Shown in pieces: positions 1-64,000 of a stretch of 64,000 bases of DNA. Positions within the stretch are counted from its first letter, which is position 1; every line of letters starts with the position of its first letter. The notes under the pieces are model-generated. The model did no database searches, was not told where the DNA came from, and saw only the letters and a program-made list of their open reading frames with translations. Both the position numbers and the translations under genes were made by a program. The DNA is from an uncultured Saprospiraceae bacterium (lineage in GTDB: Bacteria > Bacteroidota > Bacteroidia > Chitinophagales > Saprospiraceae), in the NCBI GenBank assembly GCA_943788055.1, contig CALSOU010000010.1:138491-202490 (forward strand), read 5' to 3'.

Positions 1-2153
1 GTCTCTCCAGCTTGAATCGAATCACAGCCGTCAAATCTAACTCCATAAATAAATTCCTCAACTCCAAGGAAGCAGCCTGAATTTGGACTAACAACTTCAG
101 CCAATGCCACATCAACATTCTGTGCATATATACGTGTAAAGGACTCTCTTATGGCATTATTTGATTCAACATTATCCCCTGGATAAGTTACCGCCAAGTT
201 AATTTCATGATCCCCTACTTCTGCAAACTCAACTAAAGGTTGACTGAAACTAAAGTAAACAGTATCCCCATTTGCCAAAGAGTCAATTAAAATCAAAGTA
301 TCCAAATAGAGATCTCCATTATCAACTGAAAATTCTAGCGGGACTTTTGTTCCTTCGTAAAGAACAGTATTACAGTCATTGTAGCGCATTGAAATAGAAA
401 GTATCTCATCAGCAGATGCTCCACACTGATCATTATCAGGACCTGTTATTTCTATGATTTCAAAATCATTTCTAGCATAAAGACCACCTACACCTACCGC
501 ATGCCATGCGTTTGTTACCGAGCTTACTGCATCTGAACACTCTCCATAGAGATCACGTGCAGACTGTATTCCACCCATTCTTGCATCTATGTACTGAGAA
601 TTAACCATCAAGTAGTAAGCTAGATTCTGATAAGCTATTACAGCAGCAGAATCCATCCCTAAACCTTCCACTTCATAGTACTCAGTATTATCATTTAAAC
701 CTGATCCTCCTACTGTCAGGAGGTAGAACCAATAGTTTTGAACACCACTATTTGTATGAACTCCTCCATTGTCACCTGCCCCAGTTACCCAATTTGCACC
801 CAAATAAGTATCAGGATCACCTAGTGATTTTGGATCGTTCATAGAACGAAATCCACCAGTTGCAATAAAATCTTCTCCTATCATCCATTCAGCAGTAGCT
901 GGATCAGCGAAGAACTCAACAGCAGTTCCATATATATCAGAATACGATTCGTTGAGGGCACCTGGCTCGTCCATGTAAACTAGATCTGCTGTAAAATCAG
1001 TAAGTCCATGAGTATACTCATGTGCAACTACATCCAAAGCAGTAAGAGGATCATCATTGCCACCTCCGTCACCAAATCTCGCAAACATGCCATTCCAAGT
1101 TGCATTAGTCCAGTCATTATCAACATGCACAAAACCGATAAATGGTAAGGTATCCCCATTTAGACCTTCTCTTCCCAATATGTCAAGATAGTAGTCAAAA
1201 GTCATTTCTGCACCCCAATGAGCGTCGACTGCAACTTCATCTTCAAACTGATTGAAATTATTCCAATAATTATCGTCATCTAGAAAATCAACAGCCAACT
1301 CCATATTTGTCTGACGCATTGCATCGAACGTATATACACCTGCTCCCCTTATTGTGTCCACCAGTCGGTAACTATCAGAAGCAAGAGAGTCAGTGATAAT
1401 ATCAACAGTACCGTGATATTTGGACTCTCCGACACCTGGAGTAGATCCTTCGTGTAAATCATTTATTGTCAATGTAGTTGAACCGTCAGCTGCATTGATA
1501 AAGAACCTTCTTTTCAACTCAGGCTCAATACTGTGAATAGTCATATCATAAGCAAGGGTATATTCAGAAGCAATCCTGCTATATTGCGGGCTAACCCAGA
1601 CAAGTGTTGGGTCTGGATAATTCGTTGCTGTAGGGTCCTTCGAAACCTTCTTGATTAGTCTTTCCGCCCATTCGCTCTCCCACATATATTTGTCAGCTGG
1701 TAATTGGCTGATAGCTTTTTTGATAGCGGAATCTTCGTTTATATTCAATATAACTGGATTCATAAGGCCTTTGACCAATGTGCTGTTAACCAAATATACT
1801 CGATCATTTCTAGTATGGACCAATAGTTGACTTCCTTCAACCTTGATATTCTTGTGAAAATGTTGAAAACGATGATGCTCTTGCCCTACTTGATCTTGAT
1901 CCACCCTGATTAGTACCAACTCATCAGAATCACTTAATCCCAATTGACCTTTATAGGATTCTGTTACATCTTCTACAGAGAGTTCAATGTCAGATCGAAC
2001 TTCCATCCAATCTTCATTACCCTCTTGAAAAATATATACTGATCTTACGTTATCATTGTTAAATAGGCTGAAACTAAACAAACCCGTCACTACAAAAAAT
2101 AGCATAAAACCCAGAATTTTACCACTGGCAATTCCTTTCCTTCCGATAATCAT
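1..2153 (-). CDS. M4 thermolysin-like metalloprotease, C-terminus beyond window
   Basis: A secreted neutral zinc endopeptidase read as one open frame from an ATG at 2151-2153 to the window edge (717 codons visible). The N-terminus has a hydrophobic segment (about residues 10-28) followed by a long FTP/PepSY-like propeptide of roughly 270 residues. The catalytic domain shows HEYTHG near residue 378-383 (zinc ligands and catalytic Glu), GALNESYSDI downstream with the third zinc-ligand Glu, and DNGGVHTNSG around residues 461-470 with the active-site His. The frame stays open past the catalytic domain, so a C-terminal extension, probably a T9SS sorting domain, is expected outside the window. The family assignment is firm from the motifs; the sorting tail is inference. 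Confidence 0.93.
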   Translation of the reverse strand, partial: MIIGRKGIASGKILGFMLFFVVTGLFSFSLFNNDNVRSVYIFQEGNEDWMEVRSDIELSVEDVTESYKGQLGLSDSDELVLIRVDQDQVGQEHHRFQHFHKNIKVEGSQLLVHTRNDRVYLVNSTLVKGLMNPVILNINEDSAIKKAISQLPADKYMWESEWAERLIKKVSKDPTATNYPDPTLVWVSPQYSRIASEYTLAYDMTIHSIEPELKRRFFINAADGSTTLTINDLHEGSTPGVGESKYHGTVDIITDSLASDSYRLVDTIRGAGVYTFDAMRQTNMELAVDFLDDDNYWNNFNQFEDEVAVDAHWGAEMTFDYYLDILGREGLNGDTLPFIGFVHVDNDWTNATWNGMFARFGDGGGNDDPLTALDVVAHEYTHGLTDFTADLVYMDEPGALNESYSDIYGTAVEFFADPATAEWMIGEDFIATGGFRSMNDPKSLGDPDTYLGANWVTGAGDNGGVHTNSGVQNYWFYLLTVGGSGLNDNTEYYEVEGLGMDSAAVIAYQNLAYYLMVNSQYIDARMGGIQSARDLYGECSDAVSSVTNAWHAVGVGGLYARNDFEIIEITGPDNDQCGASADEILSISMRYNDCNTVLYEGTKVPLEFSVDNGDLYLDTLILIDSLANGDTVYFSFSQPLVEFAEVGDHEINLAVTYPGDNVESNNAIRESFTRIYAQNVDVALAEVVSPNSGCFLGVEEFIYGVRFDGCDSIQAGE

Positions 2154-2327
2154 AGTATTACAATTTATTAAGTGCGAAAATAACCCCTTGCGAAGGATTA
2201 TACACAAGAAAACCAATATTAAAGTCGTAAAGTTGATGAACGGAGACAAAAAAAATTAAGAAATTGCGTAAAAGCATGCAAAAAGCTTGAATCTACTTAT
2301 TTGTTTGCAATTAAATTCTAAAGAATA

Positions 2328-2909
2328 ATGGAAAAACAAACCGCTTTGCTCCTGATCGATATACAAATAGGCTTCCTTGATGTTGAATACTGGGGAGGTA
2401 ATAGAAATAACTTAAACGCCGAGCGTAATTCTGCAAAAATCCTAGAGGTTTGGAGAAGAAATGATTGGCCTATATATCATGTAAAACATAACTCTACAAC
2501 TCCAGATTCACCTTTATCTCCAAGCAAGAAAGGAAACTATTTCTAACCACTCGTAAAACCTTTGCAGAACGAAAAGACATTTGAAAAAACTGTAAATTCG
2601 GCGTTTATTGGCACAAAGCTAGAGCAGGAATTAAAAGAAAAAAAGATAGCTTCAATTGTAATAGTTGGTCTTACAACGGATCATTGCATTTCAACATCAG
2701 TAAGAATGTCTGCTAATTTAGGATTTGAAACTACTCTTATTGAAGACGCAACTGCAACATTTGACAAAGTAGATCGTAAAGGACGGCTGTTTACCGCTAA
2801 CGAAATACAAGCGGTCACTATTGCTAGTTTAGATGGAGAATTTGCGAAGATTAGAACGACTGCTGAATTACTGCAAGAGCTAAACAAATCGAAAAGTACA
2901 TCATTGTAA
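2328..2909 (+). pseudogene. Isochorismatase-family cysteine hydrolase with internal in-frame stop
   Basis: Two reading segments (2328-2546 and 2547-2909) are in the same frame and separated only by a TAA at 2544-2546. Joined, they give about 193 residues, normal length for the isochorismatase/nicotinamidase-like fold. The N-terminal part carries ALLLIDIQ with the catalytic Asp. The second part has EKTVNSAF with the likely catalytic Lys and GLTTDHCISTS with the nucleophilic Cys. The stop sits where related proteins usually have a Lys after NYF, so an AAA to TAA change would explain it. It could be a true nonsense mutation or a base-call error; nothing else in the frame is damaged. Its substrate cannot be told from sequence. 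It converges on the YdeI-like gene. Confidence 0.8.
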
Positions 2910-2925
2910 ATCACCTTAATTGATA

Positions 2926-3576
2926 CTAAGACAGTTTCTGTTCTAGTTTTTTGTGAGACCCATCGCAACTAGGCATTCGTTTCGAAAGTCCACAAACGCA
3001 ATCATGAAAACCTTTGCCATTTAGAATTCGATCCCGAAACTTTTCAATTCTACTTGCACGTGTTTTTGATTGCTTTGCTCCTCCAAAGTATAGATAATAT
3101 GCCCTACGTCTGCCAGGTGTCAGTGACTGAAATGCCTGTTTTAATTTCTCGTCTTTCTCAAAAGCGGCCAAAAGTTCATCAGGTATCTGATCATCACTAT
3201 TCTTTTTAGTTTCAACATTTAACCCCGCCTTTTCGATTTCAATCGCCTCAAACACATAAGCTTTAACCACTTCTGTTAAGTTCTTCACCTCTTCGATACT
3301 TCTAAACTTCACTAGCTTCGAAACCTGAGAGTTTTTTCCCGCAAATACCAAGATATTCTCTGGGTCGCTCATCAAGACACCTTTAAAAAAAGCAATGGCA
3401 CAATAGTCTTTTAGACAATTGATTAAAGCGACATTCTTACCTTGATATGTATAGCAGGGAACTCTCCATTTAAAATCTTCATGGAGCATACAATCACTTA
3501 AAACTGTACGTAAGAAAGTGATCTCATTTTTCCACTTTTGTTGACCTTCAACATACTTGTCTACTGCAGGATGCAT
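2926..3576 (-). CDS. YdeI/OmdA-like protein with C-terminal CDGSH iron-sulfur motif
   Basis: A 216-residue soluble protein. Residues 1-115 look like a DUF1801/YdhG-type fold (KWRVPCYTYQGKNV, FFKGVL) and about 120-195 is the OmdA/YdeI helical region (LTPGRRRAYYLYF, AKQSKTRASRIEK). The last 25 residues carry C-V-C-G-L-S-K-R-M-P-S-C-D-G-S-H, which fits the CDGSH consensus C-x-C-x2-S-x3-P-x-C-D-G-S-H used to bind a [2Fe-2S] cluster with three Cys and one His. The fold assignments come from family knowledge and the motif is directly visible. Biochemical role is unknown; YdeI relatives have been linked to stress or peptide resistance. It stands alone, convergent with the broken hydrolase. Confidence 0.82.
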   Translation of the reverse strand: MHPAVDKYVEGQQKWKNEITFLRTVLSDCMLHEDFKWRVPCYTYQGKNVALINCLKDYCAIAFFKGVLMSDPENILVFAGKNSQVSKLVKFRSIEEVKNLTEVVKAYVFEAIEIEKAGLNVETKKNSDDQIPDELLAAFEKDEKLKQAFQSLTPGRRRAYYLYFGGAKQSKTRASRIEKFRDRILNGKGFHDCVCGLSKRMPSCDGSHKKLEQKLS

Positions 3577-3624
3577 AGTAAGATTTCTATTTTTCTAAAG
3601 GAAGCTTTATTCAAACTTACAAAT

Positions 3625-3657
3625 AAAAAATCCAAATCAAGACAGAGCTTGATTCGG
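3625..3657 (-). terminator. Rho-independent terminator after susD-like gene
   Basis: Read on the minus strand, AATCAAG (3654-3648) pairs with CTTGATT (3641-3635), extended by CC/GG outside one mismatch, and is followed by GGATTTTTTATTT. It lies about 30 bases past the SusD stop and would end the nutrient-uptake transcript. Confidence 0.65.
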
Positions 3658-3685
3658 ACCTACATACCTAGTTAGCGGCATTGTA

Positions 3686-5146
3686 TTATTCTTCCCACCA
3701 ATTCTTGCTATTGATATTGTCTCCTCCCATGCGCTGAGAAGCTTCTTGATAATTTACAGAGTTTGTTGCTTGCTCTGACTCCGGATAGAGATATCTCACG
3801 GGAAATTTTCCGTTGTTGAGATTGTCTGGACCTGGTTGGAGACTTGGAAACCCAGTTCTTCTCAAATTAAACCAAGCTTCATGACCATTACTGATCAGAC
3901 TAAGCCACTTCTGTGTCATTATTTTTTCTACCTCGTCTCCACTATCTAAGGTTACTAGATCTTGATTCATGTAATCACTTGGCATTTCAAGCTCCAAATA
4001 ATCAAAATGCGCTTGTATTGCATTTGTGTATAATTGGTTGGCATCCCCTGAAATATATCCTCGCTGAACAGCTTCTGCGAGAGCAAATAGCAGTTCAGAG
4101 TATATCATAAATTGTCCATCGACTCCGTTTGCAACATCGCGATAAATGGAACCAAATAGCGATATATCGTTCAAATCAATTCCCTCAGCGCTGATAGTCT
4201 CCCTACTCTGTCCATTTAGTAGTCCTTTGTATTCTGGATTGTTGTCAATTAGACTTTTACCAGTTGGCTTATAAAGAACTTCAACTCGGGGATCGTTCCA
4301 ATCTGTAAGAATGGTCTCAACCGTCTTCGTCATTCGGTGTTCTTGGTATAAACCTTGGCTCGCTTGAGACATTGGAAACTGGTTCGGGGCAGCACTCAGA
4401 TATGGGACTACAGCGTTATCTGCATTCGACTCCATCAATAAGCCACTATCTGCAAGTTCTTGAAGTTCTGAAAAATCTGAAAGTCGCTTCGAAATTCGTA
4501 GTGTATATCGAACTAAGAGAGAGTTTGCGAAACGTTGCCATTGTTCTAGACTATTTCCGAACATGACGTCTCCATTAATTGAAGCAGTAGTATTTTCGAG
4601 TGTGTTGTTCGCTTCTCGTAGTGTTGCAAGAATACCACTAGTAGGATTTGTATAAATATCCTCTTGAGTATCATAAACTGGAGCAGTAATCCCCTCTTTT
4701 GCCAAAAGTGCCTGAGTATAAGGGATATCTCCCCAGATATCCGTCAATTGAGAAAATAGATAACATTGCATGATATTGCCCACTGCAATGTAGGCTTCAT
4801 TTGTGCCTTCTACCGTTTGTATGGACTTTATATCAGTAAGCAGGGCGTAGATCGTATTCCAATACTCTGAGTTTGTACCCATCTCATATCGATCGATTCG
4901 TTCAAATTCCACACTTGCAGCAAATTGAGCTAGATAATTGGCTAAGCGAAACCCCTGATCATAGGTATTCGCATTTGCTGCCACAGATACTACATTTGAC
5001 AAAAGATACTGTGGATCAATATTTTCGGAAGAATTTGGATTCCTATTGATTTCTTCAAAGTTTCTTGTGCAACTTGCTAGCAAGACACAAACCGCAATTA
5101 GCAGGAAGGTTTTATTGATTGTATTTATGTTGAAATTATAGTTCAT
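3686..5146 (-). CDS. SusD/RagB-like outer-membrane lipoprotein
   Basis: A 486-residue surface lipoprotein that should act as the substrate-capturing lid on the SusC-like channel encoded just upstream. The N-terminus has a signal peptide with lipobox LLASC (Cys about residue 26). The body resembles the SusD-like_2 group: NRNPNSSENIDPQYLLSN, ADIWGDIPY-type motif (here DIWGDIPYTQAL) and a C-terminal HEAWFNLRRTGFPSL segment. It starts 37 bases after susC ends and is followed by a terminator, so it is the last gene of the minus-strand run beginning with the ynjB-like gene. SusD sequences do not reveal the ligand; context suggests nucleosides or a ribosyl compound. Confidence 0.92.
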   Translation of the reverse strand: MNYNFNINTINKTFLLIAVCVLLASCTRNFEEINRNPNSSENIDPQYLLSNVVSVAANANTYDQGFRLANYLAQFAASVEFERIDRYEMGTNSEYWNTIYALLTDIKSIQTVEGTNEAYIAVGNIMQCYLFSQLTDIWGDIPYTQALLAKEGITAPVYDTQEDIYTNPTSGILATLREANNTLENTTASINGDVMFGNSLEQWQRFANSLLVRYTLRISKRLSDFSELQELADSGLLMESNADNAVVPYLSAAPNQFPMSQASQGLYQEHRMTKTVETILTDWNDPRVEVLYKPTGKSLIDNNPEYKGLLNGQSRETISAEGIDLNDISLFGSIYRDVANGVDGQFMIYSELLFALAEAVQRGYISGDANQLYTNAIQAHFDYLELEMPSDYMNQDLVTLDSGDEVEKIMTQKWLSLISNGHEAWFNLRRTGFPSLQPGPDNLNNGKFPVRYLYPESEQATNSVNYQEASQRMGGDNINSKNWWEE

Positions 5147-5183
5147 AATTATATTTTAGTCTAATGATAGGATTGATGAAGGT

Positions 5184-8100
5184 CTAGAATTCAGTTTTGA
5201 GGCTTACTCCGATACTTCTAGACGATGGATAGGACATATCTTCTACACCATAGGTTAGATTACGATCTTGTACTCCATTAAGTTCAGGGTCAACATGAGG
5301 ATTTTCGGTAAATAACAACAAGTTATTTCCTATGATACCTAAGCTCATCCTTTGAAGTCCAATTCGACTGCAAATCTTCTCTGAAAAACCGTAGTAAATA
5401 CCAACTTGTCGCAGCTTCACATAACTCGCGTCATATACCGCACTTTCTTCATTTCCTCGATCAAAAAAGTTATTATAAAAACGACTTGCTTCTACATTGG
5501 TCGTATTTGGAACGTATTCCGGATTGTCAGTTGTGCCAATATTGACTACACCCTCTCCCACTACTCCGTCTTCCCGTCCAATTAGCGTTTCTTGAAGAAC
5601 TCCTGATGTGCTACCTAGAGCTTTTGTTCTTGAAACTAAGATTCCGCCCTGTCTCCAATCAAAAAGGAAATTTACCGATAGATTTTTATAAGAGAGTTCA
5701 TTACCCAATCCTAATGCAAAGTCAGGATTGTAATTCCCAAGAAGTCTAAGATTTCCGTCTTGAACAGGCAATCCATTTTCACCGTAGAGTATTTGACCAT
5801 CTATCTTAAAAAAACCTGTACCATACATATCTCCCACTCGGCCTCCTTCTTTTGCGATGTAGAAAGTTTCATTAGAGCCACCACCTCCACCAAAGAACTT
5901 TGCAGATCCTGCTACAAACTGATCAACCCCTTCAGGTAATTCTGTAACAATGCTCCTGAATGTAGAAAAATTGAAGCTAGTGGTCCATTTGAAGTCGTTA
6001 CTTTTGACAAGCTTAGTCCTCAACAATGCCTCGAGCCCTCTTGTACGAACCTCTCCTCCATTTTCTATCACATTACTAAAGCCAGATGTGTTGGATATTG
6101 GAAGACCTATAATCTGATTTACACTCGTATTTTGATAAACGGAAACATCAAATTGAACTCTATCCTTAAAAAACCAGTGCTCTAGACCTAATTCCAGAGC
6201 ACTTAGACGCTCAGGTTTGAGATTTGCATTTTTCAAAACAGTTTCATTTGTTACCCTAAAGAATGGACCATAGTTTTCATTAAATTGAAAAGTATTATTT
6301 AATTGATAGGGATCTGTATCATTTCCAGCGCTTGAGCTGCTAAACCTGAGTTTAGAGTAGGAAATAAATTGTGGTAATTCCACCGCATTAGACAGTACAA
6401 AACTTAAACCCGCTGAATAGTAAGCGAAAGAATTATTATCCAATGGCAAAGTACTACTCCAATCATTTCTCACCGCCACATCTGCATAAAGCATACTACG
6501 AAATCCAACATCAGCTAAACCATAAACGCTGTTAATTCTCTTTGTGAATACTTCACTTCTTCCTTTAAGCGGATTTCTAGAATTTGCGAGGGAATAAATA
6601 CCTGGAATGGATAACTGGGATGCCTCAGTGAATTGATAATTAATGTTTTGATCAAATCTATTTGCACCAATCGAAAATCCATATTGTATCTCTTTCGAAT
6701 CATTATCGTTATATGAAAGTAAAACATCATTATTCAATTCGTAATATCCGATTCTATCTTCCCTATAAGAGCCAAAAGCATTTCTATTCGTACTCACTGC
6801 GCGCCTAAACGCTCTATTATCGTTATAATTATCAACACCGGATCTAACTCGCAAACTCAACTTATCTGAAAACTGATAATTGACTGAAGCGTTACCAAAA
6901 ACACGATTCTTATTGAAGCTGTTTGTGTTTTCAAACATCGTAAAATAAGGGTTTGTAAGCCATAGGTAGTTAATATCGAAATGTTGAAGACCTTCTTGAC
7001 CTTCTTGCCAATAGTCTTTCATCGACTCAATATTCGCTTGACGTCCGGTCCAATTGAATCCATAAATAGGATTTTCATATCCATAGCCTAGATTTGGTCT
7101 ATTGTCACTCCTACTGTTTACATAATTTAAAAATCCATCAAACTGTAGACGATTTGTCAATTTCTGATCAACGCTCACAGCGATACCATCCCTTTTAAGA
7201 TCTGTATTAGGTAGAATCCCCGTATTGCGAATGTTATTGTATGAAACACGTACGCCACCACGATCTGTGCGATTTGTAATTGCGAAAGTATTTTGATTAG
7301 TAACTCCTGTCTCAAAAAAGTCGCGAACATTATTTGGGTTCGAGACCCAAGGAGTTGGCGTAATAGTAGTATAAGTACCGTCAGGTAGCAATCTCGACAA
7401 TACATCTCCCGCTAGTAACTCTGATCCGTCAACTGCTGTAGATGGAGAATCAAACTGAGCTACAAGAAATCCCTGATCAAGTTTTGGGCCGTAACTTGCC
7501 AAGCCTCCATCATTAACTCCAGCACCAGCACCATTTTGAAAAGAGTATTCTCCATTGGATCCTCCGCCGTAAACATTCTGATAATCAGGTAAAGTCAGTA
7601 AACTTTCAAATGTCATCGAGTTGGACATTGAAAATCCTATTCCTTTCTTGCGCTCTCCTTTCTTTGTTGTGATCACGACTACGCCATTTGCAGCTCTTGA
7701 TCCGTATAATGCTGCTGATCCGGCTCCTTTCAAGATTGAAACACTTTCAATATCATCTGGATTAATCTCCGAAACCCCATTTCCAAAGTCAACTTCTTGT
7801 AATGCTCCATCATTTGTCAAGTCGCTCGTGATCTGCTGATTACTAATGGGTACACCGTCTACGACAAACAGTGGTTCATTTAGTCCGCTAAGTGAGTTTT
7901 CTCCTCGAATAATAATACGAGAAGAGGACCCCACCCCTGAAGATCCATTTGTAACTAACACCCCTGAAACCTGACCTGCAAGGTTATTAACAACATTAGG
8001 CATCGGAACCTGCGTTAATTGCTGATTGCTTACTAGTCCAACTGCAGATGAAAGTGCTTGTTTTTCGCGTTTAATACCAAGTGCAGTTACAACAACTTCG

Positions 8101-8405
8101 TCTATGGCCCGGCTATCTTCCACCATGTAGATGATAGCAGGAAAAACTCCATTAACTATTTCAAGGTCTTTTGTTTCAAGACCTAAATAGGATACTCTCG
8201 CTGTCATATTCTTCAAATCGCTAGAAAATGAGAATTCTCCATTCACATCCGTGACAGTGGCAATACTTGTTCCCAGAATTTCTACAGTTGCACCAATTAT
8301 TGGAGTATCATCTTGCAAAAGAACTTTTGCATTGTAATCAACGCCCTGGCCGATCAGGTTAAATGCTATGAAATTTAGCAGTAATAGTATTTTGATTTTG
8401 ATCAT
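5184..8405 (-). CDS. SusC/RagA-like TonB-linked outer-membrane channel
   Basis: A 1073-residue TonB-dependent importer. It has a signal peptide (1-19), a carboxypeptidase-regulatory-like beta domain (about 24-108), the SusC signature AIDEVVVTALGIKREKQ, a plug domain (about 118-250, with GVLVTNGSSGVG and LFVVDGVPI) and a C-terminal barrel ending in aromatic Phe (SLKTEF). Length is typical. Its partner SusD follows by 37 bases, and a kinase gene lies 36 bases upstream with a nucleoside hydrolase before it, so the pair probably imports the compound processed by those enzymes. TonB energisation is family knowledge; the substrate is inferred from neighbours. Confidence 0.94.
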   Translation of the reverse strand: MIKIKILLLLNFIAFNLIGQGVDYNAKVLLQDDTPIIGATVEILGTSIATVTDVNGEFSFSSDLKNMTARVSYLGLETKDLEIVNGVFPAIIYMVEDSRAIDEVVVTALGIKREKQALSSAVGLVSNQQLTQVPMPNVVNNLAGQVSGVLVTNGSSGVGSSSRIIIRGENSLSGLNEPLFVVDGVPISNQQITSDLTNDGALQEVDFGNGVSEINPDDIESVSILKGAGSAALYGSRAANGVVVITTKKGERKKGIGFSMSNSMTFESLLTLPDYQNVYGGGSNGEYSFQNGAGAGVNDGGLASYGPKLDQGFLVAQFDSPSTAVDGSELLAGDVLSRLLPDGTYTTITPTPWVSNPNNVRDFFETGVTNQNTFAITNRTDRGGVRVSYNNIRNTGILPNTDLKRDGIAVSVDQKLTNRLQFDGFLNYVNSRSDNRPNLGYGYENPIYGFNWTGRQANIESMKDYWQEGQEGLQHFDINYLWLTNPYFTMFENTNSFNKNRVFGNASVNYQFSDKLSLRVRSGVDNYNDNRAFRRAVSTNRNAFGSYREDRIGYYELNNDVLLSYNDNDSKEIQYGFSIGANRFDQNINYQFTEASQLSIPGIYSLANSRNPLKGRSEVFTKRINSVYGLADVGFRSMLYADVAVRNDWSSTLPLDNNSFAYYSAGLSFVLSNAVELPQFISYSKLRFSSSSAGNDTDPYQLNNTFQFNENYGPFFRVTNETVLKNANLKPERLSALELGLEHWFFKDRVQFDVSVYQNTSVNQIIGLPISNTSGFSNVIENGGEVRTRGLEALLRTKLVKSNDFKWTTSFNFSTFRSIVTELPEGVDQFVAGSAKFFGGGGGSNETFYIAKEGGRVGDMYGTGFFKIDGQILYGENGLPVQDGNLRLLGNYNPDFALGLGNELSYKNLSVNFLFDWRQGGILVSRTKALGSTSGVLQETLIGREDGVVGEGVVNIGTTDNPEYVPNTTNVEASRFYNNFFDRGNEESAVYDASYVKLRQVGIYYGFSEKICSRIGLQRMSLGIIGNNLLLFTENPHVDPELNGVQDRNLTYGVEDMSYPSSRSIGVSLKTEF

Positions 8406-8441
8406 AATTAAATATTAGTAAGCTTTACATTTTGTGTCTAA

Positions 8442-9425
8442 TTAATCGGTAATATAGGCGTACGCCAATTGCAGTAATTCTCTCTTCTGCTCAAGGTCAA
8501 GACTAAGAGGCAATTGTGCTAGACCTAAAATTCTTCTCATAATTTCTATTCCTGCGCATTTTTCAGTCAGTTCAATATCTAAAGATGAACGAGACATGTA
8601 ACTAGCCAAGGCATGATCCAAGATTTCTTCAGATTGGTTTGCTAGCATTAGGTGAGCAATTGTGACCCCAACTTCAAATTCGGGAAATCCGAAAAAGCAA
8701 AACTCAGGATCAATAATCTGAATACCATGTTTTGTTTTCAACCAACTTCCAGGAAAATAGTCACCATGAAGTAAAGTGTTGCCGTCAGCTAAATAAAGCT
8801 TACCAATTTTTTCAACTTCAGTTTTAAGTAATTCATCAGCACGATAAGGTTTAGCTATTGCCTCAAGACCTTCGTGAATATCATCTAAATTCAGCCCATT
8901 GTCATCGATAAAAGGATAAACGAAAATATGCTTATGATTTAATTTTCGCATATCATGGTTTCTTATCACATATTCGGACGTATCAGAGGTATACTCTTTG
9001 TGCAACGTAGCTACAAATTGCATTACTTTGCTCAGGTCTTTCTCATCAATTTCTTGGTCCTTTTTATAGAGATATGTAAAATCTGTTCCAGCTCCTAAAT
9101 CAGCCATGATCATAATGTTCTCTTCCTTATCCACATGGAAAACGCGCGGAACCATAGACCTCAATTTGTTACTTGACTTAAGCAAGGTATAAAACTCCGC
9201 TTCTCTTTGACATCGATCTGCTGGCGCCGCAACCTGAGGGTATTTCTCCACATAATCTCTACTCTGCTTTACTATAAAGCTTCGAATATTTGTATTTACC
9301 CTTATTGTAAAATTCATATTTCCAGCACCAGGAATACTGACTTTTGTAACTTCTTCGCCTTCTTGAAGAAATCCGATTTTCGCTAAATACTCTGATACTT
9401 GCTTTGCTTCTGTTGTAAGTTTCAT
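8442..9425 (-). CDS. APH/methylthioribose-kinase-fold small-molecule kinase
   Basis: A 327-residue cytosolic phosphotransferase. The order of motifs fits the aminoglycoside-phosphotransferase/MTR-kinase superfamily: SFIVKQSRDYV with the ATP-binding Lys53, the hinge region IMIMADLGAG (105-113), the catalytic HGDYFPGS (220-227, Asp222) and metal-binding IDPEF (238-242). HGDxxPGS plus IDPEFxFFGxPEFEVG resembles MtnK (5-methylthioribose kinase) more than antibiotic kinases, although overall identity was not measured. It lies 33 bases after the nucleoside hydrolase, whose ribose-type product would be a logical acceptor. Alternatives are a choline, thiamine or fructosamine kinase. Antibiotic resistance is unlikely from context. 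Confidence 0.75.
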   Translation of the reverse strand: MKLTTEAKQVSEYLAKIGFLQEGEEVTKVSIPGAGNMNFTIRVNTNIRSFIVKQSRDYVEKYPQVAAPADRCQREAEFYTLLKSSNKLRSMVPRVFHVDKEENIMIMADLGAGTDFTYLYKKDQEIDEKDLSKVMQFVATLHKEYTSDTSEYVIRNHDMRKLNHKHIFVYPFIDDNGLNLDDIHEGLEAIAKPYRADELLKTEVEKIGKLYLADGNTLLHGDYFPGSWLKTKHGIQIIDPEFCFFGFPEFEVGVTIAHLMLANQSEEILDHALASYMSRSSLDIELTEKCAGIEIMRRILGLAQLPLSLDLEQKRELLQLAYAYITD

Positions 9426-9458
9426 TTTATCTTTTATTTTGTCTTATTCTGATGAATT

Positions 9459-10373
9459 CTATTTGAAAGTACCAATCAATTTTTCGTGAAATCCCTGCAC
9501 AACGTCATAGCAATATTTGACTGGGTAAACCCCTGAATCATCGCACAGTAGGTAGTTTTTGAACACGGTCTTATCATTATCTGGTACAGTATCATTCTCA
9601 TGTATTTCCAATCTCGCCAAGAGAGGCTCAGAAATAATATCCTCGGGAGCAATCAAATAATGACTGGCAAGCACGTCAAATGGATTGAAGCCATCTGCTC
9701 CTGCTTGCTTCCATTGTTCCAGCCAAGCGATTGAGTGATTTGCGATCCACTTGCTCCCTTCACTACGTTTTGAAAGCTGTTCCAAGTGATTATCTGTGAT
9801 CCAAACCTTACTTGATATCTCAAATGGACACAAAGTCAGTGCGACTTCAGCTTCAAACATCACTCGAAAAGCATCATTATCTAGATCAAAATTCAAATCT
9901 CTCGCTCTTGCACCTTGCGTTCCAATTGCAAAATAATCTGTTGACTTTCTGCGGCCAGCTACAAGGACAACTTCCTCGATTTGACTAGCTAATTCTGGAT
10001 AAAGCAGGATCAAAAGACCAACGTTAGTCGCTGGACCTATCGCCATTATAGTCAATTTCTCAACTTTTAGTGCGCTTGCTAGAGCTTCTACCGCATCATT
10101 GGTAACAACATGTTCTAGATTAATCGCTTCCCCTGCGCCTTTATAAACTAGAATTTCGTAGCGAGCGAAATCTGTCGCCATCTCCTTGCATAATCTATAT
10201 GCGTCATCAATTCTAGTATTTCCAAAAACAGCACTAATTCCACGAATTGTGACCGCATCAGAATGCATCAATTGAAAAATCGCGTATCCATCATCTACAT
10301 CGCTATAACCTGGACGTGTGTAACGTTTCATACCAGCTGATAGGTCAGTGTCAATCCATACTTGCTTGTTCAT
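9459..10373 (-). CDS. Inosine-uridine-type nucleoside hydrolase
   Basis: A 304-residue N-ribohydrolase that should split a ribonucleoside into base and ribose. The calcium site characteristic of the family is visible: DTD (8-10), DVDDGYA (25-31) and NFDLDNDA (161-168), with Asp233 in FNPFDVLA replacing the usual late Asp ligand block. IGPATNVG (112-119) matches the conserved GPLTN turn. The start VWIDTDLSAGMKRY contains an insertion between the first and second Asp motifs compared with classical IunH, where DxDxxxDD is contiguous, so specificity may differ. No signal peptide, so it acts in the cytoplasm after uptake. It follows the importer ATPase and precedes the kinase in one operon. Confidence 0.88.
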   Translation of the reverse strand: MNKQVWIDTDLSAGMKRYTRPGYSDVDDGYAIFQLMHSDAVTIRGISAVFGNTRIDDAYRLCKEMATDFARYEILVYKGAGEAINLEHVVTNDAVEALASALKVEKLTIMAIGPATNVGLLILLYPELASQIEEVVLVAGRRKSTDYFAIGTQGARARDLNFDLDNDAFRVMFEAEVALTLCPFEISSKVWITDNHLEQLSKRSEGSKWIANHSIAWLEQWKQAGADGFNPFDVLASHYLIAPEDIISEPLLARLEIHENDTVPDNDKTVFKNYLLCDDSGVYPVKYCYDVVQGFHEKLIGTFK

Positions 10374-10440
10374 TATATATCTTTTTCTTAAGATTATTCC
10401 TTTAAATAAATCGGTCTGTGGTTTCGTTATGGTTAAAAAA

Positions 10441-11178
10441 CTAGTCCGACTTGTTGGACGTGAGTCCTCCCCAAAAATCTATTTCATTGGCAACGCCCGT
10501 ATCCGGATCCGCCAAAAATGCTTGTTGTGATTTATAAATCTTAAGCCGTCCTTCCCTCATCAATCCAATTTCGTCTCCCATCAAGATAGCCTCCTTCATA
10601 TCATGTGTCACAAACAAAGAAGTGATCTTGTAGGTAGCAGACAAATCTGTAAAAAGCAGCTGCATATCTTTTCTAGTTCCTGCGTCAAGACTACCGAAGG
10701 GCTCGTCCAATAACAGAAGCAAGGGATTAGTAATAATTGCTCTTCCAAAAGAGACTCGTTGTCTTTGCCCTCCTGAAATAGCTTCTGGCATTTTATCGGC
10801 ATGGCCTTCTAGCTGAAGTTCTGCGATCATTCTACGAACCTCTTTATCTATGAATGACTTATCCATTCTTTTAATTCGTAAACCAAAAGCAATGTTCTCG
10901 TATACTGACAAGTGAGGAAACAAAAGATCTTCTTGATAGAGGTATACAATTCCCCTCTTGGCTGGTGGTACCGAATTCATCATTGTTCCACCCACCTTTA
11001 TTGACCCCTCATCTGGTGATTCGAGACCTGCAATCATTTTTAGCATAGTTGTTTTACCGCAACCTGATTTACCCAGAATACTGAGTGTTTTACCCGCTTC
11101 AAGATCTATATCTAACTGCTTGACAATTTCCTGATTGCCAAAACTTTTGCCCACTTTCTTAATCTCTAGAAAACTCAT
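10441..11178 (-). CDS. ABC importer ATPase, YnjD-like
   Basis: A 245-residue nucleotide-binding subunit. Walker A GKSGCGKT (36-43), Q-loop Gln82, signature SGGQRQR (135-141), Walker B LLLLLDEP (153-160) and the switch His192 (VTHD) are all present. Its ATG overlaps the stop of the upstream permease by four bases (11175-11178), so it is translationally coupled. The neighbouring YnjB-like lipoprotein suggests COG4136/YnjD rather than an iron, thiamine or polyamine system, though these ATPases are close relatives. It energises uptake through the two adjacent permeases. Confidence 0.9.
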   Translation of the reverse strand: MSFLEIKKVGKSFGNQEIVKQLDIDLEAGKTLSILGKSGCGKTTMLKMIAGLESPDEGSIKVGGTMMNSVPPAKRGIVYLYQEDLLFPHLSVYENIAFGLRIKRMDKSFIDKEVRRMIAELQLEGHADKMPEAISGGQRQRVSFGRAIITNPLLLLLDEPFGSLDAGTRKDMQLLFTDLSATYKITSLFVTHDMKEAILMGDEIGLMREGRLKIYKSQQAFLADPDTGVANEIDFWGGLTSNKSD

Positions 11179-11948
11179 AGAATTTTGTTGAATACGTATC
11201 TTTTGTTGACATAAATAAATATGACAGGTGGTAACATCAGCAAACAGCAGCTCATCGCACCATAGTAAAAATTTGATTCCTTTATAAATAAAAAGACCTG
11301 TATAGTCAGCGTCTGAACCTTCCCTACTCCAATTATTGAACTTAAGCCAAATTCAAACCAGGAGATCAGAAAGGTTTGAAAAAAACAGATAAGTATCAGA
11401 TTCTTTGAAAGTGGAAATAGAACTTTTGTGAATTTTTGGACGAGGCTTCCGCGCAAAGTCGCGACAAGATTTTCATAATCCTTGGTCTTCTCAGTCCAAA
11501 ATGGACTAAAAAATATCATCGCATAAGGGAAGGCAATAAAGAACTGAGCCAAAATAACTCCGAAAGTAGTCCCAAGAATACCAAGTCTTAAAAAATAGTA
11601 GCTCAGGCAGGCTCCAAAAACTACTGGAGCGAGTACATATGGAAAATAGCTAATGATTGTCCATAAATTTTTCTTCTTGTTGTAGTTTACAATTCTGCTC
11701 AGCAAGAACCCACATAGAGTGGAGCTCAGCGCCACTAGTAGGGAGATAAAGAGTGACAAAAAGAAGCTTTTGACAAGGCCTGTTTCTCCTCCTAAGACTG
11801 CTGCCCAATTCTTTAAGCCGATATAATTTGGAAGTATACTAGGAAATCTCCAATCAGCCGATAATGACAAGACTAGCAGGTAAAGGAAAGGAAACAATAC
11901 CCAAATGGCATAGGCTATCATTACAATTGAATTGGACGATCTACGCAT
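11175..11948 (-). CDS. ABC importer permease 2 (YnjC C-terminal-half-like)
   Basis: A binding-protein-dependent inner-membrane permease of about 257 residues with six predicted membrane segments. The EAA-like loop appears as TKDYENLVATLRGSLVQKFTKVL, the contact with the ATPase. I place the start at ATG 11946-11948 (MRRSSNS), 8 bases inside the upstream permease gene; an upstream TTG at 11985-11987 in the same frame would add 13 polar residues and looks less likely. In Escherichia coli YnjC is one long fused permease, whereas here the two halves are separate genes. It forms the transport pore with the 11941-12798 product. Confidence 0.86.
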   Translation of the reverse strand: MRRSSNSIVMIAYAIWVLFPFLYLLVLSLSADWRFPSILPNYIGLKNWAAVLGGETGLVKSFFLSLFISLLVALSSTLCGFLLSRIVNYNKKKNLWTIISYFPYVLAPVVFGACLSYYFLRLGILGTTFGVILAQFFIAFPYAMIFFSPFWTEKTKDYENLVATLRGSLVQKFTKVLFPLSKNLILICFFQTFLISWFEFGLSSIIGVGKVQTLTIQVFLFIKESNFYYGAMSCCLLMLPPVIFIYVNKRYVFNKIL

Positions 11949-12798
11949 GTGATACTGTTTTTGAACGGTGGTATGAAAAGACCACAAGCGTTAATAAACT
12001 AATAAGTATGGTATACATCACTGCGACAACATAGCCCTCCGATATTTTTGTCAAGTCATATTGATTCAATTCCCTTACAACCATAACAGAGATCATTTGA
12101 GGACTTTCTTGACCGAGAATAAGTGGAATCTCATAAGCCCCCAGTAGAAAAATAAAATACAGTATAATAATCATCCTTGTCCGATGCAGTAAAATCGGAA
12201 TCTTAATCTTAATGGCTATTTGTAGAGGGCTTGCGCCCAAAGAACTTGCTACATGAGCTAATTCGTCAAGACGTTCCTGCCGATACACGCTGATGAAGAG
12301 CAACAGAAAAAATGGCATCACAACACTGACAAAGGCTACGATAATCCCGATAGCAAGAGAATCATTTACCAAGCTAGGAAAAGATTGCAGTTGATCTATT
12401 AAACCAATAGAGTATGCCAGTCTAGAAATCCAGCCAGCTTCACTTAGAATCTGAATCAGAAAAAAGGCAACCACAATTCCTGGCATACATAATGGTAGGT
12501 AGCTCACAAATGACATGAACGGTTTCTCTAGCTTACTGACATACTTAATTGCAATCAGCATCGCAATGCCAACTGAAAAAACTACTGAAAGTATCGAAAT
12601 TACAATACTATAGAGCATAGATTGCACAAAAGTATCTTCAACTAAAACTTGCTGCCAAAATTTAGTCGTAAAACCATCATTTGCAATACCCACTATTCCA
12701 AAACTGTAAAGCAAGGCATACACTAAAGCTAGACCGAAAGGCAGCAAACCAATCAATAGAAATAAAGCTAAACCGATATATCTAGATTTACTTTTCAA
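11941..12798 (-). CDS. ABC importer permease 1 (YnjC N-terminal-half-like)
   Basis: A 285-residue inner-membrane permease with six hydrophobic segments and a clear EAA loop, LAHVASSLGASPLQIAIKIK (Gly-x-Pro-type coupling helix region). It overlaps the ynjB-like gene by 11 bases at its start and the second permease at its end, so the four transporter genes form one tightly coupled unit. With the second permease it should form a heterodimeric pore. The assignment as an ABC permease is firm; the link to YnjC depends on the neighbouring YnjB-like protein. Confidence 0.88.
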   Translation of the reverse strand: MKSKSRYIGLALFLLIGLLPFGLALVYALLYSFGIVGIANDGFTTKFWQQVLVEDTFVQSMLYSIVISILSVVFSVGIAMLIAIKYVSKLEKPFMSFVSYLPLCMPGIVVAFFLIQILSEAGWISRLAYSIGLIDQLQSFPSLVNDSLAIGIIVAFVSVVMPFFLLLFISVYRQERLDELAHVASSLGASPLQIAIKIKIPILLHRTRMIIILYFIFLLGAYEIPLILGQESPQMISVMVVRELNQYDLTKISEGYVVAVMYTILISLLTLVVFSYHRSKTVSHA

Positions 12799-14011
12799 TT
12801 ACTTCCTTTCTAAAATCTTCATAAAGTCGAATCATATATTGTGGGTCAGGCTCTTGTATAGCATATGCTGCAAGTTCCTCTATAGTTGCTCCATATTTCC
12901 TCTTTTCACGATTTTCAAACTTCACTTTCCAGTCATCGCTTAGTTTATCTATATCCAATACTGTATTCGCGTCCATCCCTGATGGATCAATTTTACGCAA
13001 CTGTGCTTCGGGCGAAATCATGTAGTTAATCACGACCATTGCACCGGCCTTATTGGATGCATTATAATGAATACCCAAATAATTTGAATTTCTAATTGTT
13101 CCATTTTTCCAAGGGTAAACTCTGGTCGTATTTGGGAACAATCCTTGACGGATTTTATCGTCAATTGACCCTTCACCAAAACCATAACACAAACTAAGTT
13201 CTCCATTGGCGTAAAGCTGATCCATCTTTGTTTGTTCTTTTGGAAAAGTCTCCCCTTCCTTCCAAAAATTCTTTTTGTTTCTATTAATCCACTTCCACAA
13301 CTGACCAGATAGTCGATTATACTTTTGCTCATCAAAGGCTCCATTTAAACCATCTTTATCTCCACTGATCTCAGCAAAAAAACTCTTGAGCAAAGTCATA
13401 CCAGAAAAATCATTACTTATTGTAAACTGACCTGGATTTTCAGCAATCCAAACCTCTAGATCAGATAGATTTGCAGGTGGGTTCGGCGTTTTCTTTAAGT
13501 CGTGAACCATGGCAAACTGTGTAATACTCCAGGGACACTCCATGTAGTTTATAGGCTGCTGAAAATCTATACTGATGTGAGGATTCTCAAAATCAATTAA
13601 TTGTGAATTTGGCAACGACTCTACGAATGGGCCCCACAAGCCTTTAATCTGTCTTAATTGAAAAAATGTCTCTCCATTAATCCACGACATATCTACTTGT
13701 CCTGAATTTGATCCAGCTTGCTTTTCACTCATTACCAATTGAACTATTTCGGGTCCTTGACCACCAACGAGCTTCAATTCAATATCATAAAGTTCTTTGA
13801 CTTTTGGGATTAAAAAATCATTCATGTAACTATTGATGGCGGGACTACCCTGCCACATCATAAAGTGCACCGTACTTCCTTTTGCCTGCAGCTCAATTTC
13901 CTTCCAATCAGTCGCTAAAAGATCAATATTTTGCACAGCTTTCTCGCGCTTACAGGCACTCAGAGATAGCAAGAGCAGCACGAAACCGACAAAACGAAGC
14001 ATAGAATGCAA
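12788..14011 (-). CDS. YnjB-like substrate-binding lipoprotein
   Basis: A 407-residue periplasmic binding protein anchored by lipid: the signal peptide ends in lipobox LLSLSAC (Cys20). The mature part resembles E. coli YnjB from memory of that family: TVHFMMWQGSPAINSYMND near the N-terminus, QVDMSWINGETF, NFWKEGETFPKEQTKMD and SPEAQLRKIDPSGMDA with LDIDKL near the C-terminus. These line up with YnjB features such as WVNGENF, WREGKDFPPSPARMD and SPDAQLRKADP. The YnjBCD ligand is not established, so this gene names the system but not its cargo. It begins the run of eight genes down to SusD and follows a terminator-like hairpin, so a promoter probably lies at 14012-14065. Confidence 0.82.
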   Translation of the reverse strand: MHSMLRFVGFVLLLLSLSACKREKAVQNIDLLATDWKEIELQAKGSTVHFMMWQGSPAINSYMNDFLIPKVKELYDIELKLVGGQGPEIVQLVMSEKQAGSNSGQVDMSWINGETFFQLRQIKGLWGPFVESLPNSQLIDFENPHISIDFQQPINYMECPWSITQFAMVHDLKKTPNPPANLSDLEVWIAENPGQFTISNDFSGMTLLKSFFAEISGDKDGLNGAFDEQKYNRLSGQLWKWINRNKKNFWKEGETFPKEQTKMDQLYANGELSLCYGFGEGSIDDKIRQGLFPNTTRVYPWKNGTIRNSNYLGIHYNASNKAGAMVVINYMISPEAQLRKIDPSGMDANTVLDIDKLSDDWKVKFENREKRKYGATIEELAAYAIQEPDPQYMIRLYEDFRKEVIEK

Positions 14012-14065
14012 TTTTTGTTAATTGAAGCAGCAAAAGCCTAATTAGCCTTCGCCTAATATTAATTA

Positions 14066-14109
14066 CGAGAAAAAGATCAAGTTGGATCTAGAAGAAGTAA
14101 AACTTGATC
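14066..14109 (-). terminator. AT-rich terminator-like hairpin upstream of ynjB-like gene
   Basis: On the minus strand GATCAAGTT (14109-14101) pairs with AACTTGATC (14083-14075) over a 17-base loop, followed by TTTTTCTC. It sits between the DUF2064 stop and the ynjB-like start, suggesting that the importer operon is a separate transcript. The stem is AT-rich and the loop long, so efficiency is uncertain. Confidence 0.5.
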
Positions 14110-14138
14110 AAACAAAATAGATTATGGAGGAAAACATG

Positions 14139-14861
14139 CTATATAGCTGGTGGGCCTCTAAGTCCCAAATAGGAATATTGGAACCTATTTGAATCCATAT
14201 TTTTGTCTTCGTGGATTGCTTGAAAGAACAAGCCCAAAAGCTCAATAATAATAGATATAGTAAGCAATAAATTACATGACTCGAGCCCTTTGAGTAGTCT
14301 CATAAAGTCTCTCCGTGAATTCAAATCAACCTTTGATTCAAGCAGATACAATGCCACAGAACTTTCAGCTATAAGATATTGTGAAAGATCATCCTGAAGG
14401 TTCCCAGTTTGCCAAGATAGTTGTGAGAACTTTTGGTAGTCAAACTGATCTCTATGCATTCCAATTAAATAAGCACCTCTGCGGAAAGAAGGACCCAAAA
14501 CTGGAACTCCTTGTGTTAGCTTTTCTGCGATATCCTTCCAATGGATGTCCCTGATATCAAGACAATCGTTTCCGACTGTGATGATACTTTCAAAGCCTTT
14601 AGCAAACAAATCCTGCATTGCGTTTGCAAGTCGCTCGCCAAAAGTTGACCCAATCTGAATCTCTTCATGATAATGATATACTGGCAAGCCCGAACTAGCT
14701 AGAACAGCCAATGTATTGTTTATCAGATGTGTAGCTACTACAGCATTTTGTCTCTTCGATTGTAGCGGACTCCATTTCTTGTGCGCCACTTCTGATTTCG
14801 CGGAGCGGCTAAAGAATAAAATTGCTGTCTTGTTGTTGCTTATCACAGGGCGAAAATACAC
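14139..14861 (-). CDS. DUF2064/TIGR04282-like glycosyltransferase-fold protein
   Basis: A 240-residue protein with features of the DUF2064 group, a nucleotide-sugar or CMP-transferase-like fold: an N-terminal TAILFFSRSAKSE strand-loop, a central TVGNDCLDI motif (the usual G-x-D-x-P metal-site loop, here with Cys-Leu) and GAYLIGM. The C-terminal 40 residues include a hydrophobic helix (LLLTISIIIELLGLFF). Some family members are linked to arsenosugar synthesis, but no ArsS or ArsM neighbour is present here, so I make no pathway claim. It is 63 bases downstream of the DoxX-like gene and may share its transcript. Confidence 0.65.
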   Translation of the reverse strand: MYFRPVISNNKTAILFFSRSAKSEVAHKKWSPLQSKRQNAVVATHLINNTLAVLASSGLPVYHYHEEIQIGSTFGERLANAMQDLFAKGFESIITVGNDCLDIRDIHWKDIAEKLTQGVPVLGPSFRRGAYLIGMHRDQFDYQKFSQLSWQTGNLQDDLSQYLIAESSVALYLLESKVDLNSRRDFMRLLKGLESCNLLLTISIIIELLGLFFQAIHEDKNMDSNRFQYSYLGLRGPPAI

Positions 14862-14924
14862 TTTTTATCTTTTCGGAATCGACAAAAATGACTATTTGGT
14901 GCCTTCTGTCATCGATAATCCTTT

Positions 14925-15317
14925 CTAATCTTCAGATGTTAACAAACCATCAGGTTTATCAAAAAAGGTTTCAGGATGTCGGAGAAAGGTTCCTAGCCAT
15001 AGGACGCTCATTAGAAAGAACCCCGGTACCGGCTTACCGTTTAATGCCTGTTCCCCAACAATAATACCACCTATATAGGCGGTACACATTAAAATTCCAA
15101 TCTTTCGAGTTGCTGGAATCCCGAGTAGAACTGCACATGTTAACTCCAAAATACCCAGTGCAATAGGATCTGTGAAATTAATCAAACGAATCGTATCAAC
15201 AACAGTTTGCTCACCAAGTAATTTACCAAAACTACTGCCCAGAAGACCTAAGACAACAAAGTAGATAAGAATATTGCCGGCAACACGAAAAACTAGTTTA
15301 TCTAGAAATGCGAACAT
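14925..15317 (-). CDS. DoxX-like small membrane protein
   Basis: A 130-residue integral membrane protein with four predicted helices. Conserved DoxX-type features are the GKLLG turn after helix 1, LGILELTCAVLLGIPATRKIG in the middle (polar Glu in a membrane helix) and a C-terminal LRHPETFF. Family members are associated with quinone or thiol redox chemistry, but many have no known role. It begins three bases after the MFS gene ends and is co-transcribed with it. Confidence 0.7.
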   Translation of the reverse strand: MFAFLDKLVFRVAGNILIYFVVLGLLGSSFGKLLGEQTVVDTIRLINFTDPIALGILELTCAVLLGIPATRKIGILMCTAYIGGIIVGEQALNGKPVPGFFLMSVLWLGTFLRHPETFFDKPDGLLTSED

Positions 15318-15320
15318 AAT

Positions 15321-16562
15321 TTATTTGTATTGATCACTGATTAAAAAACGATCTTTCAAAAGCACAAATAGTGCAACAGAAAGTAAACATAAGAAAGTTG
15401 AGACGATCCATAAAGCATCAAAACTATAACCGTCAATAATAAAGCTTCCTATTAATGGCGCCACAGTAAATGAGAGCGAAAATGTAAATGTCATTAAGCC
15501 CATATACGAACCACTATTTCTACGGTTTGATCGAGCAAGCGCTAAACTATTGAAGAAAGGTAAATTTAGTATTTCACCTATGCCTATTGTTAATGTATAA
15601 ATCAAGAAAGGAATCAACCACAACAAGGAAGACCCTGATGCCGGAATCAAAAGACTGAGATAACCAATAGCCATAAGTAGTCCTCCAAAAATCACAGGCT
15701 TATAAAACTTCCTTTGTTTTTCATAGTAGTTCACAATTGGCATTTCAAACACTACAATCAGCAGTCCATTTAAGGTAAAGAAAAAACCTACCATCTGTTC
15801 TGTGAAGCCATACACAGTTTTGAAGAACAAAGGAATCGCAAATAGTATCTGCAAAAATGCAACTACCACTAAAAACATGATCAAGATAAGCCAAAGATAA
15901 TTATAGTCAGTGTATGCGGTTCTAGCAGTAATATTAGTTTCCACTTTAACTTCATCTGGAATTTTTCTTTTTTTCATTGTCGGATGTACACTGATGAAGA
16001 TAATGAATGTCAATATTGCAGATCCTCCATTTATAATGAATAGCCAATCATACCCAAACTTGGCTGCTAGAAATCCACCTAGTGCTGGTCCTACAGCAAT
16101 CCCGAGATTAATTGCCATCCTTAATAGACTCACCGCTCTAGTCCTATTCTCTTCTCTACTATAAATTGCAATTGCCGACATGATAGCAGGACGAAGTAAA
16201 TCGGCTAGTAAAGCCGTAACAAAAATCAAGGAGCAAAATCCAATGAAGGTTTTTGCAGTAACTAAAGACCAAAATGATAGACCGCCAGCCAACAGGCTAA
16301 ACTTCATGATTCTGGCAAAACCATATTTATCGGTCAAATACCCTCCTAGTAAAGAGGAAAGTAAGGACCCAATCCCAAACCACATACCTGCTGTACCTGC
16401 TTGAATGAGTGTAAATTGAAGTTCCTCGGTCAGATATAATGCTAGAAAAGGCACCACCATTAAGCCAGACCGATTTATCAGCATCAAGCCAGACAATATC
16501 CAGACTTCCTTCGATAGCCCACTGAGTGACTCTTTATATTGTTTGTAGACTTTGCCTAGCAT
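15321..16562 (-). CDS. MFS transporter, probable multidrug-type
   Basis: A 413-residue major-facilitator carrier with 12 hydrophobic segments in two six-helix halves. The loop between helices 2 and 3 reads GGYLTDKYGFARIM, the family A-motif G-x-L-a-D-r-x-G-r. The central cytosolic loop (about 195-215) is charged. The general shape fits drug/H+ antiporters of the YajR/MdtG kind, but substrate cannot be predicted. It heads a minus-strand unit with the DoxX-like gene and is divergent from the TlpA-like gene. Confidence 0.85.
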   Translation of the reverse strand: MLGKVYKQYKESLSGLSKEVWILSGLMLINRSGLMVVPFLALYLTEELQFTLIQAGTAGMWFGIGSLLSSLLGGYLTDKYGFARIMKFSLLAGGLSFWSLVTAKTFIGFCSLIFVTALLADLLRPAIMSAIAIYSREENRTRAVSLLRMAINLGIAVGPALGGFLAAKFGYDWLFIINGGSAILTFIIFISVHPTMKKRKIPDEVKVETNITARTAYTDYNYLWLILIMFLVVVAFLQILFAIPLFFKTVYGFTEQMVGFFFTLNGLLIVVFEMPIVNYYEKQRKFYKPVIFGGLLMAIGYLSLLIPASGSSLLWLIPFLIYTLTIGIGEILNLPFFNSLALARSNRRNSGSYMGLMTFTFSLSFTVAPLIGSFIIDGYSFDALWIVSTFLCLLSVALFVLLKDRFLISDQYK

Positions 16563-16706
16563 GTTATAGTAGTAGAATTAGATTAATAGCAGTTTAACTA
16601 CTACAGGCAAAGGTGGTAAATTCGGTTAAAAAACCATTAAAACTATTTTGAATATGAATTTGTTCAAGAATGGAATCCTTACTTTTACAGCAAAAAGAAC
16701 ATAAGT

Positions 16707-18140
16707 ATGCGTATTTCATTCCTGATTCTTCCTTTTTTACTGTTGATTGGCATAATTAATCCAGCATTCAGTCAAAAAAACACGGTGTCAATTGAATTTG
16801 ATATCAAGGATTACGATAATGATACACTTTTGATAGGATACTATTACGGAGATCGAACTTTAGTCTACGATACTCTTAGAGCATCGAAACAAGGAAAATT
16901 TGAGATAAAGCAAGATTCACTTCTAAAGCCAGGTATATATTTGGCGCTTTATCAGCCGTCAAATGAGTACTTTCAATTCATGGTCAACTCCAACGATCAA
17001 ATATTCTCATTTAAAGGTAGCCGCAACGATGTTCTACCAAAACCTAAAGGGAGTATAGACAATGAAGTTTTCTTTAATTACCTAAAATTTATCGAAGAAA
17101 AGTCTGCTTTACGAAAAAGTTACAATGGCGAGATTGATACCCTTAAAAAGTACGGCAAGGATATTACAGCTTTAAACGATAGGGCAAAACAACTAGATCA
17201 AGCTGTCATGTCCAAGCAATTGGAAATTATAGAAAGCCATCCAGAAACCATGACGGCTAGATTACTGAAAAGCAACTTATCTATTGATATTCTATCATAT
17301 GAAGGTACAGAAAAAGAAATTCAATTACAAAAGTACCTATACTACAGAAGTCATTACTTAGATCATATTGACTTGGGTGATCCAGCCAATTTGCGTACTC
17401 CGTATCTAGATCAACGTGTTAAATATTATATGGAGAAGTTGACCCCTCAGCATCCTGATTCAATCATTATTGCGGTGGACTACATTCTCGGTAAAATGGA
17501 ACCATCTTCAGAGACTTTTCAATTTTATACTTCGAGTTTTCTCAACAAATATGCAAATAGTAATATCATAGGTTACGATGCCATTTACGTGCATATGATT
17601 GATAATTATTACTCAGTTGGAAAAGCACCTTGGGTAAAAGAAGAAAATCTCGAGAAATTTATCAAAAATGCGGATAAGCTTCGACCTATCTTAATAGGTG
17701 AACAAGCACCACCGATTACTTTCTACGATAAAGAGGGTAATCCAGTGAAATTATATGACATCGAATCTGAATATACAGTCATGATTTTTTGGGCGCCAGA
17801 TTGTGGGCATTGCAAAAAAGCTATGCCAGGACTAATAAACTTCTATAACAAATTTAAAGACAGAGGAGTCGAGGTACTTGGTGTTTGTACGAAGCACAGA
17901 GATAAATATCCATCTTGTTGGGAATTTATAGAAGAGAAAGAAGTACCATGGCTCTCCGTTGGAGACGAATACCACAGATCAAAATTTAGAGATTTGTATA
18001 ATGTTGTTTCAACTCCGAGACTTTTTATTTTGGATAAAGACAAGAAAATCTTGCTAAAAAGGGTACCTACAGAACAGCTTGACGAAGTTATGGAATCTCT
18101 TATCATCGAAATGCAAAATGCCAATCCTCCCAAACAATAG
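16707..18140 (+). CDS. TlpA-like thiol-disulfide oxidoreductase with DUF4369
   Basis: A 477-residue exported protein. Signal peptide 1-22; residues about 25-130 resemble the DUF4369 beta domain common in Bacteroidota; the middle is helical; and the C-terminal 140 residues form a thioredoxin/redoxin domain with FWAPDCGHC (redox Cys366 and Cys369) and a cis-Pro loop STPRLFILD. It should reduce or exchange disulfides in periplasmic or outer-membrane proteins. It stands alone between divergent and convergent genes, its stop two bases from the opposing ABC gene. Partner proteins are not evident. Confidence 0.88.
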   Translation: MRISFLILPFLLLIGIINPAFSQKNTVSIEFDIKDYDNDTLLIGYYYGDRTLVYDTLRASKQGKFEIKQDSLLKPGIYLALYQPSNEYFQFMVNSNDQIFSFKGSRNDVLPKPKGSIDNEVFFNYLKFIEEKSALRKSYNGEIDTLKKYGKDITALNDRAKQLDQAVMSKQLEIIESHPETMTARLLKSNLSIDILSYEGTEKEIQLQKYLYYRSHYLDHIDLGDPANLRTPYLDQRVKYYMEKLTPQHPDSIIIAVDYILGKMEPSSETFQFYTSSFLNKYANSNIIGYDAIYVHMIDNYYSVGKAPWVKEENLEKFIKNADKLRPILIGEQAPPITFYDKEGNPVKLYDIESEYTVMIFWAPDCGHCKKAMPGLINFYNKFKDRGVEVLGVCTKHRDKYPSCWEFIEEKEVPWLSVGDEYHRSKFRDLYNVVSTPRLFILDKDKKILLKRVPTEQLDEVMESLIIEMQNANPPKQ

Positions 18141-18141
18141 G

Positions 18142-19887
18142 TTAAATAGTTTTTGGTTTTGGAATTGCGTTGAAAAGCGTTTTTGTGTAGTCATTTTGGG
18201 GATCTCTATAGATATCTTCTGACCAGCCGTACTCAACAATCTTACCTGCTTTCATCACTATTAATCTGTCACTGACAAATTTGACTATTGATAAATCGTG
18301 TGAAACAAAAAGCAAGCTTAAGTCAAATTGTTCTCTGAGTTCCATGAGTAAGTTCAATACTTGGGCTTGTACCGATACATCAAGTGCACTAACTATTTCA
18401 TCGCAAACAATAAACTCAGGATTCATGCTCAATGCGCGAGCAATACATATCCGTTGTCTCTGACCTCCTGAAAACTGGTGTGGGTATCTGGAATAGTGCT
18501 CGGGAAGAAGTCCGACCAATTCTAGCAGCTCCTCAACTCTTTCCCTACGCTGTTTTTGAGTTGGTAGGATGCGATGGACTGTCATAGGTTCTAGAATAGC
18601 ATATCCAATAGTATGCCTTGGATTCAAGCTGGAGTAAGGATCTTGAAATATATACTGAATTTCTTTGCGTTTTCTGTTCAGTGTTTTTCGATTCCAATCA
18701 GTTACGGACTCTCCTTTGAAAAAAACATCTCCAGCATCAGGCTCAATTAAACGAAGAAGTGCCTTTGAAAGCGTCGACTTACCACATCCACTCTCCCCCA
18801 CTAGCCCTACGGTTTCACCTTTCTTGACGACAAAATTAACATTATCTACTGCTTTCAAATAAGCTGTGGGTTTACCCCAAAAGTTCGACTTGATTGGATA
18901 TGATTTAACAAGATTTCTCACCTGTAAAACATTCTCAGCTTCTTCTAACATTTTTCTGCGTAACTCCATGGATGTCGCGGAAATCTGATGCTTCTGGATA
19001 AAACGTTCTGTAAAATCATTGAAATCACCATCATCTCCTATTGAAGTTTCAAATGAACGTGGTTTTGGCAGTCTATCTAGCTTTACTCCGAGAGGCGGCT
19101 TACTAGCAATGAGTCGCATTGTATATGAATCCTTAGGAGCTTTAAATATCTGTTCTATATTCCCTTGTTCTACAATTCTTCCATCTTTCATTACAATGAC
19201 TCTATCCGAAATCTGTGAAATGACATCTAGGTCATGAGAAATAAACAATATTGAAATGCCTAAATCCTTATTTAATTGCTTCAATAGGTCCAAAATCTCC
19301 TTTTGAACAGTAACATCTAAAGCCGTTGTGCACTCATCTGCAATCAGTAGCAAAGGATTGCAGGAAATAGCCATTGCAATCATGACTCTCTGCAATTGAC
19401 CTCCACTCAATTCGTGAGGATAAGCTCTGTACGCTCGCTCAGGATCAGGCAGTTGAACTTGTCTAAAGAGAGATAACGTATGTTCTTTAATCTCTAACTT
19501 TGACTTTGATGCGTGAATCTCCATCATTTCGTCAACTTGCTTACCACATCTCATTAGTGGATTGAGCGAACTCATCGGTTCTTGAAAAACCATAGCAATT
19601 TGCTTGCCTCTAATAGATCGCATTTCCTTTTCGGGAAGTTCTTGAAGTCTTAACTTGCTTTCGCCAAAGGTAATTGATCCAGATTCGATTGACAGCTTTT
19701 CGTCAAGAAGCTGTAAAATTGAAAGTGAGGTCAACGATTTTCCGGATCCACTTTCTCCTACGACACCCACAATCTCTGATTTATAAACATCAAAACTAAC
19801 TCCATGTATTAGCGGAGTACTAGTTTCTCTAGACTGTTCAACAACAATCCTAAGATTTTTTACCTGAAGTAAAGGTTCTTGCTTCAA
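18142..19887 (-). CDS. Fused double ABC ATPase, dipeptide/oligopeptide type
   Basis: A 581-residue protein containing two DppD/DppF-like ATPase domains in tandem (about 5-260 and 315-580), as in GsiA or YejF. Each half has a Walker A (GESGSGKS, GESGCGKS), a signature (LSGGQLQR, FSGGQRQR) and a Walker B with DE (LLIADECTT, FIVCDEIVS). The second signature is preceded by the Pro-His pair typical of peptide importers. No permease or binding-protein gene is adjacent, so its membrane partners must be encoded elsewhere. Divergent from the ABC-2 exporter genes. Confidence 0.9.
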   Translation of the reverse strand: MKQEPLLQVKNLRIVVEQSRETSTPLIHGVSFDVYKSEIVGVVGESGSGKSLTSLSILQLLDEKLSIESGSITFGESKLRLQELPEKEMRSIRGKQIAMVFQEPMSSLNPLMRCGKQVDEMMEIHASKSKLEIKEHTLSLFRQVQLPDPERAYRAYPHELSGGQLQRVMIAMAISCNPLLLIADECTTALDVTVQKEILDLLKQLNKDLGISILFISHDLDVISQISDRVIVMKDGRIVEQGNIEQIFKAPKDSYTMRLIASKPPLGVKLDRLPKPRSFETSIGDDGDFNDFTERFIQKHQISATSMELRRKMLEEAENVLQVRNLVKSYPIKSNFWGKPTAYLKAVDNVNFVVKKGETVGLVGESGCGKSTLSKALLRLIEPDAGDVFFKGESVTDWNRKTLNRKRKEIQYIFQDPYSSLNPRHTIGYAILEPMTVHRILPTQKQRRERVEELLELVGLLPEHYSRYPHQFSGGQRQRICIARALSMNPEFIVCDEIVSALDVSVQAQVLNLLMELREQFDLSLLFVSHDLSIVKFVSDRLIVMKAGKIVEYGWSEDIYRDPQNDYTKTLFNAIPKPKTI

Positions 19888-19987
19888 TTTTTACTATCTA
19901 TCGATTAATTACAAGAATAAGAAGAAAATTAGAATCGAGATATGTTTGAATGTATATCTTTATATCCAATCATAGAAATGTAATTAT

Positions 19988-20878
19988 ATGCCAGTATTAG
20001 AAATAAATAATCTCACCAAAAGGTACGGAAAGATTACAGCTTTGAATAATCTAAGCCTCACGATCGAAGCTGGTCATGTATACGGAATACTGGGCCCGAA
20101 TGGAAGTGGTAAAACAACAACACTGGGAATTATTTTAGGAGTATTAGCGCAGGACGATGGCTCCTTTAGCTGGTTTGGAGATAAATACGGTGCAAATCCA
20201 AGAAAGGAAATTGGAGCAATTCTTGAAACACCAAATTTCTATCCTTACTTGAATGCAGCAGAAAATCTTGACATCGTTCGCGTAATTAAGGGCTTACCCC
20301 CTCAAAATTACGATGAGATCTTGAAGATCGTAAATTTATATGAACGACGAAAATCGAAGTTCCGGACTTACTCGCTAGGAATGAAACAGCGATTGGCTAT
20401 AGGTGCAACTCTTATTGGCTCTCCTCAAGTAGTTATTTTCGATGAGCCTACTAACGGACTTGATCCCGAGGGAATCGCTGAAGTACGAACCATTCTACAA
20501 AACGTTGCGTCATCTGGCAAGACCGTTCTAATGGCATCACATATTTTGGATGAGGTCGAAAAAGTTTGCTCACATGTTGCTATAATAAAGAATGGCAATC
20601 TTCTTGCAACTGGTACTGTAGGATCTATTTTATCTTCTGACATGACCGTTGAAGTTATGTCAACGGATGCTGAGAAGCTAAGGAATGTGCTTCAAGAGAG
20701 CAGTTTTGTGAAGAAAATATACGATCATAAAGACTTCTTGGAATGTGCTGTCGACCAAAGTCTTGACACTGCAACACTTAGCCAACATCTCCATGACAAA
20801 GGAGTGATCTTAACGCACTTAGTTTCTAGAAAGAAAAGACTCGAAGAAGAATTCTTAGAGATAACACAAACAAAGTAG
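19988..20878 (+). CDS. ABC-2 type transporter ATPase
   Basis: A 296-residue ATPase with Walker A GPNGSGKTTT (about 35-44), signature YSLGMKQRLAIG, Walker B VVIFDEPTNGLDP and switch His (MASHILDE). The Leu-Gly-Met form of the signature and the C-terminal 75-residue extension are typical of CcmA/NatA-like exporters. It is 40 bases upstream of the matching membrane subunit. Cargo is unknown. Confidence 0.9.
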   Translation: MPVLEINNLTKRYGKITALNNLSLTIEAGHVYGILGPNGSGKTTTLGIILGVLAQDDGSFSWFGDKYGANPRKEIGAILETPNFYPYLNAAENLDIVRVIKGLPPQNYDEILKIVNLYERRKSKFRTYSLGMKQRLAIGATLIGSPQVVIFDEPTNGLDPEGIAEVRTILQNVASSGKTVLMASHILDEVEKVCSHVAIIKNGNLLATGTVGSILSSDMTVEVMSTDAEKLRNVLQESSFVKKIYDHKDFLECAVDQSLDTATLSQHLHDKGVILTHLVSRKKRLEEEFLEITQTK

Positions 20879-20918
20879 ATTAACTTCATAATATATACGC
20901 TCCCCAACATAAAATAGT

Positions 20919-21731
20919 ATGATAAAATTAATTAATCTTGAATGGATGAAGTTCCGTAAAAACTCAGTAGTACAAATGCTACTCTGGATCTTCATAATAT
21001 TTTTTCCAACTCTAATTTTTGTCGGTAAAGAGGAGAGTTTAACAGCAAACAACCCCTTGTTGAAATCAGGAGTGTTTTTCAATTTCCCAACCGTGTGGGA
21101 TTGGTTAGGCTACGATGGGAACTGGATGGTTTTCTTCGCCCTAGGCTTTCTTGTTGTTTATACTATCAGTATAGAGATAAGCTACAAAACAATGAGACAG
21201 AATATAATTACAGGTCTAACTAGGACTGAATTCTTTCTTGCGAAGCTATACATTGTATTAATCTTTGTGTTGATCGCAACTGTTTTGTATGCAATTACGG
21301 GATTTACTATTGGTTGGTTTCATAGTGCAGATCCCAGTTTTGCAGAAGCAATGGATAATGACTGGGCTATCCCAAGGTTTGCTTTAATGAGTTTGACCTA
21401 TTTGCTTTTCGCTATGTTTATAGGTTTTGCGATCAAAAATTCTGGATTAGCTGTACTTACATACCTATCTTATGGTATCCTTCTAGAACCGATGATAAGG
21501 TGGCTAGGTCATGCACAAATAGTCGAAGAGGGAATCAGTAAGAATCTATATCCCATGAATGCAGCAGAAGATTTAATGCCTATGCCTTTTTATCAAATTA
21601 CTCAAAACATGCCAAATTCAGATGGTGCAATACTCTTACTAAGTTACAAAGAAGCTGCTGTAACATCCGGTGTGTATTGTGTAATATTTCTAGGATTAAC
21701 GTATTACATATTCCTAAAAAGAGATATGTAA
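20919..21731 (+). CDS. ABC-2 type transporter membrane subunit
   Basis: A 270-residue protein with six hydrophobic segments. A first helix near residue 20 is followed by a large extracytoplasmic loop with WDWLGYDGNWMVFF, then YKTMRQNIITGLTRTEFFLAK, the conserved loop of ABC-2 permeases that touches the ATPase. It follows that ATPase and ends without an obvious strong terminator before the TPR gene. Function is export, or membrane-component movement, of unknown cargo. Confidence 0.82.
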   Translation: MIKLINLEWMKFRKNSVVQMLLWIFIIFFPTLIFVGKEESLTANNPLLKSGVFFNFPTVWDWLGYDGNWMVFFALGFLVVYTISIEISYKTMRQNIITGLTRTEFFLAKLYIVLIFVLIATVLYAITGFTIGWFHSADPSFAEAMDNDWAIPRFALMSLTYLLFAMFIGFAIKNSGLAVLTYLSYGILLEPMIRWLGHAQIVEEGISKNLYPMNAAEDLMPMPFYQITQNMPNSDGAILLLSYKEAAVTSGVYCVIFLGLTYYIFLKRDM

Positions 21732-21789
21732 TCTTTTCTTTATCACATATATTTGTTTGTTGAAAGTGTGCAATTTAATAAGTAATCAT

Positions 21790-21797
21790 TACTTTTG
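21790..21797 (+). promoter_or_regulatory. Bacteroidota -7 box upstream of TPR gene
   Basis: TACTTTTG followed by CG fits TAnnTTTG, the -7 element of the primary sigma factor in this phylum. It lies 73 bases before the ATG. A good TTTG -33 partner is not obvious, so confidence is moderate. Confidence 0.4.
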
Positions 21798-21870
21798 CGC
21801 TTGATTTATCATACGCTTTAAAGGTAGTCTGATTAATTAATTCTCAAATAACAAGACAAGTTTAAAACTA

Positions 21871-22548
21871 ATGGCAAAAAGAAAGGTAGACCCGAAGAAT
21901 GACGAAACGATCATTGACATTGTTGAAGCGAGAGATAACATGCAAGATTATATCAATGATAATAAAGGTTTAATTATCGGACTAATTGCGGCATTGCTTC
22001 TTTTAGTTGCTGGATATTTCGTTTGGAAATACGCAATTGTGGCTCCTAGAGAGACTGCTGCAATTGAGCAGATTTCAAAACCTCAAGAGCAATTCGCTAA
22101 AGATTCTTTTGCACTAGCTTTGACAAACCCTGGAGCTGGCTTTGAAGGCTTTGTTGACATCGTTGAAAATTACGGAGGTACAGCAACTGCTAATACTGCC
22201 AAATATTATGCTGGTGTTTCTTACCTTAATCTAGGACGCTACGAGGATGCATTAGAATACTTGACAAGTGTTAAGGCAAAGGGAGACATTCTTCCAGTAA
22301 TGAAACATGGAAATTTAGGAGATGTGCATTCAGAGCTCGGAGCAATGGACAAAGCACAGTCGTCTTACAAAAAAGCGATTAGCTCAACCGAAAATGCTTA
22401 TTTGAAGCCTTACTACATGAATAAATTGGCTTTATTACATATGAAAGAAGGAAGAACTACTGATGCTCAGAAATTATTTGCTGAAATCAAGGCCGATTAT
22501 CCAGAGTCCTCTGTTGCTCAAGAAGTAGATAAATTTTTAATCAAATAG
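21871..22548 (+). CDS. Membrane-anchored TPR protein, YfgM-like
   Basis: A 225-residue protein with a charged cytosolic N-terminus (1-30), one membrane helix (about 33-55, LIIGLIAALLLLVAGYFVWKY) and a C-terminal domain with at least three tetratricopeptide-like units (AKYYAGVSYLNLGRYEDALEY, LGDVHSELGAMDKAQSSYKK, NKLALLHMKEGRTTDAQKLF). The layout matches YfgM/Tol-Pal-associated TPR proteins that serve envelope protein folding, but orthology is inferred from architecture. Downstream is a hairpin terminator and then ribH, an arrangement that may be conserved. Confidence 0.75.
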   Translation: MAKRKVDPKNDETIIDIVEARDNMQDYINDNKGLIIGLIAALLLLVAGYFVWKYAIVAPRETAAIEQISKPQEQFAKDSFALALTNPGAGFEGFVDIVENYGGTATANTAKYYAGVSYLNLGRYEDALEYLTSVKAKGDILPVMKHGNLGDVHSELGAMDKAQSSYKKAISSTENAYLKPYYMNKLALLHMKEGRTTDAQKLFAEIKADYPESSVAQEVDKFLIK

Positions 22549-22594
22549 GATTCATAAATACTAGGTATAAAACTTAGTCAAGATATAACCGTTT

Positions 22595-22630
22595 AAAAGA
22601 GGTTAGTGAGTCTTTCGCTAACCTCTTTTT
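22595..22630 (+). terminator. Terminator or attenuator hairpin before ribH
   Basis: AAAAGAGGTTAG (22595-22606) pairs with CTAACCTCTTTT (22617-22628) over a short loop and ends in a T tract. It is a classic intrinsic terminator for the TPR gene but lies only 30 bases from the ribH ATG, leaving little room for a separate ribH promoter. Confidence 0.75.
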
Positions 22631-22659
22631 CATTGACATCAAAAAAAAGTATAAGTAAA

Positions 22660-23175
22660 ATGGCGAGTTCAATACAAAATCTTTCTTCTGTAGTATCGAA
22701 AGATGTACCATCAGCAAAAGGCATGAAGATGGCAATCATAAGAGCTGAATGGAATACAAAGATAACTTCTGCCTTAGCTGAAGGTTGTAGGTCGTTTCTT
22801 ATCGAAAATGGCTTAGTTGAGTCAGATCTAGACATGGTTGATGTACCTGGATCTTTTGAGTTACCAATGGGTGCCAAAATAGTATTAGGGCAAGAAAAGT
22901 ATGACGCTGTAATCTGCATCGGCTGTGTAATTCGCGGTGAAACGAAACACGATGAGTACATTTCAAATGCAGTAGCCACCTCAATATCTCAACTAAGCAT
23001 TTTGTCAAGTACACCTGTTATTTTTGGCGTACTGACACCAAATAATATAGAGCAAGCAAAAGATCGATCGGGAGGTAAGCATGGAAATAAGGGAGTAGAA
23101 GCTGCTGCTACAGCTATAAAAATGGCCGCTTTGAAGAAAAGTAAAAAGCAACAAAAAAAGTCTATTGGATTCTAG
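22660..23175 (+). CDS. ribH: 6,7-dimethyl-8-ribityllumazine synthase
   Basis: The penultimate enzyme of riboflavin synthesis: it condenses 5-amino-6-ribitylaminouracil with 3,4-dihydroxy-2-butanone 4-phosphate. The protein is 171 residues. Diagnostic motifs are AEWNTKIT, VPGSFELPMGAK (substrate-binding loop), CIGCVIRGETKHDEYI (His of the catalytic pair) and GVLTPNNIEQAKDRSGGKHGNKG. The open frame extends upstream to 22606, but that extension runs through the terminator hairpin, so ATG 22660 (MASSIQN) is the start. The basic C-terminal tail KKSKKQQKKS is longer than in E. coli. No FMN riboswitch fits in the 111 bases upstream. Confidence 0.95.
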   Translation: MASSIQNLSSVVSKDVPSAKGMKMAIIRAEWNTKITSALAEGCRSFLIENGLVESDLDMVDVPGSFELPMGAKIVLGQEKYDAVICIGCVIRGETKHDEYISNAVATSISQLSILSSTPVIFGVLTPNNIEQAKDRSGGKHGNKGVEAAATAIKMAALKKSKKQQKKSIGF

Positions 23176-23194
23176 CACTCTATTTAGACCATGA

Positions 23195-23232
23195 AAAAAG
23201 GGGATGCACTTAAAAAAGTGCATCCCCTTTTT
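23195..23232. terminator. Strong bidirectional terminator
   Basis: A perfect 17-base-pair stem (23195-23211 with 23216-23232) around an AAAA loop, with GGGGATGCACTT at its core and T runs on both strands. It separates the convergent ribH and hypothetical gene. Confidence 0.93.
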
Positions 23233-23253
23233 CTATTCATAAATTAGGTAAAG

Positions 23254-24645
23254 CTATTTGTCGACTGTTTTCTTACGCCTTGTCTTAAATAGTTCTACTA
23301 TTTGCTTTTCATTCATAAAACCTAAGTCAAGGAAAGTAGTTTTTACAAATTTCTTGATATCCTGATAGTCTCTTCCACGCTTATCTGTAAAAGTTTTAAT
23401 TAATTTCTTGATATATTGAAGCGAATAAGTCTTTATGCCTAGATTGAATTTTTGGTTACTGAAAATTCCAATGTAAACTATCATCGTCTTCATGATCTCC
23501 ATATACTCAAGGTATTCCTTAGGATCAAGTTTAAGCAGAAAATTTGCAAAGTAAGAAAAGATAACTTTTCTAAGACACTCATTTTCGTCAGACAGTCCTT
23601 CATGTTGATAGTAGAACGTCCTTACAGCTTCGATAGAATCTTCGTGAACATACCCCTTACTATGCACCTCATGAACAGTCTCGTAGTATTTAGTTAGATC
23701 TCCTTTTCCACCTAGCTTATCAACAATTGCAGCTACTCTTGCATCTGCTTCCGCAACGTGTATCTCTGGTATATCATATAATTCATCCAGAACTTCAAAG
23801 TATGTTGCTTCAAACTTAGTGTAATTCTCTCTCAACGATTCAAGAGAATCTGTTAACACCTGTAAATCTGCTCTTTTGAGATCAAAAGTCATCGCAATTA
23901 TCATTAGTAGTTCGAGGTACTTTCGCTCAGTTCTTAGCTCCTTGTTGTTTAAGAACTCCTTGATATGTGCAATTAGGTTATCATTGTTGAAATCTTCATT
24001 TGAGCGATACAATAAGAAAGATCGCAACCTTGGAGCTAATATTTTTAGTTCAATTGCACTTTTGGGAAACTCAGCTGTCAAGAAATTCAAAGATTGATAT
24101 TGTCTCTGATACTTTAAATAGCTCGTTCTCCTATTTTCAAGTACTCTATATTTCTCATTCTTCTTGGACTCGAGAAAATACCTTACAGATTTTAGAGGGA
24201 TTTCGTCAATAAAGTTAGTAACCCAAATGTCACTACTTAATGCAAATCCAATCTGTAATGTCTGCCCTATCCGTTGCTTTATTACTTCAAAGTTAGACGA
24301 TTCACAAATACCACGAAGAACATCTTTAAAGTGATTCTGCGGTCTAATGTACTTGTAATGCTCATTAAGCTCACCTCTTAACACACAATAACCGAGAATT
24401 CTAGGTAAATACATGCCTTCGTACTGCGGCTCAAGTAGTGCTTTCTCAAAAGCTACCAACTTGAGTGGATGGTTTCGAGCAACGTCCTCATGAATTTCTC
24501 CTATCTGCGGCTCAAATTCTTGTACAATCAATTTAAAATCCTCTTCTTCTTCTGTATCGAGGTATGTTTGCAAGGCCTCAGAGCCTTGAATAAGTTCGGC
24601 AACTTCCTTCAGTCTTGCCAGGTACTTTTTATCTAAAACTTCCAT
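23254..24645 (-). CDS. Conserved-looking hypothetical protein, 463 aa
   Basis: I do not recognise this protein. It is soluble, has no signal peptide or membrane segment, and is mostly charged and helical, with many Leu/Glu/Lys/Tyr residues. The N-terminus is acidic (TEEEEDFKL, residues 31-39) and the C-terminus basic (KTRRKKTVDK). Helical pairs such as LRSFLLYRSNEDFNNDN and DPKEYLEYMEIMKTMIVYI suggest an alpha-solenoid or scaffold. Codon use resembles that of its neighbours. It is a single gene between two terminators, convergent with ribH and downstream of rpsP. The well-kept 463-codon frame argues for a real gene. Confidence 0.8.
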   Translation of the reverse strand: MEVLDKKYLARLKEVAELIQGSEALQTYLDTEEEEDFKLIVQEFEPQIGEIHEDVARNHPLKLVAFEKALLEPQYEGMYLPRILGYCVLRGELNEHYKYIRPQNHFKDVLRGICESSNFEVIKQRIGQTLQIGFALSSDIWVTNFIDEIPLKSVRYFLESKKNEKYRVLENRRTSYLKYQRQYQSLNFLTAEFPKSAIELKILAPRLRSFLLYRSNEDFNNDNLIAHIKEFLNNKELRTERKYLELLMIIAMTFDLKRADLQVLTDSLESLRENYTKFEATYFEVLDELYDIPEIHVAEADARVAAIVDKLGGKGDLTKYYETVHEVHSKGYVHEDSIEAVRTFYYQHEGLSDENECLRKVIFSYFANFLLKLDPKEYLEYMEIMKTMIVYIGIFSNQKFNLGIKTYSLQYIKKLIKTFTDKRGRDYQDIKKFVKTTFLDLGFMNEKQIVELFKTRRKKTVDK

Positions 24646-24699
24646 GTATATCGATGTATATGATTAGTATTTTTCTTTAGAATTTCACACGAAAAATCG

Positions 24700-24746
24700 A
24701 ACAATTAAAAAGAAAACCTGATAAAACACTTAAGCTTTATCAGGTT
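24700..24746 (-). terminator. Terminator after rpsP
   Basis: On the minus strand AACCTGATAAA (24746-24736) pairs with TTTATCAGGTT (24725-24715) and is followed by TTTCTTTTTAATT. The 11-pair stem lies about 100 bases past the rpsP stop. Confidence 0.8.
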
Positions 24747-24847
24747 CACAAATTTCGTCTAGCCCAAATATAATAAATAAATACTACAATTGAGTCCCCT
24801 ATATATATAGAAAATCTAAATATATAATGTCACTTATTCTATTTTCT

Positions 24848-25363
24848 TTACTCTTCCTCGCTAGATGCTGCTGGTGCGGCTTCCTCAGTTGCTCCTTCAG
24901 CTTTAAATGCATCTTGAGCTTCTTGCTCCGCTTCTACAGCAACTGGAGCAGCTTTTGCAGTACCGTCTACAATTTTTCTAAATGCTTCTTGTTCTGCTTC
25001 AGTCTTAGCAATACGTTCAGCAATCTTTGAATCTTTTTCAGCTACTTTGTCTTGGTAAAGTTTGTCTGCTTGATCCATTGTAAGTGCACCTTTCTTTACA
25101 CCTCTTAGTAGATGTAAACGATACATAACACCACGAAACCTCAAGATTGCTCTTGCTGTATCAGTTGGTTGAGCACCTTTTTCAATCCAATCAATCGCTT
25201 TATCGCTATCTAATTGAATCGTTGCAGGAACAGTCATCGGATTATAAGAACCGATTTTTTCAATGAATTTACCATCACGCGGAGCTCTTGCGTCTGCCAC
25301 TACGATGTGATAAAATGGAGCTTTTTTTCTCCCTCTTCTAGCTAGTCTAATTTTTACTGCCAT
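24848..25363 (-). CDS. rpsP: 30S ribosomal protein S16 with acidic C-terminal extension
   Basis: A small-subunit assembly protein. Residues 1-80 contain the S16 core: [40 protein letters not shown] and the [17 protein letters not shown] helix. The protein is 171 residues, about twice the E. coli length, because of an Ala/Glu-rich tail (about 110-171). Long tails are common in Bacteroidota S16. It has its own promoter and terminator rather than the rpsP-rimM-trmD-rplS operon of many bacteria; rplS is 6 kb away, also on its own. Confidence 0.95.
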
Positions 25364-25434
25364 GAAATGTAAAATTTATTTGGTTAAACCATACCTGACT
25401 AATTCGTAAATCGAACACCAGGATTTTGACGCCG

Positions 25435-25463
25435 CAAAGATACACCTTTTAATTATATCTCAA
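25435..25463 (-). promoter_or_regulatory. Bacteroidota-type promoter of rpsP
   Basis: Reading the minus strand, TTG (25463-25461), an 18-base spacer, then TATCTTTG (25442-25435) followed by CGGC. This fits the TTTG/TAnnTTTG pair of the phylum and lies about 70 bases before the ATG. Confidence 0.6.
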
Positions 25464-25472
25464 TGCATAATA

Positions 25473-27245
25473 CTACTGAATAGTAACAGAATTATACAAT
25501 ACCTCATTTCCTAGTGTAATTCTCAACGTATATTGACCTTTAGCAAAGTCCTGTGCATTGAAAAAATACTTTTGGGCGTAAGCCCTCTTATCACCACCTA
25601 TCGTTGAATTGCCTCTTTGTTCATCTCCTAACGTCTCTACAACTTGGCCCAACATATTGATCAATTCGATTCTGATTGGCTCATTTGTAAATTGCTCAAC
25701 TTCAACGCATGTGATAGCGCTAGCTGGATTTGGAAATACGTTGAGGGCAGCTACTACCTCTTCAGCTGTAGAAACGACACCACAGTTAATAAATTCGGTT
25801 TTTCGCGGACCGTCTGCTCCAACTAAAGGCCTTAAAATCTCATCACCGTTCTCCAATTCTACCTGAATGAAGTATTCAATTGACGATCCTTCTGCGTAAC
25901 TTTCTAAATCAATAGAATAAATACCTTCACTTACCATATCCATGGCAATAGGCTCTTCAGAACTATCTTCGACTAGGACAAAATTTACAGCTGCGACACT
26001 CTGCATGGTGTTCAATTGAACTTCAAAAACAAAAGTCTCATTAGCGCACCAGCTCTCTTCTTTTTTCATACTTATCAGACTAGACTCAGATACTGCTACC
26101 TCTTTAGTAATACAGTGCAAAGCTCCAGAAAGTGGAATTATCTGATTGCAATTGATTCCTTGCACATTGTAGCCCGGCATCAACTCCCTCCAAATCCTTA
26201 ATGCAGTTGTATCGTATTCTTCCGTGTAGGTCGGTACAATGATGTTACTATTCGCAATAAGTGCATTTGCATAAGTCCGATAATCGTCACCTTGATTTGG
26301 ATAATTTCCGTCCGGCCCAGGGGGCATTGGGATTCTCTTAATATTAAAAGGTCGACCATAAGCAGTCTCATACTGATCTATAATATACTGAATATTAGCT
26401 TCTATCTGCGGGCCATCTGCTATTCCTTCAGGGTACTCCCCTACTAAAATTGTTTCTTCATCGATCAATTTCATGTGCATGTCAATATGATGAATAAGAT
26501 CATAAGGTAACGCTTCCATCTTAATATACTCATCAATCCCCATATACTGATTCATGATCGAATCAACTGCACCTTCAGTATGATTGGAGGTTCCATATTG
26601 GTTATTTATACCATTTTCGTCTAGAACTAGATCAGAGGAAAATGCTGTTCCTAAGCCATCTGCCATAAAATTTCCACCGGTATTTACAAGATCTTCGGGA
26701 GCTGCTGATGTTTCATAAACTGGAATATTGAGGAAGGCTCCAAGTTGTTGCGGTACTTGGTCATCTTTATATCTAGGACGATTATAAATCCAATCAATCC
26801 AAACTAATTCACCTGTTTCCTCTAAGTATCCTGAATTTGGGCCGTAATCTCTTACCCATAAGCTATTGCTAGGAATCTCATAAAAACTTACGTTTTCACT
26901 GTAATCAATACCTTTATTACCTAAGTATGTTTTTCACGTTTACTCATGTTATCGCAAACGATGATAACTTCAACTGTCATCTTTTAGGTACTTCACTATG
27001 TCGGGAGAGTATAGAGTTGAAGCCTTGCCAAGTTATGATAACAGATTGCATTGGCTCCCACTCTGCCGGAGTTCTAACAACTCCGGGGAGGAGCAGTGAT
27101 TTGACTAGATTGGTATGGCTTGTAGAGACCTGTGATCGACAATCTTCCGTTCTTGAGGAGTTAAAAACTTAGGTAGTATTTCTTGCTGGGCCATGGAAAA
27201 ATGGCTTAGTAAAACAAGACAAAATATTCCAATGGCTAATCTCAT
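25473..27245 (-). pseudogene. T9SS-secreted agmatine/peptidylarginine deiminase-like gene, frameshifted
   Basis: The intact 3' part (25473-26666) continues upstream in pieces: ATG 27245 opens MRLAIGIFCLVLLSHFSMAQ, a signal peptide; fragments RTPAEWEPMQSVIITWQGF, VEVIIVCDNMS and SFYEIPSNSLWVRDYGPN follow in shifting frames, joining in frame at GGNFMADG. At least three indels are needed between 26920 and 27130. The catalytic features of the agmatine deiminase/PPAD fold are kept: WVRDYGP, HIDMHMKLID and SGALHCIT with the nucleophilic Cys. The last 90 residues are a T9SS type-A sorting domain (LNVFPNPASA, YTLRITLG). The enzyme would hydrolyse a guanidino group outside the cell. Either decay or sequence error explains the damage. 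Confidence 0.82.
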
Positions 27246-27319
27246 GCTATATGTTTGTTTATTTCTAGAACTTATATTTCAAACTTACACTTGGTAGTAT
27301 GGGTAGCTGATCTACCCTA

Positions 27320-29583
27320 CTATACTGTTATTCTATCGAAGTAGAAAATATTTGCGCGATCGTAAGCATTTGTTACAGATGTATTAATCTCCAATTCACC
27401 TGCTCTACCAAAAATCTATACGCTTCATTAAAGATAAATCCAATCTATGAAATGCTGGTAATCTTCCTCCATTTCGAGATGTACTGTAAAGGACTCCTAC
27501 TTGATCAGGATTCTCAGTTACTACGTTTGTATTACTTCCATTTTTCAAAATTGAAGAAATCATAGAATGCTTGAGTTGTGAGTGAATGGAAAACCCTGAC
27601 CCAAAATTCCATCTTGCCCCGACTTCCCATGAATTGTTGACTCCAAACTGGTAGTTTCCTAAGATATTTACATTATGCCTTCTATCAAATATTGTCGGGT
27701 AAGTCTGTATACCGTCAAACCTGTTTACATATCCAAGAGCGTATGTACCCCAGAGGTAAAGGTTGGGAAGACTATACTTTCAATGATATATCTCCACCAT
27801 AGGCTACTCCGTCTTCAGATGTATAGTTGGGATCTGTCGCATTGAGTTTATTACGATTCACTACAACTAGTTGATCAAAACTCTTCCAGTATGATTCGAT
27901 ATTGACGGAAAAATTCCGCAACAGGTCAATTTCAAATCCACCTACTGCATGTGTTGCTTTCTGTAAATTACTCGAAGTTCGATTTTCAGTTCCAAGATCA
28001 GCCACTCTAGATTGCGGCGAAGTTAAAAAATCCAGAAAAAAGCGCAATTACATCCTGCTCATTTGATGTCGCTAACAAATTCTGTGAGTACAAACCACCC
28101 GCAGGACCTTGAATCTCAAATAGTCCGTAATATTATACTTTAACCCTAATCTTGGCTCAGGGAGAAAACTCGGATAGTGCAGAGTAGTAAATAGCTCTAA
28201 ATCCGGGGTTCGATGACCAAATCTCCGAATTTGTATCTCAATTGTGGCAAAACCAGCAATATCTGGTGATGACTGTACTTCGTCAAGTCGAATGCCAAAC
28301 GGATTCTGTAAAAGTAAACTCTGTGTTAATTACATTGATCTCCACACCATACTTCACAGAACCCTTTGGCAGATAATAATCAAAATCAAAACGTCCAACA
28401 AAGCTACCTACTGAACTCTCTCTCCTATCATCATCCTCATCTTCGCTGAATGAAATGTCATAAGCTGAATACCCAATCAACCCATTCATCACTAGGTCTG
28501 AGTTGTCAAGTAGCAGCTTAAAGTTAGCACCCCCACCTTGATTCTTCCATCCAATATCTGCAACATCTGGATTGTTGAACCGATCCAAGTAATTGAAACC
28601 AAATAAGGATAGATACGAGCCATTTCCGTTGATGAAAGCTGATCTTTCCATACGTATCGTTCAATGAGTAAGGAAGTCCTATCGAATCATTCAATGCAGC
28701 GTGCGGATAGATTGCATTGGGCCTGTTCGATCAATGTAACTGGTCTTCTGTGAGAGATCATAAATGATGTTGATCCCCCACTTTCAGTTTGCTTGACTAT
28801 TGGTCCTTCAAAGAATGCTTTCGCCATAAAAGGACTCACAGAAACCGCTCCAGACAAATTCTTTTTATTCCCATCCTTGGCCTGAATATCAACGATCGCT
28901 GAGATTCTCCCTCCGTGTTCGGCATTAAATCCGCCAGTTAGTACATCAACATTTCTTATTGCATCTGTTTCAAAGGTGGAAAAGAATCCAATGCTATGAA
29001 AGGGATTAAATATCGTTAGACCATCGATCAGTATTTTGTTTTGAACTGGAGACCCTCCTCTGATAAATATTTGCCCACCGGCATCACCAGTTGAGACAAC
29101 TCCAGGAAGAACCTGCAGATACTGGACAATGTCAGGCTCTCCACCAGTAGACGGCATCATCGCAATCTGCTTGGGACTTACTGATAATCTTGAAATCTTG
29201 ACCTCATTGCGAGCAATCTCTCGTTCTGCAGATATACTGACTTCCTTGATTTTCAATGCACCTTGAACTAGAAAAAGTTGTTGTGTAAACGCATCACCAT
29301 CTTCAATATCTATTTCAACTCTGGCTGTATCATATCCAATAAACGAGGCTGCCAAAGTATAATTGCCAGCAGGTACTCTCGTAAGGTTGTAGAAACCATT
29401 TATATCGGAATTGACACCGTATGTAGTGCCTTCTAAATATACGTTACAAAACCCAACTGGTTCCCCAGATTCTTGATCGTAAACAGTTCCTCTCACAGAT
29501 CCTTGACCAAACGCTGCACTTGCCCCAATAAGGAGGAATGCCAAAACTATTATTCTATTCACAGAAAGTACTTTAATTTTCAC
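27320..29583 (-). pseudogene. TonB-dependent receptor with CarboxypepD-like domain, multiply frameshifted
   Basis: The first 298 codons (29583-28687) are intact: signal peptide, carboxypeptidase-regulatory-like domain (GSVRGTVYDQESGEPVGFCN), then a plug domain with IFIRGGSPVQNKILIDG and FNPFHSIGFFSTF. Barrel-type sequence continues in other frames at 28651-28283, 28047-27772 and on to VTNAYDRANIFYFDR near 27330, ending at TAG 27320-27322. At least six indels are required; one near 27418 is a T5 in place of T4. Joined length is about 750 residues, normal for this receptor group. A short hairpin GGGTAG/CTACCC covers the 3' end. No SusD partner is adjacent. Confidence 0.85.
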
Positions 29584-29710
29584 GCAAATGTAAAGAAATT
29601 ATTGTTCCCACGATCCAACGAGAATGGCAGCCGAATCTGTCGTTGAAAACACATCGTTTACAATATAAACTATCAGCAAGAAAAGGCATTTGTTTTTGAA
29701 TCCAGCCCTA

Positions 29711-31165
29711 TTAGTTGGTATCTTCAAAATATTCACGTGCTCTACGATTTAGATTATCCTTCATCCTCGTCGCATCAACTCTATTTCCATCAATTTCGTT
29801 AACTGCGTCAGAGTACAACTCTAGCTCCCATTGACGATTCTGTTTCTCGTTCCTTGACGTCGAATGCAGCAGTTGAAAATCATAGCCAGCCAAAGAAGGA
29901 TTGTAGAATAAGAATCTGACGTTGACCTCTCCCGTAAGATCCAATTTGTCATAGAACCAAATTTCGTATGGAGGAGCTGAAGGCTCATTTTCGACCGCAA
30001 TCATATTATCAGGCCTACCGTACTTCAGAAAAATATAGCCTCGATCAGTTTGGAAGCCTCGACCTACTGCGTTATAAAATTTATTATCGACTGCTTGTGC
30101 AATCTTCTCATAGTGTCTGAAAGTCTCCTCAGTTGTAACTGGATCTACAGTCACCCAATAGTTATAGAGAAGAACTTCTGTCCTTTAATATTATTTTCAG
30201 AAAGCAAAAGATTAACAGTTACTTGATCACTTGGCGGTAGTCTCGGTGACAGTGCGATTAGGTTGTATTCTAGTTCTTCTGGTGTCAGGCTATTGATGAA
30301 ATTACCTTCCAAATCATACTCTGAATTAATCAGCAAGTCTCTATCCTTTTGGGGATTACTACGCTGGAAATACCTTTCCTCTTCAAGCATGACTTCTTGA
30401 GCTGAATTGACAACTTGAAATATCAACTTATAGTTACCGCTCGACAATTCAACAATTGGTATCATGTCTATGAACACCTCCTTACTCGAACTTTTGAATC
30501 TCTTATATTTGACAATGGGAATCTATATCATTATCTAGGTTTTCAATAGACAACTTTACCGCCAGATTCTCTTGACCAGACTGATCTGCGTTATAAATTT
30601 CAGAGAACACGTACAATTTATTCATCTGCTGATGAAAGAAATGAAAGGCAGCTGGCTCCATCAAATTACCATACTTGAAAAACGGATTATCTTGCTCTCT
30701 TGACGGCTTGACATTTGAGAGAAGGCTAATTGGTGAAACGAACATTTCTTGCTTCCACTCCGCAATAGTGATTTCTTGCTGTAAATTAAACTGGTTGCTC
30801 TTCTTGAGTTGATCTACAATTTTGATTTCAACGGTGTAGTTGCCAGGCGGTAAAACGAATCTTCTCAAGTCTATAAAATCAGAGGGATTCTTTGCTAAGG
30901 GGGATCTCAGTGCGTACTTTTCAAAATCTACAATTTGCTCATCTGCTTTCACTGTCACTAAAACATTGACTCTTGTTTCAACACCCGCGTTTGTAACGAT
31001 CTTTTCTTCTAGTGTCGAGCCTACAATATGCAGACTTACCTCTAAGTAAGGTAGTTCGTCTTGGTAATACACACCAAAGTGAACATCGGCATCTATTTCA
31101 GCGTGAACTATTGAGCCAATGCACGATAATAAAAGAAGCAGTAATATAATTGTCTTATTTCCCAT
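29711..31165 (-). pseudogene. GWxTD domain protein, two frameshifts
   Basis: Three frames cover one protein of about 485 residues: 31165-30503 (signal peptide, two beta domains with FVLPPGNYTVEIKIVDQ), 30477-30151 (VELSSGNYKLIFQVVNS) and 30154-29711, which holds the GWxTD-type module (GRGFQTDRGYIFLKYGRPD, PPYEIWFYD). The junctions near 30520 and 30165 need single-base indels. The family is typical of Bacteroidota and exported, with unknown function. It overlaps the upstream lipoprotein gene by 11 bases, so they were one operon. Confidence 0.82.
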
Positions 31166-31529
31166 TTTTCTTCATTAAAAAATTGAAGTTAAACTTACTT
31201 ATTTTCATTTGAACCTGCAGTGTATCAGCAATCAGTCGCTTTACCTGCATTGTCTTAATCAGCTCATCTTTGACCAACAGTTCACTTCCATCGATTGCAT
31301 AGTCAACTTGAACAGTATCACCAGTGAGATTGTGTCTCAATGTGCTAGTTTTAAAATCAAAAAAAGCATTCTCAAGGGTCTCTGTTTCCTTTCCGTTTCG
31401 CTCAGCATAAAGCATAATCCAATTACCCTCTATCTCTGACATTACAATTTCTTGATCCGAAGAGCTACAAGAAATAATAGTGATCAGAGAACCCAATACG
31501 CAGAAAAAAACGATCAAACTACTTTTCAC
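31155..31529 (-). CDS. Small lipoprotein, lipocalin-like
   Basis: A 124-residue protein with a signal peptide ending in a lipobox-like ITIISC (Cys about residue 21) and a Ser-rich linker. The mature part (EGNWIMLYAERNGKE, ENAFFDFKTSTLRHNL, VDYAIDGSELLVKD) resembles short lipocalin-like or DUF4488-type barrels that begin with a G-x-W motif. Function is not known. It overlaps the start of the broken GWxTD gene by 11 bases. Confidence 0.7.
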   Translation of the reverse strand: MKSSLIVFFCVLGSLITIISCSSSDQEIVMSEIEGNWIMLYAERNGKETETLENAFFDFKTSTLRHNLTGDTVQVDYAIDGSELLVKDELIKTMQVKRLIADTLQVQMKISKFNFNFLMKKNGK

Positions 31530-31665
31530 TTATTAAGATTTAAAAATTTGTATAATTTGCAGCACTCCAAGCAGACATAACTGCTTGTACAACAAGTGTT
31601 CCCAAAGATACGTCAATTTGACGATAGTTGTAACACGGGAAATAACTTAGCGAAGACATAATCTA

Positions 31666-31706
31666 CACAATAAAAAAGAGCCATCTGTAAACAAATGGCT
31701 CTTTAT
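31666..31706 (-). terminator. Terminator after rplS
   Basis: On the minus strand AAAGAGCCATTTG pairs with the CAGATGGCTCTTT arm and runs into a T6 tract (31672-31677). It begins 20 bases past the rplS stop. Confidence 0.88.
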
Positions 31707-31725
31707 ATCTTTTAATTGCACAAAG

Positions 31726-32082
31726 CTATTTTGCGTTGTGGGCTTTCTCTTTAATTCTTGCTTTCTTACCAACTAGACCTCTTAGGTAGTACAATTTAGC
31801 ACGTCTAACTTTTCCACGTTTTAGTACTTCAACTGAGGCGATATTTGGAGATGTCATTGGGAATATTCTCTCCACACCTACTCCATTACTCATTTTTCGA
31901 ACAGTAAAAGTTTTGGTTTTACCTGAACCATTGATCTGAAGCACATCTCCACGATAAATTTGAATTCTTTCTTTATCTCCTTCAATAATACGGTAACTGA
32001 CAGCTACGTTATCTCCTGCTCTAAAAGTAGGTAACGTATTCTCCTGCGATAGTTGCTCTTCAACAAATTTGATAGCGTCCAT
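31726..32082 (-). CDS. rplS: 50S ribosomal protein L19
   Basis: A 118-residue large-subunit protein at the 30S-50S interface. Diagnostic stretches are [54 protein letters not shown] and [19 protein letters not shown]. Length and sequence are normal, in contrast to the broken genes on both sides, which shows that damage in this region is not uniform. It is monocistronic, with its own -7 box and terminator. Confidence 0.97.
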
Positions 32083-32150
32083 TAGAATATATTTCTTTAC
32101 TTATAATTTAATTTTCAAGTCTAAATAATACTTGAATCGAATTTGAAGCG

Positions 32151-32158
32151 CAAAGATA
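32151..32158 (-). promoter_or_regulatory. Bacteroidota -7 box of rplS
   Basis: Minus-strand TATCTTTG followed by CGC, the same extended -7 form as at rpsP, 69 bases before the rplS ATG. No clear -33 element. Confidence 0.5.
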
Positions 32159-32197
32159 ATATTATTTATGAATATTTACTTTACCCAAAGTATTTTT

Positions 32198-34487
32198 TTA
32201 TCGCACAATAGTTGCAAACCCTTCTTCAACAATTGGAGCTCCCCTTGGACCAGTATAAAATAATTTATATACATAAACACCTGGTGGAGATTCATTTCGA
32301 ACATTAAGCACTCTTCCATTCCAACCTTCGTCTGGATCTTGAGTCTCAAAGATTTGCTCACCCCATCTGTTGTAGATCCGTAGTTCGTAGTCTTTTACCC
32401 CAAAGAAGTTACCTTTAGGTTTAAATAAATCGTTGATCCCATCTCCGTTTGGCGAAAATGCATTTGGCAAAAATATACTAGCCAATGGAATTACGTCAAT
32501 CAACTGGGTAAGTGTGTCAGGGCAACCACTAGGATGTAATACTACTAATTGTACAACTTGTAATCCTGTATCTTGGAATGTGTAGTTAACATCAGGTTGA
32601 AAGACAGATACCTCACCATTAAATATATACTGCCAAGAAATAGCATCTTCAGATCTATCTTTGAAAGCTACAGTTGGGATTGTTAGATGTCACTGGGTCT
32701 GGCGAATAGCTAAAATTTGCAATGGGACTTGGTTTGACCTGGATCCAAAACGGATACTCTCGACTGGTGTAACAACCTAGAGGCGAGGTGATTTCCAAAC
32801 CTACTGAGTATATTCCAGTCTCTTGATATTCATATCTTGGACTAATTACCGTATCTTGACCACCATCACCAAAGTCCCATAAAATGTCGTACGCATCACT
32901 AATGGGAATAGACAAATTATTGAATGTGATATTGGCTGGTCTACAGCCTTCGAATGTACTTGGTTCAACTAGTACTTGAGACGGGATAGGAAAGTAAGGT
33001 ATATCTACAATCTTAGTATCGGTACAATCATTAATATCTGTGACCTTTAGCTTGACCGACTTTATGTCAGGAGTGTCAAATAAATAACTATGGTCAGCAT
33101 TCTTTATAGTATCCTCTTCATTCATATCCCATTCCCAATCAAGTATGATTCCTGACCCACTAAAACTCAGATCATCAAAGACCACATCTCCAGCGACACA
33201 GGTATCATATTCATACTCATAATCAGCTATAATTTCTGGAAATACTTCAATAAACAATTTGGCAGTGTCGCGACAATCGTCGGAGTCCGGATTAATAATG
33301 AGTTGTCCAAAATATGAACCAATATCAGGGAATGTTATCGTCGGATTTTCGAGATTAGAAGTTACAGTTTCATTTCCTAAGTCAAATTCCCAAAGGTAAG
33401 CTTCAATGAAATTCTTATCCTCACTCAAGTTTTCAAAAGTTATCTCATTTTCCCCGCAGGATCTAATAAGAAACTCTTGTTCCTTGATTACTTCGTCATT
33501 CCCAACATCGGCATAAACCAAAATTTGACACTGTGTCACGTTAAACTGAAAATCCCTTTGAACAACACTCAGCAGCTCTCCGTTCCGATATTCTTTAACA
33601 CAAACACCAACAACAAATTGTCCAGTGATTGTTGGATTTGCTGTAAGTAAGCCACTGAAAGTATTTATGGTAGTTCCTGCAGCAACACCTAATGGATTTT
33701 GACTTGAAAAATTAGGTAGCTTAAAGATTACGTCATCATATGTTGGCAGACAAAGCTGAGGATTTGGCGTCACACCAAAACAGCTGTTTGGATCACCAGG
33801 ATTTTCATTAGTTCCTAATGTACCGCCAGAGGTAATCGGAGTGCATAGTTCATAAACCAATTCATGACCTTCATTATCGCTAGCTTTATGATCAAAAACT
33901 AAAGGAGTATTAGCACAAATTACAATTGGCGGGAAATTATCAAATGTAGGTGAATCATTGCAAATCTGCTGTGCCAATGGACTGATCTCTACTTGGAAAA
34001 CAGCACCAGTTGATTCTGGGTTTTCAATATTTACTATCGTATTATTTCGACAACAACGTTGATAGGTTAATAAATATGATTCATCAATGACGGGGACAGT
34101 TATTTCAAAAACATAAACTCCTTTTTCCACGCATACGTCAGTTGGCTCTTCAACGCAAGGATCATCATTTATCGGAAGAAAACTTTCTGAGGTAACTGGA
34201 GCAAAAAATGTTTCTTGCCAATTCCAATTCGAACCTGATCCAGAGTAAAGACCAAATCTTGCGGGGTCATCAAAAGCTGCTCCACCACCGAAACAATCTC
34301 TGTACATGTTAAAAGTTATCTGAAAAATTGCGAGCTTTTGATTTCCACTTGAATCTATGCCTAAACAATCGTAATAGACCTCACCACCAATAATATGCTT
34401 TGCTTGAAGCGTCTCTGGCGTAAGAAACATAATGGCTGTAATAAGCACCATGATAAAGGAGTAAATTCTGGCCTTGATTTTGATCAT
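32198..34487 (-). pseudogene. T9SS-B (CHU-type) PKD protein A, one frameshift
   Basis: A surface or secreted protein of about 763 residues once a single extra C near 32676-32678 (CCC for CC on the coding strand) is removed. Signal peptide; an N-terminal Cys-rich module of about 310 residues beginning AKHIIGGEVYYDCLG with YQRCCRNN; then three PKD-like repeats (YLWEFDLGNE, WEWDMNEED, ILWDFGDGGQD); and a C-terminal gliding-motility-associated domain (FLPNAFSPNGDGINDLFKP, NRWGEQIFET) that directs T9SS type-B export. It is paralogous over its whole length to the product of 35330-37625. The frameshift separates the sorting domain from the rest, so if real the product would stay in the periplasm. 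Confidence 0.87.
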
Positions 34488-34733
34488 ATTATAAATTTAT
34501 CACTTTATACCTATACCAACAACGAAGAGGTTAGAAAGTTAACAGTATTCAAACTCTAAATATTCTATTTATTCTATAATAGTGTAACAATTTGTCTCTT
34601 GACTTACTTAAATCTTGACAATGAGTTTATTTTTTTGATTTGTCACTCTAAATCTAAATCTTCCAAGAATTTTTTTCGACAAGCCGTCGTTTAGCTTTCA
34701 CAAAAATTCTTTGTCCTAAAGCAAGGTAAAAAA

Positions 34734-35324
34734 ATCAGCTCAACTCAATTCGTTCCTAAATATGACCCAACAGCAATCGAATTAGCTGCGGCGATTGAAA
34801 AAGGTTGTACCATTTTGTCAGCGACTTATACGATTTGGGGAATGATATGTGATCCATTTAACAAGGACGCTTATGACCAAATCTATGCAATAAAGAAAAA
34901 ACCAAAGGACTAGTCTCTAATTATTTTGGTGAGCAATGTAAGTATGTTAAAACAATTCGTTGAAGACATTCATCCTAGAATTGAGACTCTTTTGGTTTAT
35001 CACAACCGCCCTCTAACAATTGTATATGATTCTCCCATAAATCTACCTCAGCATCTTCTAGCAAAAGATGGAACTATAGCAATCCGAATTTCTAAAGATG
35101 CTCTTTGCAATGAGATAATGGAGCATACGGGCAAACCGCTAGCTACCACTTCAGCAAATATTTTTGGTGAAAACCATGCACTTGATCTTGAAGATTTACC
35201 TAAACAACTATTAGCAGATGTCGACTTGGTAGTAAGCAATAATGCTCAAGTCCCAGTAAACCAAAAAGCATCGGTAATAGCTCGATTTGATCAAAAGGGG
35301 GAGTTAGAAATACTGCGCGAATAA
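34734..35324 (+). pseudogene. Sua5/YrdC-type L-threonylcarbamoyladenylate synthase, decayed
   Basis: The intact enzyme makes threonylcarbamoyl-AMP for tRNA t6A37. Here QFVPKYDPTAIELAAAIEKG is followed by SATYTIWGMICDPFNKDAY where the family has YPTDTIWGxGCDP, so several conserved residues are changed. KKKPKD then runs into an in-frame TAG (34911-34913), where a Lys is expected before LIILVSN. The remainder (VSNVSMLKQFVED to EILRE) is well kept, including GKPLATTSANIFGE with the Ser-x-Asn site. No start codon is seen in frame upstream, so my 5' end is approximate. The gene lies between two paralogous CHU genes on the opposite strand. An intact copy elsewhere is expected because t6A is usually essential. 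Confidence 0.78.
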
Positions 35325-35329
35325 TTAAC

Positions 35330-37625
35330 CTATCGAACTAATGTAATAAACCCTGATTCATCGACAGGATTATCTTCTGCATCCAAATAGAAAAGTTTCA
35401 GCACATATACATCAGGAGGAAGATCTTTCCCTACATTACGTATTCTTCCATTCCAACCTTCCTCTATGTCATTGGTAAGAAAAACCTGTTCTCCAGTTCT
35501 AGAATAAATTGACATTTTAAAATCTGAAATATATTCGAAGTTGCCTTTACCTTTAAAAACGTCGTTTATTCCATCTCCATTCGGTGAAAAGGCGTTTGGA
35601 ATAAAGTAACTTGACTGCGGACCTATAAAAAATATCTTTCTAATAGTGTCAGGACAACCACTTGGATGCGTAACTATCAAGTCAACAGAATGTTCCCCTA
35701 GGGTATCAAAGACAAAAGTGGGATTAGGTTGATACACTGAACTTTCTTCATCAAAAATATACTGCCAACTAATTGCATCAGTTGACTCGTTAAAAAACTC
35801 CATTACAACATCCTCTCCTTTGGGTGCATCTGGTGTAAAAGAAAAGTCTGCAATTGGTTCTGGTAAGACCTCAATCCAGAATGGATATGTTCTACTTACC
35901 TCGCAATCTAGCGGGCTTACAATCTGTACACCAACGCTGTAAACGCCAATCTCGCTATACTCATGGATTTCATTAATCTCAGTACCAAAAGTCCCATCTC
36001 CAAAATCCCACAATACTTGATATGTAGTATCTATCGGAGAGCTCAGATTATTGAATAAGATTTCAGAAGGAGCACATCCCTCATAGGTATTGGGCTCAAC
36101 TACGACAACAGGAGGTGCAGGGAAATAATCAAATGATTTTGTTATTGTATCAATACAACCATTCAGATCCCGTGTTTGCAGAAAGACTGACTTTTCTCCA
36201 GGAGTATCATAAAAGAATTTGGGGTCCTTCTCTTTACTTTGACTCGTTGTGTTGAACTCCCAGTCCCATTCTAGAATCACTCCAGTTTCTGTGAAAGACT
36301 CATCTTTAAATTTGACTGCTTCTGCAACACAAGTATCATATTCTAGAGTAAAGTCTGCTTCCATATCAGGAAAAACATCAATCTCTAAAAAAAGTGTATC
36401 TGAGCATCCATTCACATCAGGATTCACAATCATCAGGCCAGTATAGAATCCAGGGTCTGGGAATGGAACATCAACATCTCTAGTATCGTATTCCAAGGTT
36501 TCCGTAGAACTTATGTAGAATTGCCATAGGTAACCTTCTATTGTTGCTTCGTCTTGCGACGAATTGATTATCGTTAGGGGGGTCAGAACCACAATGTTTT
36601 AGACTTAGATTTTTGGGTGCTGTTTCTTCAGCGTCATCAATTCCCGCCTGAACATTTATCACGCATTGAGTCACATTAAACTGAAAATCCCTTTGAACAG
36701 TTCCAAGTAATTCTCCATTAAGATATTCCTTAATACAAACTCCTACTACATATTGGCCAGTATTCATTGGGCTACCAGTCATCAAGCCTGAATTCGCATC
36801 AATCAATAGATTTGCTGCTGCCCCCAAGGGAATCTGAGCATTAAAATCTGGTAATTTAAATATAATTGGATCATAAGGTGGAGGACAATTAAAAACGTCT
36901 GGATTAACACCTCCGCAATCATTGACATTCCCTGGATTTCCAAATATACCATTGGTACCTCCTCCATCGAGAGGAGCACAAAATTCATATACGATGCTAT
37001 GTCCGTCTTGGTCTGCAGCGGAATGATCAAACACAAATGGCTTATTTCCGCATATCACTGCAGGGGGTAAATCATTAAATACAGGAGAATTATTACATAT
37101 GGATTGTGCCAGCGGAGAAATCGTAACCGTAAAAGAGACACCTGTATCCTGAGGGTCTACGATGTTTACGATCGAATTATTACGACAGCATCTTTGATAA
37201 ACAACCATATAAGACTCATCGCTAACGGGGACTGTAAACTCGAACATGTAGACTCCCTTGTCAAGGCAAACATTAGGTGGTGGTTCAACACAAGGGTCAT
37301 TTGTTAAGGGGACATCCGGAGAGATCGACACGGCAGCATTTGTGTCATCGACAAATGACCAATCGTTTCCAATGCCATTAAAGATGGAGAAGTCAGCGGG
37401 AGAGTCGAAAGCGGCTCCCATTCCTTGGCAATCACGATACATGGTTGCCGTAAATGCCAACGTGATCATTGGAACTCCATTGATCGTGTCAATACCTAAG
37501 CACTCATAGGTGATTTCCCCTCCAACCAGATGCGCAGCTTTGACAGGACCAAATCCCGCAAATACAAATAATAATGAAAGTACTGAGAACTTGAATAAAT
37601 ATCTAAGGTTATTTTGATTTATCAT
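35330..37625 (-). pseudogene. T9SS-B (CHU-type) PKD protein B, frameshift in a C6 run
   Basis: Paralogue of protein A with the same order: signal peptide, Cys-rich module (AAHLVGGEITYECLG, YQRCCRNNSIVNI), PKD-like repeats (WDWEFNTTSQ, VLWDFGDGTFG) and a C-terminal T9SS-B domain (FIPNAFSPNGDGINDVFKG, YSRTGEQVFLT). The frame breaks at 36577-36582, a run of six G on the plus strand; five would restore one frame of about 765 residues. A homopolymer indel can be sequencing error or phase variation. Nearly identical DNA near 33540-33566 and 36673-36699 supports duplication of the pair. Confidence 0.87.
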
Positions 37626-37820
37626 GCTCGACGTTTTTTGATAAACATTTGCTAAGATACTGAATCAATGACAATATTCACCTAAAACAAAATTCCATCG
37701 GTCAATATTTATCCAACTTGACATTTAGATGGTTATTAAGACTAAGTAGCTGCGGCTAAATGATTAATAATACTTAGAAGCGACAGAATTTCCAGAAATC
37801 CTCTTAGACATACTAAATTA

Positions 37821-39401
37821 CTAATTCTCAATTTCGAAGAAATCAGCAAATATATTCTCTTTCTGCAGTGACTGTGTAGCTTGCTGAATGAACACGTCTG
37901 TAGAAGCGATTATTTCTATTGCCTTGGTACTCATTCCTAGCTGCTGATAGATTTCAGATTTAAGCATTGCCTCACCTATTTCAAGCGAAGATTTAGAAAT
38001 TTCTATATTATTTTCAGAGAAAGGACGAACTATAAATTCATTAATGTCATCTTGTAAAATATCTAAATTAACAGAATCAACTGCGAATAGCTGATTAGCT
38101 AGAATAAGCTCAAACGCTTTTGAGACAACAGACTGTTGAACAATTTTCCTAGTCTCTTTCTGCTCTTCTGACCAGTTTACAAGAATATCAGGAGTAATTC
38201 CACCTTGAGCAATAATCGGTCTATTGAGTAACATAGTACTATATTCCGAACTATCTACTTTTTTGTCAGAATCAAAAGGAGTTTGAATGTATCTGCCCGT
38301 CGGTGTAAAGTATCTTCCTATCGTTAAACGTAAAGCACCTCCATTGGATAAGTCGTATTGTTCTTGCACTAATCCTTTTCCGTAGGATTGCTCCCCTACT
38401 ATTATCGCCTTGTCCCAATCCTGGACCGCCCCAGCAATAATTTCGCTTGCACTTGCCGAATTTTCATTTATAAGCACTGCCAACTTATCAACTTTGTAAA
38501 AAGGTCGGCCTGTGGTATTAAACTCACTTTTACGATCATTACGATCTTTGGTGAAAACCAATAGACGTTTGTCCTCTACAAATAGTTGATTCAATATTTT
38601 TGTAGCTTCCGGAAGATATCCTCCTGGATTATCTCTCAAATCAATAATAAGCTCGTTAATAATTAGATTCTTTTGAAAAAACTCTAAGGCTTTTACAAGA
38701 CCTTCATAGGTATTATCACTAAACTTACTGATTTTAATATATGCTATCTTATCTATCCAATAGTACTCGACATTAGGATATAGTATATTCTCTGGTTTGA
38801 CTTCAATCAATTCCTCTGATTTGTCTAAATGAAGAACTTTAAGATTAAGAACTTCGTCTTGTTGTGCTTTAAGAAAACTCCATTGCTTCTTGATTGGCAT
38901 GTTCTGCCCTGCCAGTATTGAATCATTACTACTGATTATTGCATCACCAAATTCGAGACCGGACAAAGCAGCAGGACTCTCGTCCATCACTTTTGTTACT
39001 CGCAGTGTATCTCTAAAAAGTATCGTTTCAATGCCAATACCTTTATAGTAACCTGACATAGTCTCTTTAACACTCGCAATTGCATCAGGTGTAATATAAA
39101 CACTATGGGGATCTAATTCATTGATAATAGCATTTGTTGCAGCATCGAGCAATAGTTCCTCATCTATCTCATCAACATATCTAGCATCAATTAATCGTAA
39201 AAGCTCTTCAATTCTTCCTATCTGAGAAACTTCTGCATCAAACGACTGGATGAATCTTGATCCGTTGTGACCACCTGTATCTGCTAGTCTATAGCCCACA
39301 AGCATACCAAATGCAGTGAAGGACGCAATTAATAAGGGCAACCATGTGTGATAGGAAAACTTAACTCGATTATTCATGTAGGTGGAACAATTATATTGCA
39401 T
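37821..39401 (-). CDS. S41 C-terminal processing protease
   Basis: A 526-residue periplasmic protease of the CtpA/Prc family. An N-terminal signal anchor (about 20-40) is followed by a helical region, a PDZ domain (about 115-195, GIGIETILF and SGLEFGDAIISSND) and the peptidase core with LRDNPGGYLPEA, NENSASASEI (catalytic Ser within 315-319) and GEQSYGKGLVQ (Lys342), the Ser-Lys dyad. It trims C-termini of envelope proteins. An alternative ATG at 39375-39377 (MNNRVKF) would remove eight residues and gives a more usual N-terminus. Monocistronic, downstream of a 354-base intergenic stretch. Confidence 0.93.
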   Translation of the reverse strand: MQYNCSTYMNNRVKFSYHTWLPLLIASFTAFGMLVGYRLADTGGHNGSRFIQSFDAEVSQIGRIEELLRLIDARYVDEIDEELLLDAATNAIINELDPHSVYITPDAIASVKETMSGYYKGIGIETILFRDTLRVTKVMDESPAALSGLEFGDAIISSNDSILAGQNMPIKKQWSFLKAQQDEVLNLKVLHLDKSEELIEVKPENILYPNVEYYWIDKIAYIKISKFSDNTYEGLVKALEFFQKNLIINELIIDLRDNPGGYLPEATKILNQLFVEDKRLLVFTKDRNDRKSEFNTTGRPFYKVDKLAVLINENSASASEIIAGAVQDWDKAIIVGEQSYGKGLVQEQYDLSNGGALRLTIGRYFTPTGRYIQTPFDSDKKVDSSEYSTMLLNRPIIAQGGITPDILVNWSEEQKETRKIVQQSVVSKAFELILANQLFAVDSVNLDILQDDINEFIVRPFSENNIEISKSSLEIGEAMLKSEIYQQLGMSTKAIEIIASTDVFIQQATQSLQKENIFADFFEIEN

Positions 39402-39755
39402 TAGGGTTTAGCAAATTCACTTTCTCCCCAAAAAAGAAATAGATATATTTTGACTAGTTCTGTATCAAATGTACTGAATAACTAATTCACTACATTCTGC
39501 AAATCTACTCATAACTGCAAGAAATTTGAATCAGAAAACTGAAACAACTATTCGATATTCACAGTCTAGAAAATCTCTATGTTCTAAAAATATTATGAAA
39601 AACCATTTGAATCGTGATATTTTATTTCAAAAACATGAAAAATATTAAATGAAAAATCGAGTAAAAATTTGACATAATCGATAATTTATTATTAATTGCT
39701 GCAGAATCCATATAAAGATGGATCGAGACTGAATATTTAAAATAATTTACACCAT
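39402..39755. other. Intergenic, 354 bases, between divergent genes
   Basis: Very AT-rich spacer between the S41 protease and START-like genes. It must hold both promoters. TTTGACATAATCGATAATTT at 39667-39686 is a possible promoter for the plus-strand gene, but it does not fit TAnnTTTG well. No coding sequence or stable hairpin recognised. Confidence 0.5.
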
Positions 39756-40133
39756 ATGAGTAGAGTTAAATTTGACATGGAGTTCCTTTTCCGTGCTTCG
39801 CCAGCTATAGTCTATAGATTTATCACTACGCCTTCATGCATTGTGAGATGGTTCTGCGATACCGCTGATATTACTGGCGATATTTATACTTTCACATGGG
39901 AAGGTTTTGATGAAGTTGCTGAGTTAATAGACGACATTGAGGAAGAAAGATTGCGATTTCACTGGGAAGATGGAGAAGAAGGCGAATACTTGGAATTTAG
40001 GATGTATAAAAGTGAGGTTACAAACGAAACTATACTTGAAATAACTGATTTTGCAGATGATGACGAAGTTGAGGATCAAAAGCAACTGTGGAAATCTCAG
40101 CTTGACGTTATGAGATCTGAAATGGGTGGATAA
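39756..40133 (+). CDS. START-like (SRPBCC) domain protein
   Basis: A 125-residue cytosolic protein with an SRPBCC/AHSA1 fold pattern: MSRVKFDMEFLFRASPAIVYRFIT, where the domain usually begins with a strand and a helix, then VRWFCDTADITGDIYTFTWEG, RLRFHWEDGEEGEYLEF and a long C-terminal helix (DQKQLWKSQLDVMRSE). It is strongly acidic. Such proteins bind hydrophobic ligands or act as Hsp90-associated factors; in Bacteroidota the role is unknown. Convergent with the outer-membrane remnant, with three bases between stops. Confidence 0.8.
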   Translation: MSRVKFDMEFLFRASPAIVYRFITTPSCIVRWFCDTADITGDIYTFTWEGFDEVAELIDDIEEERLRFHWEDGEEGEYLEFRMYKSEVTNETILEITDFADDDEVEDQKQLWKSQLDVMRSEMGG

Positions 40134-40136
40134 GCT

Positions 40137-41022
40137 TTAGTAATATTGTCCCAGACCGATCACAAAATGATCTGTTTTAAAATCTGTTAAACTTCTTCCG
40201 TAATCAACTCTCAACATAGCATTGTAAATCGGTTTGTATAAAATTCTAACTCCCAACCCTCCTAATGCATGTGATTGACCTCCTGAGAATTGCTCGCCTG
40301 ACTCTCTTATCCAACCAATATCTATAAAACTGATTGCTTGCAGTTGCCATTTTGGTAAATTAAATCCAATAGCACGAATTTCGCAGTTGACAGTAGAAAT
40401 TGCAGTTCCTCTTTGGATTCGGTCACCAACACCTCTAATATTTCTATAACTATCAATTACAAATGGGGCAAAAGGTGTGTCATAATTTGATGAAACACCG
40501 AGCGACAATCTAGCAGCCCAATAGACTTTTGAATTAATAGGTTCATAATAACTCATATCTGCTTCGGCAATGTGAAAGTACTCCGAAGACTCAAAAGTTA
40601 CTACACCTTGATACTGGGCAGCCCATCGAAATTCTTTCAGCCTAAAGTCAGTATGTTCGATCTTTTCCTGAGTAAATCTCACTTTCGATAGACTTTTAGT
40701 CAAGGTCAAATCAGTTGGAATATCATAGGAATAGATTTGATCCCCTGCCCTTTCGTATTACTCGACAAAAATACCTTGAGATAATTCTACAACTATTGAC
40801 GGATTTAAACGATAAAGTAATCCCGGTTGAAAAAGAAAATATCATAATTTTAAAATATTCGTTCTTGAAAAAAGTACAATGGCTCAACTGAAGACCATTT
40901 CAACAAATTCAAATGGTAACCCCACCTTCTATTGGTTCTTGTTTTTTTGAGATATTGCTGTCCTTTTGGGCGAAAGCCCAAACAGTTAGCAATATAAAAA
41001 TCAGTGAAAAATTAAATCTCAT
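40137..41022 (-). pseudogene. BamA/Omp85-like outer-membrane barrel remnant
   Basis: ATG 41022 opens a signal peptide (MRFNFSLIFILLTVWAFAQ) that soon runs out of frame at a TGA near 40914. Barrel-like sequence resumes as PGLLYRLNPSIVVELSQG, is cut by an in-frame TAA at about 40759, and continues YERAGDQIYSY into an open frame to the end, FVIGLGQYY. The last 190 residues hold SYRNIRGVGDRIQRGTA, resembling the RGxxxxRGT stretch of surface-antigen (D15) barrels. POTRA domains are absent in the available length. The start is one base after the DUF547 gene stop, so it was the second gene of that operon. Confidence 0.65.
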
Positions 41023-41023
41023 T

Positions 41024-42559
41024 TTATCGAATAGAATACCGCAAGCCCAGATTATAAGTGCCAGCTACACCATGAACAGTCGGAAGATACTTGTTTTGAA
41101 AATAACTTGATAATAACTCTACTTCAAAATCTGAAGTAATCTGATACTTGGCTCCAATCCCAAATTGATAGAAGTAATCAAACTCCCTTTGCCAAAATGG
41201 CGAAAATCCGCCAAGCGAATAAATAGTAGTCATTGGTGTCGGAAAATAACTTAGGATTCCAATAACAGGTGTAGAGGTTCTAAAAGCTCCTTGATCAAGA
41301 TCAAAGCTAATATCTTCAATGATAATATCGATTTCAGTGAATATTGACCATTTCGAGGATAGCGTAAAGTCATTAAAAAACTGATTTTGAAATACTGCTC
41401 CACTCCAATCAATGAATGGCTTATCTCCACTCTCACCTTCGAGTTGTGTACCAATCGGAAAAGTAAATGTAGATTGAATCGAGAAATTTGGCCAACTAGG
41501 TACAGGAGCTATGCGAACCTGAAGTCCAAGTGCAGTCAAACCTGTTCTTTCAGAGGTTAGATTACCTCTTGAGAAGAAGTCAATCACTTGACCTGACGGG
41601 AAATGATTGGTCACTGTACGGAATCGTCCGGAAACTCCTGCGTTAAATCTATTTGAAACACCATAGAGGGCATTAAAAGCAGAGGTAAAGAACGTTGATC
41701 GATTGTTGTTTGTCCGGTCAATTTGAGAATACAGATTGTTAAAAACTTTGAGTTCGTAAGTTCCCTTTGGTATTGCTGCAGACACAATGTATCTATAGGC
41801 ACTGTTTCCGTCAATCAATGGCAATAATGATACATCTTGATCATTCAGACTCCAATCATAATTGTAATAATTTATCCTCAATGACTCATCTATAATATCT
41901 ATTCGATAATTGTTGATAAACTGTATTATCTTCTTTGATGATCTGCCAAAATCAGTAGCGTACCAATTGAAAATCTGAGAAATTTGGAAGTCGCTATTGG
42001 AGTACTTTATAAACTCTGGATTATTTAGTGCTATGCGAGCTTGTCGATCAAGTTGCTGCTCCAATATTTCTCCTCGATAAACAACTTCTATGATTGGAGG
42101 ACATCCAATCGCACCGCATACTAGTACAAAATGTAACCTTGGGTCTTCAAAGTGATTTAGAAGCTTTGATTTTTCGTAATTATTTAAGGTAGTCAGTTCT
42201 CCCTCAATGAGGATTTTATTTCTATCAAAAAATCCAGAAACCTCTTGAACAGTTGAAATCGGGTAATTTTCCAAGACTTGATTAATCACCATTATATTAT
42301 AGGCATTGATTCGAAATGCTTTTAAGTCAAACTCACTTACATTAGTTAAATTCGCTTGACTAATGTACGAAACTAGGAAAGAAATATCTGGATCATCTGA
42401 TAATCCTTTGTAGTCTATTGTTCCTTTTGAGGAAACATGCAACCCAAGTACTTTATCAAGAAGAGTATTGAATTCTTGTAAGCTTTTTACCTGAGCATTG
42501 CTAGCCGAAAATATAAATGAAAGGAATAATATAAGAGACCACCTATTACTATGAAGCAT
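41024..42559 (-). CDS. DUF547 protein fused to an outer-membrane-like beta domain
   Basis: About 511 residues. After a signal peptide (SLILFLSFIFSASNAQ), residues about 20-240 match DUF547: KAFRINAYNIMVINQVLENY, GFFDRNKILIEGELTTLNNY and HFVLVCGAIGCPPI. The C-terminal half is rich in aromatic and alternating residues with Gly turns, and ends LGLRYSIR, as in outer-membrane barrels. The start at ATG 42557-42559 (MLHSNRW) precedes the signal peptide directly; an upstream ATG at 42598 would add 13 residues. Function is unknown. It is followed after one base by the broken barrel gene. Confidence 0.75.
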   Translation of the reverse strand: MLHSNRWSLILFLSFIFSASNAQVKSLQEFNTLLDKVLGLHVSSKGTIDYKGLSDDPDISFLVSYISQANLTNVSEFDLKAFRINAYNIMVINQVLENYPISTVQEVSGFFDRNKILIEGELTTLNNYEKSKLLNHFEDPRLHFVLVCGAIGCPPIIEVVYRGEILEQQLDRQARIALNNPEFIKYSNSDFQISQIFNWYATDFGRSSKKIIQFINNYRIDIIDESLRINYYNYDWSLNDQDVSLLPLIDGNSAYRYIVSAAIPKGTYELKVFNNLYSQIDRTNNNRSTFFTSAFNALYGVSNRFNAGVSGRFRTVTNHFPSGQVIDFFSRGNLTSERTGLTALGLQVRIAPVPSWPNFSIQSTFTFPIGTQLEGESGDKPFIDWSGAVFQNQFFNDFTLSSKWSIFTEIDIIIEDISFDLDQGAFRTSTPVIGILSYFPTPMTTIYSLGGFSPFWQREFDYFYQFGIGAKYQITSDFEVELLSSYFQNKYLPTVHGVAGTYNLGLRYSIR

Positions 42560-42653
42560 TATGTATTGTTTTGATATCCACTTGAAACAGATAGTCAATA
42601 GGAAAAGGGATTAGACTTCAAATAAATTGATCGTAAATGACGAGACCCGACAA

Positions 42654-43724
42654 TTAGTTGACTGGAACGATACCACCTTCGGCTAATATCTGATCATAGT
42701 ACTTCTTTAACCACTTGTTGGACCAACCTTTAATAAAAGTAGTAGACATAATATCCTTCACGTCATCTCGAGTCATTTTTACTTCAGACATGATTACATT
42801 GATATTATTTTGGCTTAAGGCCAAAGTCTTAACAGCAAAGAAAAGAGGCCACATACAAGCGAGACGTATACGATGCTGATGCGTAGGAAATGCCGCGATA
42901 TATTCTAAACCATACCTCAGATGTCGCTCAGCTTTCTCGGTAAGTTTGTTTACAACTTGTAATGCTTTATGTTGATTTTCAGGAAGGAACAACTGATCAC
43001 GAGAAACTCCAGCTTCATCAAGGAACTCTTGAGGAGTAAAAACCCAACCTCTTTCGTAGTCTTTTTTCATCCCTCTCAAAATATTTACAGTCTGTAATGC
43101 GAGACCATATTCTCGAGACAAGGGCATTAATTCTTCTTTTTTCGCCTTGATCTTTGGAGAATGGTAAGCGAAAACGTCAGTAATAAGATATCCCACGCGT
43201 CCAGCAACCTCGTGCATGTAGTCATCCATTTCGGCCTCAGTCTGAATATAGGGGCCTTGTACCTGCCAACGAGCCATACCTTCAGTAGTGTCGGATACAT
43301 GCTTAGTGATCGATTCTTGTATCTCTTTCGGGAAAGTTTGTAAGTGATTCACTAAAACCTCGGCATTCTGTGCAACTTGTACTTCAGGATCATTCCCATC
43401 TAGGTCATTCAGTTGATCTGTAAGAACTTTTACGGACTTCTTTCCTGCTAAAATTTCATACCACAGATAAAGTAACCTTACTTTACGATCAGGCTCCATT
43501 ACCTCATTATCCTCTAAAATATCAGAAACACGCAGTAATAAGTAAGCAAGCATAATGGAATCTTTAACTATTCCAGGAAGCTGCTTGATCGAAAGAGTAA
43601 AAGTCCTACTAACAGACTCTAACATCTTTGCATAGTTAGTAATCGAAGAATTCTGTTGATTCAAAAGTGTATAATTTATTTTGTCACATGATCGCCTTAG
43701 TCTAGACGAGATGCTAAAATACAA
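42654..43724 (-). CDS. Squalene/phytoene synthase family protein
   Basis: A 356-residue head-to-head prenyl transferase, probably joining two farnesyl diphosphates. SRTFTLSIKQLPG (39-51) and the first Asp motif DILED (68-72) are normal. The second motif, usually NIIRDYxED, reads NILRGMKKDYERGW (214-227): the first Asp is Gly218 and the Glu is Lys221, while Asp222 remains. The downstream CMWPLFFAVKTLAL helix fits the family. Start uncertain; the conserved part begins near residue 30. No hopanoid or carotenoid genes are adjacent. Confidence 0.85.
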   Translation of the reverse strand: MYFSISSRLRRSCDKINYTLLNQQNSSITNYAKMLESVSRTFTLSIKQLPGIVKDSIMLAYLLLRVSDILEDNEVMEPDRKVRLLYLWYEILAGKKSVKVLTDQLNDLDGNDPEVQVAQNAEVLVNHLQTFPKEIQESITKHVSDTTEGMARWQVQGPYIQTEAEMDDYMHEVAGRVGYLITDVFAYHSPKIKAKKEELMPLSREYGLALQTVNILRGMKKDYERGWVFTPQEFLDEAGVSRDQLFLPENQHKALQVVNKLTEKAERHLRYGLEYIAAFPTHQHRIRLACMWPLFFAVKTLALSQNNINVIMSEVKMTRDDVKDIMSTTFIKGWSNKWLKKYYDQILAEGGIVPVN

Positions 43725-43837
43725 ATTTTAGACAACTTAAGCTAAACTGAATAGTAGGCAAGGATAGTACATAATAGTTAAGGGCAGACTACAAAAATAA
43801 AAAGCTGATAATTTTTCACAGTGCGCAGTACGGAGCA

Positions 43838-43869
43838 TAAAAAAAAAGCAACTGTTTACACAATTGCTT
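43838..43869 (-). terminator. Terminator after the tRNA pair
   Basis: On the minus strand AAGCAATTGT pairs with ACAGTTGCTT (one G-U pair) over GTAA, followed by a run of T (43847-43839). It begins 11 bases past tRNA-Leu. Confidence 0.85.
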
Positions 43870-43879
43870 CCCAATATCT

Positions 43880-43966
43880 TGGTACCCGAGGCGGGACTTG
43901 AACCCGCACGCTCCAAAGAGCACAGGATTTTAAGTCCTGCGTGTCTACCAATTCCACCACTCGGGC
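43880..43966 (-). tRNA. tRNA-Leu (UAA)
   Basis: Acceptor arms GCCCGAG and CTCGGGT, discriminator A and an encoded CCA (43882-43880). Anticodon loop CTTAAAA gives anticodon UAA. A long variable arm (TGCTCTTTGGAGC) is as expected for leucine, and the T loop is GTTCAAGTC. Downstream of tRNA-Gly by 23 bases in one transcript. Confidence 0.97.
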
Positions 43967-43989
43967 GTATTCTAGAAGAACACTTTGTG

Positions 43990-44062
<73 letters not shown>

Positions 44063-44085
44063 TTGTGCCTCTTTTACGGCGGGTG

Positions 44086-44093
44086 CAAATATA
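44086..44093 (-). promoter_or_regulatory. Bacteroidota -7 box of the tRNA operon
   Basis: Minus-strand TATATTTG followed by CACC fits TAnnTTTG, 23 bases before the tRNA-Gly 5' end. Confidence 0.55.
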
Positions 44094-44389
44094 ATACTAT
44101 TTAGCTATGTCTAGAAGCATAACAATAAAAAAAGTAAGATTTTTACTAGTTCTGAACGCATTTCATTCGTTTACAATTCATTAGACTTGCAAGATAGTTC
44201 CAAAATATTTCTATTAAAATAGATATTTCAAATTCGGATCATCGAGCGATTAAACAATATTGTCAAAGTGCTTACACATTGAGAGATCAAGAACGTCCAA
44301 CTCTACCACAATTGAAATAGGATTTTGTTCAATCAAATAAAAGTTCGCAGATTATCATTTTCGGCTTAACTTGGTACAAAGTAATATCT
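44094..44389. other. Intergenic between tRNA operon and galK
   Basis: AT-rich spacer holding two divergent promoters. An imperfect palindrome (ATTTCTATT with AATAGATAT) around 44206-44226 could be an operator for galK, but this is weak. No open frame of note. Confidence 0.4.
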
Positions 44390-45520
44390 ATGGATAACCA
44401 AGCATCAGTAGTTTCTTTTGCCCCAGGTAGAATCAACCTTATCGGCGAACACACTGACTATAACGACGGCTTTGTTTTACCAGCTGCAATTGATCTAGGG
44501 TGTTCATGTCGTATGAGAAAGAATAACAAACGCCTGCTCAACATTTGGGCAGATGACATTGATGAATTCTACAGTTTTGACTTAAAAACAAAACAGAGAT
44601 TGGAGACCATTCCTACATGGTTCAAGTACTTTTTGGGCGTATTCCAGGAAATGAGTAAACAAGACGAGGATCTTTCCGGCATTGATCTTAACTTTTCCAG
44701 TACTATTCCAATCGGTGCTGGACTAAGCTCATCTGCTGCTATGACATGTAGTTTAGCGATCGGGATTAATGAACTGTTCTCGTTAGGTATACCAAAGAAG
44801 GAGTTAATGTATATCGCTCAAAAAGCAGAACACAACTGTGTAGGAATCCAATGTGGAATAATGGATCAGTTTGCAAGTATATACTCAAAAGCAGCTCAAG
44901 TAAATCTATTAAACTGCAATACTATGACATTCCAACCTATTCCTTTTGAGTTAGGTGCTTTTGAAATTGTATTGGTTAATAGTGGTGTTTCACATGAGCT
45001 CGCTTCATCAGAATACAATAAAAGAAGAAAAACTTGTGAGTCTGTTGTTGAAAAAGCAAAAGTTCGAAATATCTCAATCAAAAGTGTAAGTGACTTAAAT
45101 CTTGATACTCTGAACATGTTAAAACCAGCTTTAACAGATATTGAGTACAAACGTGCTACGCATGTTATTAAAGAAAATAATCGAGTCCTAAAAGCTGCTG
45201 CTGCACTTCAAAACAGCAATATCCTTGAACTCGGAAAATTGATATACGATTCTCATAGTAGCTTGAACGAACAATATGAAGTAAGCTGTGATGAACTCAA
45301 TTTTTTGGTAGACGCAACTAAAGAGTTGGACTATGTTCTAGGAAGTAGAATGATGGGTGGAGGATTCGGAGGGTGTACACTAAATATCGTTGCACAAGAG
45401 CACCAGAGATTGTTCCGCCAAAAAATCAGTAGTTCATTTCAAAAGATTTTCAGTACCGAGCCCGAAATATATGATGTAAAAATTTCAGAAGGTGCCCAAA
45501 TTTTATCAGAATCTAATTAG
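44390..45520 (+). CDS. galK: Galactokinase
   Basis: A 376-residue GHMP kinase that phosphorylates alpha-D-galactose at C1, the first step of the Leloir pathway. Diagnostic motifs are PGRINLIGEHTDYNDGFVLP (11-30, galactose signature), GAGLSSSAAMTCSLA (ATP-binding motif 2, about 107-121), CGIMDQFAS with the catalytic Asp, and MMGGGFGGCTL (motif 3). Length is standard. It is convergent with galM, one base separating the stops, so the two Leloir genes are paired but separately promoted. galT and galE are not in the window. Confidence 0.97.
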   Translation: MDNQASVVSFAPGRINLIGEHTDYNDGFVLPAAIDLGCSCRMRKNNKRLLNIWADDIDEFYSFDLKTKQRLETIPTWFKYFLGVFQEMSKQDEDLSGIDLNFSSTIPIGAGLSSSAAMTCSLAIGINELFSLGIPKKELMYIAQKAEHNCVGIQCGIMDQFASIYSKAAQVNLLNCNTMTFQPIPFELGAFEIVLVNSGVSHELASSEYNKRRKTCESVVEKAKVRNISIKSVSDLNLDTLNMLKPALTDIEYKRATHVIKENNRVLKAAAALQNSNILELGKLIYDSHSSLNEQYEVSCDELNFLVDATKELDYVLGSRMMGGGFGGCTLNIVAQEHQRLFRQKISSSFQKIFSTEPEIYDVKISEGAQILSESN

Positions 45521-45521
45521 G

Positions 45522-46514
45522 CTAAAAACTCTGAACTCTATAGGTTGTTTTTTGGGTGTATGATTCACCTTTTCTTAAAATAGGGCTTGGAAAATGAGCG
45601 TGATTTGGCGAGTCAGGAAAATGCTGCGCTTCTAAACAAAATCCCGAATAGGGAGAATACTCCCCACCGTTCTTGTTTGCAATATCAGATAAGCCATTTG
45701 CTGTAAAGAACTGTATTCCTGGCTGATCAGTATAGCACTCTAGTCTGAGTCTTGATCTCTCAGAAGTTACAGTCGCAGCTAATCGTTCGGATGTTATTCG
45801 ACCTATAACATAATTGTGATCATAGCCATTCGTCTTAGCTAGAAGTGGTGTATTGAAATGATCAGAGTTTATTCGTCTACTTTTTCGAAAATCCATGACA
45901 GTATTGTCTACCGCTTGAATTACGCCAGTAGGTATGCTTTCATCATCAACTGGCAGAAAATGCTGTGCATTAATTTGAAAACTGTGATCAAGAACAGTAC
46001 CGTTCGATTCACCATTCAAATTAAAATAACAATGATTTGTCAAATTGCAGATGGTATCTTCGTCAGATTCAGCTTGGTACTCAATAATAAGCTCATTATC
46101 GTTGGAAAGGGAATAGCTAACTAAGACAAGCATCTTCCAAGGATATTTATTCTCTCCAGAAGGACTTTCATAACCAAATGTGATGGAATGAGGGTCTTGC
46201 TTTACTACATTCCATATTTTGTTTCCGAAACGCTCGATCCCTCCATGTATATGATTAGGACCATTATTGATGTCAAGATGGTATTGAACTCCATTGAGCG
46301 TAAATGTACCCTTTGCAATTCGGTTCGCATATCGGCCCACTATGCATCCAAAACTAGGATGTTTCTTTTGATATCTTTGATTTTCATTAAACCCAAGAAC
46401 AATATCAATTTTATTACCTTGACCGTCCTGCACTAACCATGATTTGATGGTTGCACCCCAATTAAGTAGCTCTACTTTGGAATCACGGTTTTCGAGAAAA
46501 AAAGATTTAATCAT
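45522..46514 (-). CDS. galM: Aldose 1-epimerase (mutarotase)
   Basis: Interconverts alpha and beta anomers of galactose, supplying the alpha form to GalK. Visible family motifs are VGRYANRIAKGTF, HIHGGIERFGNKIWNV, LTNHCYFNLNGESNG (catalytic His) and SGFCLEAQHFPDSPNHAHFPS (catalytic Glu near the C-terminus). I choose ATG 46512-46514 (MIKSFFL), 330 residues. The frame extends to an ATG at 46541, but that start lies inside the terminator hairpin of the preceding gene. Residues 1-25 after the chosen start fit the usual beginning of GalM. Confidence 0.95.
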   Translation of the reverse strand: MIKSFFLENRDSKVELLNWGATIKSWLVQDGQGNKIDIVLGFNENQRYQKKHPSFGCIVGRYANRIAKGTFTLNGVQYHLDINNGPNHIHGGIERFGNKIWNVVKQDPHSITFGYESPSGENKYPWKMLVLVSYSLSNDNELIIEYQAESDEDTICNLTNHCYFNLNGESNGTVLDHSFQINAQHFLPVDDESIPTGVIQAVDNTVMDFRKSRRINSDHFNTPLLAKTNGYDHNYVIGRITSERLAATVTSERSRLRLECYTDQPGIQFFTANGLSDIANKNGGEYSPYSGFCLEAQHFPDSPNHAHFPSPILRKGESYTQKTTYRVQSF

Positions 46515-46526
46515 CACACTGCGTGT

Positions 46527-46560
46527 AAACAAAAATGGCACGTCTTGAGACGTGCCATTT
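46527..46560 (-). terminator. Terminator of the T9SS cassette
   Basis: Minus-strand AAATGGCACGTC pairs with GACGTGCCATTT around a 4-base loop and continues as TTGTTT. It lies 18 bases past the 1142-residue CHU gene and defines the galM start. Confidence 0.9.
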
Positions 46561-46578
46561 ATTTCTGTAATCTTAATT

Positions 46579-49500
46579 TTATTTCAATAGTGTTACATTT
46601 CCTCTTGTAATGTAAACTTCTCCGTTAGAACAAGTCACAACTAAGGAATATGCGTACACATCCGGAGACAATTCATCTCCATTGTAAGTTCCATCCCATC
46701 CAGTATTTAGTTGAGTTGTTTCAAATACCGTTTCTCCCCATCTATTATACACTATGAAGTTCACTTCTTTAATAAAGTTACTTCTTGGTATGAAAATATC
46801 ATTTACACCATCATTATTTGGACTAAATGCATTTGGTATGAAAACATCGGTTTCATCACAATTTGGTAGAATAACTGGTACTGTCAATGATTCGACATCC
46901 GTACAACCATTTTCATCAGTAATTGTGACTGTATAAGTCGATTCCTGCAGGATTGTGTCTGTAATAGATGATCCTGTTTCTCCCGTGTTCCAAACATATG
47001 TACAATTGTCATTGTCTGGTGATACAAAAACCTCTATCTCATTGCATTGGTAAGGTTCTGATGGATCCGCAACTACACTCTTATCAATCACACTAATTTC
47101 TTGAACAAAAGTTATGAGTGTATCACAATTGTTATCTCCATTTGTCACAAAGACACTAAACTCCTTAGTATCACTGGCAGTCACTACAACTGTATTTGTT
47201 CCTTCACCAGAAACAATACAATCTTGTGGTTCCCAATCATAACTGAAGTCATTTCCTGGAGTATCATTAATGACTGTGATCGTAATCTCTTCATCTACAC
47301 AAGCGATATCTGGCTTTTCAACCGTCAAATCATAAATATATACTTCAACTTCAATAGTATCACTTGCCGTACATCCAAAATCATCTGTGATAGTTGCAAC
47401 GACCTGTGAAGATGCATCTCCAACATAAATAATCGTACTTCCTTCTCCTAAAGATCCTTCGCTATCAGACCATTCGATAGTACCTTCAGTATTAGTCATT
47501 GTAGTTAATAGTACATTATTGCCATAACACAAGAAAACATCACCATTATCAATTTCAATCTCAGGAATGACAGGAACCACTATTTCTTGAACAAGTTGTG
47601 TTCCATCACAAGGTCCTCCTACTATAGTAATTGTCACACTATAAACGCCTGGTTCTTCGTATGTATAACAAGGGTTTTCCTCTGTTGATACATCATCCTC
47701 GGTCCCTTCAACACCAAAATCCCACATGTAAGAGCTACCTGTAGGAGTAGTTGTATTATTGAAACACATTTCAAGACTTCCACAAGTCACCTCTGCGCTG
47801 AAAGACAATTCTGGCTGCTGTTCAGCAGTAATTTCAATAGATCCACTTTCTGTGCAACCAAATTGATTAGTTACTATAAAGTTTATCGTAGTTTCAAAGT
47901 TAGCGTCATCTACCAGAATAATTACTGAAGAGTCTGTTGTCGACTGTATAATATCATTTTCATCCCACACGATCATAATTTCGTGATCGGGGTTTTCATT
48001 AGTCACGACTATTTCTTCTAGGCTATTCGTACAAGCAACAAAAGATTCGGGATAAGAAATTTCAACAGTTTGATTCGAAATGTCTAAAGTAGCGACATTA
48101 CTGCAACCAGTACCTTCTTTTACCTGAACATATATTGTTTCATTCTCATCAACCATGGTATAGTTAAGCGTATCTGTCATATCTCCTATAACATTCTCAA
48201 ATAAAGGATCATTTGACCAAACAAACTGGTTACCTTCTAATCCTCCGTTTACCCACAACTTCAATGTACCATCACAACTAACAGAGTCTAGAGCAATAAT
48301 AGATAGGTCTGCTTTATCTATCACGTCAGCCATGAAAACAGCTGAATCTGTACAAATTCCATCAGTCACAATAATTGTGTAATTAGTTGAAGATAATGGA
48401 GCAATTGAAATCACACAAGGATCCTCTTCATCGTCAAATATCACGTAGTCCAATGGACTAATTGAATATGTTAGATCACAATTTGGATTCACTAAAACTG
48501 CAATAGTGTCACCTTGGCAAATCATCATCGGGCTAGCCGTTAATTCCAAGTCAAGGGGGTCAGCATCTACATCTTGAGTTGCTGAAGCTGTACAATCATT
48601 TTCAGAGGTTGCCACTAGCGTTATGCTTACATTATCGTTTTGTGGTACAACTACTGATACCATTTCTCCAGAAGCAGTCGTAGTAAATCCTTCAGATGTA
48701 ATAACCCATTCCAATGATACGATTTCATAATCTGGATCGGTACTGGTGCTATTTAGTAAAATGGTTGTCGAATCGGTAGCACATGATTCTATTGACGTTT
48801 CAAAAGATGCTTCTAAGTTTGAATCATATACTCCTACTGTATCAAACATTACTGTGGAACAGCCATCAATATCTCTGAATGCTTCAAGACCAATTATATA
48901 GACTCCATTACCTGGAAAAGTAAAAGTCGGATTTCCGGCATTAGCATCAAAAAGCACATCATCAGAAGGATTAACTGTCCATTCGTAGCTATCAGCATCT
49001 GTGGAATTGTTTACGACAGTAATTTCTAAACCTTCGCAAAAAGGATTGCTAGGCACATCAAATGCTGCCATTGGTCCCTCGGTGCATATTCTAGTATTAT
49101 ACTCGAAACTCCTGCCTATGGTAGTAGTTAACTCTCCGTCTCGATATTCTTCAACAGCAACCCCAATCAGCCACTGACCAATAGTATTTGGTAAAGCTGT
49201 TAGAACTCCCGTATTAGGATCAATCGTTAATGGTGTTCCTCCCATTGGATCATCAAACGTATATGGAGCCTGATACTCAGATGGGGCATATGGAGGCCCT
49301 GCAGGAGGAACAGGCTGTGGATTATCGAAAGTTGCTCCAGTAAAAGGATTAAACAATTTATAAACAAGAGAATCACCTTCAGTATCACTTGCTGAGTGGT
49401 CAAAAACTAAAGTCTGGTTAGCACAAATATATACGCGTGGCCAATCGTTGAACGTAGGAGAAGAATTACACTCTTCACCCATAGATTCTTCAAGTAAGCG

Positions 49501-50007
49501 CACAAAGAACGTTGAACCCGTGTTCAAAGGATCTACTATATTATCTAGTGTAACATTTTTACAACATCTTTGATAAGCAAAGTAGTAACCTGACTGTCTT
49601 TTAGGAAGGTTTACAACTCCCACATAGGTTGCCTCTTCAACACATACTGGATTTCCTAGAAAGGAACACCCTTGATCTAAAGAAGTATCTATCGTATCAA
49701 CTGTTGGGTTTTGAATTTGAATCATACCTCCCGTACCAAACCAAGGTAGCAAATTACCGTAACCATCAAAAATTCCTACATGTGCTGTATTATCAAATGG
49801 CTCTTCACCATTTTGACAGTCTCTCCTGACGGTCAATGTGACTTCATAGTCACCAAAACCTAGGCATTTGTAGGTAATGTCTCCACCAACAATATGCGTT
49901 GCGTTAAGAGAATTTCCCGACATCAAAAGGAATGCAAACAATGTCCAGGTCAAAAGGCTATTCAGCTTCTTCAATGGATACACTTTTATATGTTTAATAA
50001 TTATCAT
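46579..50007 (-). CDS. Large T9SS-B (CHU-type) PKD adhesin-like protein
   Basis: A 1142-residue secreted or surface protein. After a signal peptide (LLTWTLFAFLLMSGNSLNA), residues about 36-330 form the same Cys-rich module as in the two CHU proteins at 32-38 kb (THIVGGDITYKCLG, YQRCCKNVTLDNI). The middle carries PKD and Ig-like repeats (SYEWTVNPSDDVLF, SSYMWDFGVEGTEDD). The C-terminus is a T9SS-B sorting domain (DVFIPNAFSPNNDGVNDIF, YNRWGETVFETT, ITRGNVTLLK). It is the last gene of a three-gene unit, two bases after the PorE-like gene. Unlike its two paralogues it is intact. The role is probably gliding or adhesion, inferred from the family. Confidence 0.92.
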   Translation of the reverse strand: MIIIKHIKVYPLKKLNSLLTWTLFAFLLMSGNSLNATHIVGGDITYKCLGFGDYEVTLTVRRDCQNGEEPFDNTAHVGIFDGYGNLLPWFGTGGMIQIQNPTVDTIDTSLDQGCSFLGNPVCVEEATYVGVVNLPKRQSGYYFAYQRCCKNVTLDNIVDPLNTGSTFFVRLLEESMGEECNSSPTFNDWPRVYICANQTLVFDHSASDTEGDSLVYKLFNPFTGATFDNPQPVPPAGPPYAPSEYQAPYTFDDPMGGTPLTIDPNTGVLTALPNTIGQWLIGVAVEEYRDGELTTTIGRSFEYNTRICTEGPMAAFDVPSNPFCEGLEITVVNNSTDADSYEWTVNPSDDVLFDANAGNPTFTFPGNGVYIIGLEAFRDIDGCSTVMFDTVGVYDSNLEASFETSIESCATDSTTILLNSTSTDPDYEIVSLEWVITSEGFTTTASGEMVSVVVPQNDNVSITLVATSENDCTASATQDVDADPLDLELTASPMMICQGDTIAVLVNPNCDLTYSISPLDYVIFDDEEDPCVISIAPLSSTNYTIIVTDGICTDSAVFMADVIDKADLSIIALDSVSCDGTLKLWVNGGLEGNQFVWSNDPLFENVIGDMTDTLNYTMVDENETIYVQVKEGTGCSNVATLDISNQTVEISYPESFVACTNSLEEIVVTNENPDHEIMIVWDENDIIQSTTDSSVIILVDDANFETTINFIVTNQFGCTESGSIEITAEQQPELSFSAEVTCGSLEMCFNNTTTPTGSSYMWDFGVEGTEDDVSTEENPCYTYEEPGVYSVTITIVGGPCDGTQLVQEIVVPVIPEIEIDNGDVFLCYGNNVLLTTMTNTEGTIEWSDSEGSLGEGSTIIYVGDASSQVVATITDDFGCTASDTIEVEVYIYDLTVEKPDIACVDEEITITVINDTPGNDFSYDWEPQDCIVSGEGTNTVVVTASDTKEFSVFVTNGDNNCDTLITFVQEISVIDKSVVADPSEPYQCNEIEVFVSPDNDNCTYVWNTGETGSSITDTILQESTYTVTITDENGCTDVESLTVPVILPNCDETDVFIPNAFSPNNDGVNDIFIPRSNFIKEVNFIVYNRWGETVFETTQLNTGWDGTYNGDELSPDVYAYSLVVTCSNGEVYITRGNVTLLK

Positions 50008-50009
50008 GA

Positions 50010-52427
50010 CTATTTTTGTTGGCGGGTTACTTCAATAATTTCCACTCGTCTCTCTTTAGACGCCTGCACACTATATATCGATGCTGGTGTATCTGAACTA
50101 GAGTCTGAAATATCTTTTGGAGCAAGTTCCTCTCCATATGATATATCTGTAACTAACAATTGTCCAGATTCTAAATAAGGTATAAGAGCACCATCATTGT
50201 ACCGACGAATCTCATTCATGATAGCTGAAATTCTTCGCTGTCCTAGAATTAAGTTGTAATCAGTTCTAGATAATGGACTCGCAAAACCTTGTATAGTAAT
50301 TTCAAAAGAAATACCCTTTTCTAGCGTTGGCACTAATTGGCTTAAAAACAGAGTCAATTTGTTATAACCTCCAACAACATCACTCTCAAAGAACATCTCG
50401 ATATTATCAGGAGATTTACTTCTTCTCATAAAGCTAGGCTTTCTCTTCAAATACCTTTCGTATGTATTTTTATAAGTCTTACTCGTAGTCTGTGCAACAG
50501 TGCGAGGATTTGGATGATCATTATCAAAATACAGCGTCAAAGGCAACATATTGTCAAGCATTCCAACAGGATCCTGCTTCAAGTAGATGTTCTTTGTAAT
50601 CTTGGTCCCTCCTACTCCACTTGTCACTATATCAATTGAAGCGGGATAATACCCAGGATTAGAAGCTAACACCTTGTAATTATGACCTCGAACCAGGGTG
50701 AAATTGAAGTCATTTGCAGTTGCGTTTGTGACAACCACATCTTCAATTCCTGCATCAGTAAGATTTTTCAACACGATTGTTGATTCAACTAATTCCAATT
50801 TCGTTTGTTCGTCAAACGTAAAAACATCTAGCTCCAAAAACTCTGGCTCCAAAAATAATTTCTTTGTAATATCTTGACTTTTCTTCAGTCCACAAGTTGA
50901 ATACTTAAGTGTATCTGATTTATATCCAAGCTTCTCTCCAATGATGAGATAGTTGGTACATCGATCTAGTTTGAACAAGTGCGAATTCCCTTCATCATTC
51001 GTAATTTCTCCTACCAACTCACCTGTATCTTCATTGTACAGTTTTACTGTGGCTCCCACCAAATCACCAAGTGATATTTTATCGAATGTCAAAGCATACA
51101 AATTCAAATCAAGTTCGTCAAACTTCACTTTATAAATATCAAAACAACATGCTTGCTGAATGTTATCAATAAACTGAGCACCTTCTCGGTTAGTTGAAAA
51201 GTAACCAGTCTCTTCATCATCAGAAAGAACAAAATAGATATCGTGATAAGAAGAATTTAACGGGTTATTCAAATGCAAAGGCTCACTGTAACTACCATCA
51301 TATCTGGTACTATATACATCATAGCCTCCAAAAGAACGATACCCATCCGAGCTAAAATACAGAGTACTACTTGGAATATGAAAAAACGGAGTCAATTCGT
51401 CCTCTTTGGTATTTACTGACTCAAGGTTCATTGGCTTCGTAAAGTTATCCTTGTTATCTATGATCGAATACCATAAATCCAATTTCCCTTTTCCTCCGGG
51501 TCTATCTGACGAAAAATACAGAATTTCTTTGTCTCGATCTTTATCATAACCTACTGTTGGCTGTGTAGATGTAAAACCCTGTGCATTGACGAAGTCAGGA
51601 AGCTTTTTCGCTGCTCCCATCTTACCATTTTCATCAATCATTCGACAATACAAGTCGCATCGAATTTCACTATCATTGAGTCTTTCACAAACAGTGTAAA
51701 ACAACTTTGATTTGTCCTTATTAAATGCTGTATTGGCAGTGATAGCGATATCGCTATTTAAATCACCTTCGATTACATTAGCAGAGCCAAAATCACCATT
51801 AAAGTCTTTTGGTAACTTAGATTTCATAACTTTTGAAATCCTACTTTTTTTGTCATTTTTATCCTCAAATCTCATCGAAGAGAAGTATAATTCATCTTCA
51901 TTTATAGAAGGAGCCACATCGCTATATACAGTATTAACCTTCTCTCCAGCGTTTCCAACATTAATCGATTCATCTGGCTCTTCAATTTCTGTCATCGCCC
52001 ACTCGGAAGCTGCTCGCTCTTTATCAGCTTTCATCGTAAAATACTCATCATCACCACTGTTCTCAGAAAGGTATAGGTCATACATATCAATTGCTTCCTG
52101 ATACTTTCCTTGTCTTTGCATCATTTCAGCAAGATAGTACGTCGCCAATGGATAGCTATTTTCTGAATCGTTCTCTTTGACAAACTGATAATTTTGCTCA
52201 GCTAGGCTATAGGACATGAACTTTCGGCTTGACTCAGCTAGATTATATCGTAAATCAATATTGGATTCTTCAAACGCAACTGCCTCTTGGTAGTACACTA
52301 CGGAAGAATAATAATTCTTAGAAATATAAGCCTCTTTCGCTGCCTCAATAAAGGCCTTTTGAGTTTGCGAGAACGCTCCTAAAGAAAAGAGAAGCAAGGC
52401 TAGTATTATCGTAAATTGTTTTTTCAT
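50010..52427 (-). CDS. PorE-like TPR/PD40/OmpA-family T9SS protein
   Basis: An 805-residue exported protein. Signal peptide (1-20), TPR repeats (about 22-140, YYQEAVAFEESNIDLRYN, GKYQEAIDMYDLYL), a PD40/beta-propeller region (about 165-430, ELYFSSMRFEDK, LYFSSDRPGGKGKLDLWY, TLYFSSDGYRSFGGYDVY), a carboxypeptidase-regulatory-like fold and a C-terminal OmpA-like peptidoglycan-binding region (ITIQGFASPLSRTDYNLILG). That order matches PorE, a T9SS component joined to the PorKLMN complex. It sits between PorP/SprF-like and CHU genes; whether it serves T9SS generally or only that client is unknown. Confidence 0.8.
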   Translation of the reverse strand: MKKQFTIILALLLFSLGAFSQTQKAFIEAAKEAYISKNYYSSVVYYQEAVAFEESNIDLRYNLAESSRKFMSYSLAEQNYQFVKENDSENSYPLATYYLAEMMQRQGKYQEAIDMYDLYLSENSGDDEYFTMKADKERAASEWAMTEIEEPDESINVGNAGEKVNTVYSDVAPSINEDELYFSSMRFEDKNDKKSRISKVMKSKLPKDFNGDFGSANVIEGDLNSDIAITANTAFNKDKSKLFYTVCERLNDSEIRCDLYCRMIDENGKMGAAKKLPDFVNAQGFTSTQPTVGYDKDRDKEILYFSSDRPGGKGKLDLWYSIIDNKDNFTKPMNLESVNTKEDELTPFFHIPSSTLYFSSDGYRSFGGYDVYSTRYDGSYSEPLHLNNPLNSSYHDIYFVLSDDEETGYFSTNREGAQFIDNIQQACCFDIYKVKFDELDLNLYALTFDKISLGDLVGATVKLYNEDTGELVGEITNDEGNSHLFKLDRCTNYLIIGEKLGYKSDTLKYSTCGLKKSQDITKKLFLEPEFLELDVFTFDEQTKLELVESTIVLKNLTDAGIEDVVVTNATANDFNFTLVRGHNYKVLASNPGYYPASIDIVTSGVGGTKITKNIYLKQDPVGMLDNMLPLTLYFDNDHPNPRTVAQTTSKTYKNTYERYLKRKPSFMRRSKSPDNIEMFFESDVVGGYNKLTLFLSQLVPTLEKGISFEITIQGFASPLSRTDYNLILGQRRISAIMNEIRRYNDGALIPYLESGQLLVTDISYGEELAPKDISDSSSDTPASIYSVQASKERRVEIIEVTRQQK

Positions 52428-52450
52428 AATCGTGGTCGGTTCCAGTTAAA

Positions 52451-53470
52451 TTAGAATATTGGGCAAGCCTTCTTCTGAGATAAAGGCTGAACGTTGGTAA
52501 TTATATACCGAATATGTACTTCAGGCCCTCCTGCACGTAGGTCGTGCAAATCTTGGAAATGAGTTAAATTCAAGTCATAACTAGCTCCTACGTACCATTG
52601 ATTGAAATGTAACGCTGCTAATGGTATTAATGAACTTCCAAATCGATAATTACAACCTAGGTCAATTGCATATTTTTTACCTGCATTCTGATTAAGGTGG
52701 AATCTTACAAGACCACCAACAACTGTTTCTGCATAAGGACCTTGGCTATAGTGGTTGGCGTGTAACCCTAAATCAAGTGGATTTGCAACTTTAAATGTAC
52801 CAGTAAAATTCAAAGCTAATCTACGAGGAAGTTGAGAAGTAATGTTATCGAATGTAGAACTTGGCTGATTTAAGTGCCAAAAGCCAACTCCAAGATTAAA
52901 GTTGGTTCTTGCTGATTTTTGAAATCTGTAATTTACACCTACTCCACTTTCTAAGTAAGTAAATCTGTCAGTATTAAAATTCTCATTTGAAGGAAGTGAA
53001 GGATCAAATCGATCTCCGGTCCATTGCTCATCCCATCTTAGACCATTCGCAGAATAACCTTCAGAGGCAACTCCTAAAAGTATACCTGCAGTAATAATAT
53101 TATTGCTGTTGAGTATGCGAGAATATGATCCTGTTAGATTAAGATCAGTCAGATTATAGTTTGCATCTCCAGATTGATCATAATTAAAAATCGCACCTAC
53201 ACCAAAAAAACCTTTATCACGATTCTTCGTGTAAAGCTTCATATCATAATTACCCGTGAAGGTAGTGTACGGTACTTCGACATTTCTCCATTGATCTCGA
53301 ACGCTTCCAATAACTCTGACATCACCGTTGAATATTCCAGTCAAGGCGGGGTTGATGTTCAGTGGGCTATTATAAAACTGAGAGTAATGAATATCTTGTC
53401 CAATCAGGTCATTCTTTCCGAAACAAAAGATCAGAAAAACAACCATTGCTGTGTAAAAATTCTTTCTCAA
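52451..53470 (-). CDS. PorP/SprF-family T9SS outer-membrane protein
   Basis: A 339-residue barrel with a signal peptide (about 1-24, FLIFCFGKNDLIGQD), the conserved opening HYSQFYNSPLNINPALTGIFNGD, and later KGFFGVGAIFNYDQSGD and LASEG-type strands. The opening is the signature of PorP/SprF proteins, which anchor type-B CHU cargo at the cell surface. Such genes usually lie next to their cargo gene, as here. It is the first gene of the minus-strand PorP-PorE-CHU cassette (23 and 2 bases between genes). Confidence 0.93.
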   Translation of the reverse strand: MRKNFYTAMVVFLIFCFGKNDLIGQDIHYSQFYNSPLNINPALTGIFNGDVRVIGSVRDQWRNVEVPYTTFTGNYDMKLYTKNRDKGFFGVGAIFNYDQSGDANYNLTDLNLTGSYSRILNSNNIITAGILLGVASEGYSANGLRWDEQWTGDRFDPSLPSNENFNTDRFTYLESGVGVNYRFQKSARTNFNLGVGFWHLNQPSSTFDNITSQLPRRLALNFTGTFKVANPLDLGLHANHYSQGPYAETVVGGLVRFHLNQNAGKKYAIDLGCNYRFGSSLIPLAALHFNQWYVGASYDLNLTHFQDLHDLRAGGPEVHIRYIITNVQPLSQKKACPIF

Positions 53471-53810
53471 AGCAGGTTGATTTTAATATTACAAAAAGTA
53501 AGCATATATATACACTTAGGGCAGAGATACTTAGAAGCAGCTTCTTCATAAATGCTCTAGTACTCTGATTTTCAGTACACTTACATGACTTACTTACATT
53601 CTTAACATCATGGACAAAGATATGATTTCAATTGGAATTATTTGCAGGTAAGGTTACATATAAATATCTTATATAAAAAAAGATACTATATGTTTTTTTG
53701 TCTTAATTTCTATTTCTAAAATGCACCAATTACGAATTATAGCGTTTAATTACTTTTACCTACTTGACTTACTCAAAAGAATTTAATTTTGCAAAAAAAC
53801 TTCAATAAAC
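53471..53810. other. Divergent intergenic region, T9SS cassette and nnr operon
   Basis: An AT-rich 340-base spacer. Besides the plus-strand promoter listed separately it has runs of A and T (53670-53700) but no coding sequence or convincing terminator. The porP promoter should lie at its left end; TACTTTTTG on the minus strand near 53497 is one base longer than the usual -7 box. Confidence 0.5.
53764..53791 (+). promoter_or_regulatory. Bacteroidota-type promoter of nnr-cobB
   Basis: TTG (53764-53766), a 17-base spacer and TAATTTTG (53784-53791) followed by CA; the ATG is 20 bases further on. It fits the TTTG/TAnnTTTG pair with a slightly short spacer. Confidence 0.6.
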
Positions 53811-55298
53811 ATGAGAATATATTCAGCTAAACAGATTCTTGAATGGGAAAATTTTCACTTTGGACATTCTGGGAAAGAACCCTACGATCTTATGACCAAG
53901 GCTTCTACACTTGTTGCTAATTGGGTTGATAAAAAATTGGTGCGAGACGATATTGACATTTGTATCCTCTGTGGAAAAGGAAATAACGGCGGTGATGGTT
54001 ATACAGTAGCTAAAATCCTCCGTGAGCGTGGACTTACTCCCAAGGTATATGATTTATCACCTTCAGAAGGTTCTCAACTGCGAGAACACGCAAAGGCGCT
54101 TTACCAAGGTAAAATACAGGATGTACATTCTGTTCAAGATTTGCATGATATTAGTGACTTCCAGCTTTGTATAGACGCTATTTTCGGTATAGGTATTGAT
54201 CGTCCACTGGAAGGTTTAATTTTAGATTTAGTAGAATACATTAATGAACACGCTGTACATATTATGAGTATTGATATTCCCAGTGGTATGTACACCGAAG
54301 AACAAACTATCCATACTACCATCAAAGCACAAGAAACGTGTACCTTCACCTCACCAAAAAGAAGTTTTTTCAGCTCGACCAATGAAGATCGCTTGGGACT
54401 GTGGGTTACAAGGGATTTAGACCTTGTGCCAAAGTACCACGAACAAGTTGATTGCTCACAGTATTTGATTACGAAGCGAATGGTCAAGCCGCTGGTAAAA
54501 CCAAGAATTCGGTTTTCACATAAAGGTACTTATGGACATTGCCTTTTAATTGGAAGTTCCGTGGGTATGGCCGGAGCATTGGCCTTGGCTGGAAGATCAG
54601 CATTGCGAATGGGAGCGGGCTTGGTAACGCTTGGTAGTGTCGAGTCAAACAGAATTGCCCTTCAATCTTCTCTGCCAGAAGCAATGTTTAAATCTTTAGG
54701 TGAACAGGCAGTGACAGAGATCAATTCAAAGTTTGATAATTTTGATGTTATTGGAATAGGACCAGGATTGGGCAGAGAAGACAAAATTAAAAGCGCCATA
54801 CAAGGTTTTCTATCAAAACAAAAAGTTCCATTGGTCATTGACGCCGATGCCTTAAATTTAATCAGCGAACTAGAAATTTCTGGGCAACTTCCGCCGGAAA
54901 GTATTATAACTCCGCATCCTAAGGAATTTGATCGAATATTTGGGCATCACAACAATGATTTTGATCGACGAAGTGTGCAAATAGAAATGAGTGTCAAGCT
55001 CAATATATATATTGTATTGAAAGGCGCTTACACAACAATTACGACGCCATCGGGCGATATATATTTCAATCAGACTGGGAATCCTGGAATGGCAGTTGGT
55101 GGTTCAGGAGATATCTTAACCGGTATGATTTGTTCGCTAATTGCTCAAGGACACAGCAAACTAAGCGCCTGTATACTTGGTGTTTATATGCACGGTTTAG
55201 CGGGTGATTCAGCTGCGAAAGATTTAGGTCAAGAATTTATGATTTCCACAGATATCATTAATTATATATCTGCTGCTTACAAGATGGTTAAATCGTGA
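53811..55298 (+). CDS. nnr: Bifunctional NAD(P)H-hydrate epimerase/dehydratase
   Basis: A 495-residue metabolite-repair enzyme that restores damaged NADHX and NADPHX. The N-terminal YjeF domain (1-215) is the epimerase with CGKGNNGGDGYTVAKIL and DAIFGIGIDRPLEG. The C-terminal ribokinase-like domain (225-495) is the ADP-dependent dehydratase with HKGTYGHCLLIGSS, IGIGPGLGR, VIDADALN, ITPHPKEFDRI and GNPGMAVGGSGDILTG. The order and length match the usual fusion. Its stop overlaps the sirtuin start by four bases, so two NAD-related enzymes are made together. Confidence 0.96.
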   Translation: MRIYSAKQILEWENFHFGHSGKEPYDLMTKASTLVANWVDKKLVRDDIDICILCGKGNNGGDGYTVAKILRERGLTPKVYDLSPSEGSQLREHAKALYQGKIQDVHSVQDLHDISDFQLCIDAIFGIGIDRPLEGLILDLVEYINEHAVHIMSIDIPSGMYTEEQTIHTTIKAQETCTFTSPKRSFFSSTNEDRLGLWVTRDLDLVPKYHEQVDCSQYLITKRMVKPLVKPRIRFSHKGTYGHCLLIGSSVGMAGALALAGRSALRMGAGLVTLGSVESNRIALQSSLPEAMFKSLGEQAVTEINSKFDNFDVIGIGPGLGREDKIKSAIQGFLSKQKVPLVIDADALNLISELEISGQLPPESIITPHPKEFDRIFGHHNNDFDRRSVQIEMSVKLNIYIVLKGAYTTITTPSGDIYFNQTGNPGMAVGGSGDILTGMICSLIAQGHSKLSACILGVYMHGLAGDSAAKDLGQEFMISTDIINYISAAYKMVKS

Positions 55299-55978
55299 AG
55301 AAGATTGTAATTTTAACAGGAGCTGGTATTAGTGCGGAAAGCGGGATCAATACATTCAGAGGTTCAAATGGACTTTGGGAAAGACATGATATCTATGAGG
55401 TTGCTTCGCCTGAGGGCTGGAAGCGAAATCCGGAACTAGTTTTAGATTTCTATAACAAAAGAAGAGCTCAGTTGCATGAGGTTGTACCCAACGAGGCTCA
55501 TTTTGCCATTTCGGAATTATCAAAAAGTCATCATGTACATGTCATTACCCAAAATGTAGATGATCTTCATGAAAGAGCAGGCAATCCAAATATTAGCCAT
55601 CTGCATGGGGAGCTTCGCAAAGTAAGGAGTGAATTTGATCAGTCTTATGTAATTCCTTTTGACGGCGATTTGTTGCTTGGGGACTTATGTCCAAAGGGTC
55701 ATCAACTTCGACCTCATATTGTTTGGTTTGGAGAAGCAGTTCCACTGATAGACAAGGCAATACAAATCATGCACGATTCTGACGAAGTGTGGATTATTGG
55801 AACGAGTATGAAAGTTTATCCTGCGGCGGGCCTTCTCTCGTATGCTCCTCCTAGCTCGCAGATTGTGTATATCGATCCTAATCCTCAAATTAATTATGAG
55901 CTTTCAAGGTTTAATGTGAGGGTTATTGAAAATACTGCAGCTAAAGCTACACCACTCCTTGTAGAACAATATTTGTAG
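55295..55978 (+). CDS. cobB: SIR2-family NAD-dependent protein deacylase
   Basis: A 227-residue class III sirtuin. TGAGISAESGINTFRGSNGLW (NAD site), TQNVDDLHERAG, catalytic His104 in HLHGEL and RPHIVWFGEAVP are all present. Tyr53 and Arg56 in DFYNKRR fit the Y-x-x-R pair that favours succinyl and malonyl groups. Of the four zinc-ligand Cys usually found between the catalytic His and RPxxVWFGE, only Cys132 is present; this zinc-poor form is seen in some Bacteroidota, from memory. It starts inside the nnr stop (4-base overlap). Confidence 0.93.
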   Translation: MKKIVILTGAGISAESGINTFRGSNGLWERHDIYEVASPEGWKRNPELVLDFYNKRRAQLHEVVPNEAHFAISELSKSHHVHVITQNVDDLHERAGNPNISHLHGELRKVRSEFDQSYVIPFDGDLLLGDLCPKGHQLRPHIVWFGEAVPLIDKAIQIMHDSDEVWIIGTSMKVYPAAGLLSYAPPSSQIVYIDPNPQINYELSRFNVRVIENTAAKATPLLVEQYL

Positions 55979-56337
55979 ACAATTGAGAACCATTCTTGCT
56001 TCTTGCTGGAGATCTTTGCACAAGGAACATGAAGGGCTTGTCCTGAGCCATATCCATAGAAAGTGACAAATCATTTTACAAATGATTTCCCCTTATCAAA
56101 TCTAATATTTTAATCAAATGTGGATCACAGATGATCACGAATGTGATAACCTTAAATACTCCGCTCCAGGTACAATAAAAACTTACTCAAATTCAACTTT
56201 ATAAGTCTACATTCAAGACGCAGCTTGATCAGTTATGAAACCTGGATGTGCCCAAATATTAAAATGGCAGGCACCTGAGTGATACCCGCCATCAAGCATT
56301 TGAGCTAAAGATTTATTTTAAATCTAAAGAGATTTTT
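55979..56337. other. Intergenic between convergent cobB and nrdA
   Basis: 359 bases without a supported gene. It holds an AT-rich inverted repeat (AAATCATTT at 56068-56076 with AAATGATTT at 56080-56088), possibly ending the plus-strand transcript though without a T run, and the nrdA terminator. The rest may be decayed sequence. Confidence 0.5.
56250..56292 (-). terminator. Terminator of the nrdBA operon
   Basis: Minus-strand ATGGCGGGTA (56292-56283) pairs fully with TGCCTGCCAT (56273-56264), using two G-U pairs, and is followed by TTTTAATATTT. It lies 45 bases past nrdA. Confidence 0.75.
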
Positions 56338-58686
56338 CTAGCCTGAACACATGATACATCCCTCATCCATGTTGCAAACTTCTCCTTCGATTACTTCTTC
56401 TTCTTTTCTAGCAAACTTCGTTTGATGTTCTGCTTTCAATGTAAATTTGATTGGATCGACTGCTGCTTTTGACCTTAGATAGTACATACCAGTTTTAAGT
56501 CCTTTTGTCCATGCGTAAAAATGCATAGAAGATAACTTACTAAAATCTGGATTCTCAACGAACAAATTCAGCGACTGGGATTGACAAATAAAGGCTCCTC
56601 GATCAGCAGCCTGATCAATTATGGTTTTCATACTAAGTTCCCAAACTGTCTTATACAGATCCTTCAATTCCTGAGGTATAGGAAGTCCCTGTACACTACC
56701 ATTGGCAGCCATCAACGCCTGCCTCATATCGTCGTTCCACAATCCTAATTTGATTAAGTCCTTCAATAAGTGCTTGTTCACTACGATATACTCTCCGGAC
56801 AATGTTCTTCTTGAGTAGATATTGCTTGTGTACGGTTCAAAACACTCATTATTTCCAAGTATTTGGGAAGTAGAAGCTGTTGGCATCGGTGCGAGAAGTA
56901 GACTATTTCTAATCCCCGTTTTCATGATTTTCTTCTTCAAAGATTCCCAATCCCACTTATCTGACGGTGTCACGTTCCACATATCAAACTGAAGAATTCC
57001 TTCACTAGCTGGAGAACCTGGGAATGTTTTGTAATGCCCATCTCTTTCTGCAATCTTGGCTGAAGCTGTCAATGCTCCAAAGTAAATTGCTTCGAAGATA
57101 TCTTTGTTGAGCTGACGTGCTTCTTCTGAATCAAATGGCATTCCTAGCATTAAGAATGCATCCGCCAATCCTTGCACACCTATACCTATTGGCCTGTGAC
57201 GCATGTTACTGTTCTCAGCTTCAATGACAGGGTAATAATTGACATCAATGACTTTATTCAAGTTCTTAGTAACAATCTGAGTTACCTCAACTAGTTTGTC
57301 AAAATTAAATTCTCCGTCTATCACAAATTTTGGTAGAGACAGTGAAGCTAGATTACATACTGCAACTTCATCGGGCGATGTATATTCCAATATCTCTGTA
57401 CACAAGTTACTTGAACGAATTGTTCCTAAATTCTTTTGGTTTGATTTTTTGTTAGCAGCGTCTTTGTAAAGGATATATGGTGTACCCGTTTCAATTTGCG
57501 CATCAAGGATTGCAAACCAAAGATCTTGAGCCTTTACAACCTTTCTAGCTCTTCCTTCTTTTTCATATTGGTGATACCTCGCTTCGAATTCTCCTCCGTA
57601 CATATCACATAGTGATTCTGCCTCATTTGGATCAAAAAGAGACCAATCACCGTTTTCCTGAACTCTTTGCATGAATAAATCTGGAATCCACATAGCATAG
57701 AAAAGGTCCCTTGCTCGCATTTCCTCCTTACCGTGATTCTTTTTAAGATCTAGGAATTCAAAAACATCAGAATGCCATGGTTCTAGGTAGATCGCAAATG
57801 CGCCTTTACGCTTCCCTCCACCTTGATCAACATATCTAGCAGTGTCATTAAATACTTGAAGCATCGGAACAATTCCGTTAGATGTTCCACCCGTACCCTT
57901 AATGTAACTTCCAGTCGCTCTGATATTATGGATACTTAAACCAATTCCACCTGCTGATTGAGATATTTTAGCACATCTTGTGAGCGTTTCAAAAATTCCG
58001 CTGATGCTATCATCCGTCATCGTCAATAGGAAACAAGAACTTAATTGCGGTTTTGGTGTAGCAGCATTAAATAAGGTCGGTGTAGCGTGGATAAACCACT
58101 TTTCACTCATAAGATGATAAGTCTCAATGGCTGAGTCGATATCTTCACCATGTATACCAACTGCTGCGCGCATTAGCATATGCTGAGGACGTTCAACTAC
58201 CTTACCATCCATACGAAGCAAATATGATCTTTCAAGAGTCTTGAATCCGAAGAAATCAAAAGTTAAATCACGATCATAAATAATCGCTGAATCCAATTTA
58301 TCCTTATGAGCCATAATTACATCTAGTGCTTCCTTGCTAATCAGACCAGCTTTCTGAGAAGTTTTTGGATCTATATAATTATATAGAGCTTCCATAGTCG
58401 CAGAAAATGACTTATTAGTGCTTTTATGAAGATTAGATACGGCAATTCGGGCTGCAAGTAGTGCATAATCTGGATGATTTGTTGCCATTGTCGCCGCTGT
58501 TTCAGCAGCCAAGCTATCTAATTCAGATGTTGTCACACCATCGTAAAGCCCTTGGATCACCTTTTTTGCGATCTCGATAGGATCAACGTATTTCTGGTTT
58601 ATACCAAAACACATTTTCTTGACACGAGCTGTGATCTTATCGAATGAGACGTCTTCACGCTTGCCATTTCGTTTAATTACTTGCAT
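56338..58686 (-). CDS. nrdA: Class Ia ribonucleoside-diphosphate reductase, alpha subunit
   Basis: The catalytic subunit that makes deoxyribonucleotides (782 residues). An ATP-cone begins at residue 1 ([20 protein letters not shown]). The barrel contains PQLSSCFLL (active-site Cys), [25 protein letters not shown] (Asn-x-Cys-x-Glu catalytic triad), CNLASLSL and [13 protein letters not shown]. The C-terminal tail [14 protein letters not shown] supplies the thioredoxin-accepting Cys pair. The protein is of the eukaryote-like class Ia type. It follows nrdB by 83 bases, the reverse of the E. coli order. Confidence 0.97.
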
Positions 58687-58769
58687 AGGATTAAATTAAC
58701 GTAGATGATAGAATTTTGTGTAGTTGCTTATTGTATTTAGTCGTTGACTTACTTACTGCTTCGGACAAT

Positions 58770-59747
58770 CTAGAAGTCTGCATCAATTGTAAAAACTTGC
58801 TTATCTTTTTCAATTCCCACTCCCGATTTACGGTAGTCCCCTACTCGTTTCTCGAAAAAGTTTGTTTTACCTTGAATCGAAATCAAGTCCATCCAATCGA
58901 ATGGGTTCTCTGCATTGTAAATGCGTTCTTCACCAAGCTGTACTAATAGTCTGTCGGCGACAAACTCTATGTATTGACACATAAGGTCGGCATTCATTCC
59001 GATAAGACTTACGGGAAGAGAATCAGATACAAACTCCTTCTCGATTTCGACGGCGTCTGCGATGATTTTTGTAATTACGCCATCTGGCAGCTTATTCTCG
59101 ATATGATTGTTGTACAACAAACATGCAAAATCACAGTGCATTCCTTCATCACGTGAAATTAGTTCATTACTAAAAGTTAAGCCAGGCATTAACCCACGCT
59201 TCTTCAACCAAAAGATTGAACAAAATGAACCAGAGAAGAATATACCTTCAACTGCAGCAAATGCGATAAGTCTTTCTGTGAAAGATCCATTGTCAATCCA
59301 ACGAAGAGCCCAATCAGCTTTTCTTTTCACACTATCCATATGCTCAATCGCATTGAAAAGATAATCTTTCTCTTCATTATCTTTTATATATGTGTCAATT
59401 AACAATGAGTAGGTCTCAGAGTGGATGTTCTCCATCATAATCTGGAAGCCGTAAAAGAACTTTGCCTCTGTATACTGAACCTCGTTAACCATATTCTCAG
59501 CAAGATTTTCATTGACGATACCATCACTTGCTGCGAAGAAAGCTAATACATTTTTTATGAAGTGTTTTTCGTTATCGTTAAGCTTGTTTTCCCAATCACT
59601 TAGATCTTGATGTAAATCTATCTCTTCAGCTGTCCAAAAACTAGCTTCTGTTTTCTTGTAAAAACTCCAAATATCGTCGTGCTGTATCGGGAAAATTACA
59701 AAACGGTTCGGGTTGTCTGTTAAAAGTGGTTCGTTCTTATTGCTCAT
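58770..59747 (-). CDS. nrdB: Class Ia ribonucleoside-diphosphate reductase, beta subunit
   Basis: The 325-residue radical-generating subunit. The di-iron ligands lie in [12 protein letters not shown] (Asp), NLAENM and [20 protein letters not shown] (Glu, His; FYGFQ holds the radical Tyr in the eukaryote-like group), [12 protein letters not shown] and [13 protein letters not shown]. The C-terminus [12 protein letters not shown] should dock on the alpha subunit. Only 325 residues, slightly short but complete. First gene of the operon, downstream of a long regulatory region with DnaA-box repeats. Confidence 0.96.
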
Positions 59748-60298
59748 ACCTGGGTTAAGTTAAATAATTGTTATCGTTTAATTTGCTCGTTAGGTCTAAT
59801 AACACATTATAAAAACGAATATATCAAAATTTTTATAATTTGTTATTTTTGCGATAAAATAACCGAAAAAAAACGCATAATTCTTTTTCGGTATACTTAA
59901 AATAGTCGGTTTCTGCTGATTGTATATGGAAGATATTTTTATTCCAATTTCTCGTGTTGGTTCTTCCTCAAATCGTGAGTACAAATTAAGGACTTTTTTT
60001 CCTTTATATCACATTATAGTTATCCACAATATGTGGATAAAATACATAACTTGCTAATAGCCATGTAAATACAAAATAAAGAAAATATGAAATATGTGTA
60101 AAACTTTTAATATGAGAATATTTTCGGGTGTTTCAAGGACAGATAAAGTCACGAAAATTACGATAATATACAGAAAATTTGATACGTGGTTTTTAATTAA
60201 CAACACAAGGATTGCAGCAGCGCAAAATATATGAATTGAGCTAATGATTAGAGCAGTACGTAGCTACTACCAAAGCGACCTATATACAGAAAAATGTC
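59748..60298. other. Long AT-rich regulatory region upstream of nrdB
   Basis: 551 bases between the nrdB start and the CorA stop, with no supported gene. It contains the DnaA-box palindrome, an inverted repeat ACCGAAAAA/TTTTTCGGT at 59862-59892, and a plus-strand -7-like box TATTTTTG followed by CG at 59844-59851 with no plus-strand gene after it. The latter could start a small RNA, but this is speculative. Confidence 0.5.
60020..60040. promoter_or_regulatory. Inverted pair of DnaA-box sequences
   Basis: TTATCCACA (60020-60028), three bases, then TGTGGATAA (60032-60040): two perfect matches to the DnaA box in opposite orientation, 280 bases upstream of the nrdB start. In E. coli DnaA regulates nrdAB, so a similar control is plausible. 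An alternative reading is an NrdR-type palindrome, to which the core CCACAATATGTGG fits less well. Confidence 0.6.
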
Positions 60299-61246
60299 CT
60301 AGATTAATTTCTTCCTTCTAAAGAACCAAACAAGAAAAACAATCAGAATGACGGAAAAGAAAATGATAAAATAAAAAGCATATTCGCTTTCCATGAACGG
60401 TAAGTTGACATTCATGCCGTAGAAAGAAGCTACCAAAGTGGGCACCATGAGTATTATCGTAATAAGCGTCAACCTCTGTATAAACTCGTTCAGATTATTG
60501 GAAACTACAGAAGCGAAAACCTCTGTAGTACTGCTAAGTATATTAGTATGAACATTCGCCATTTCTAAAGCTTGGGAGTTATCAACTATAACGTCTTCAA
60601 ATAGATCAGTATGTGCCTCAAACTCTTTAATCCTTAAAAAGTCAGATCTTTTAATTTTCAACTTGAGCAATTCATTACTGCTCAATGAGGTTACGAAATA
60701 TACTAAGCTTTTTTCAATACGATGTAATTGTCGTAGTTCGGAATTACGTGAACTATTGTATAACTCTTGTTCGATCAGATCCCTGCGAAGATTCAATTTC
60801 TTCAGACAATCGAGAAACGCATATACATTCTGCTCGAAAATCTGGAGCACAAACATTTTCTCGTCGCTTGGTTTGAAGTTTTTGATTCGATTTTCAATGA
60901 AACTACTTAGGATTGGATTATCTAACAAACTAATCGTCACAATATGATCTGGTGTTAAAATTATACCAATAGGGGCCGTTATATAGATCGGTTTTGTACT
61001 GTCTTCGTCTTGATTCAATAAGGGAGTATTCAACACAATTAGTTTTACATCATCTTCAACTTCGTAACGGGAACGTTCATCGATATCCAAAGAAGCTGTC
61101 AGGTAATCGAGTGGAATAGATCTTGACTCGCTTAGCTTTGTGAGTTCTTCCGTCACAAACGGCGCAGAAATGTTGATCCAGCTAGCCTCCTCAGCATCCA
61201 GAACCTCTGTCACAAGCTTACCTTCTCTCTTGTAGTACCGAATCAT
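60299..61246 (-). CDS. corA: CorA-family magnesium transporter
   Basis: A 315-residue divalent-cation channel. The cytosolic alpha-beta domain is followed by a long helix and two C-terminal membrane helices. The GMN selectivity motif is present as FYGMNVNLP (about 272-280) between LTLITIILMVPTLVAS and FYFIIFFSVILIVFLVWFF, with the basic tail FRRKKLI. The N-terminus MIRYYKREGKLV is short, as in many Bacteroidota CorA. Monocistronic. Confidence 0.94.
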   Translation of the reverse strand: MIRYYKREGKLVTEVLDAEEASWINISAPFVTEELTKLSESRSIPLDYLTASLDIDERSRYEVEDDVKLIVLNTPLLNQDEDSTKPIYITAPIGIILTPDHIVTISLLDNPILSSFIENRIKNFKPSDEKMFVLQIFEQNVYAFLDCLKKLNLRRDLIEQELYNSSRNSELRQLHRIEKSLVYFVTSLSSNELLKLKIKRSDFLRIKEFEAHTDLFEDVIVDNSQALEMANVHTNILSSTTEVFASVVSNNLNEFIQRLTLITIILMVPTLVASFYGMNVNLPFMESEYAFYFIIFFSVILIVFLVWFFRRKKLI

Positions 61247-61563
61247 ACACTATCTAATTTTGCCTCACAAATACTTAGTATCTTGATTGGCCTTTTACAC
61301 GTAAAATATTGAACTCAACTAAAGTTTGAATTCTTCTGTATTCATTACAGCAAAAACTGTTCCGTAACGGACACTCAACAAGTTTGCAAAATAGTGCATT
61401 TCAGTGGAATTAGTCTAAAAATATTTGGAATATGGACCCTTAGCGGAGAAACTTAACTTTTCTCATTTAAATTTAACATCAGATTTAGAGTCTTTTTCTT
61501 GGAGTCTCCTAGCAATGAACTATTCGAAACCATTGTGTGCTCATTTCCACAATGATTCATCGC
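61247..61563. other. Intergenic upstream of corA
   Basis: 317 bases with no supported gene. A short palindrome TCCGTAACGGA (61361-61371) could be an operator for corA; otherwise nothing stands out. Confidence 0.4.
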
Positions 61564-61878
61564 CTAGTATTCAGCGGATAACTGAAACAGTTCATCAAAA
61601 TAAATAGGAGGTTCGTCAGATTCTGTATTGCTGGGAACAGCCATCGAGACTCCTCCATGTAGTCTTCTGAGCTCTTTTTCAATTAAGAGCAAATCGGAGA
61701 AACAGTCTAAAAACGTTTTCATCACTGCACTCATTACATACCAATAGATCGGCATCAAAAAAACAATGGCTGAAGCATCGCTTAACATTCGCTTCGTAAG
61801 TGATAAGCGGATTAGATAACTCCATAAAAAGTAGCGAAGAAACTTAAAAAGATGTCTTCCAGATTCAACAACGGTCAT
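61564..61878 (-). CDS. Small hypothetical membrane-associated protein
   Basis: 104 residues, not recognised. It starts five bases after the permease stop, which suggests a real co-transcribed gene. A basic, hydrophobic N-terminal half (FKFLRYFLWSYLIRLSLTKR, then a helix at about 35-58) is followed by an acidic tail (TESDEPPIYFDELFQ). It might be an accessory of the permease. The alternative is a fortuitous frame, so confidence is moderate. Confidence 0.5.
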   Translation of the reverse strand: MTVVESGRHLFKFLRYFLWSYLIRLSLTKRMLSDASAIVFLMPIYWYVMSAVMKTFLDCFSDLLLIEKELRRLHGGVSMAVPSNTESDEPPIYFDELFQLSAEY

Positions 61879-61883
61879 ATCGT

Positions 61884-63187
61884 TTAGTTAAACCTAAAAA
61901 TTCGAACTGGCTTTATACTAGCAATAAGTAAAGACGGAATAAGTAGGAACAACAGTGTTATGCTAAGAACTCCAAGATTAATTAATACAATCGTCCATAC
62001 ATCAAAGAGTACCGGTGCACGGTCAACTAAATAATTTACCTCATCAAGTTTAATCAAATGAAACTGCTGTTGAATCCAACAAAGTCCTAGACCGAGTAAA
62101 TTCCCTAAAAGCATGCCTCTAGTGATAATATAAAAAGCACAATAAAGGAATATCTTAACGACGTCCCTACTGGTAGCCCCTAGACTTTTTAAAACTCCAA
62201 TAGTATGAGTTCTCTCTAGAATCAGAATAAGATAGGTTGTAATCATTGTAATAACAGCAACAATAATCATCAACAAGAAAATAACTCGCTCATTGATATC
62301 CTGAAGATTGAGCCATCCAAAAATATTGTCAAATTTCTCTCTGATGGTTTCGCAATATAGACTAGCAGGTAATTCTTCTATGTAGATATATTCATTCCAG
62401 ACGGCCATATCCTCTGGATAGTCCAGAATCACCTCATAACCAGCCACCAGAGTCGAATCCCAGCCCATTGCAGTTTGCAGCAATTTCATGTCGACGATGG
62501 CAAACTGCTTATCATACTCTTCGATGCCCGTGTTATAAATACCGACGATCTCCATTCGCTTCCGTATTTGCTGACCTTCCAGAACTAAGTTCACAATAAT
62601 CATATCTCCCAAGTCCTTTCCGAGCCTATTTGCAGTATTCAAGGATATGACAAGTTCCTTCTGACTTGTGGAATCAGCAAAATCAATCCATCTACCCTCT
62701 TTCAAGAAGCCGTCTAAGCGGGCCCATTCGTAATCTGCCGTCAATCCCCTCAGATAAATTCCTTCAAACTCTTTATTGGTGTCGAGTATCGCTGGTGCGA
62801 TAATAAATGGTGAAACGTTCTTAATACTTCCTTTGGTTTCCTTCTCCGTAAAACCACTTGTTTCCTCTACCAAAAATATTACTCTTGACCGCCTGATATG
62901 TTTGCGGTTCCATAGACTCTAGTCGATCAACCATCTCTTGGTCGAAGTCTATTGGTATCGCTTCGAAGGTCCTCTTTGTGTTACTATCAGAAATGTGAAT
63001 ATGTCCCCAAAAGTCAAAAACCTTATTACTGATTTCAGTTTTGAACCCCTTAAATAAACTCGTAGATATAATCATGACGCTGACAGACAGATGCGACGGC
63101 TACTATACCAATTTTGATAATCAACTTAGTAAAGCCTTGGCTTTGTTGAAAAGTGATACGACGAGCAATAAAACGACTTATATTCAT
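61884..63187 (-). pseudogene. LolC/LolE-type ABC permease, two frameshifts
   Basis: ATG 63187 opens MNISRFIARRITFQQSQGF and a first membrane helix. The frame is lost near 63080-63090, where TGTC is doubled; removing one copy restores MIISTSLFKGFKTEISN. A second shift near 62865-62875 moves to LVEETSGFTEKETKGSI, after which the frame stays open to the end. The protein would be about 430 residues: one N-terminal helix, a large periplasmic MacB-like domain and three C-terminal helices with RTHTIGVLKSLGATSRDV, a hallmark of FtsX/LolE permeases. It should take part in lipoprotein release. A homologue is essential in many bacteria, so error is a fair alternative. Confidence 0.82.
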
Positions 63188-63206
63188 GAGGTTTAGCCTA
63201 AGCGCT

Positions 63207-63265
63207 CAAATGTATAGAAGAATTCATAAACCTTAGGTGAAGTCAGTCTAAAAATAATACTTTTG
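63207..63265. promoter_or_regulatory. Divergent -7 boxes between LolE-like gene and tyrS
   Basis: Plus-strand TACTTTTG followed by CG (63258-63265) lies 28 bases before the tyrS ATG. Minus-strand TACATTTG (63214-63207) lies 20 bases before the permease ATG. Both fit TAnnTTTG. Confidence 0.55.
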
Positions 63266-63292
63266 CGTCTTGAATTTAAGAATCTAGTTATC

Positions 63293-64000
63293 ATGAATTT
63301 TATAGAAGAGTTACGTTGGCGAGGCATGTTGCACGATATGACCCCAGGAATTGAAGAAAGAATTGAAGAAGGTTCTGTCGTTGGCTATATCGGATTCGAT
63401 CCGACCGCGCCGTCAATGACTATCGGGAATTATGTTCAGATTATGCTATTACACCTGTTTCAAAAAACAGGTAACAAACCTATCGTTCTGATGGGTGGAG
63501 CAACAGGGCGTGTAGGTGATCCAAGTGGAAAGGACAAGGAAAGACAACTGAAAAGTGCAGAAGAGTTAGATAGCAATCTGAATTTTCAAATGGAGCAGGT
63601 CAAGAAATTATTGGATTTCGAGGGTAAAAATGCTGCAATGATCCGCAATAACTACGAATTCTACAAGGAAATGAATGTTCTTGACTTTCTGAGGGATGTG
63701 GGAAAAAACCTCACAGTTAATTACATGATGAGCAAGGATAGTGTGAAGAATCGGCTGGAATCTGGTTTGTCTTACACGGAGTTTAGCTACCAACTACTGC
63801 AAGCTTATGATTACTTGTGTTTGCTGCGACAAGACGATTGTGTCGTCCAGATGGGTGGTAGTGACCAATGGGGAAATATTACCAGCGGAACCGAGTTTAT
63901 CCGAAGAAATACCGATCAGAAAGCCTATGCTGTAACTACCCCACTCTTGACAAAAGCGGATGGGTCCAAATTTGGTAAGTCGGAAGCGGGAAATATCTGG
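63293..64000 (+). CDS. tyrS: Tyrosyl-tRNA synthetase, C-terminus beyond window
   Basis: Charges tRNA-Tyr with tyrosine; 236 codons are visible. The opening MNFIEELRWRGMLHDM and GFDPTAPSMTIGN, GGATGRVGDPSGKDKER, YTEFSYQLLQAYDYL, QMGGSDQWGNITSGTEFI and the KMSKS-equivalent KFGKS are all seen. The HIGH-like motif reads TIGN (43-46): Thr replaces the first His, and Asn the second. The first change is less common and would affect ATP binding. ATG 63293 is preceded by a -7 box and fits the family N-terminus. Confidence 0.95.
   Translation, partial: MNFIEELRWRGMLHDMTPGIEERIEEGSVVGYIGFDPTAPSMTIGNYVQIMLLHLFQKTGNKPIVLMGGATGRVGDPSGKDKERQLKSAEELDSNLNFQMEQVKKLLDFEGKNAAMIRNNYEFYKEMNVLDFLRDVGKNLTVNYMMSKDSVKNRLESGLSYTEFSYQLLQAYDYLCLLRQDDCVVQMGGSDQWGNITSGTEFIRRNTDQKAYAVTTPLLTKADGSKFGKSEAGNIW

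Follow-up and report, generated by a model that had tools for sequence, protein, structure and literature searches.

A conserved Bacteroidota gene cassette predicted to take up and process a modified riboside, with an arsenosugar as candidate substrate

YnjBCD is, to our knowledge, an orphan transporter, and the occurrence of a YnjBCD-like importer in one gene run with an outer-membrane SusC/SusD pair, a nucleoside-hydrolase-family enzyme and a sugar kinase raises the question which compound is captured and converted by the products of such a run. The run considered here lies in a stretch of 64,000 nucleotides, which was analysed as a whole and is called the window. An earlier note had described eight genes and assigned them to nucleoside scavenging. 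The existence, order and spacing of these genes are as claimed, with all reading frames on the minus strand at the positions given, and the gene families hold as well, since the profile scores of YnjB, hydrolase, kinase fold, SusC and SusD exceed their cut-offs. As a description of one conserved unit the claim stands; the set was incomplete, however, in that the adjoining DUF2064 gene at 14139-14861 had been omitted. The features, all on the minus strand, are as follows.

14139..14861, minus strand: DUF2064 / TIGR04282-like protein, a predicted nucleotidyltransferase (240 aa, GTG start), conserved ninth member of the set
12788..14011, minus strand: YnjB-like solute-binding lipoprotein (407 aa; NF008633, 359.2 bits, curated cut-off 203)
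11941..12798, minus strand: ABC permease A, YnjC-like half (PF00528, 41.1 bits)
11175..11987, minus strand: ABC permease B, YnjC-like half (PF00528, 30.1 bits)
10441..11178, minus strand: ABC ATPase, YnjD-like (PF00005, 116.5 bits)
9459..10373, minus strand: nucleoside-hydrolase-family enzyme, here without signal peptide (304 aa; PF01156, 102.1 bits, gathering cut-off 34.2)
10305..10343, minus strand: insertion of about 13 residues within the hydrolase fingerprint DxDxxxDD, located after Asp10 and before the Asp pair 27-28 (sequence and alignment A1)
8442..9425, minus strand: MTR-kinase-like sugar kinase (327 aa; PF01636, 40.8 bits, cut-off 23.2; nearest solved relative 2olc)
5184..8405, minus strand: SusC-family TonB-dependent transporter (TIGR04056, 560.8 bits, cut-off 368.25)
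3686..5146, minus strand: SusD-family lipoprotein (PF12771, 307.7 bits, cut-off 27)
3628..3661, minus strand: terminator-like hairpin right after the SusD stop, a weak feature (10 such hairpins in the scanned stretch against 8.6 expected from shuffles)

Downstream from YnjB, the first three junctions are overlaps of 11, 47 and 4 bases, and the next four are gaps of 67, 33, 36 and 37 bases. No riboswitch was found in the window, where the only RNA matches over gathering scores are two tRNAs.

The gene set is conserved far beyond chance across many Bacteroidota, with relatives in Algoriphagus, Cellulophaga and Zobellia. Of 49 loci, that of the window among them, 43 contain all four of hydrolase, SusC, SusD and DUF2064; SusC and SusD each occur in 46 and DUF2064, with 44, is almost as constant, while the kinase is found in 36 loci and YnjB, like the complete permease pair, in 27. 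Thirteen loci have no kinase, and all eight genomes searched from this group carry a kinase of 40-45% identity elsewhere. The counts derive from 56 named loci, from which L075, L083, L094, L098, L100 and L101, for which the family cluster contains no hydrolase frame, and the distant rows L095 and L097 were dropped beforehand; genome-wide searches covered 38 carrier genomes, a selection from 57 loci. An initial scan with a single hydrolase sequence as query gave zero matches. Within the order of the source organism, the kinase family occurs in 24 of 298 genomes, and a hydrolase of the cassette kind lies within 1.5 kb in only seven of these 24, one of the seven having 31% identity; this counts against the explanation preferred below, as do L040 and L097, in which the two enzymes pair in the absence of transporter genes.

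The location of the hydrolase provides information on the cargo of the importer. In all 27 loci with YnjBCD the hydrolase lacks a signal peptide, and in 19 of the 20 loci without YnjBCD it carries one; L070 and L072, which consist of ATPase and hydrolase only, were excluded from this comparison. The switch requires five changes on the tree, three of which are forced by well supported branches; the result therefore represents about five events, and three independent pairs are unable to reach p 0.05. The exception to this near-exact pairing is L065, with a hydrolase frame without signal, just upstream of which the DNA reads signal-like in another frame. This frame may be shifted and the exception only apparent; it was counted as an exception. 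Since signal peptide and YnjBCD are distributed oppositely, it is likely that YnjBCD imports the substrate of the hydrolase. The idea that this context is informative on the YnjBCD ligand is thereby backed better than by gene order alone, and the switch between cytoplasm and periplasm yields a testable statement on YnjBCD cargo. The E. coli YnjBCD system has the same YnjB subfamily (NF008633) and the same ABC transporter make-up, but its permease is a single gene, whereas in the cassette it is split in two, outer-membrane SusCD is added, and enzymes are encoded in the same run.

The YnjB protein itself, with a lipoprotein Cys20 that is invariant in 27 sequences (alignment A2), was also considered as a guide to the ligand. 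Its structure model has a pLDDT of 89.0. In Foldseek, the 2-aminoethylphosphonate binder STM0429, sugar-phosphate binders and iron binders all rank high; VIA-align gave binders of maltose, cellobiose and sulfoquinovosyl-glycerol, with 2 Z separating rank 1 from rank 50. The fold was dropped as a guide, because no single ligand class was favoured by either program.

More can be learned from the hydrolase. With group I nucleoside hydrolases (RihA, RihB, RihC, IU-NH) it shares PF01156 membership, the Ca-site aspartates and the ribose-site Asn residues, and D8, D10, D25, D27, D28, N52, D159, N161, F232 and D233 are invariant in 30 hydrolases (alignment A1). In the nucleoside hydrolase fingerprint DxDxxxDD (PMC8910321), however, Asp10 is separated from the Asp pair by 16 residues, where 3 are normal, and in four profile alignments to solved hydrolases the match begins only at or after the insertion point. 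The His that in group I enzymes directly precedes the last Ca-binding Asp and helps to activate the leaving base (PMC8910321) is replaced by Phe in the pair Phe232-Asp233, without variation among the 30 sequences, and D159 occupies the place of Glu166. According to the same source, strict ribose specificity is common to all characterised isozymes, the turnover of the C. fasciculata enzyme becomes very low once the 5'-hydroxyl is lost, and 4-nitrophenyl riboside, an O-riboside, is cleaved well.

These features bear on the possibility that the cargo is an ordinary nucleoside, common or tRNA-derived, that enters through SusCD and YnjBCD and is split to base and ribose, the latter being converted by the kinase to ribose 1-phosphate. 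The family membership and the retained Ca-site Asp residues would agree with this, as would the pairing of hydrolase and kinase outside the locus, without transporters, in L040 and L097. Because of the insertion in the metal motif and the Phe at the position of the leaving-group His, together with a kinase that is nearest to MTR kinase and has its motifs without the Trp capping the 5-substituent, an ordinary nucleoside becomes less likely; with the Asp for Glu166, and with DUF2064 and the arsenosugar-labelled neighbours discussed below left unexplained, we regard it as an unlikely substrate. What is kept from the scavenging proposal is the prediction of a riboside that is captured, imported and cut and of which the sugar is phosphorylated, in agreement with the conserved unit and the localisation switch; the part concerning an ordinary nucleoside is less well supported, with the leaving-group His missing and the metal/ribose motif altered.

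The Bacteroides rus locus for ribose and nucleosides, which had served as a model, combines a SusC/SusD pair and a nucleoside hydrolase with PfkB-type ribokinases. Both loci encode SusCD, a nucleoside hydrolase and a sugar kinase, but the cassette adds the YnjBCD importer, an altered-motif hydrolase and a DUF2064 protein, and its sole kinase is of the APH/MTR-kinase-like type instead of the PfkB type, which leaves the model less well supported.

Judged from its sequence, the cassette kinase is MTR-kinase-like rather than ribokinase-like. In profile comparison the nearest solved relative is methylthioribose kinase 2olc (E 6.5e-19), and HGD 220-222, DPE 239-241, E294, R297 and R298 are invariant in 38 locus kinases. 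The HGD, DxE and RR motifs described for S-methyl-5-thioribose kinase, and the Glu three residues before RR, are present as in MtnK (2olc, 2pyw; PMC2194712). Unlike MtnK, the cassette enzyme has 327 instead of 397 aa and carries Ala at residue 67, where 2olc has the W-loop Trp; with 118.3 bits it stays below the 275 required for a TIGR01767 equivalog. The W-loop apparently determines how large the 5-substituent can be, but since the Trp is only semi-conserved and ordinary MTR kinases accept bulky 5-analogues (PMC2194712), its loss is a weak sign.

A role of such a kinase in the salvage of external 5'-methylthioadenosine or 5'-deoxyadenosine, with the hydrolase as nucleosidase and the kinase as MTR or 5-deoxyribose kinase, would be in line with the retained MTR-kinase motifs and with the altered 5' side of the hydrolase. 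The next enzyme of the route, the isomerase MtnA, was nevertheless found in none of the 38 carrier genomes, that of the window included, by a search that was positive in 9 of 14 control genomes. For this reason methionine salvage was set aside, and this explanation, which also leaves DUF2064 unexplained, is considered very improbable.

A link to arsenosugar metabolism is suggested by the DUF2064 gene and by the genes that surround it in some relatives. The window protein scores 58.1 bits to TIGR04282 (cut-off 134), cassette-type copies in carrier genomes reaching about 58 to 107 bits; the DGG motif is lost in the window copy, and a match to a CofC-like nucleotidyltransferase fold stands above its other matches. 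The arsenosugar biosynthesis operon comprises ArsS (TIGR04167), ArsM (NF038099), TIGR04169, TIGR04282, PNP, rhodanese, DUF547 and TIGR04283, and is present in L118 and, without a recognised rhodanese, in L122. Common to operon and cassette are the DUF2064 family, adjacency or the same slot in several relatives, and an expected ribose 1-phosphate derivative; the cassette would serve import and hydrolysis instead of building. In Maribacter antarcticus (L126) ArsS (431 bits, cut-off 300), a TIGR04169 domain (196.7 bits, cut-off 120), a symporter-like gene, SusD, SusC and DUF2064 form one row, in L121 and L124 a cassette-type DUF2064 lies beside ArsS and TIGR04169 or a homologue, and in L078, L079 and L086 rhodanese, TIGR04282 and PNP are found behind the kinase. 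A second kinase adjoins rhodanese, TIGR04282 and PNP genes in five of six loci examined, with TIGR04283 in three and DUF547 in two. Of 36 carrier genomes, eight have the DUF2064 variant at no more than 12 kb from TIGR04282, TIGR04283 or ArsS, where 0.45 would be expected, a statistic that ignores relatedness, three of the eight being Psychroflexus.

Since all 14 controls also match ArsS weakly, only ArsS scores over the cut-off were counted; on this basis 11 of the 38 carrier genomes have ArsS, and eight have ArsM. Counting against an arsenosugar cargo, the best ArsS score in the window genome is 36.6 bits, below the cut-off of 300, and this genome gave no match for ArsM and none for TIGR04283 at E 1e-20. 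The presence of TIGR04282 over its cut-off in all 38 carriers says little, because the phylum has it widely (230 of 395 genomes), and it was set aside as evidence. The window's genome also has a true TIGR04282 copy, which adjoins an ABC permease and an ATPase; inspection by eye revealed no arsenosugar gene beside it.

It could also be that the cargo is a non-arsenic riboside, otherwise 5-modified or O-linked, and that the arsenosugar-labelled genes are general ribose 1-phosphate or nucleotide-ribose tools common to several pathways. The frequency of TIGR04282 in the phylum (a count in which the ArsS status of the 395 genomes has no part), the 27 of 38 carriers without ArsS over the cut-off, and six kinase paralogues that adjoin ADP-ribosylglycohydrolase-like genes would be consistent with this; members of these DUF2064 and SusCD families located directly inside ArsS/TIGR04169 gene runs argue against it, and we consider such a cargo rather unlikely. 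In several Flavobacteria, one chromosomal slot holds either ArsS genes or the cassette. A common slot could by itself bring the two together.

The explanation that we prefer, at somewhat less than an even chance, is that the nine genes form one cassette by which a riboside modified at the 5' position, with an arsenosugar as the most likely case, would be imported, cleaved, phosphorylated and activated. SusCD would carry the riboside across the outer membrane and YnjBCD across the inner membrane, and lineages without YnjBCD would export the hydrolase and perform the cleavage in the periplasm. The nucleoside-hydrolase-like enzyme is expected to cut the riboside and free the sugar, possibly 5-deoxy-5-dimethylarsinoyl-ribose, which the MTR-kinase-like enzyme would phosphorylate, likely at C1, to a 1-phosphate that the purine nucleoside phosphorylase encoded in arsenosugar operons would form as well. 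DUF2064 may then convert the sugar 1-phosphate to a nucleotide sugar, with re-glycosylation or breakdown afterwards. An arsenosugar is our best guess for the substrate; the specific proposal of a set for uptake and re-use, in which algal arsenoribosides enter via SusCD/YnjBCD, the O-ribosidic bond is split, and 5-dimethylarsinoyl-ribose 1-phosphate is made and activated by DUF2064, is put forward more tentatively. If it is true, these would be genes for bacterial handling of a major organic arsenic form of algae, giving a ligand class for YnjBCD and a gene set for the organic branch of the marine arsenic cycle; among the literature matches listed, no work on bacterial genes handling algal arsenosugars was present.

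As a minor observation, L075 and L083 have most other cassette genes despite their missing hydrolase frame.

The genes concerned form one run in the window:

14861 to 3686, minus strand: nine same-direction genes, for a DUF2064 protein, a YnjB-like binding protein, two permeases, an ATPase, a nucleoside hydrolase, a kinase, SusC and SusD

The eight genes from YnjB to SusCD that were described in the earlier note hold to their coordinates, with spacings from an overlap of 47 bases to a gap of 67 bases, and 127 bases separate the YnjB gene from the DUF2064 gene upstream of it. A terminator-like hairpin occurs 3' of SusD, of a type about equally common in shuffled sequence (10 found against 8.6 expected). 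The genome (2,995,115 bases, 13 contigs) has a single copy of the kinase, the next match reaching only E 0.007. Elsewhere in the window, an apparent isochorismatase/nicotinamidase gene (2328-2909, plus strand; named by eye) consists of two adjacent short frames of 72 and 115 amino acids and may be broken. Likewise, an apparent TonB-receptor gene and a GWxTD-type protein (26700-31200; named by eye) are represented by short, widely spaced frames, which are broken genes or sequence errors.

A search built on an alignment of 30 hydrolases yielded 56 loci in named genomes, in which frames were called with a simple longest-frame script and the proteins were then clustered. The hydrolase frame fell in the family cluster at 51 loci including the window, and 49 were counted after removal of the distant L095 and L097. 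SusC and SusD occur in 46 of these and DUF2064 in 44 (window included in both counts), and 43 loci combine all three with the hydrolase; the kinase is found in 36, and YnjB, permease A and permease B in 27 each. Gene order differs between loci, so the cassette genes have remained together despite rearrangement. Marivirga, Algoriphagus, Zobellia, Cellulophaga, Maribacter, Portibacter and Psychroflexus, mostly marine genera, are among those with the cassette. The hydrolase is rare across the phylum: at E 1e-60 it occurs in 5 of 395 genomes, one of them that of the window. The kinase family is more widespread. Of 298 genomes in the order, 24 have it, and in seven of these 24 a hydrolase of the cassette kind lies within 1.5 kb. 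Thirteen loci have no kinase, and all eight of their genomes that were searched contain a separate one, 40-45% identical. Hydrolase and kinase relatives are adjacent without transporters in L040, which belongs to the same family as the window, and in L097, a Planctomycetota record. At eight of the 49 loci (L081, 11949-12914; L047, L050, L051, L052, L071, L088, L090) the kinase is followed by a radical SAM protein that exceeds the cut-off of none of the 25 NCBIfam families shown and could act on the same sugar.

The presence of the importer is closely related to the location of the hydrolase, for which an N-terminal stretch with a mean hydropathy above 1.9 over 11 residues was used as the signal criterion. 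Where YnjB and both permeases are present, the hydrolase has no such stretch (27 of 27 loci); where they are absent, it has one in 19 of 20, about half of these signal-bearing enzymes showing a lipobox-like Cys by eye. L070 and L072, which have only the ATPase of the transporter genes, were excluded. The sole exception, L065, may be only apparent, with a signal-like start just upstream in another frame. Fisher's test gives 2.9e-12 for rows that are related and not independent. On trees of the 49 hydrolases the transporter label changes five times, at least three of them on well supported branches. Of 200 random pairings of the three independent pairs, a number of pairs too small for a test, 180 had the expected direction in all three and 20 in two of three. 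We read this as a switch: where YnjBCD is present, the substrate passes the inner membrane uncut and is cleaved in the cell, whereas without it the enzyme is exported to the substrate. YnjBCD thus likely imports the substrate of the hydrolase. It is quite probable that the cassette serves to take up a riboside, cleave it and phosphorylate the sugar.

In the hydrolase the Ca-binding aspartates are conserved, but Asp10 is separated from the Asp pair by 16 residues instead of the normal 3. Phe232 takes the place of a His that in known nucleoside hydrolases assists departure of the base, and Asp159 is at the position of Glu166, which contacts the 5'-hydroxyl. According to passages in PMC8910321, the C. 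fasciculata enzyme has very low turnover on nucleosides lacking the 2', 3' or 5' hydroxyl, strict ribose specificity is common to all characterised isozymes, and 4-nitrophenyl riboside, an O-riboside, is cut efficiently with no need for leaving-group protonation. Set beside these statements, the altered residues make it plausible that the substrate would have a changed 5' end and a non-base leaving group. The closest solved structure to the kinase is methylthioribose (MTR) kinase, of which it retains the HGD, DxE and RR motifs and the Glu preceding RR, whereas the W-loop Trp is replaced by Ala. This Trp appears to restrict the group at C5, as stated in part of PMC2194712. Its loss is a weak sign, because the same part describes the Trp as semi-conserved and MTR kinases as tolerant of bulky 5-analogues. 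MtnA, the next methionine-salvage enzyme, was found in none of the 38 cassette-carrying genomes searched.

The fold of the DUF2064 protein resembles that of nucleotidyltransferases, and relatives of the protein are labelled arsenosugar biosynthesis glycosyltransferase in NCBIfam (TIGR04282). The cassette proteins score about 58 to 107 bits, under the cut-off of 134, and in the rows shown they lack the N-terminal KTRL stretch of true members; the window's copy has FRRG instead of DGG, which speaks against an arsenosugar role. Microalgae contain 5-dimethylarsinoyl ribofuranosides of the glycerol, phosphate, sulfate and sulfonate type (from an excerpt of PMC10456119), and in oxo-arsenosugar biosynthesis a radical SAM enzyme adenosylates arsenic (from an excerpt of PMC12159101). 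That the riboside handled by the cassette bears arsenic seems possible, though short of probable. In the mechanism that we favour, inferred in every step beyond the gene identities, SusCD would take up an arsenoriboside from outside and YnjBCD would carry it into the cell, where the hydrolase would release 5-dimethylarsinoyl-ribose, the kinase would phosphorylate C1 of the freed sugar and DUF2064 would convert the sugar phosphate to a nucleotide sugar.

Several observations speak against an arsenic-bearing riboside. In the window's genome, none of the arsenosugar-operon families ArsS, ArsM and TIGR04283 is over cut-off, and ArsS and ArsM occur in only 11 and 8 of the 38 carriers. An importer needs none of them, yet without them a different riboside is also conceivable. 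All 38 carriers have TIGR04282, but so do 230 of 395 genomes of the phylum. Several Flavobacteria apparently have one chromosomal slot, flanked by members of the same gene families (clusters c13, c27-c29, c10-c12), for either the cassette (14 loci; seen in L061, L064, L074 and L082) or ArsS genes (L116, L119, L121, L124, L126; ArsS + TIGR04169-type gene). This may reflect common regulation and ancestry, or just a common landing place.

Some cassettes have arsenosugar-labelled neighbours. In L078 the kinase is followed by TIGR04282 (over cut-off), rhodanese NF045521 and PNP, and in L085 a TIGR04283 gene over cut-off touches the cassette. At least one of TIGR04283-like GT2, DUF547, rhodanese and PNP lies within 10 kb at 11 of the 49 loci, some with one only. 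The surroundings of ArsS were inspected in 11 carrier genomes: in L121 and L124 the DUF2064 variant stands next to ArsS and a TIGR04169-type gene, and L126 has a single run made up of ArsS, a fusion of TIGR04169 with a phosphoesterase domain, a symporter-like gene, SusD, SusC and DUF2064. The fused gene (L126, 11265-12497), between ArsS and the sodium-symporter-like gene, joins peroxidase-like and calcineurin-like domains. Of 36 genomes that have the variant, 8 have TIGR04282, TIGR04283 or ArsS no more than 12 kb away from it, against 0.45 expected if genes were scattered, a count that takes genomes as unrelated while three of the eight are Psychroflexus. A second kinase in Zobellia, Pricia, Pseudozobellia and Algoriphagus adjoins an ADP-ribosylglycohydrolase-like gene (PF03747) at all six loci fetched (L110-L115), with rhodanese, TIGR04282 and PNP nearby in five, TIGR04283 in three and DUF547 in two.
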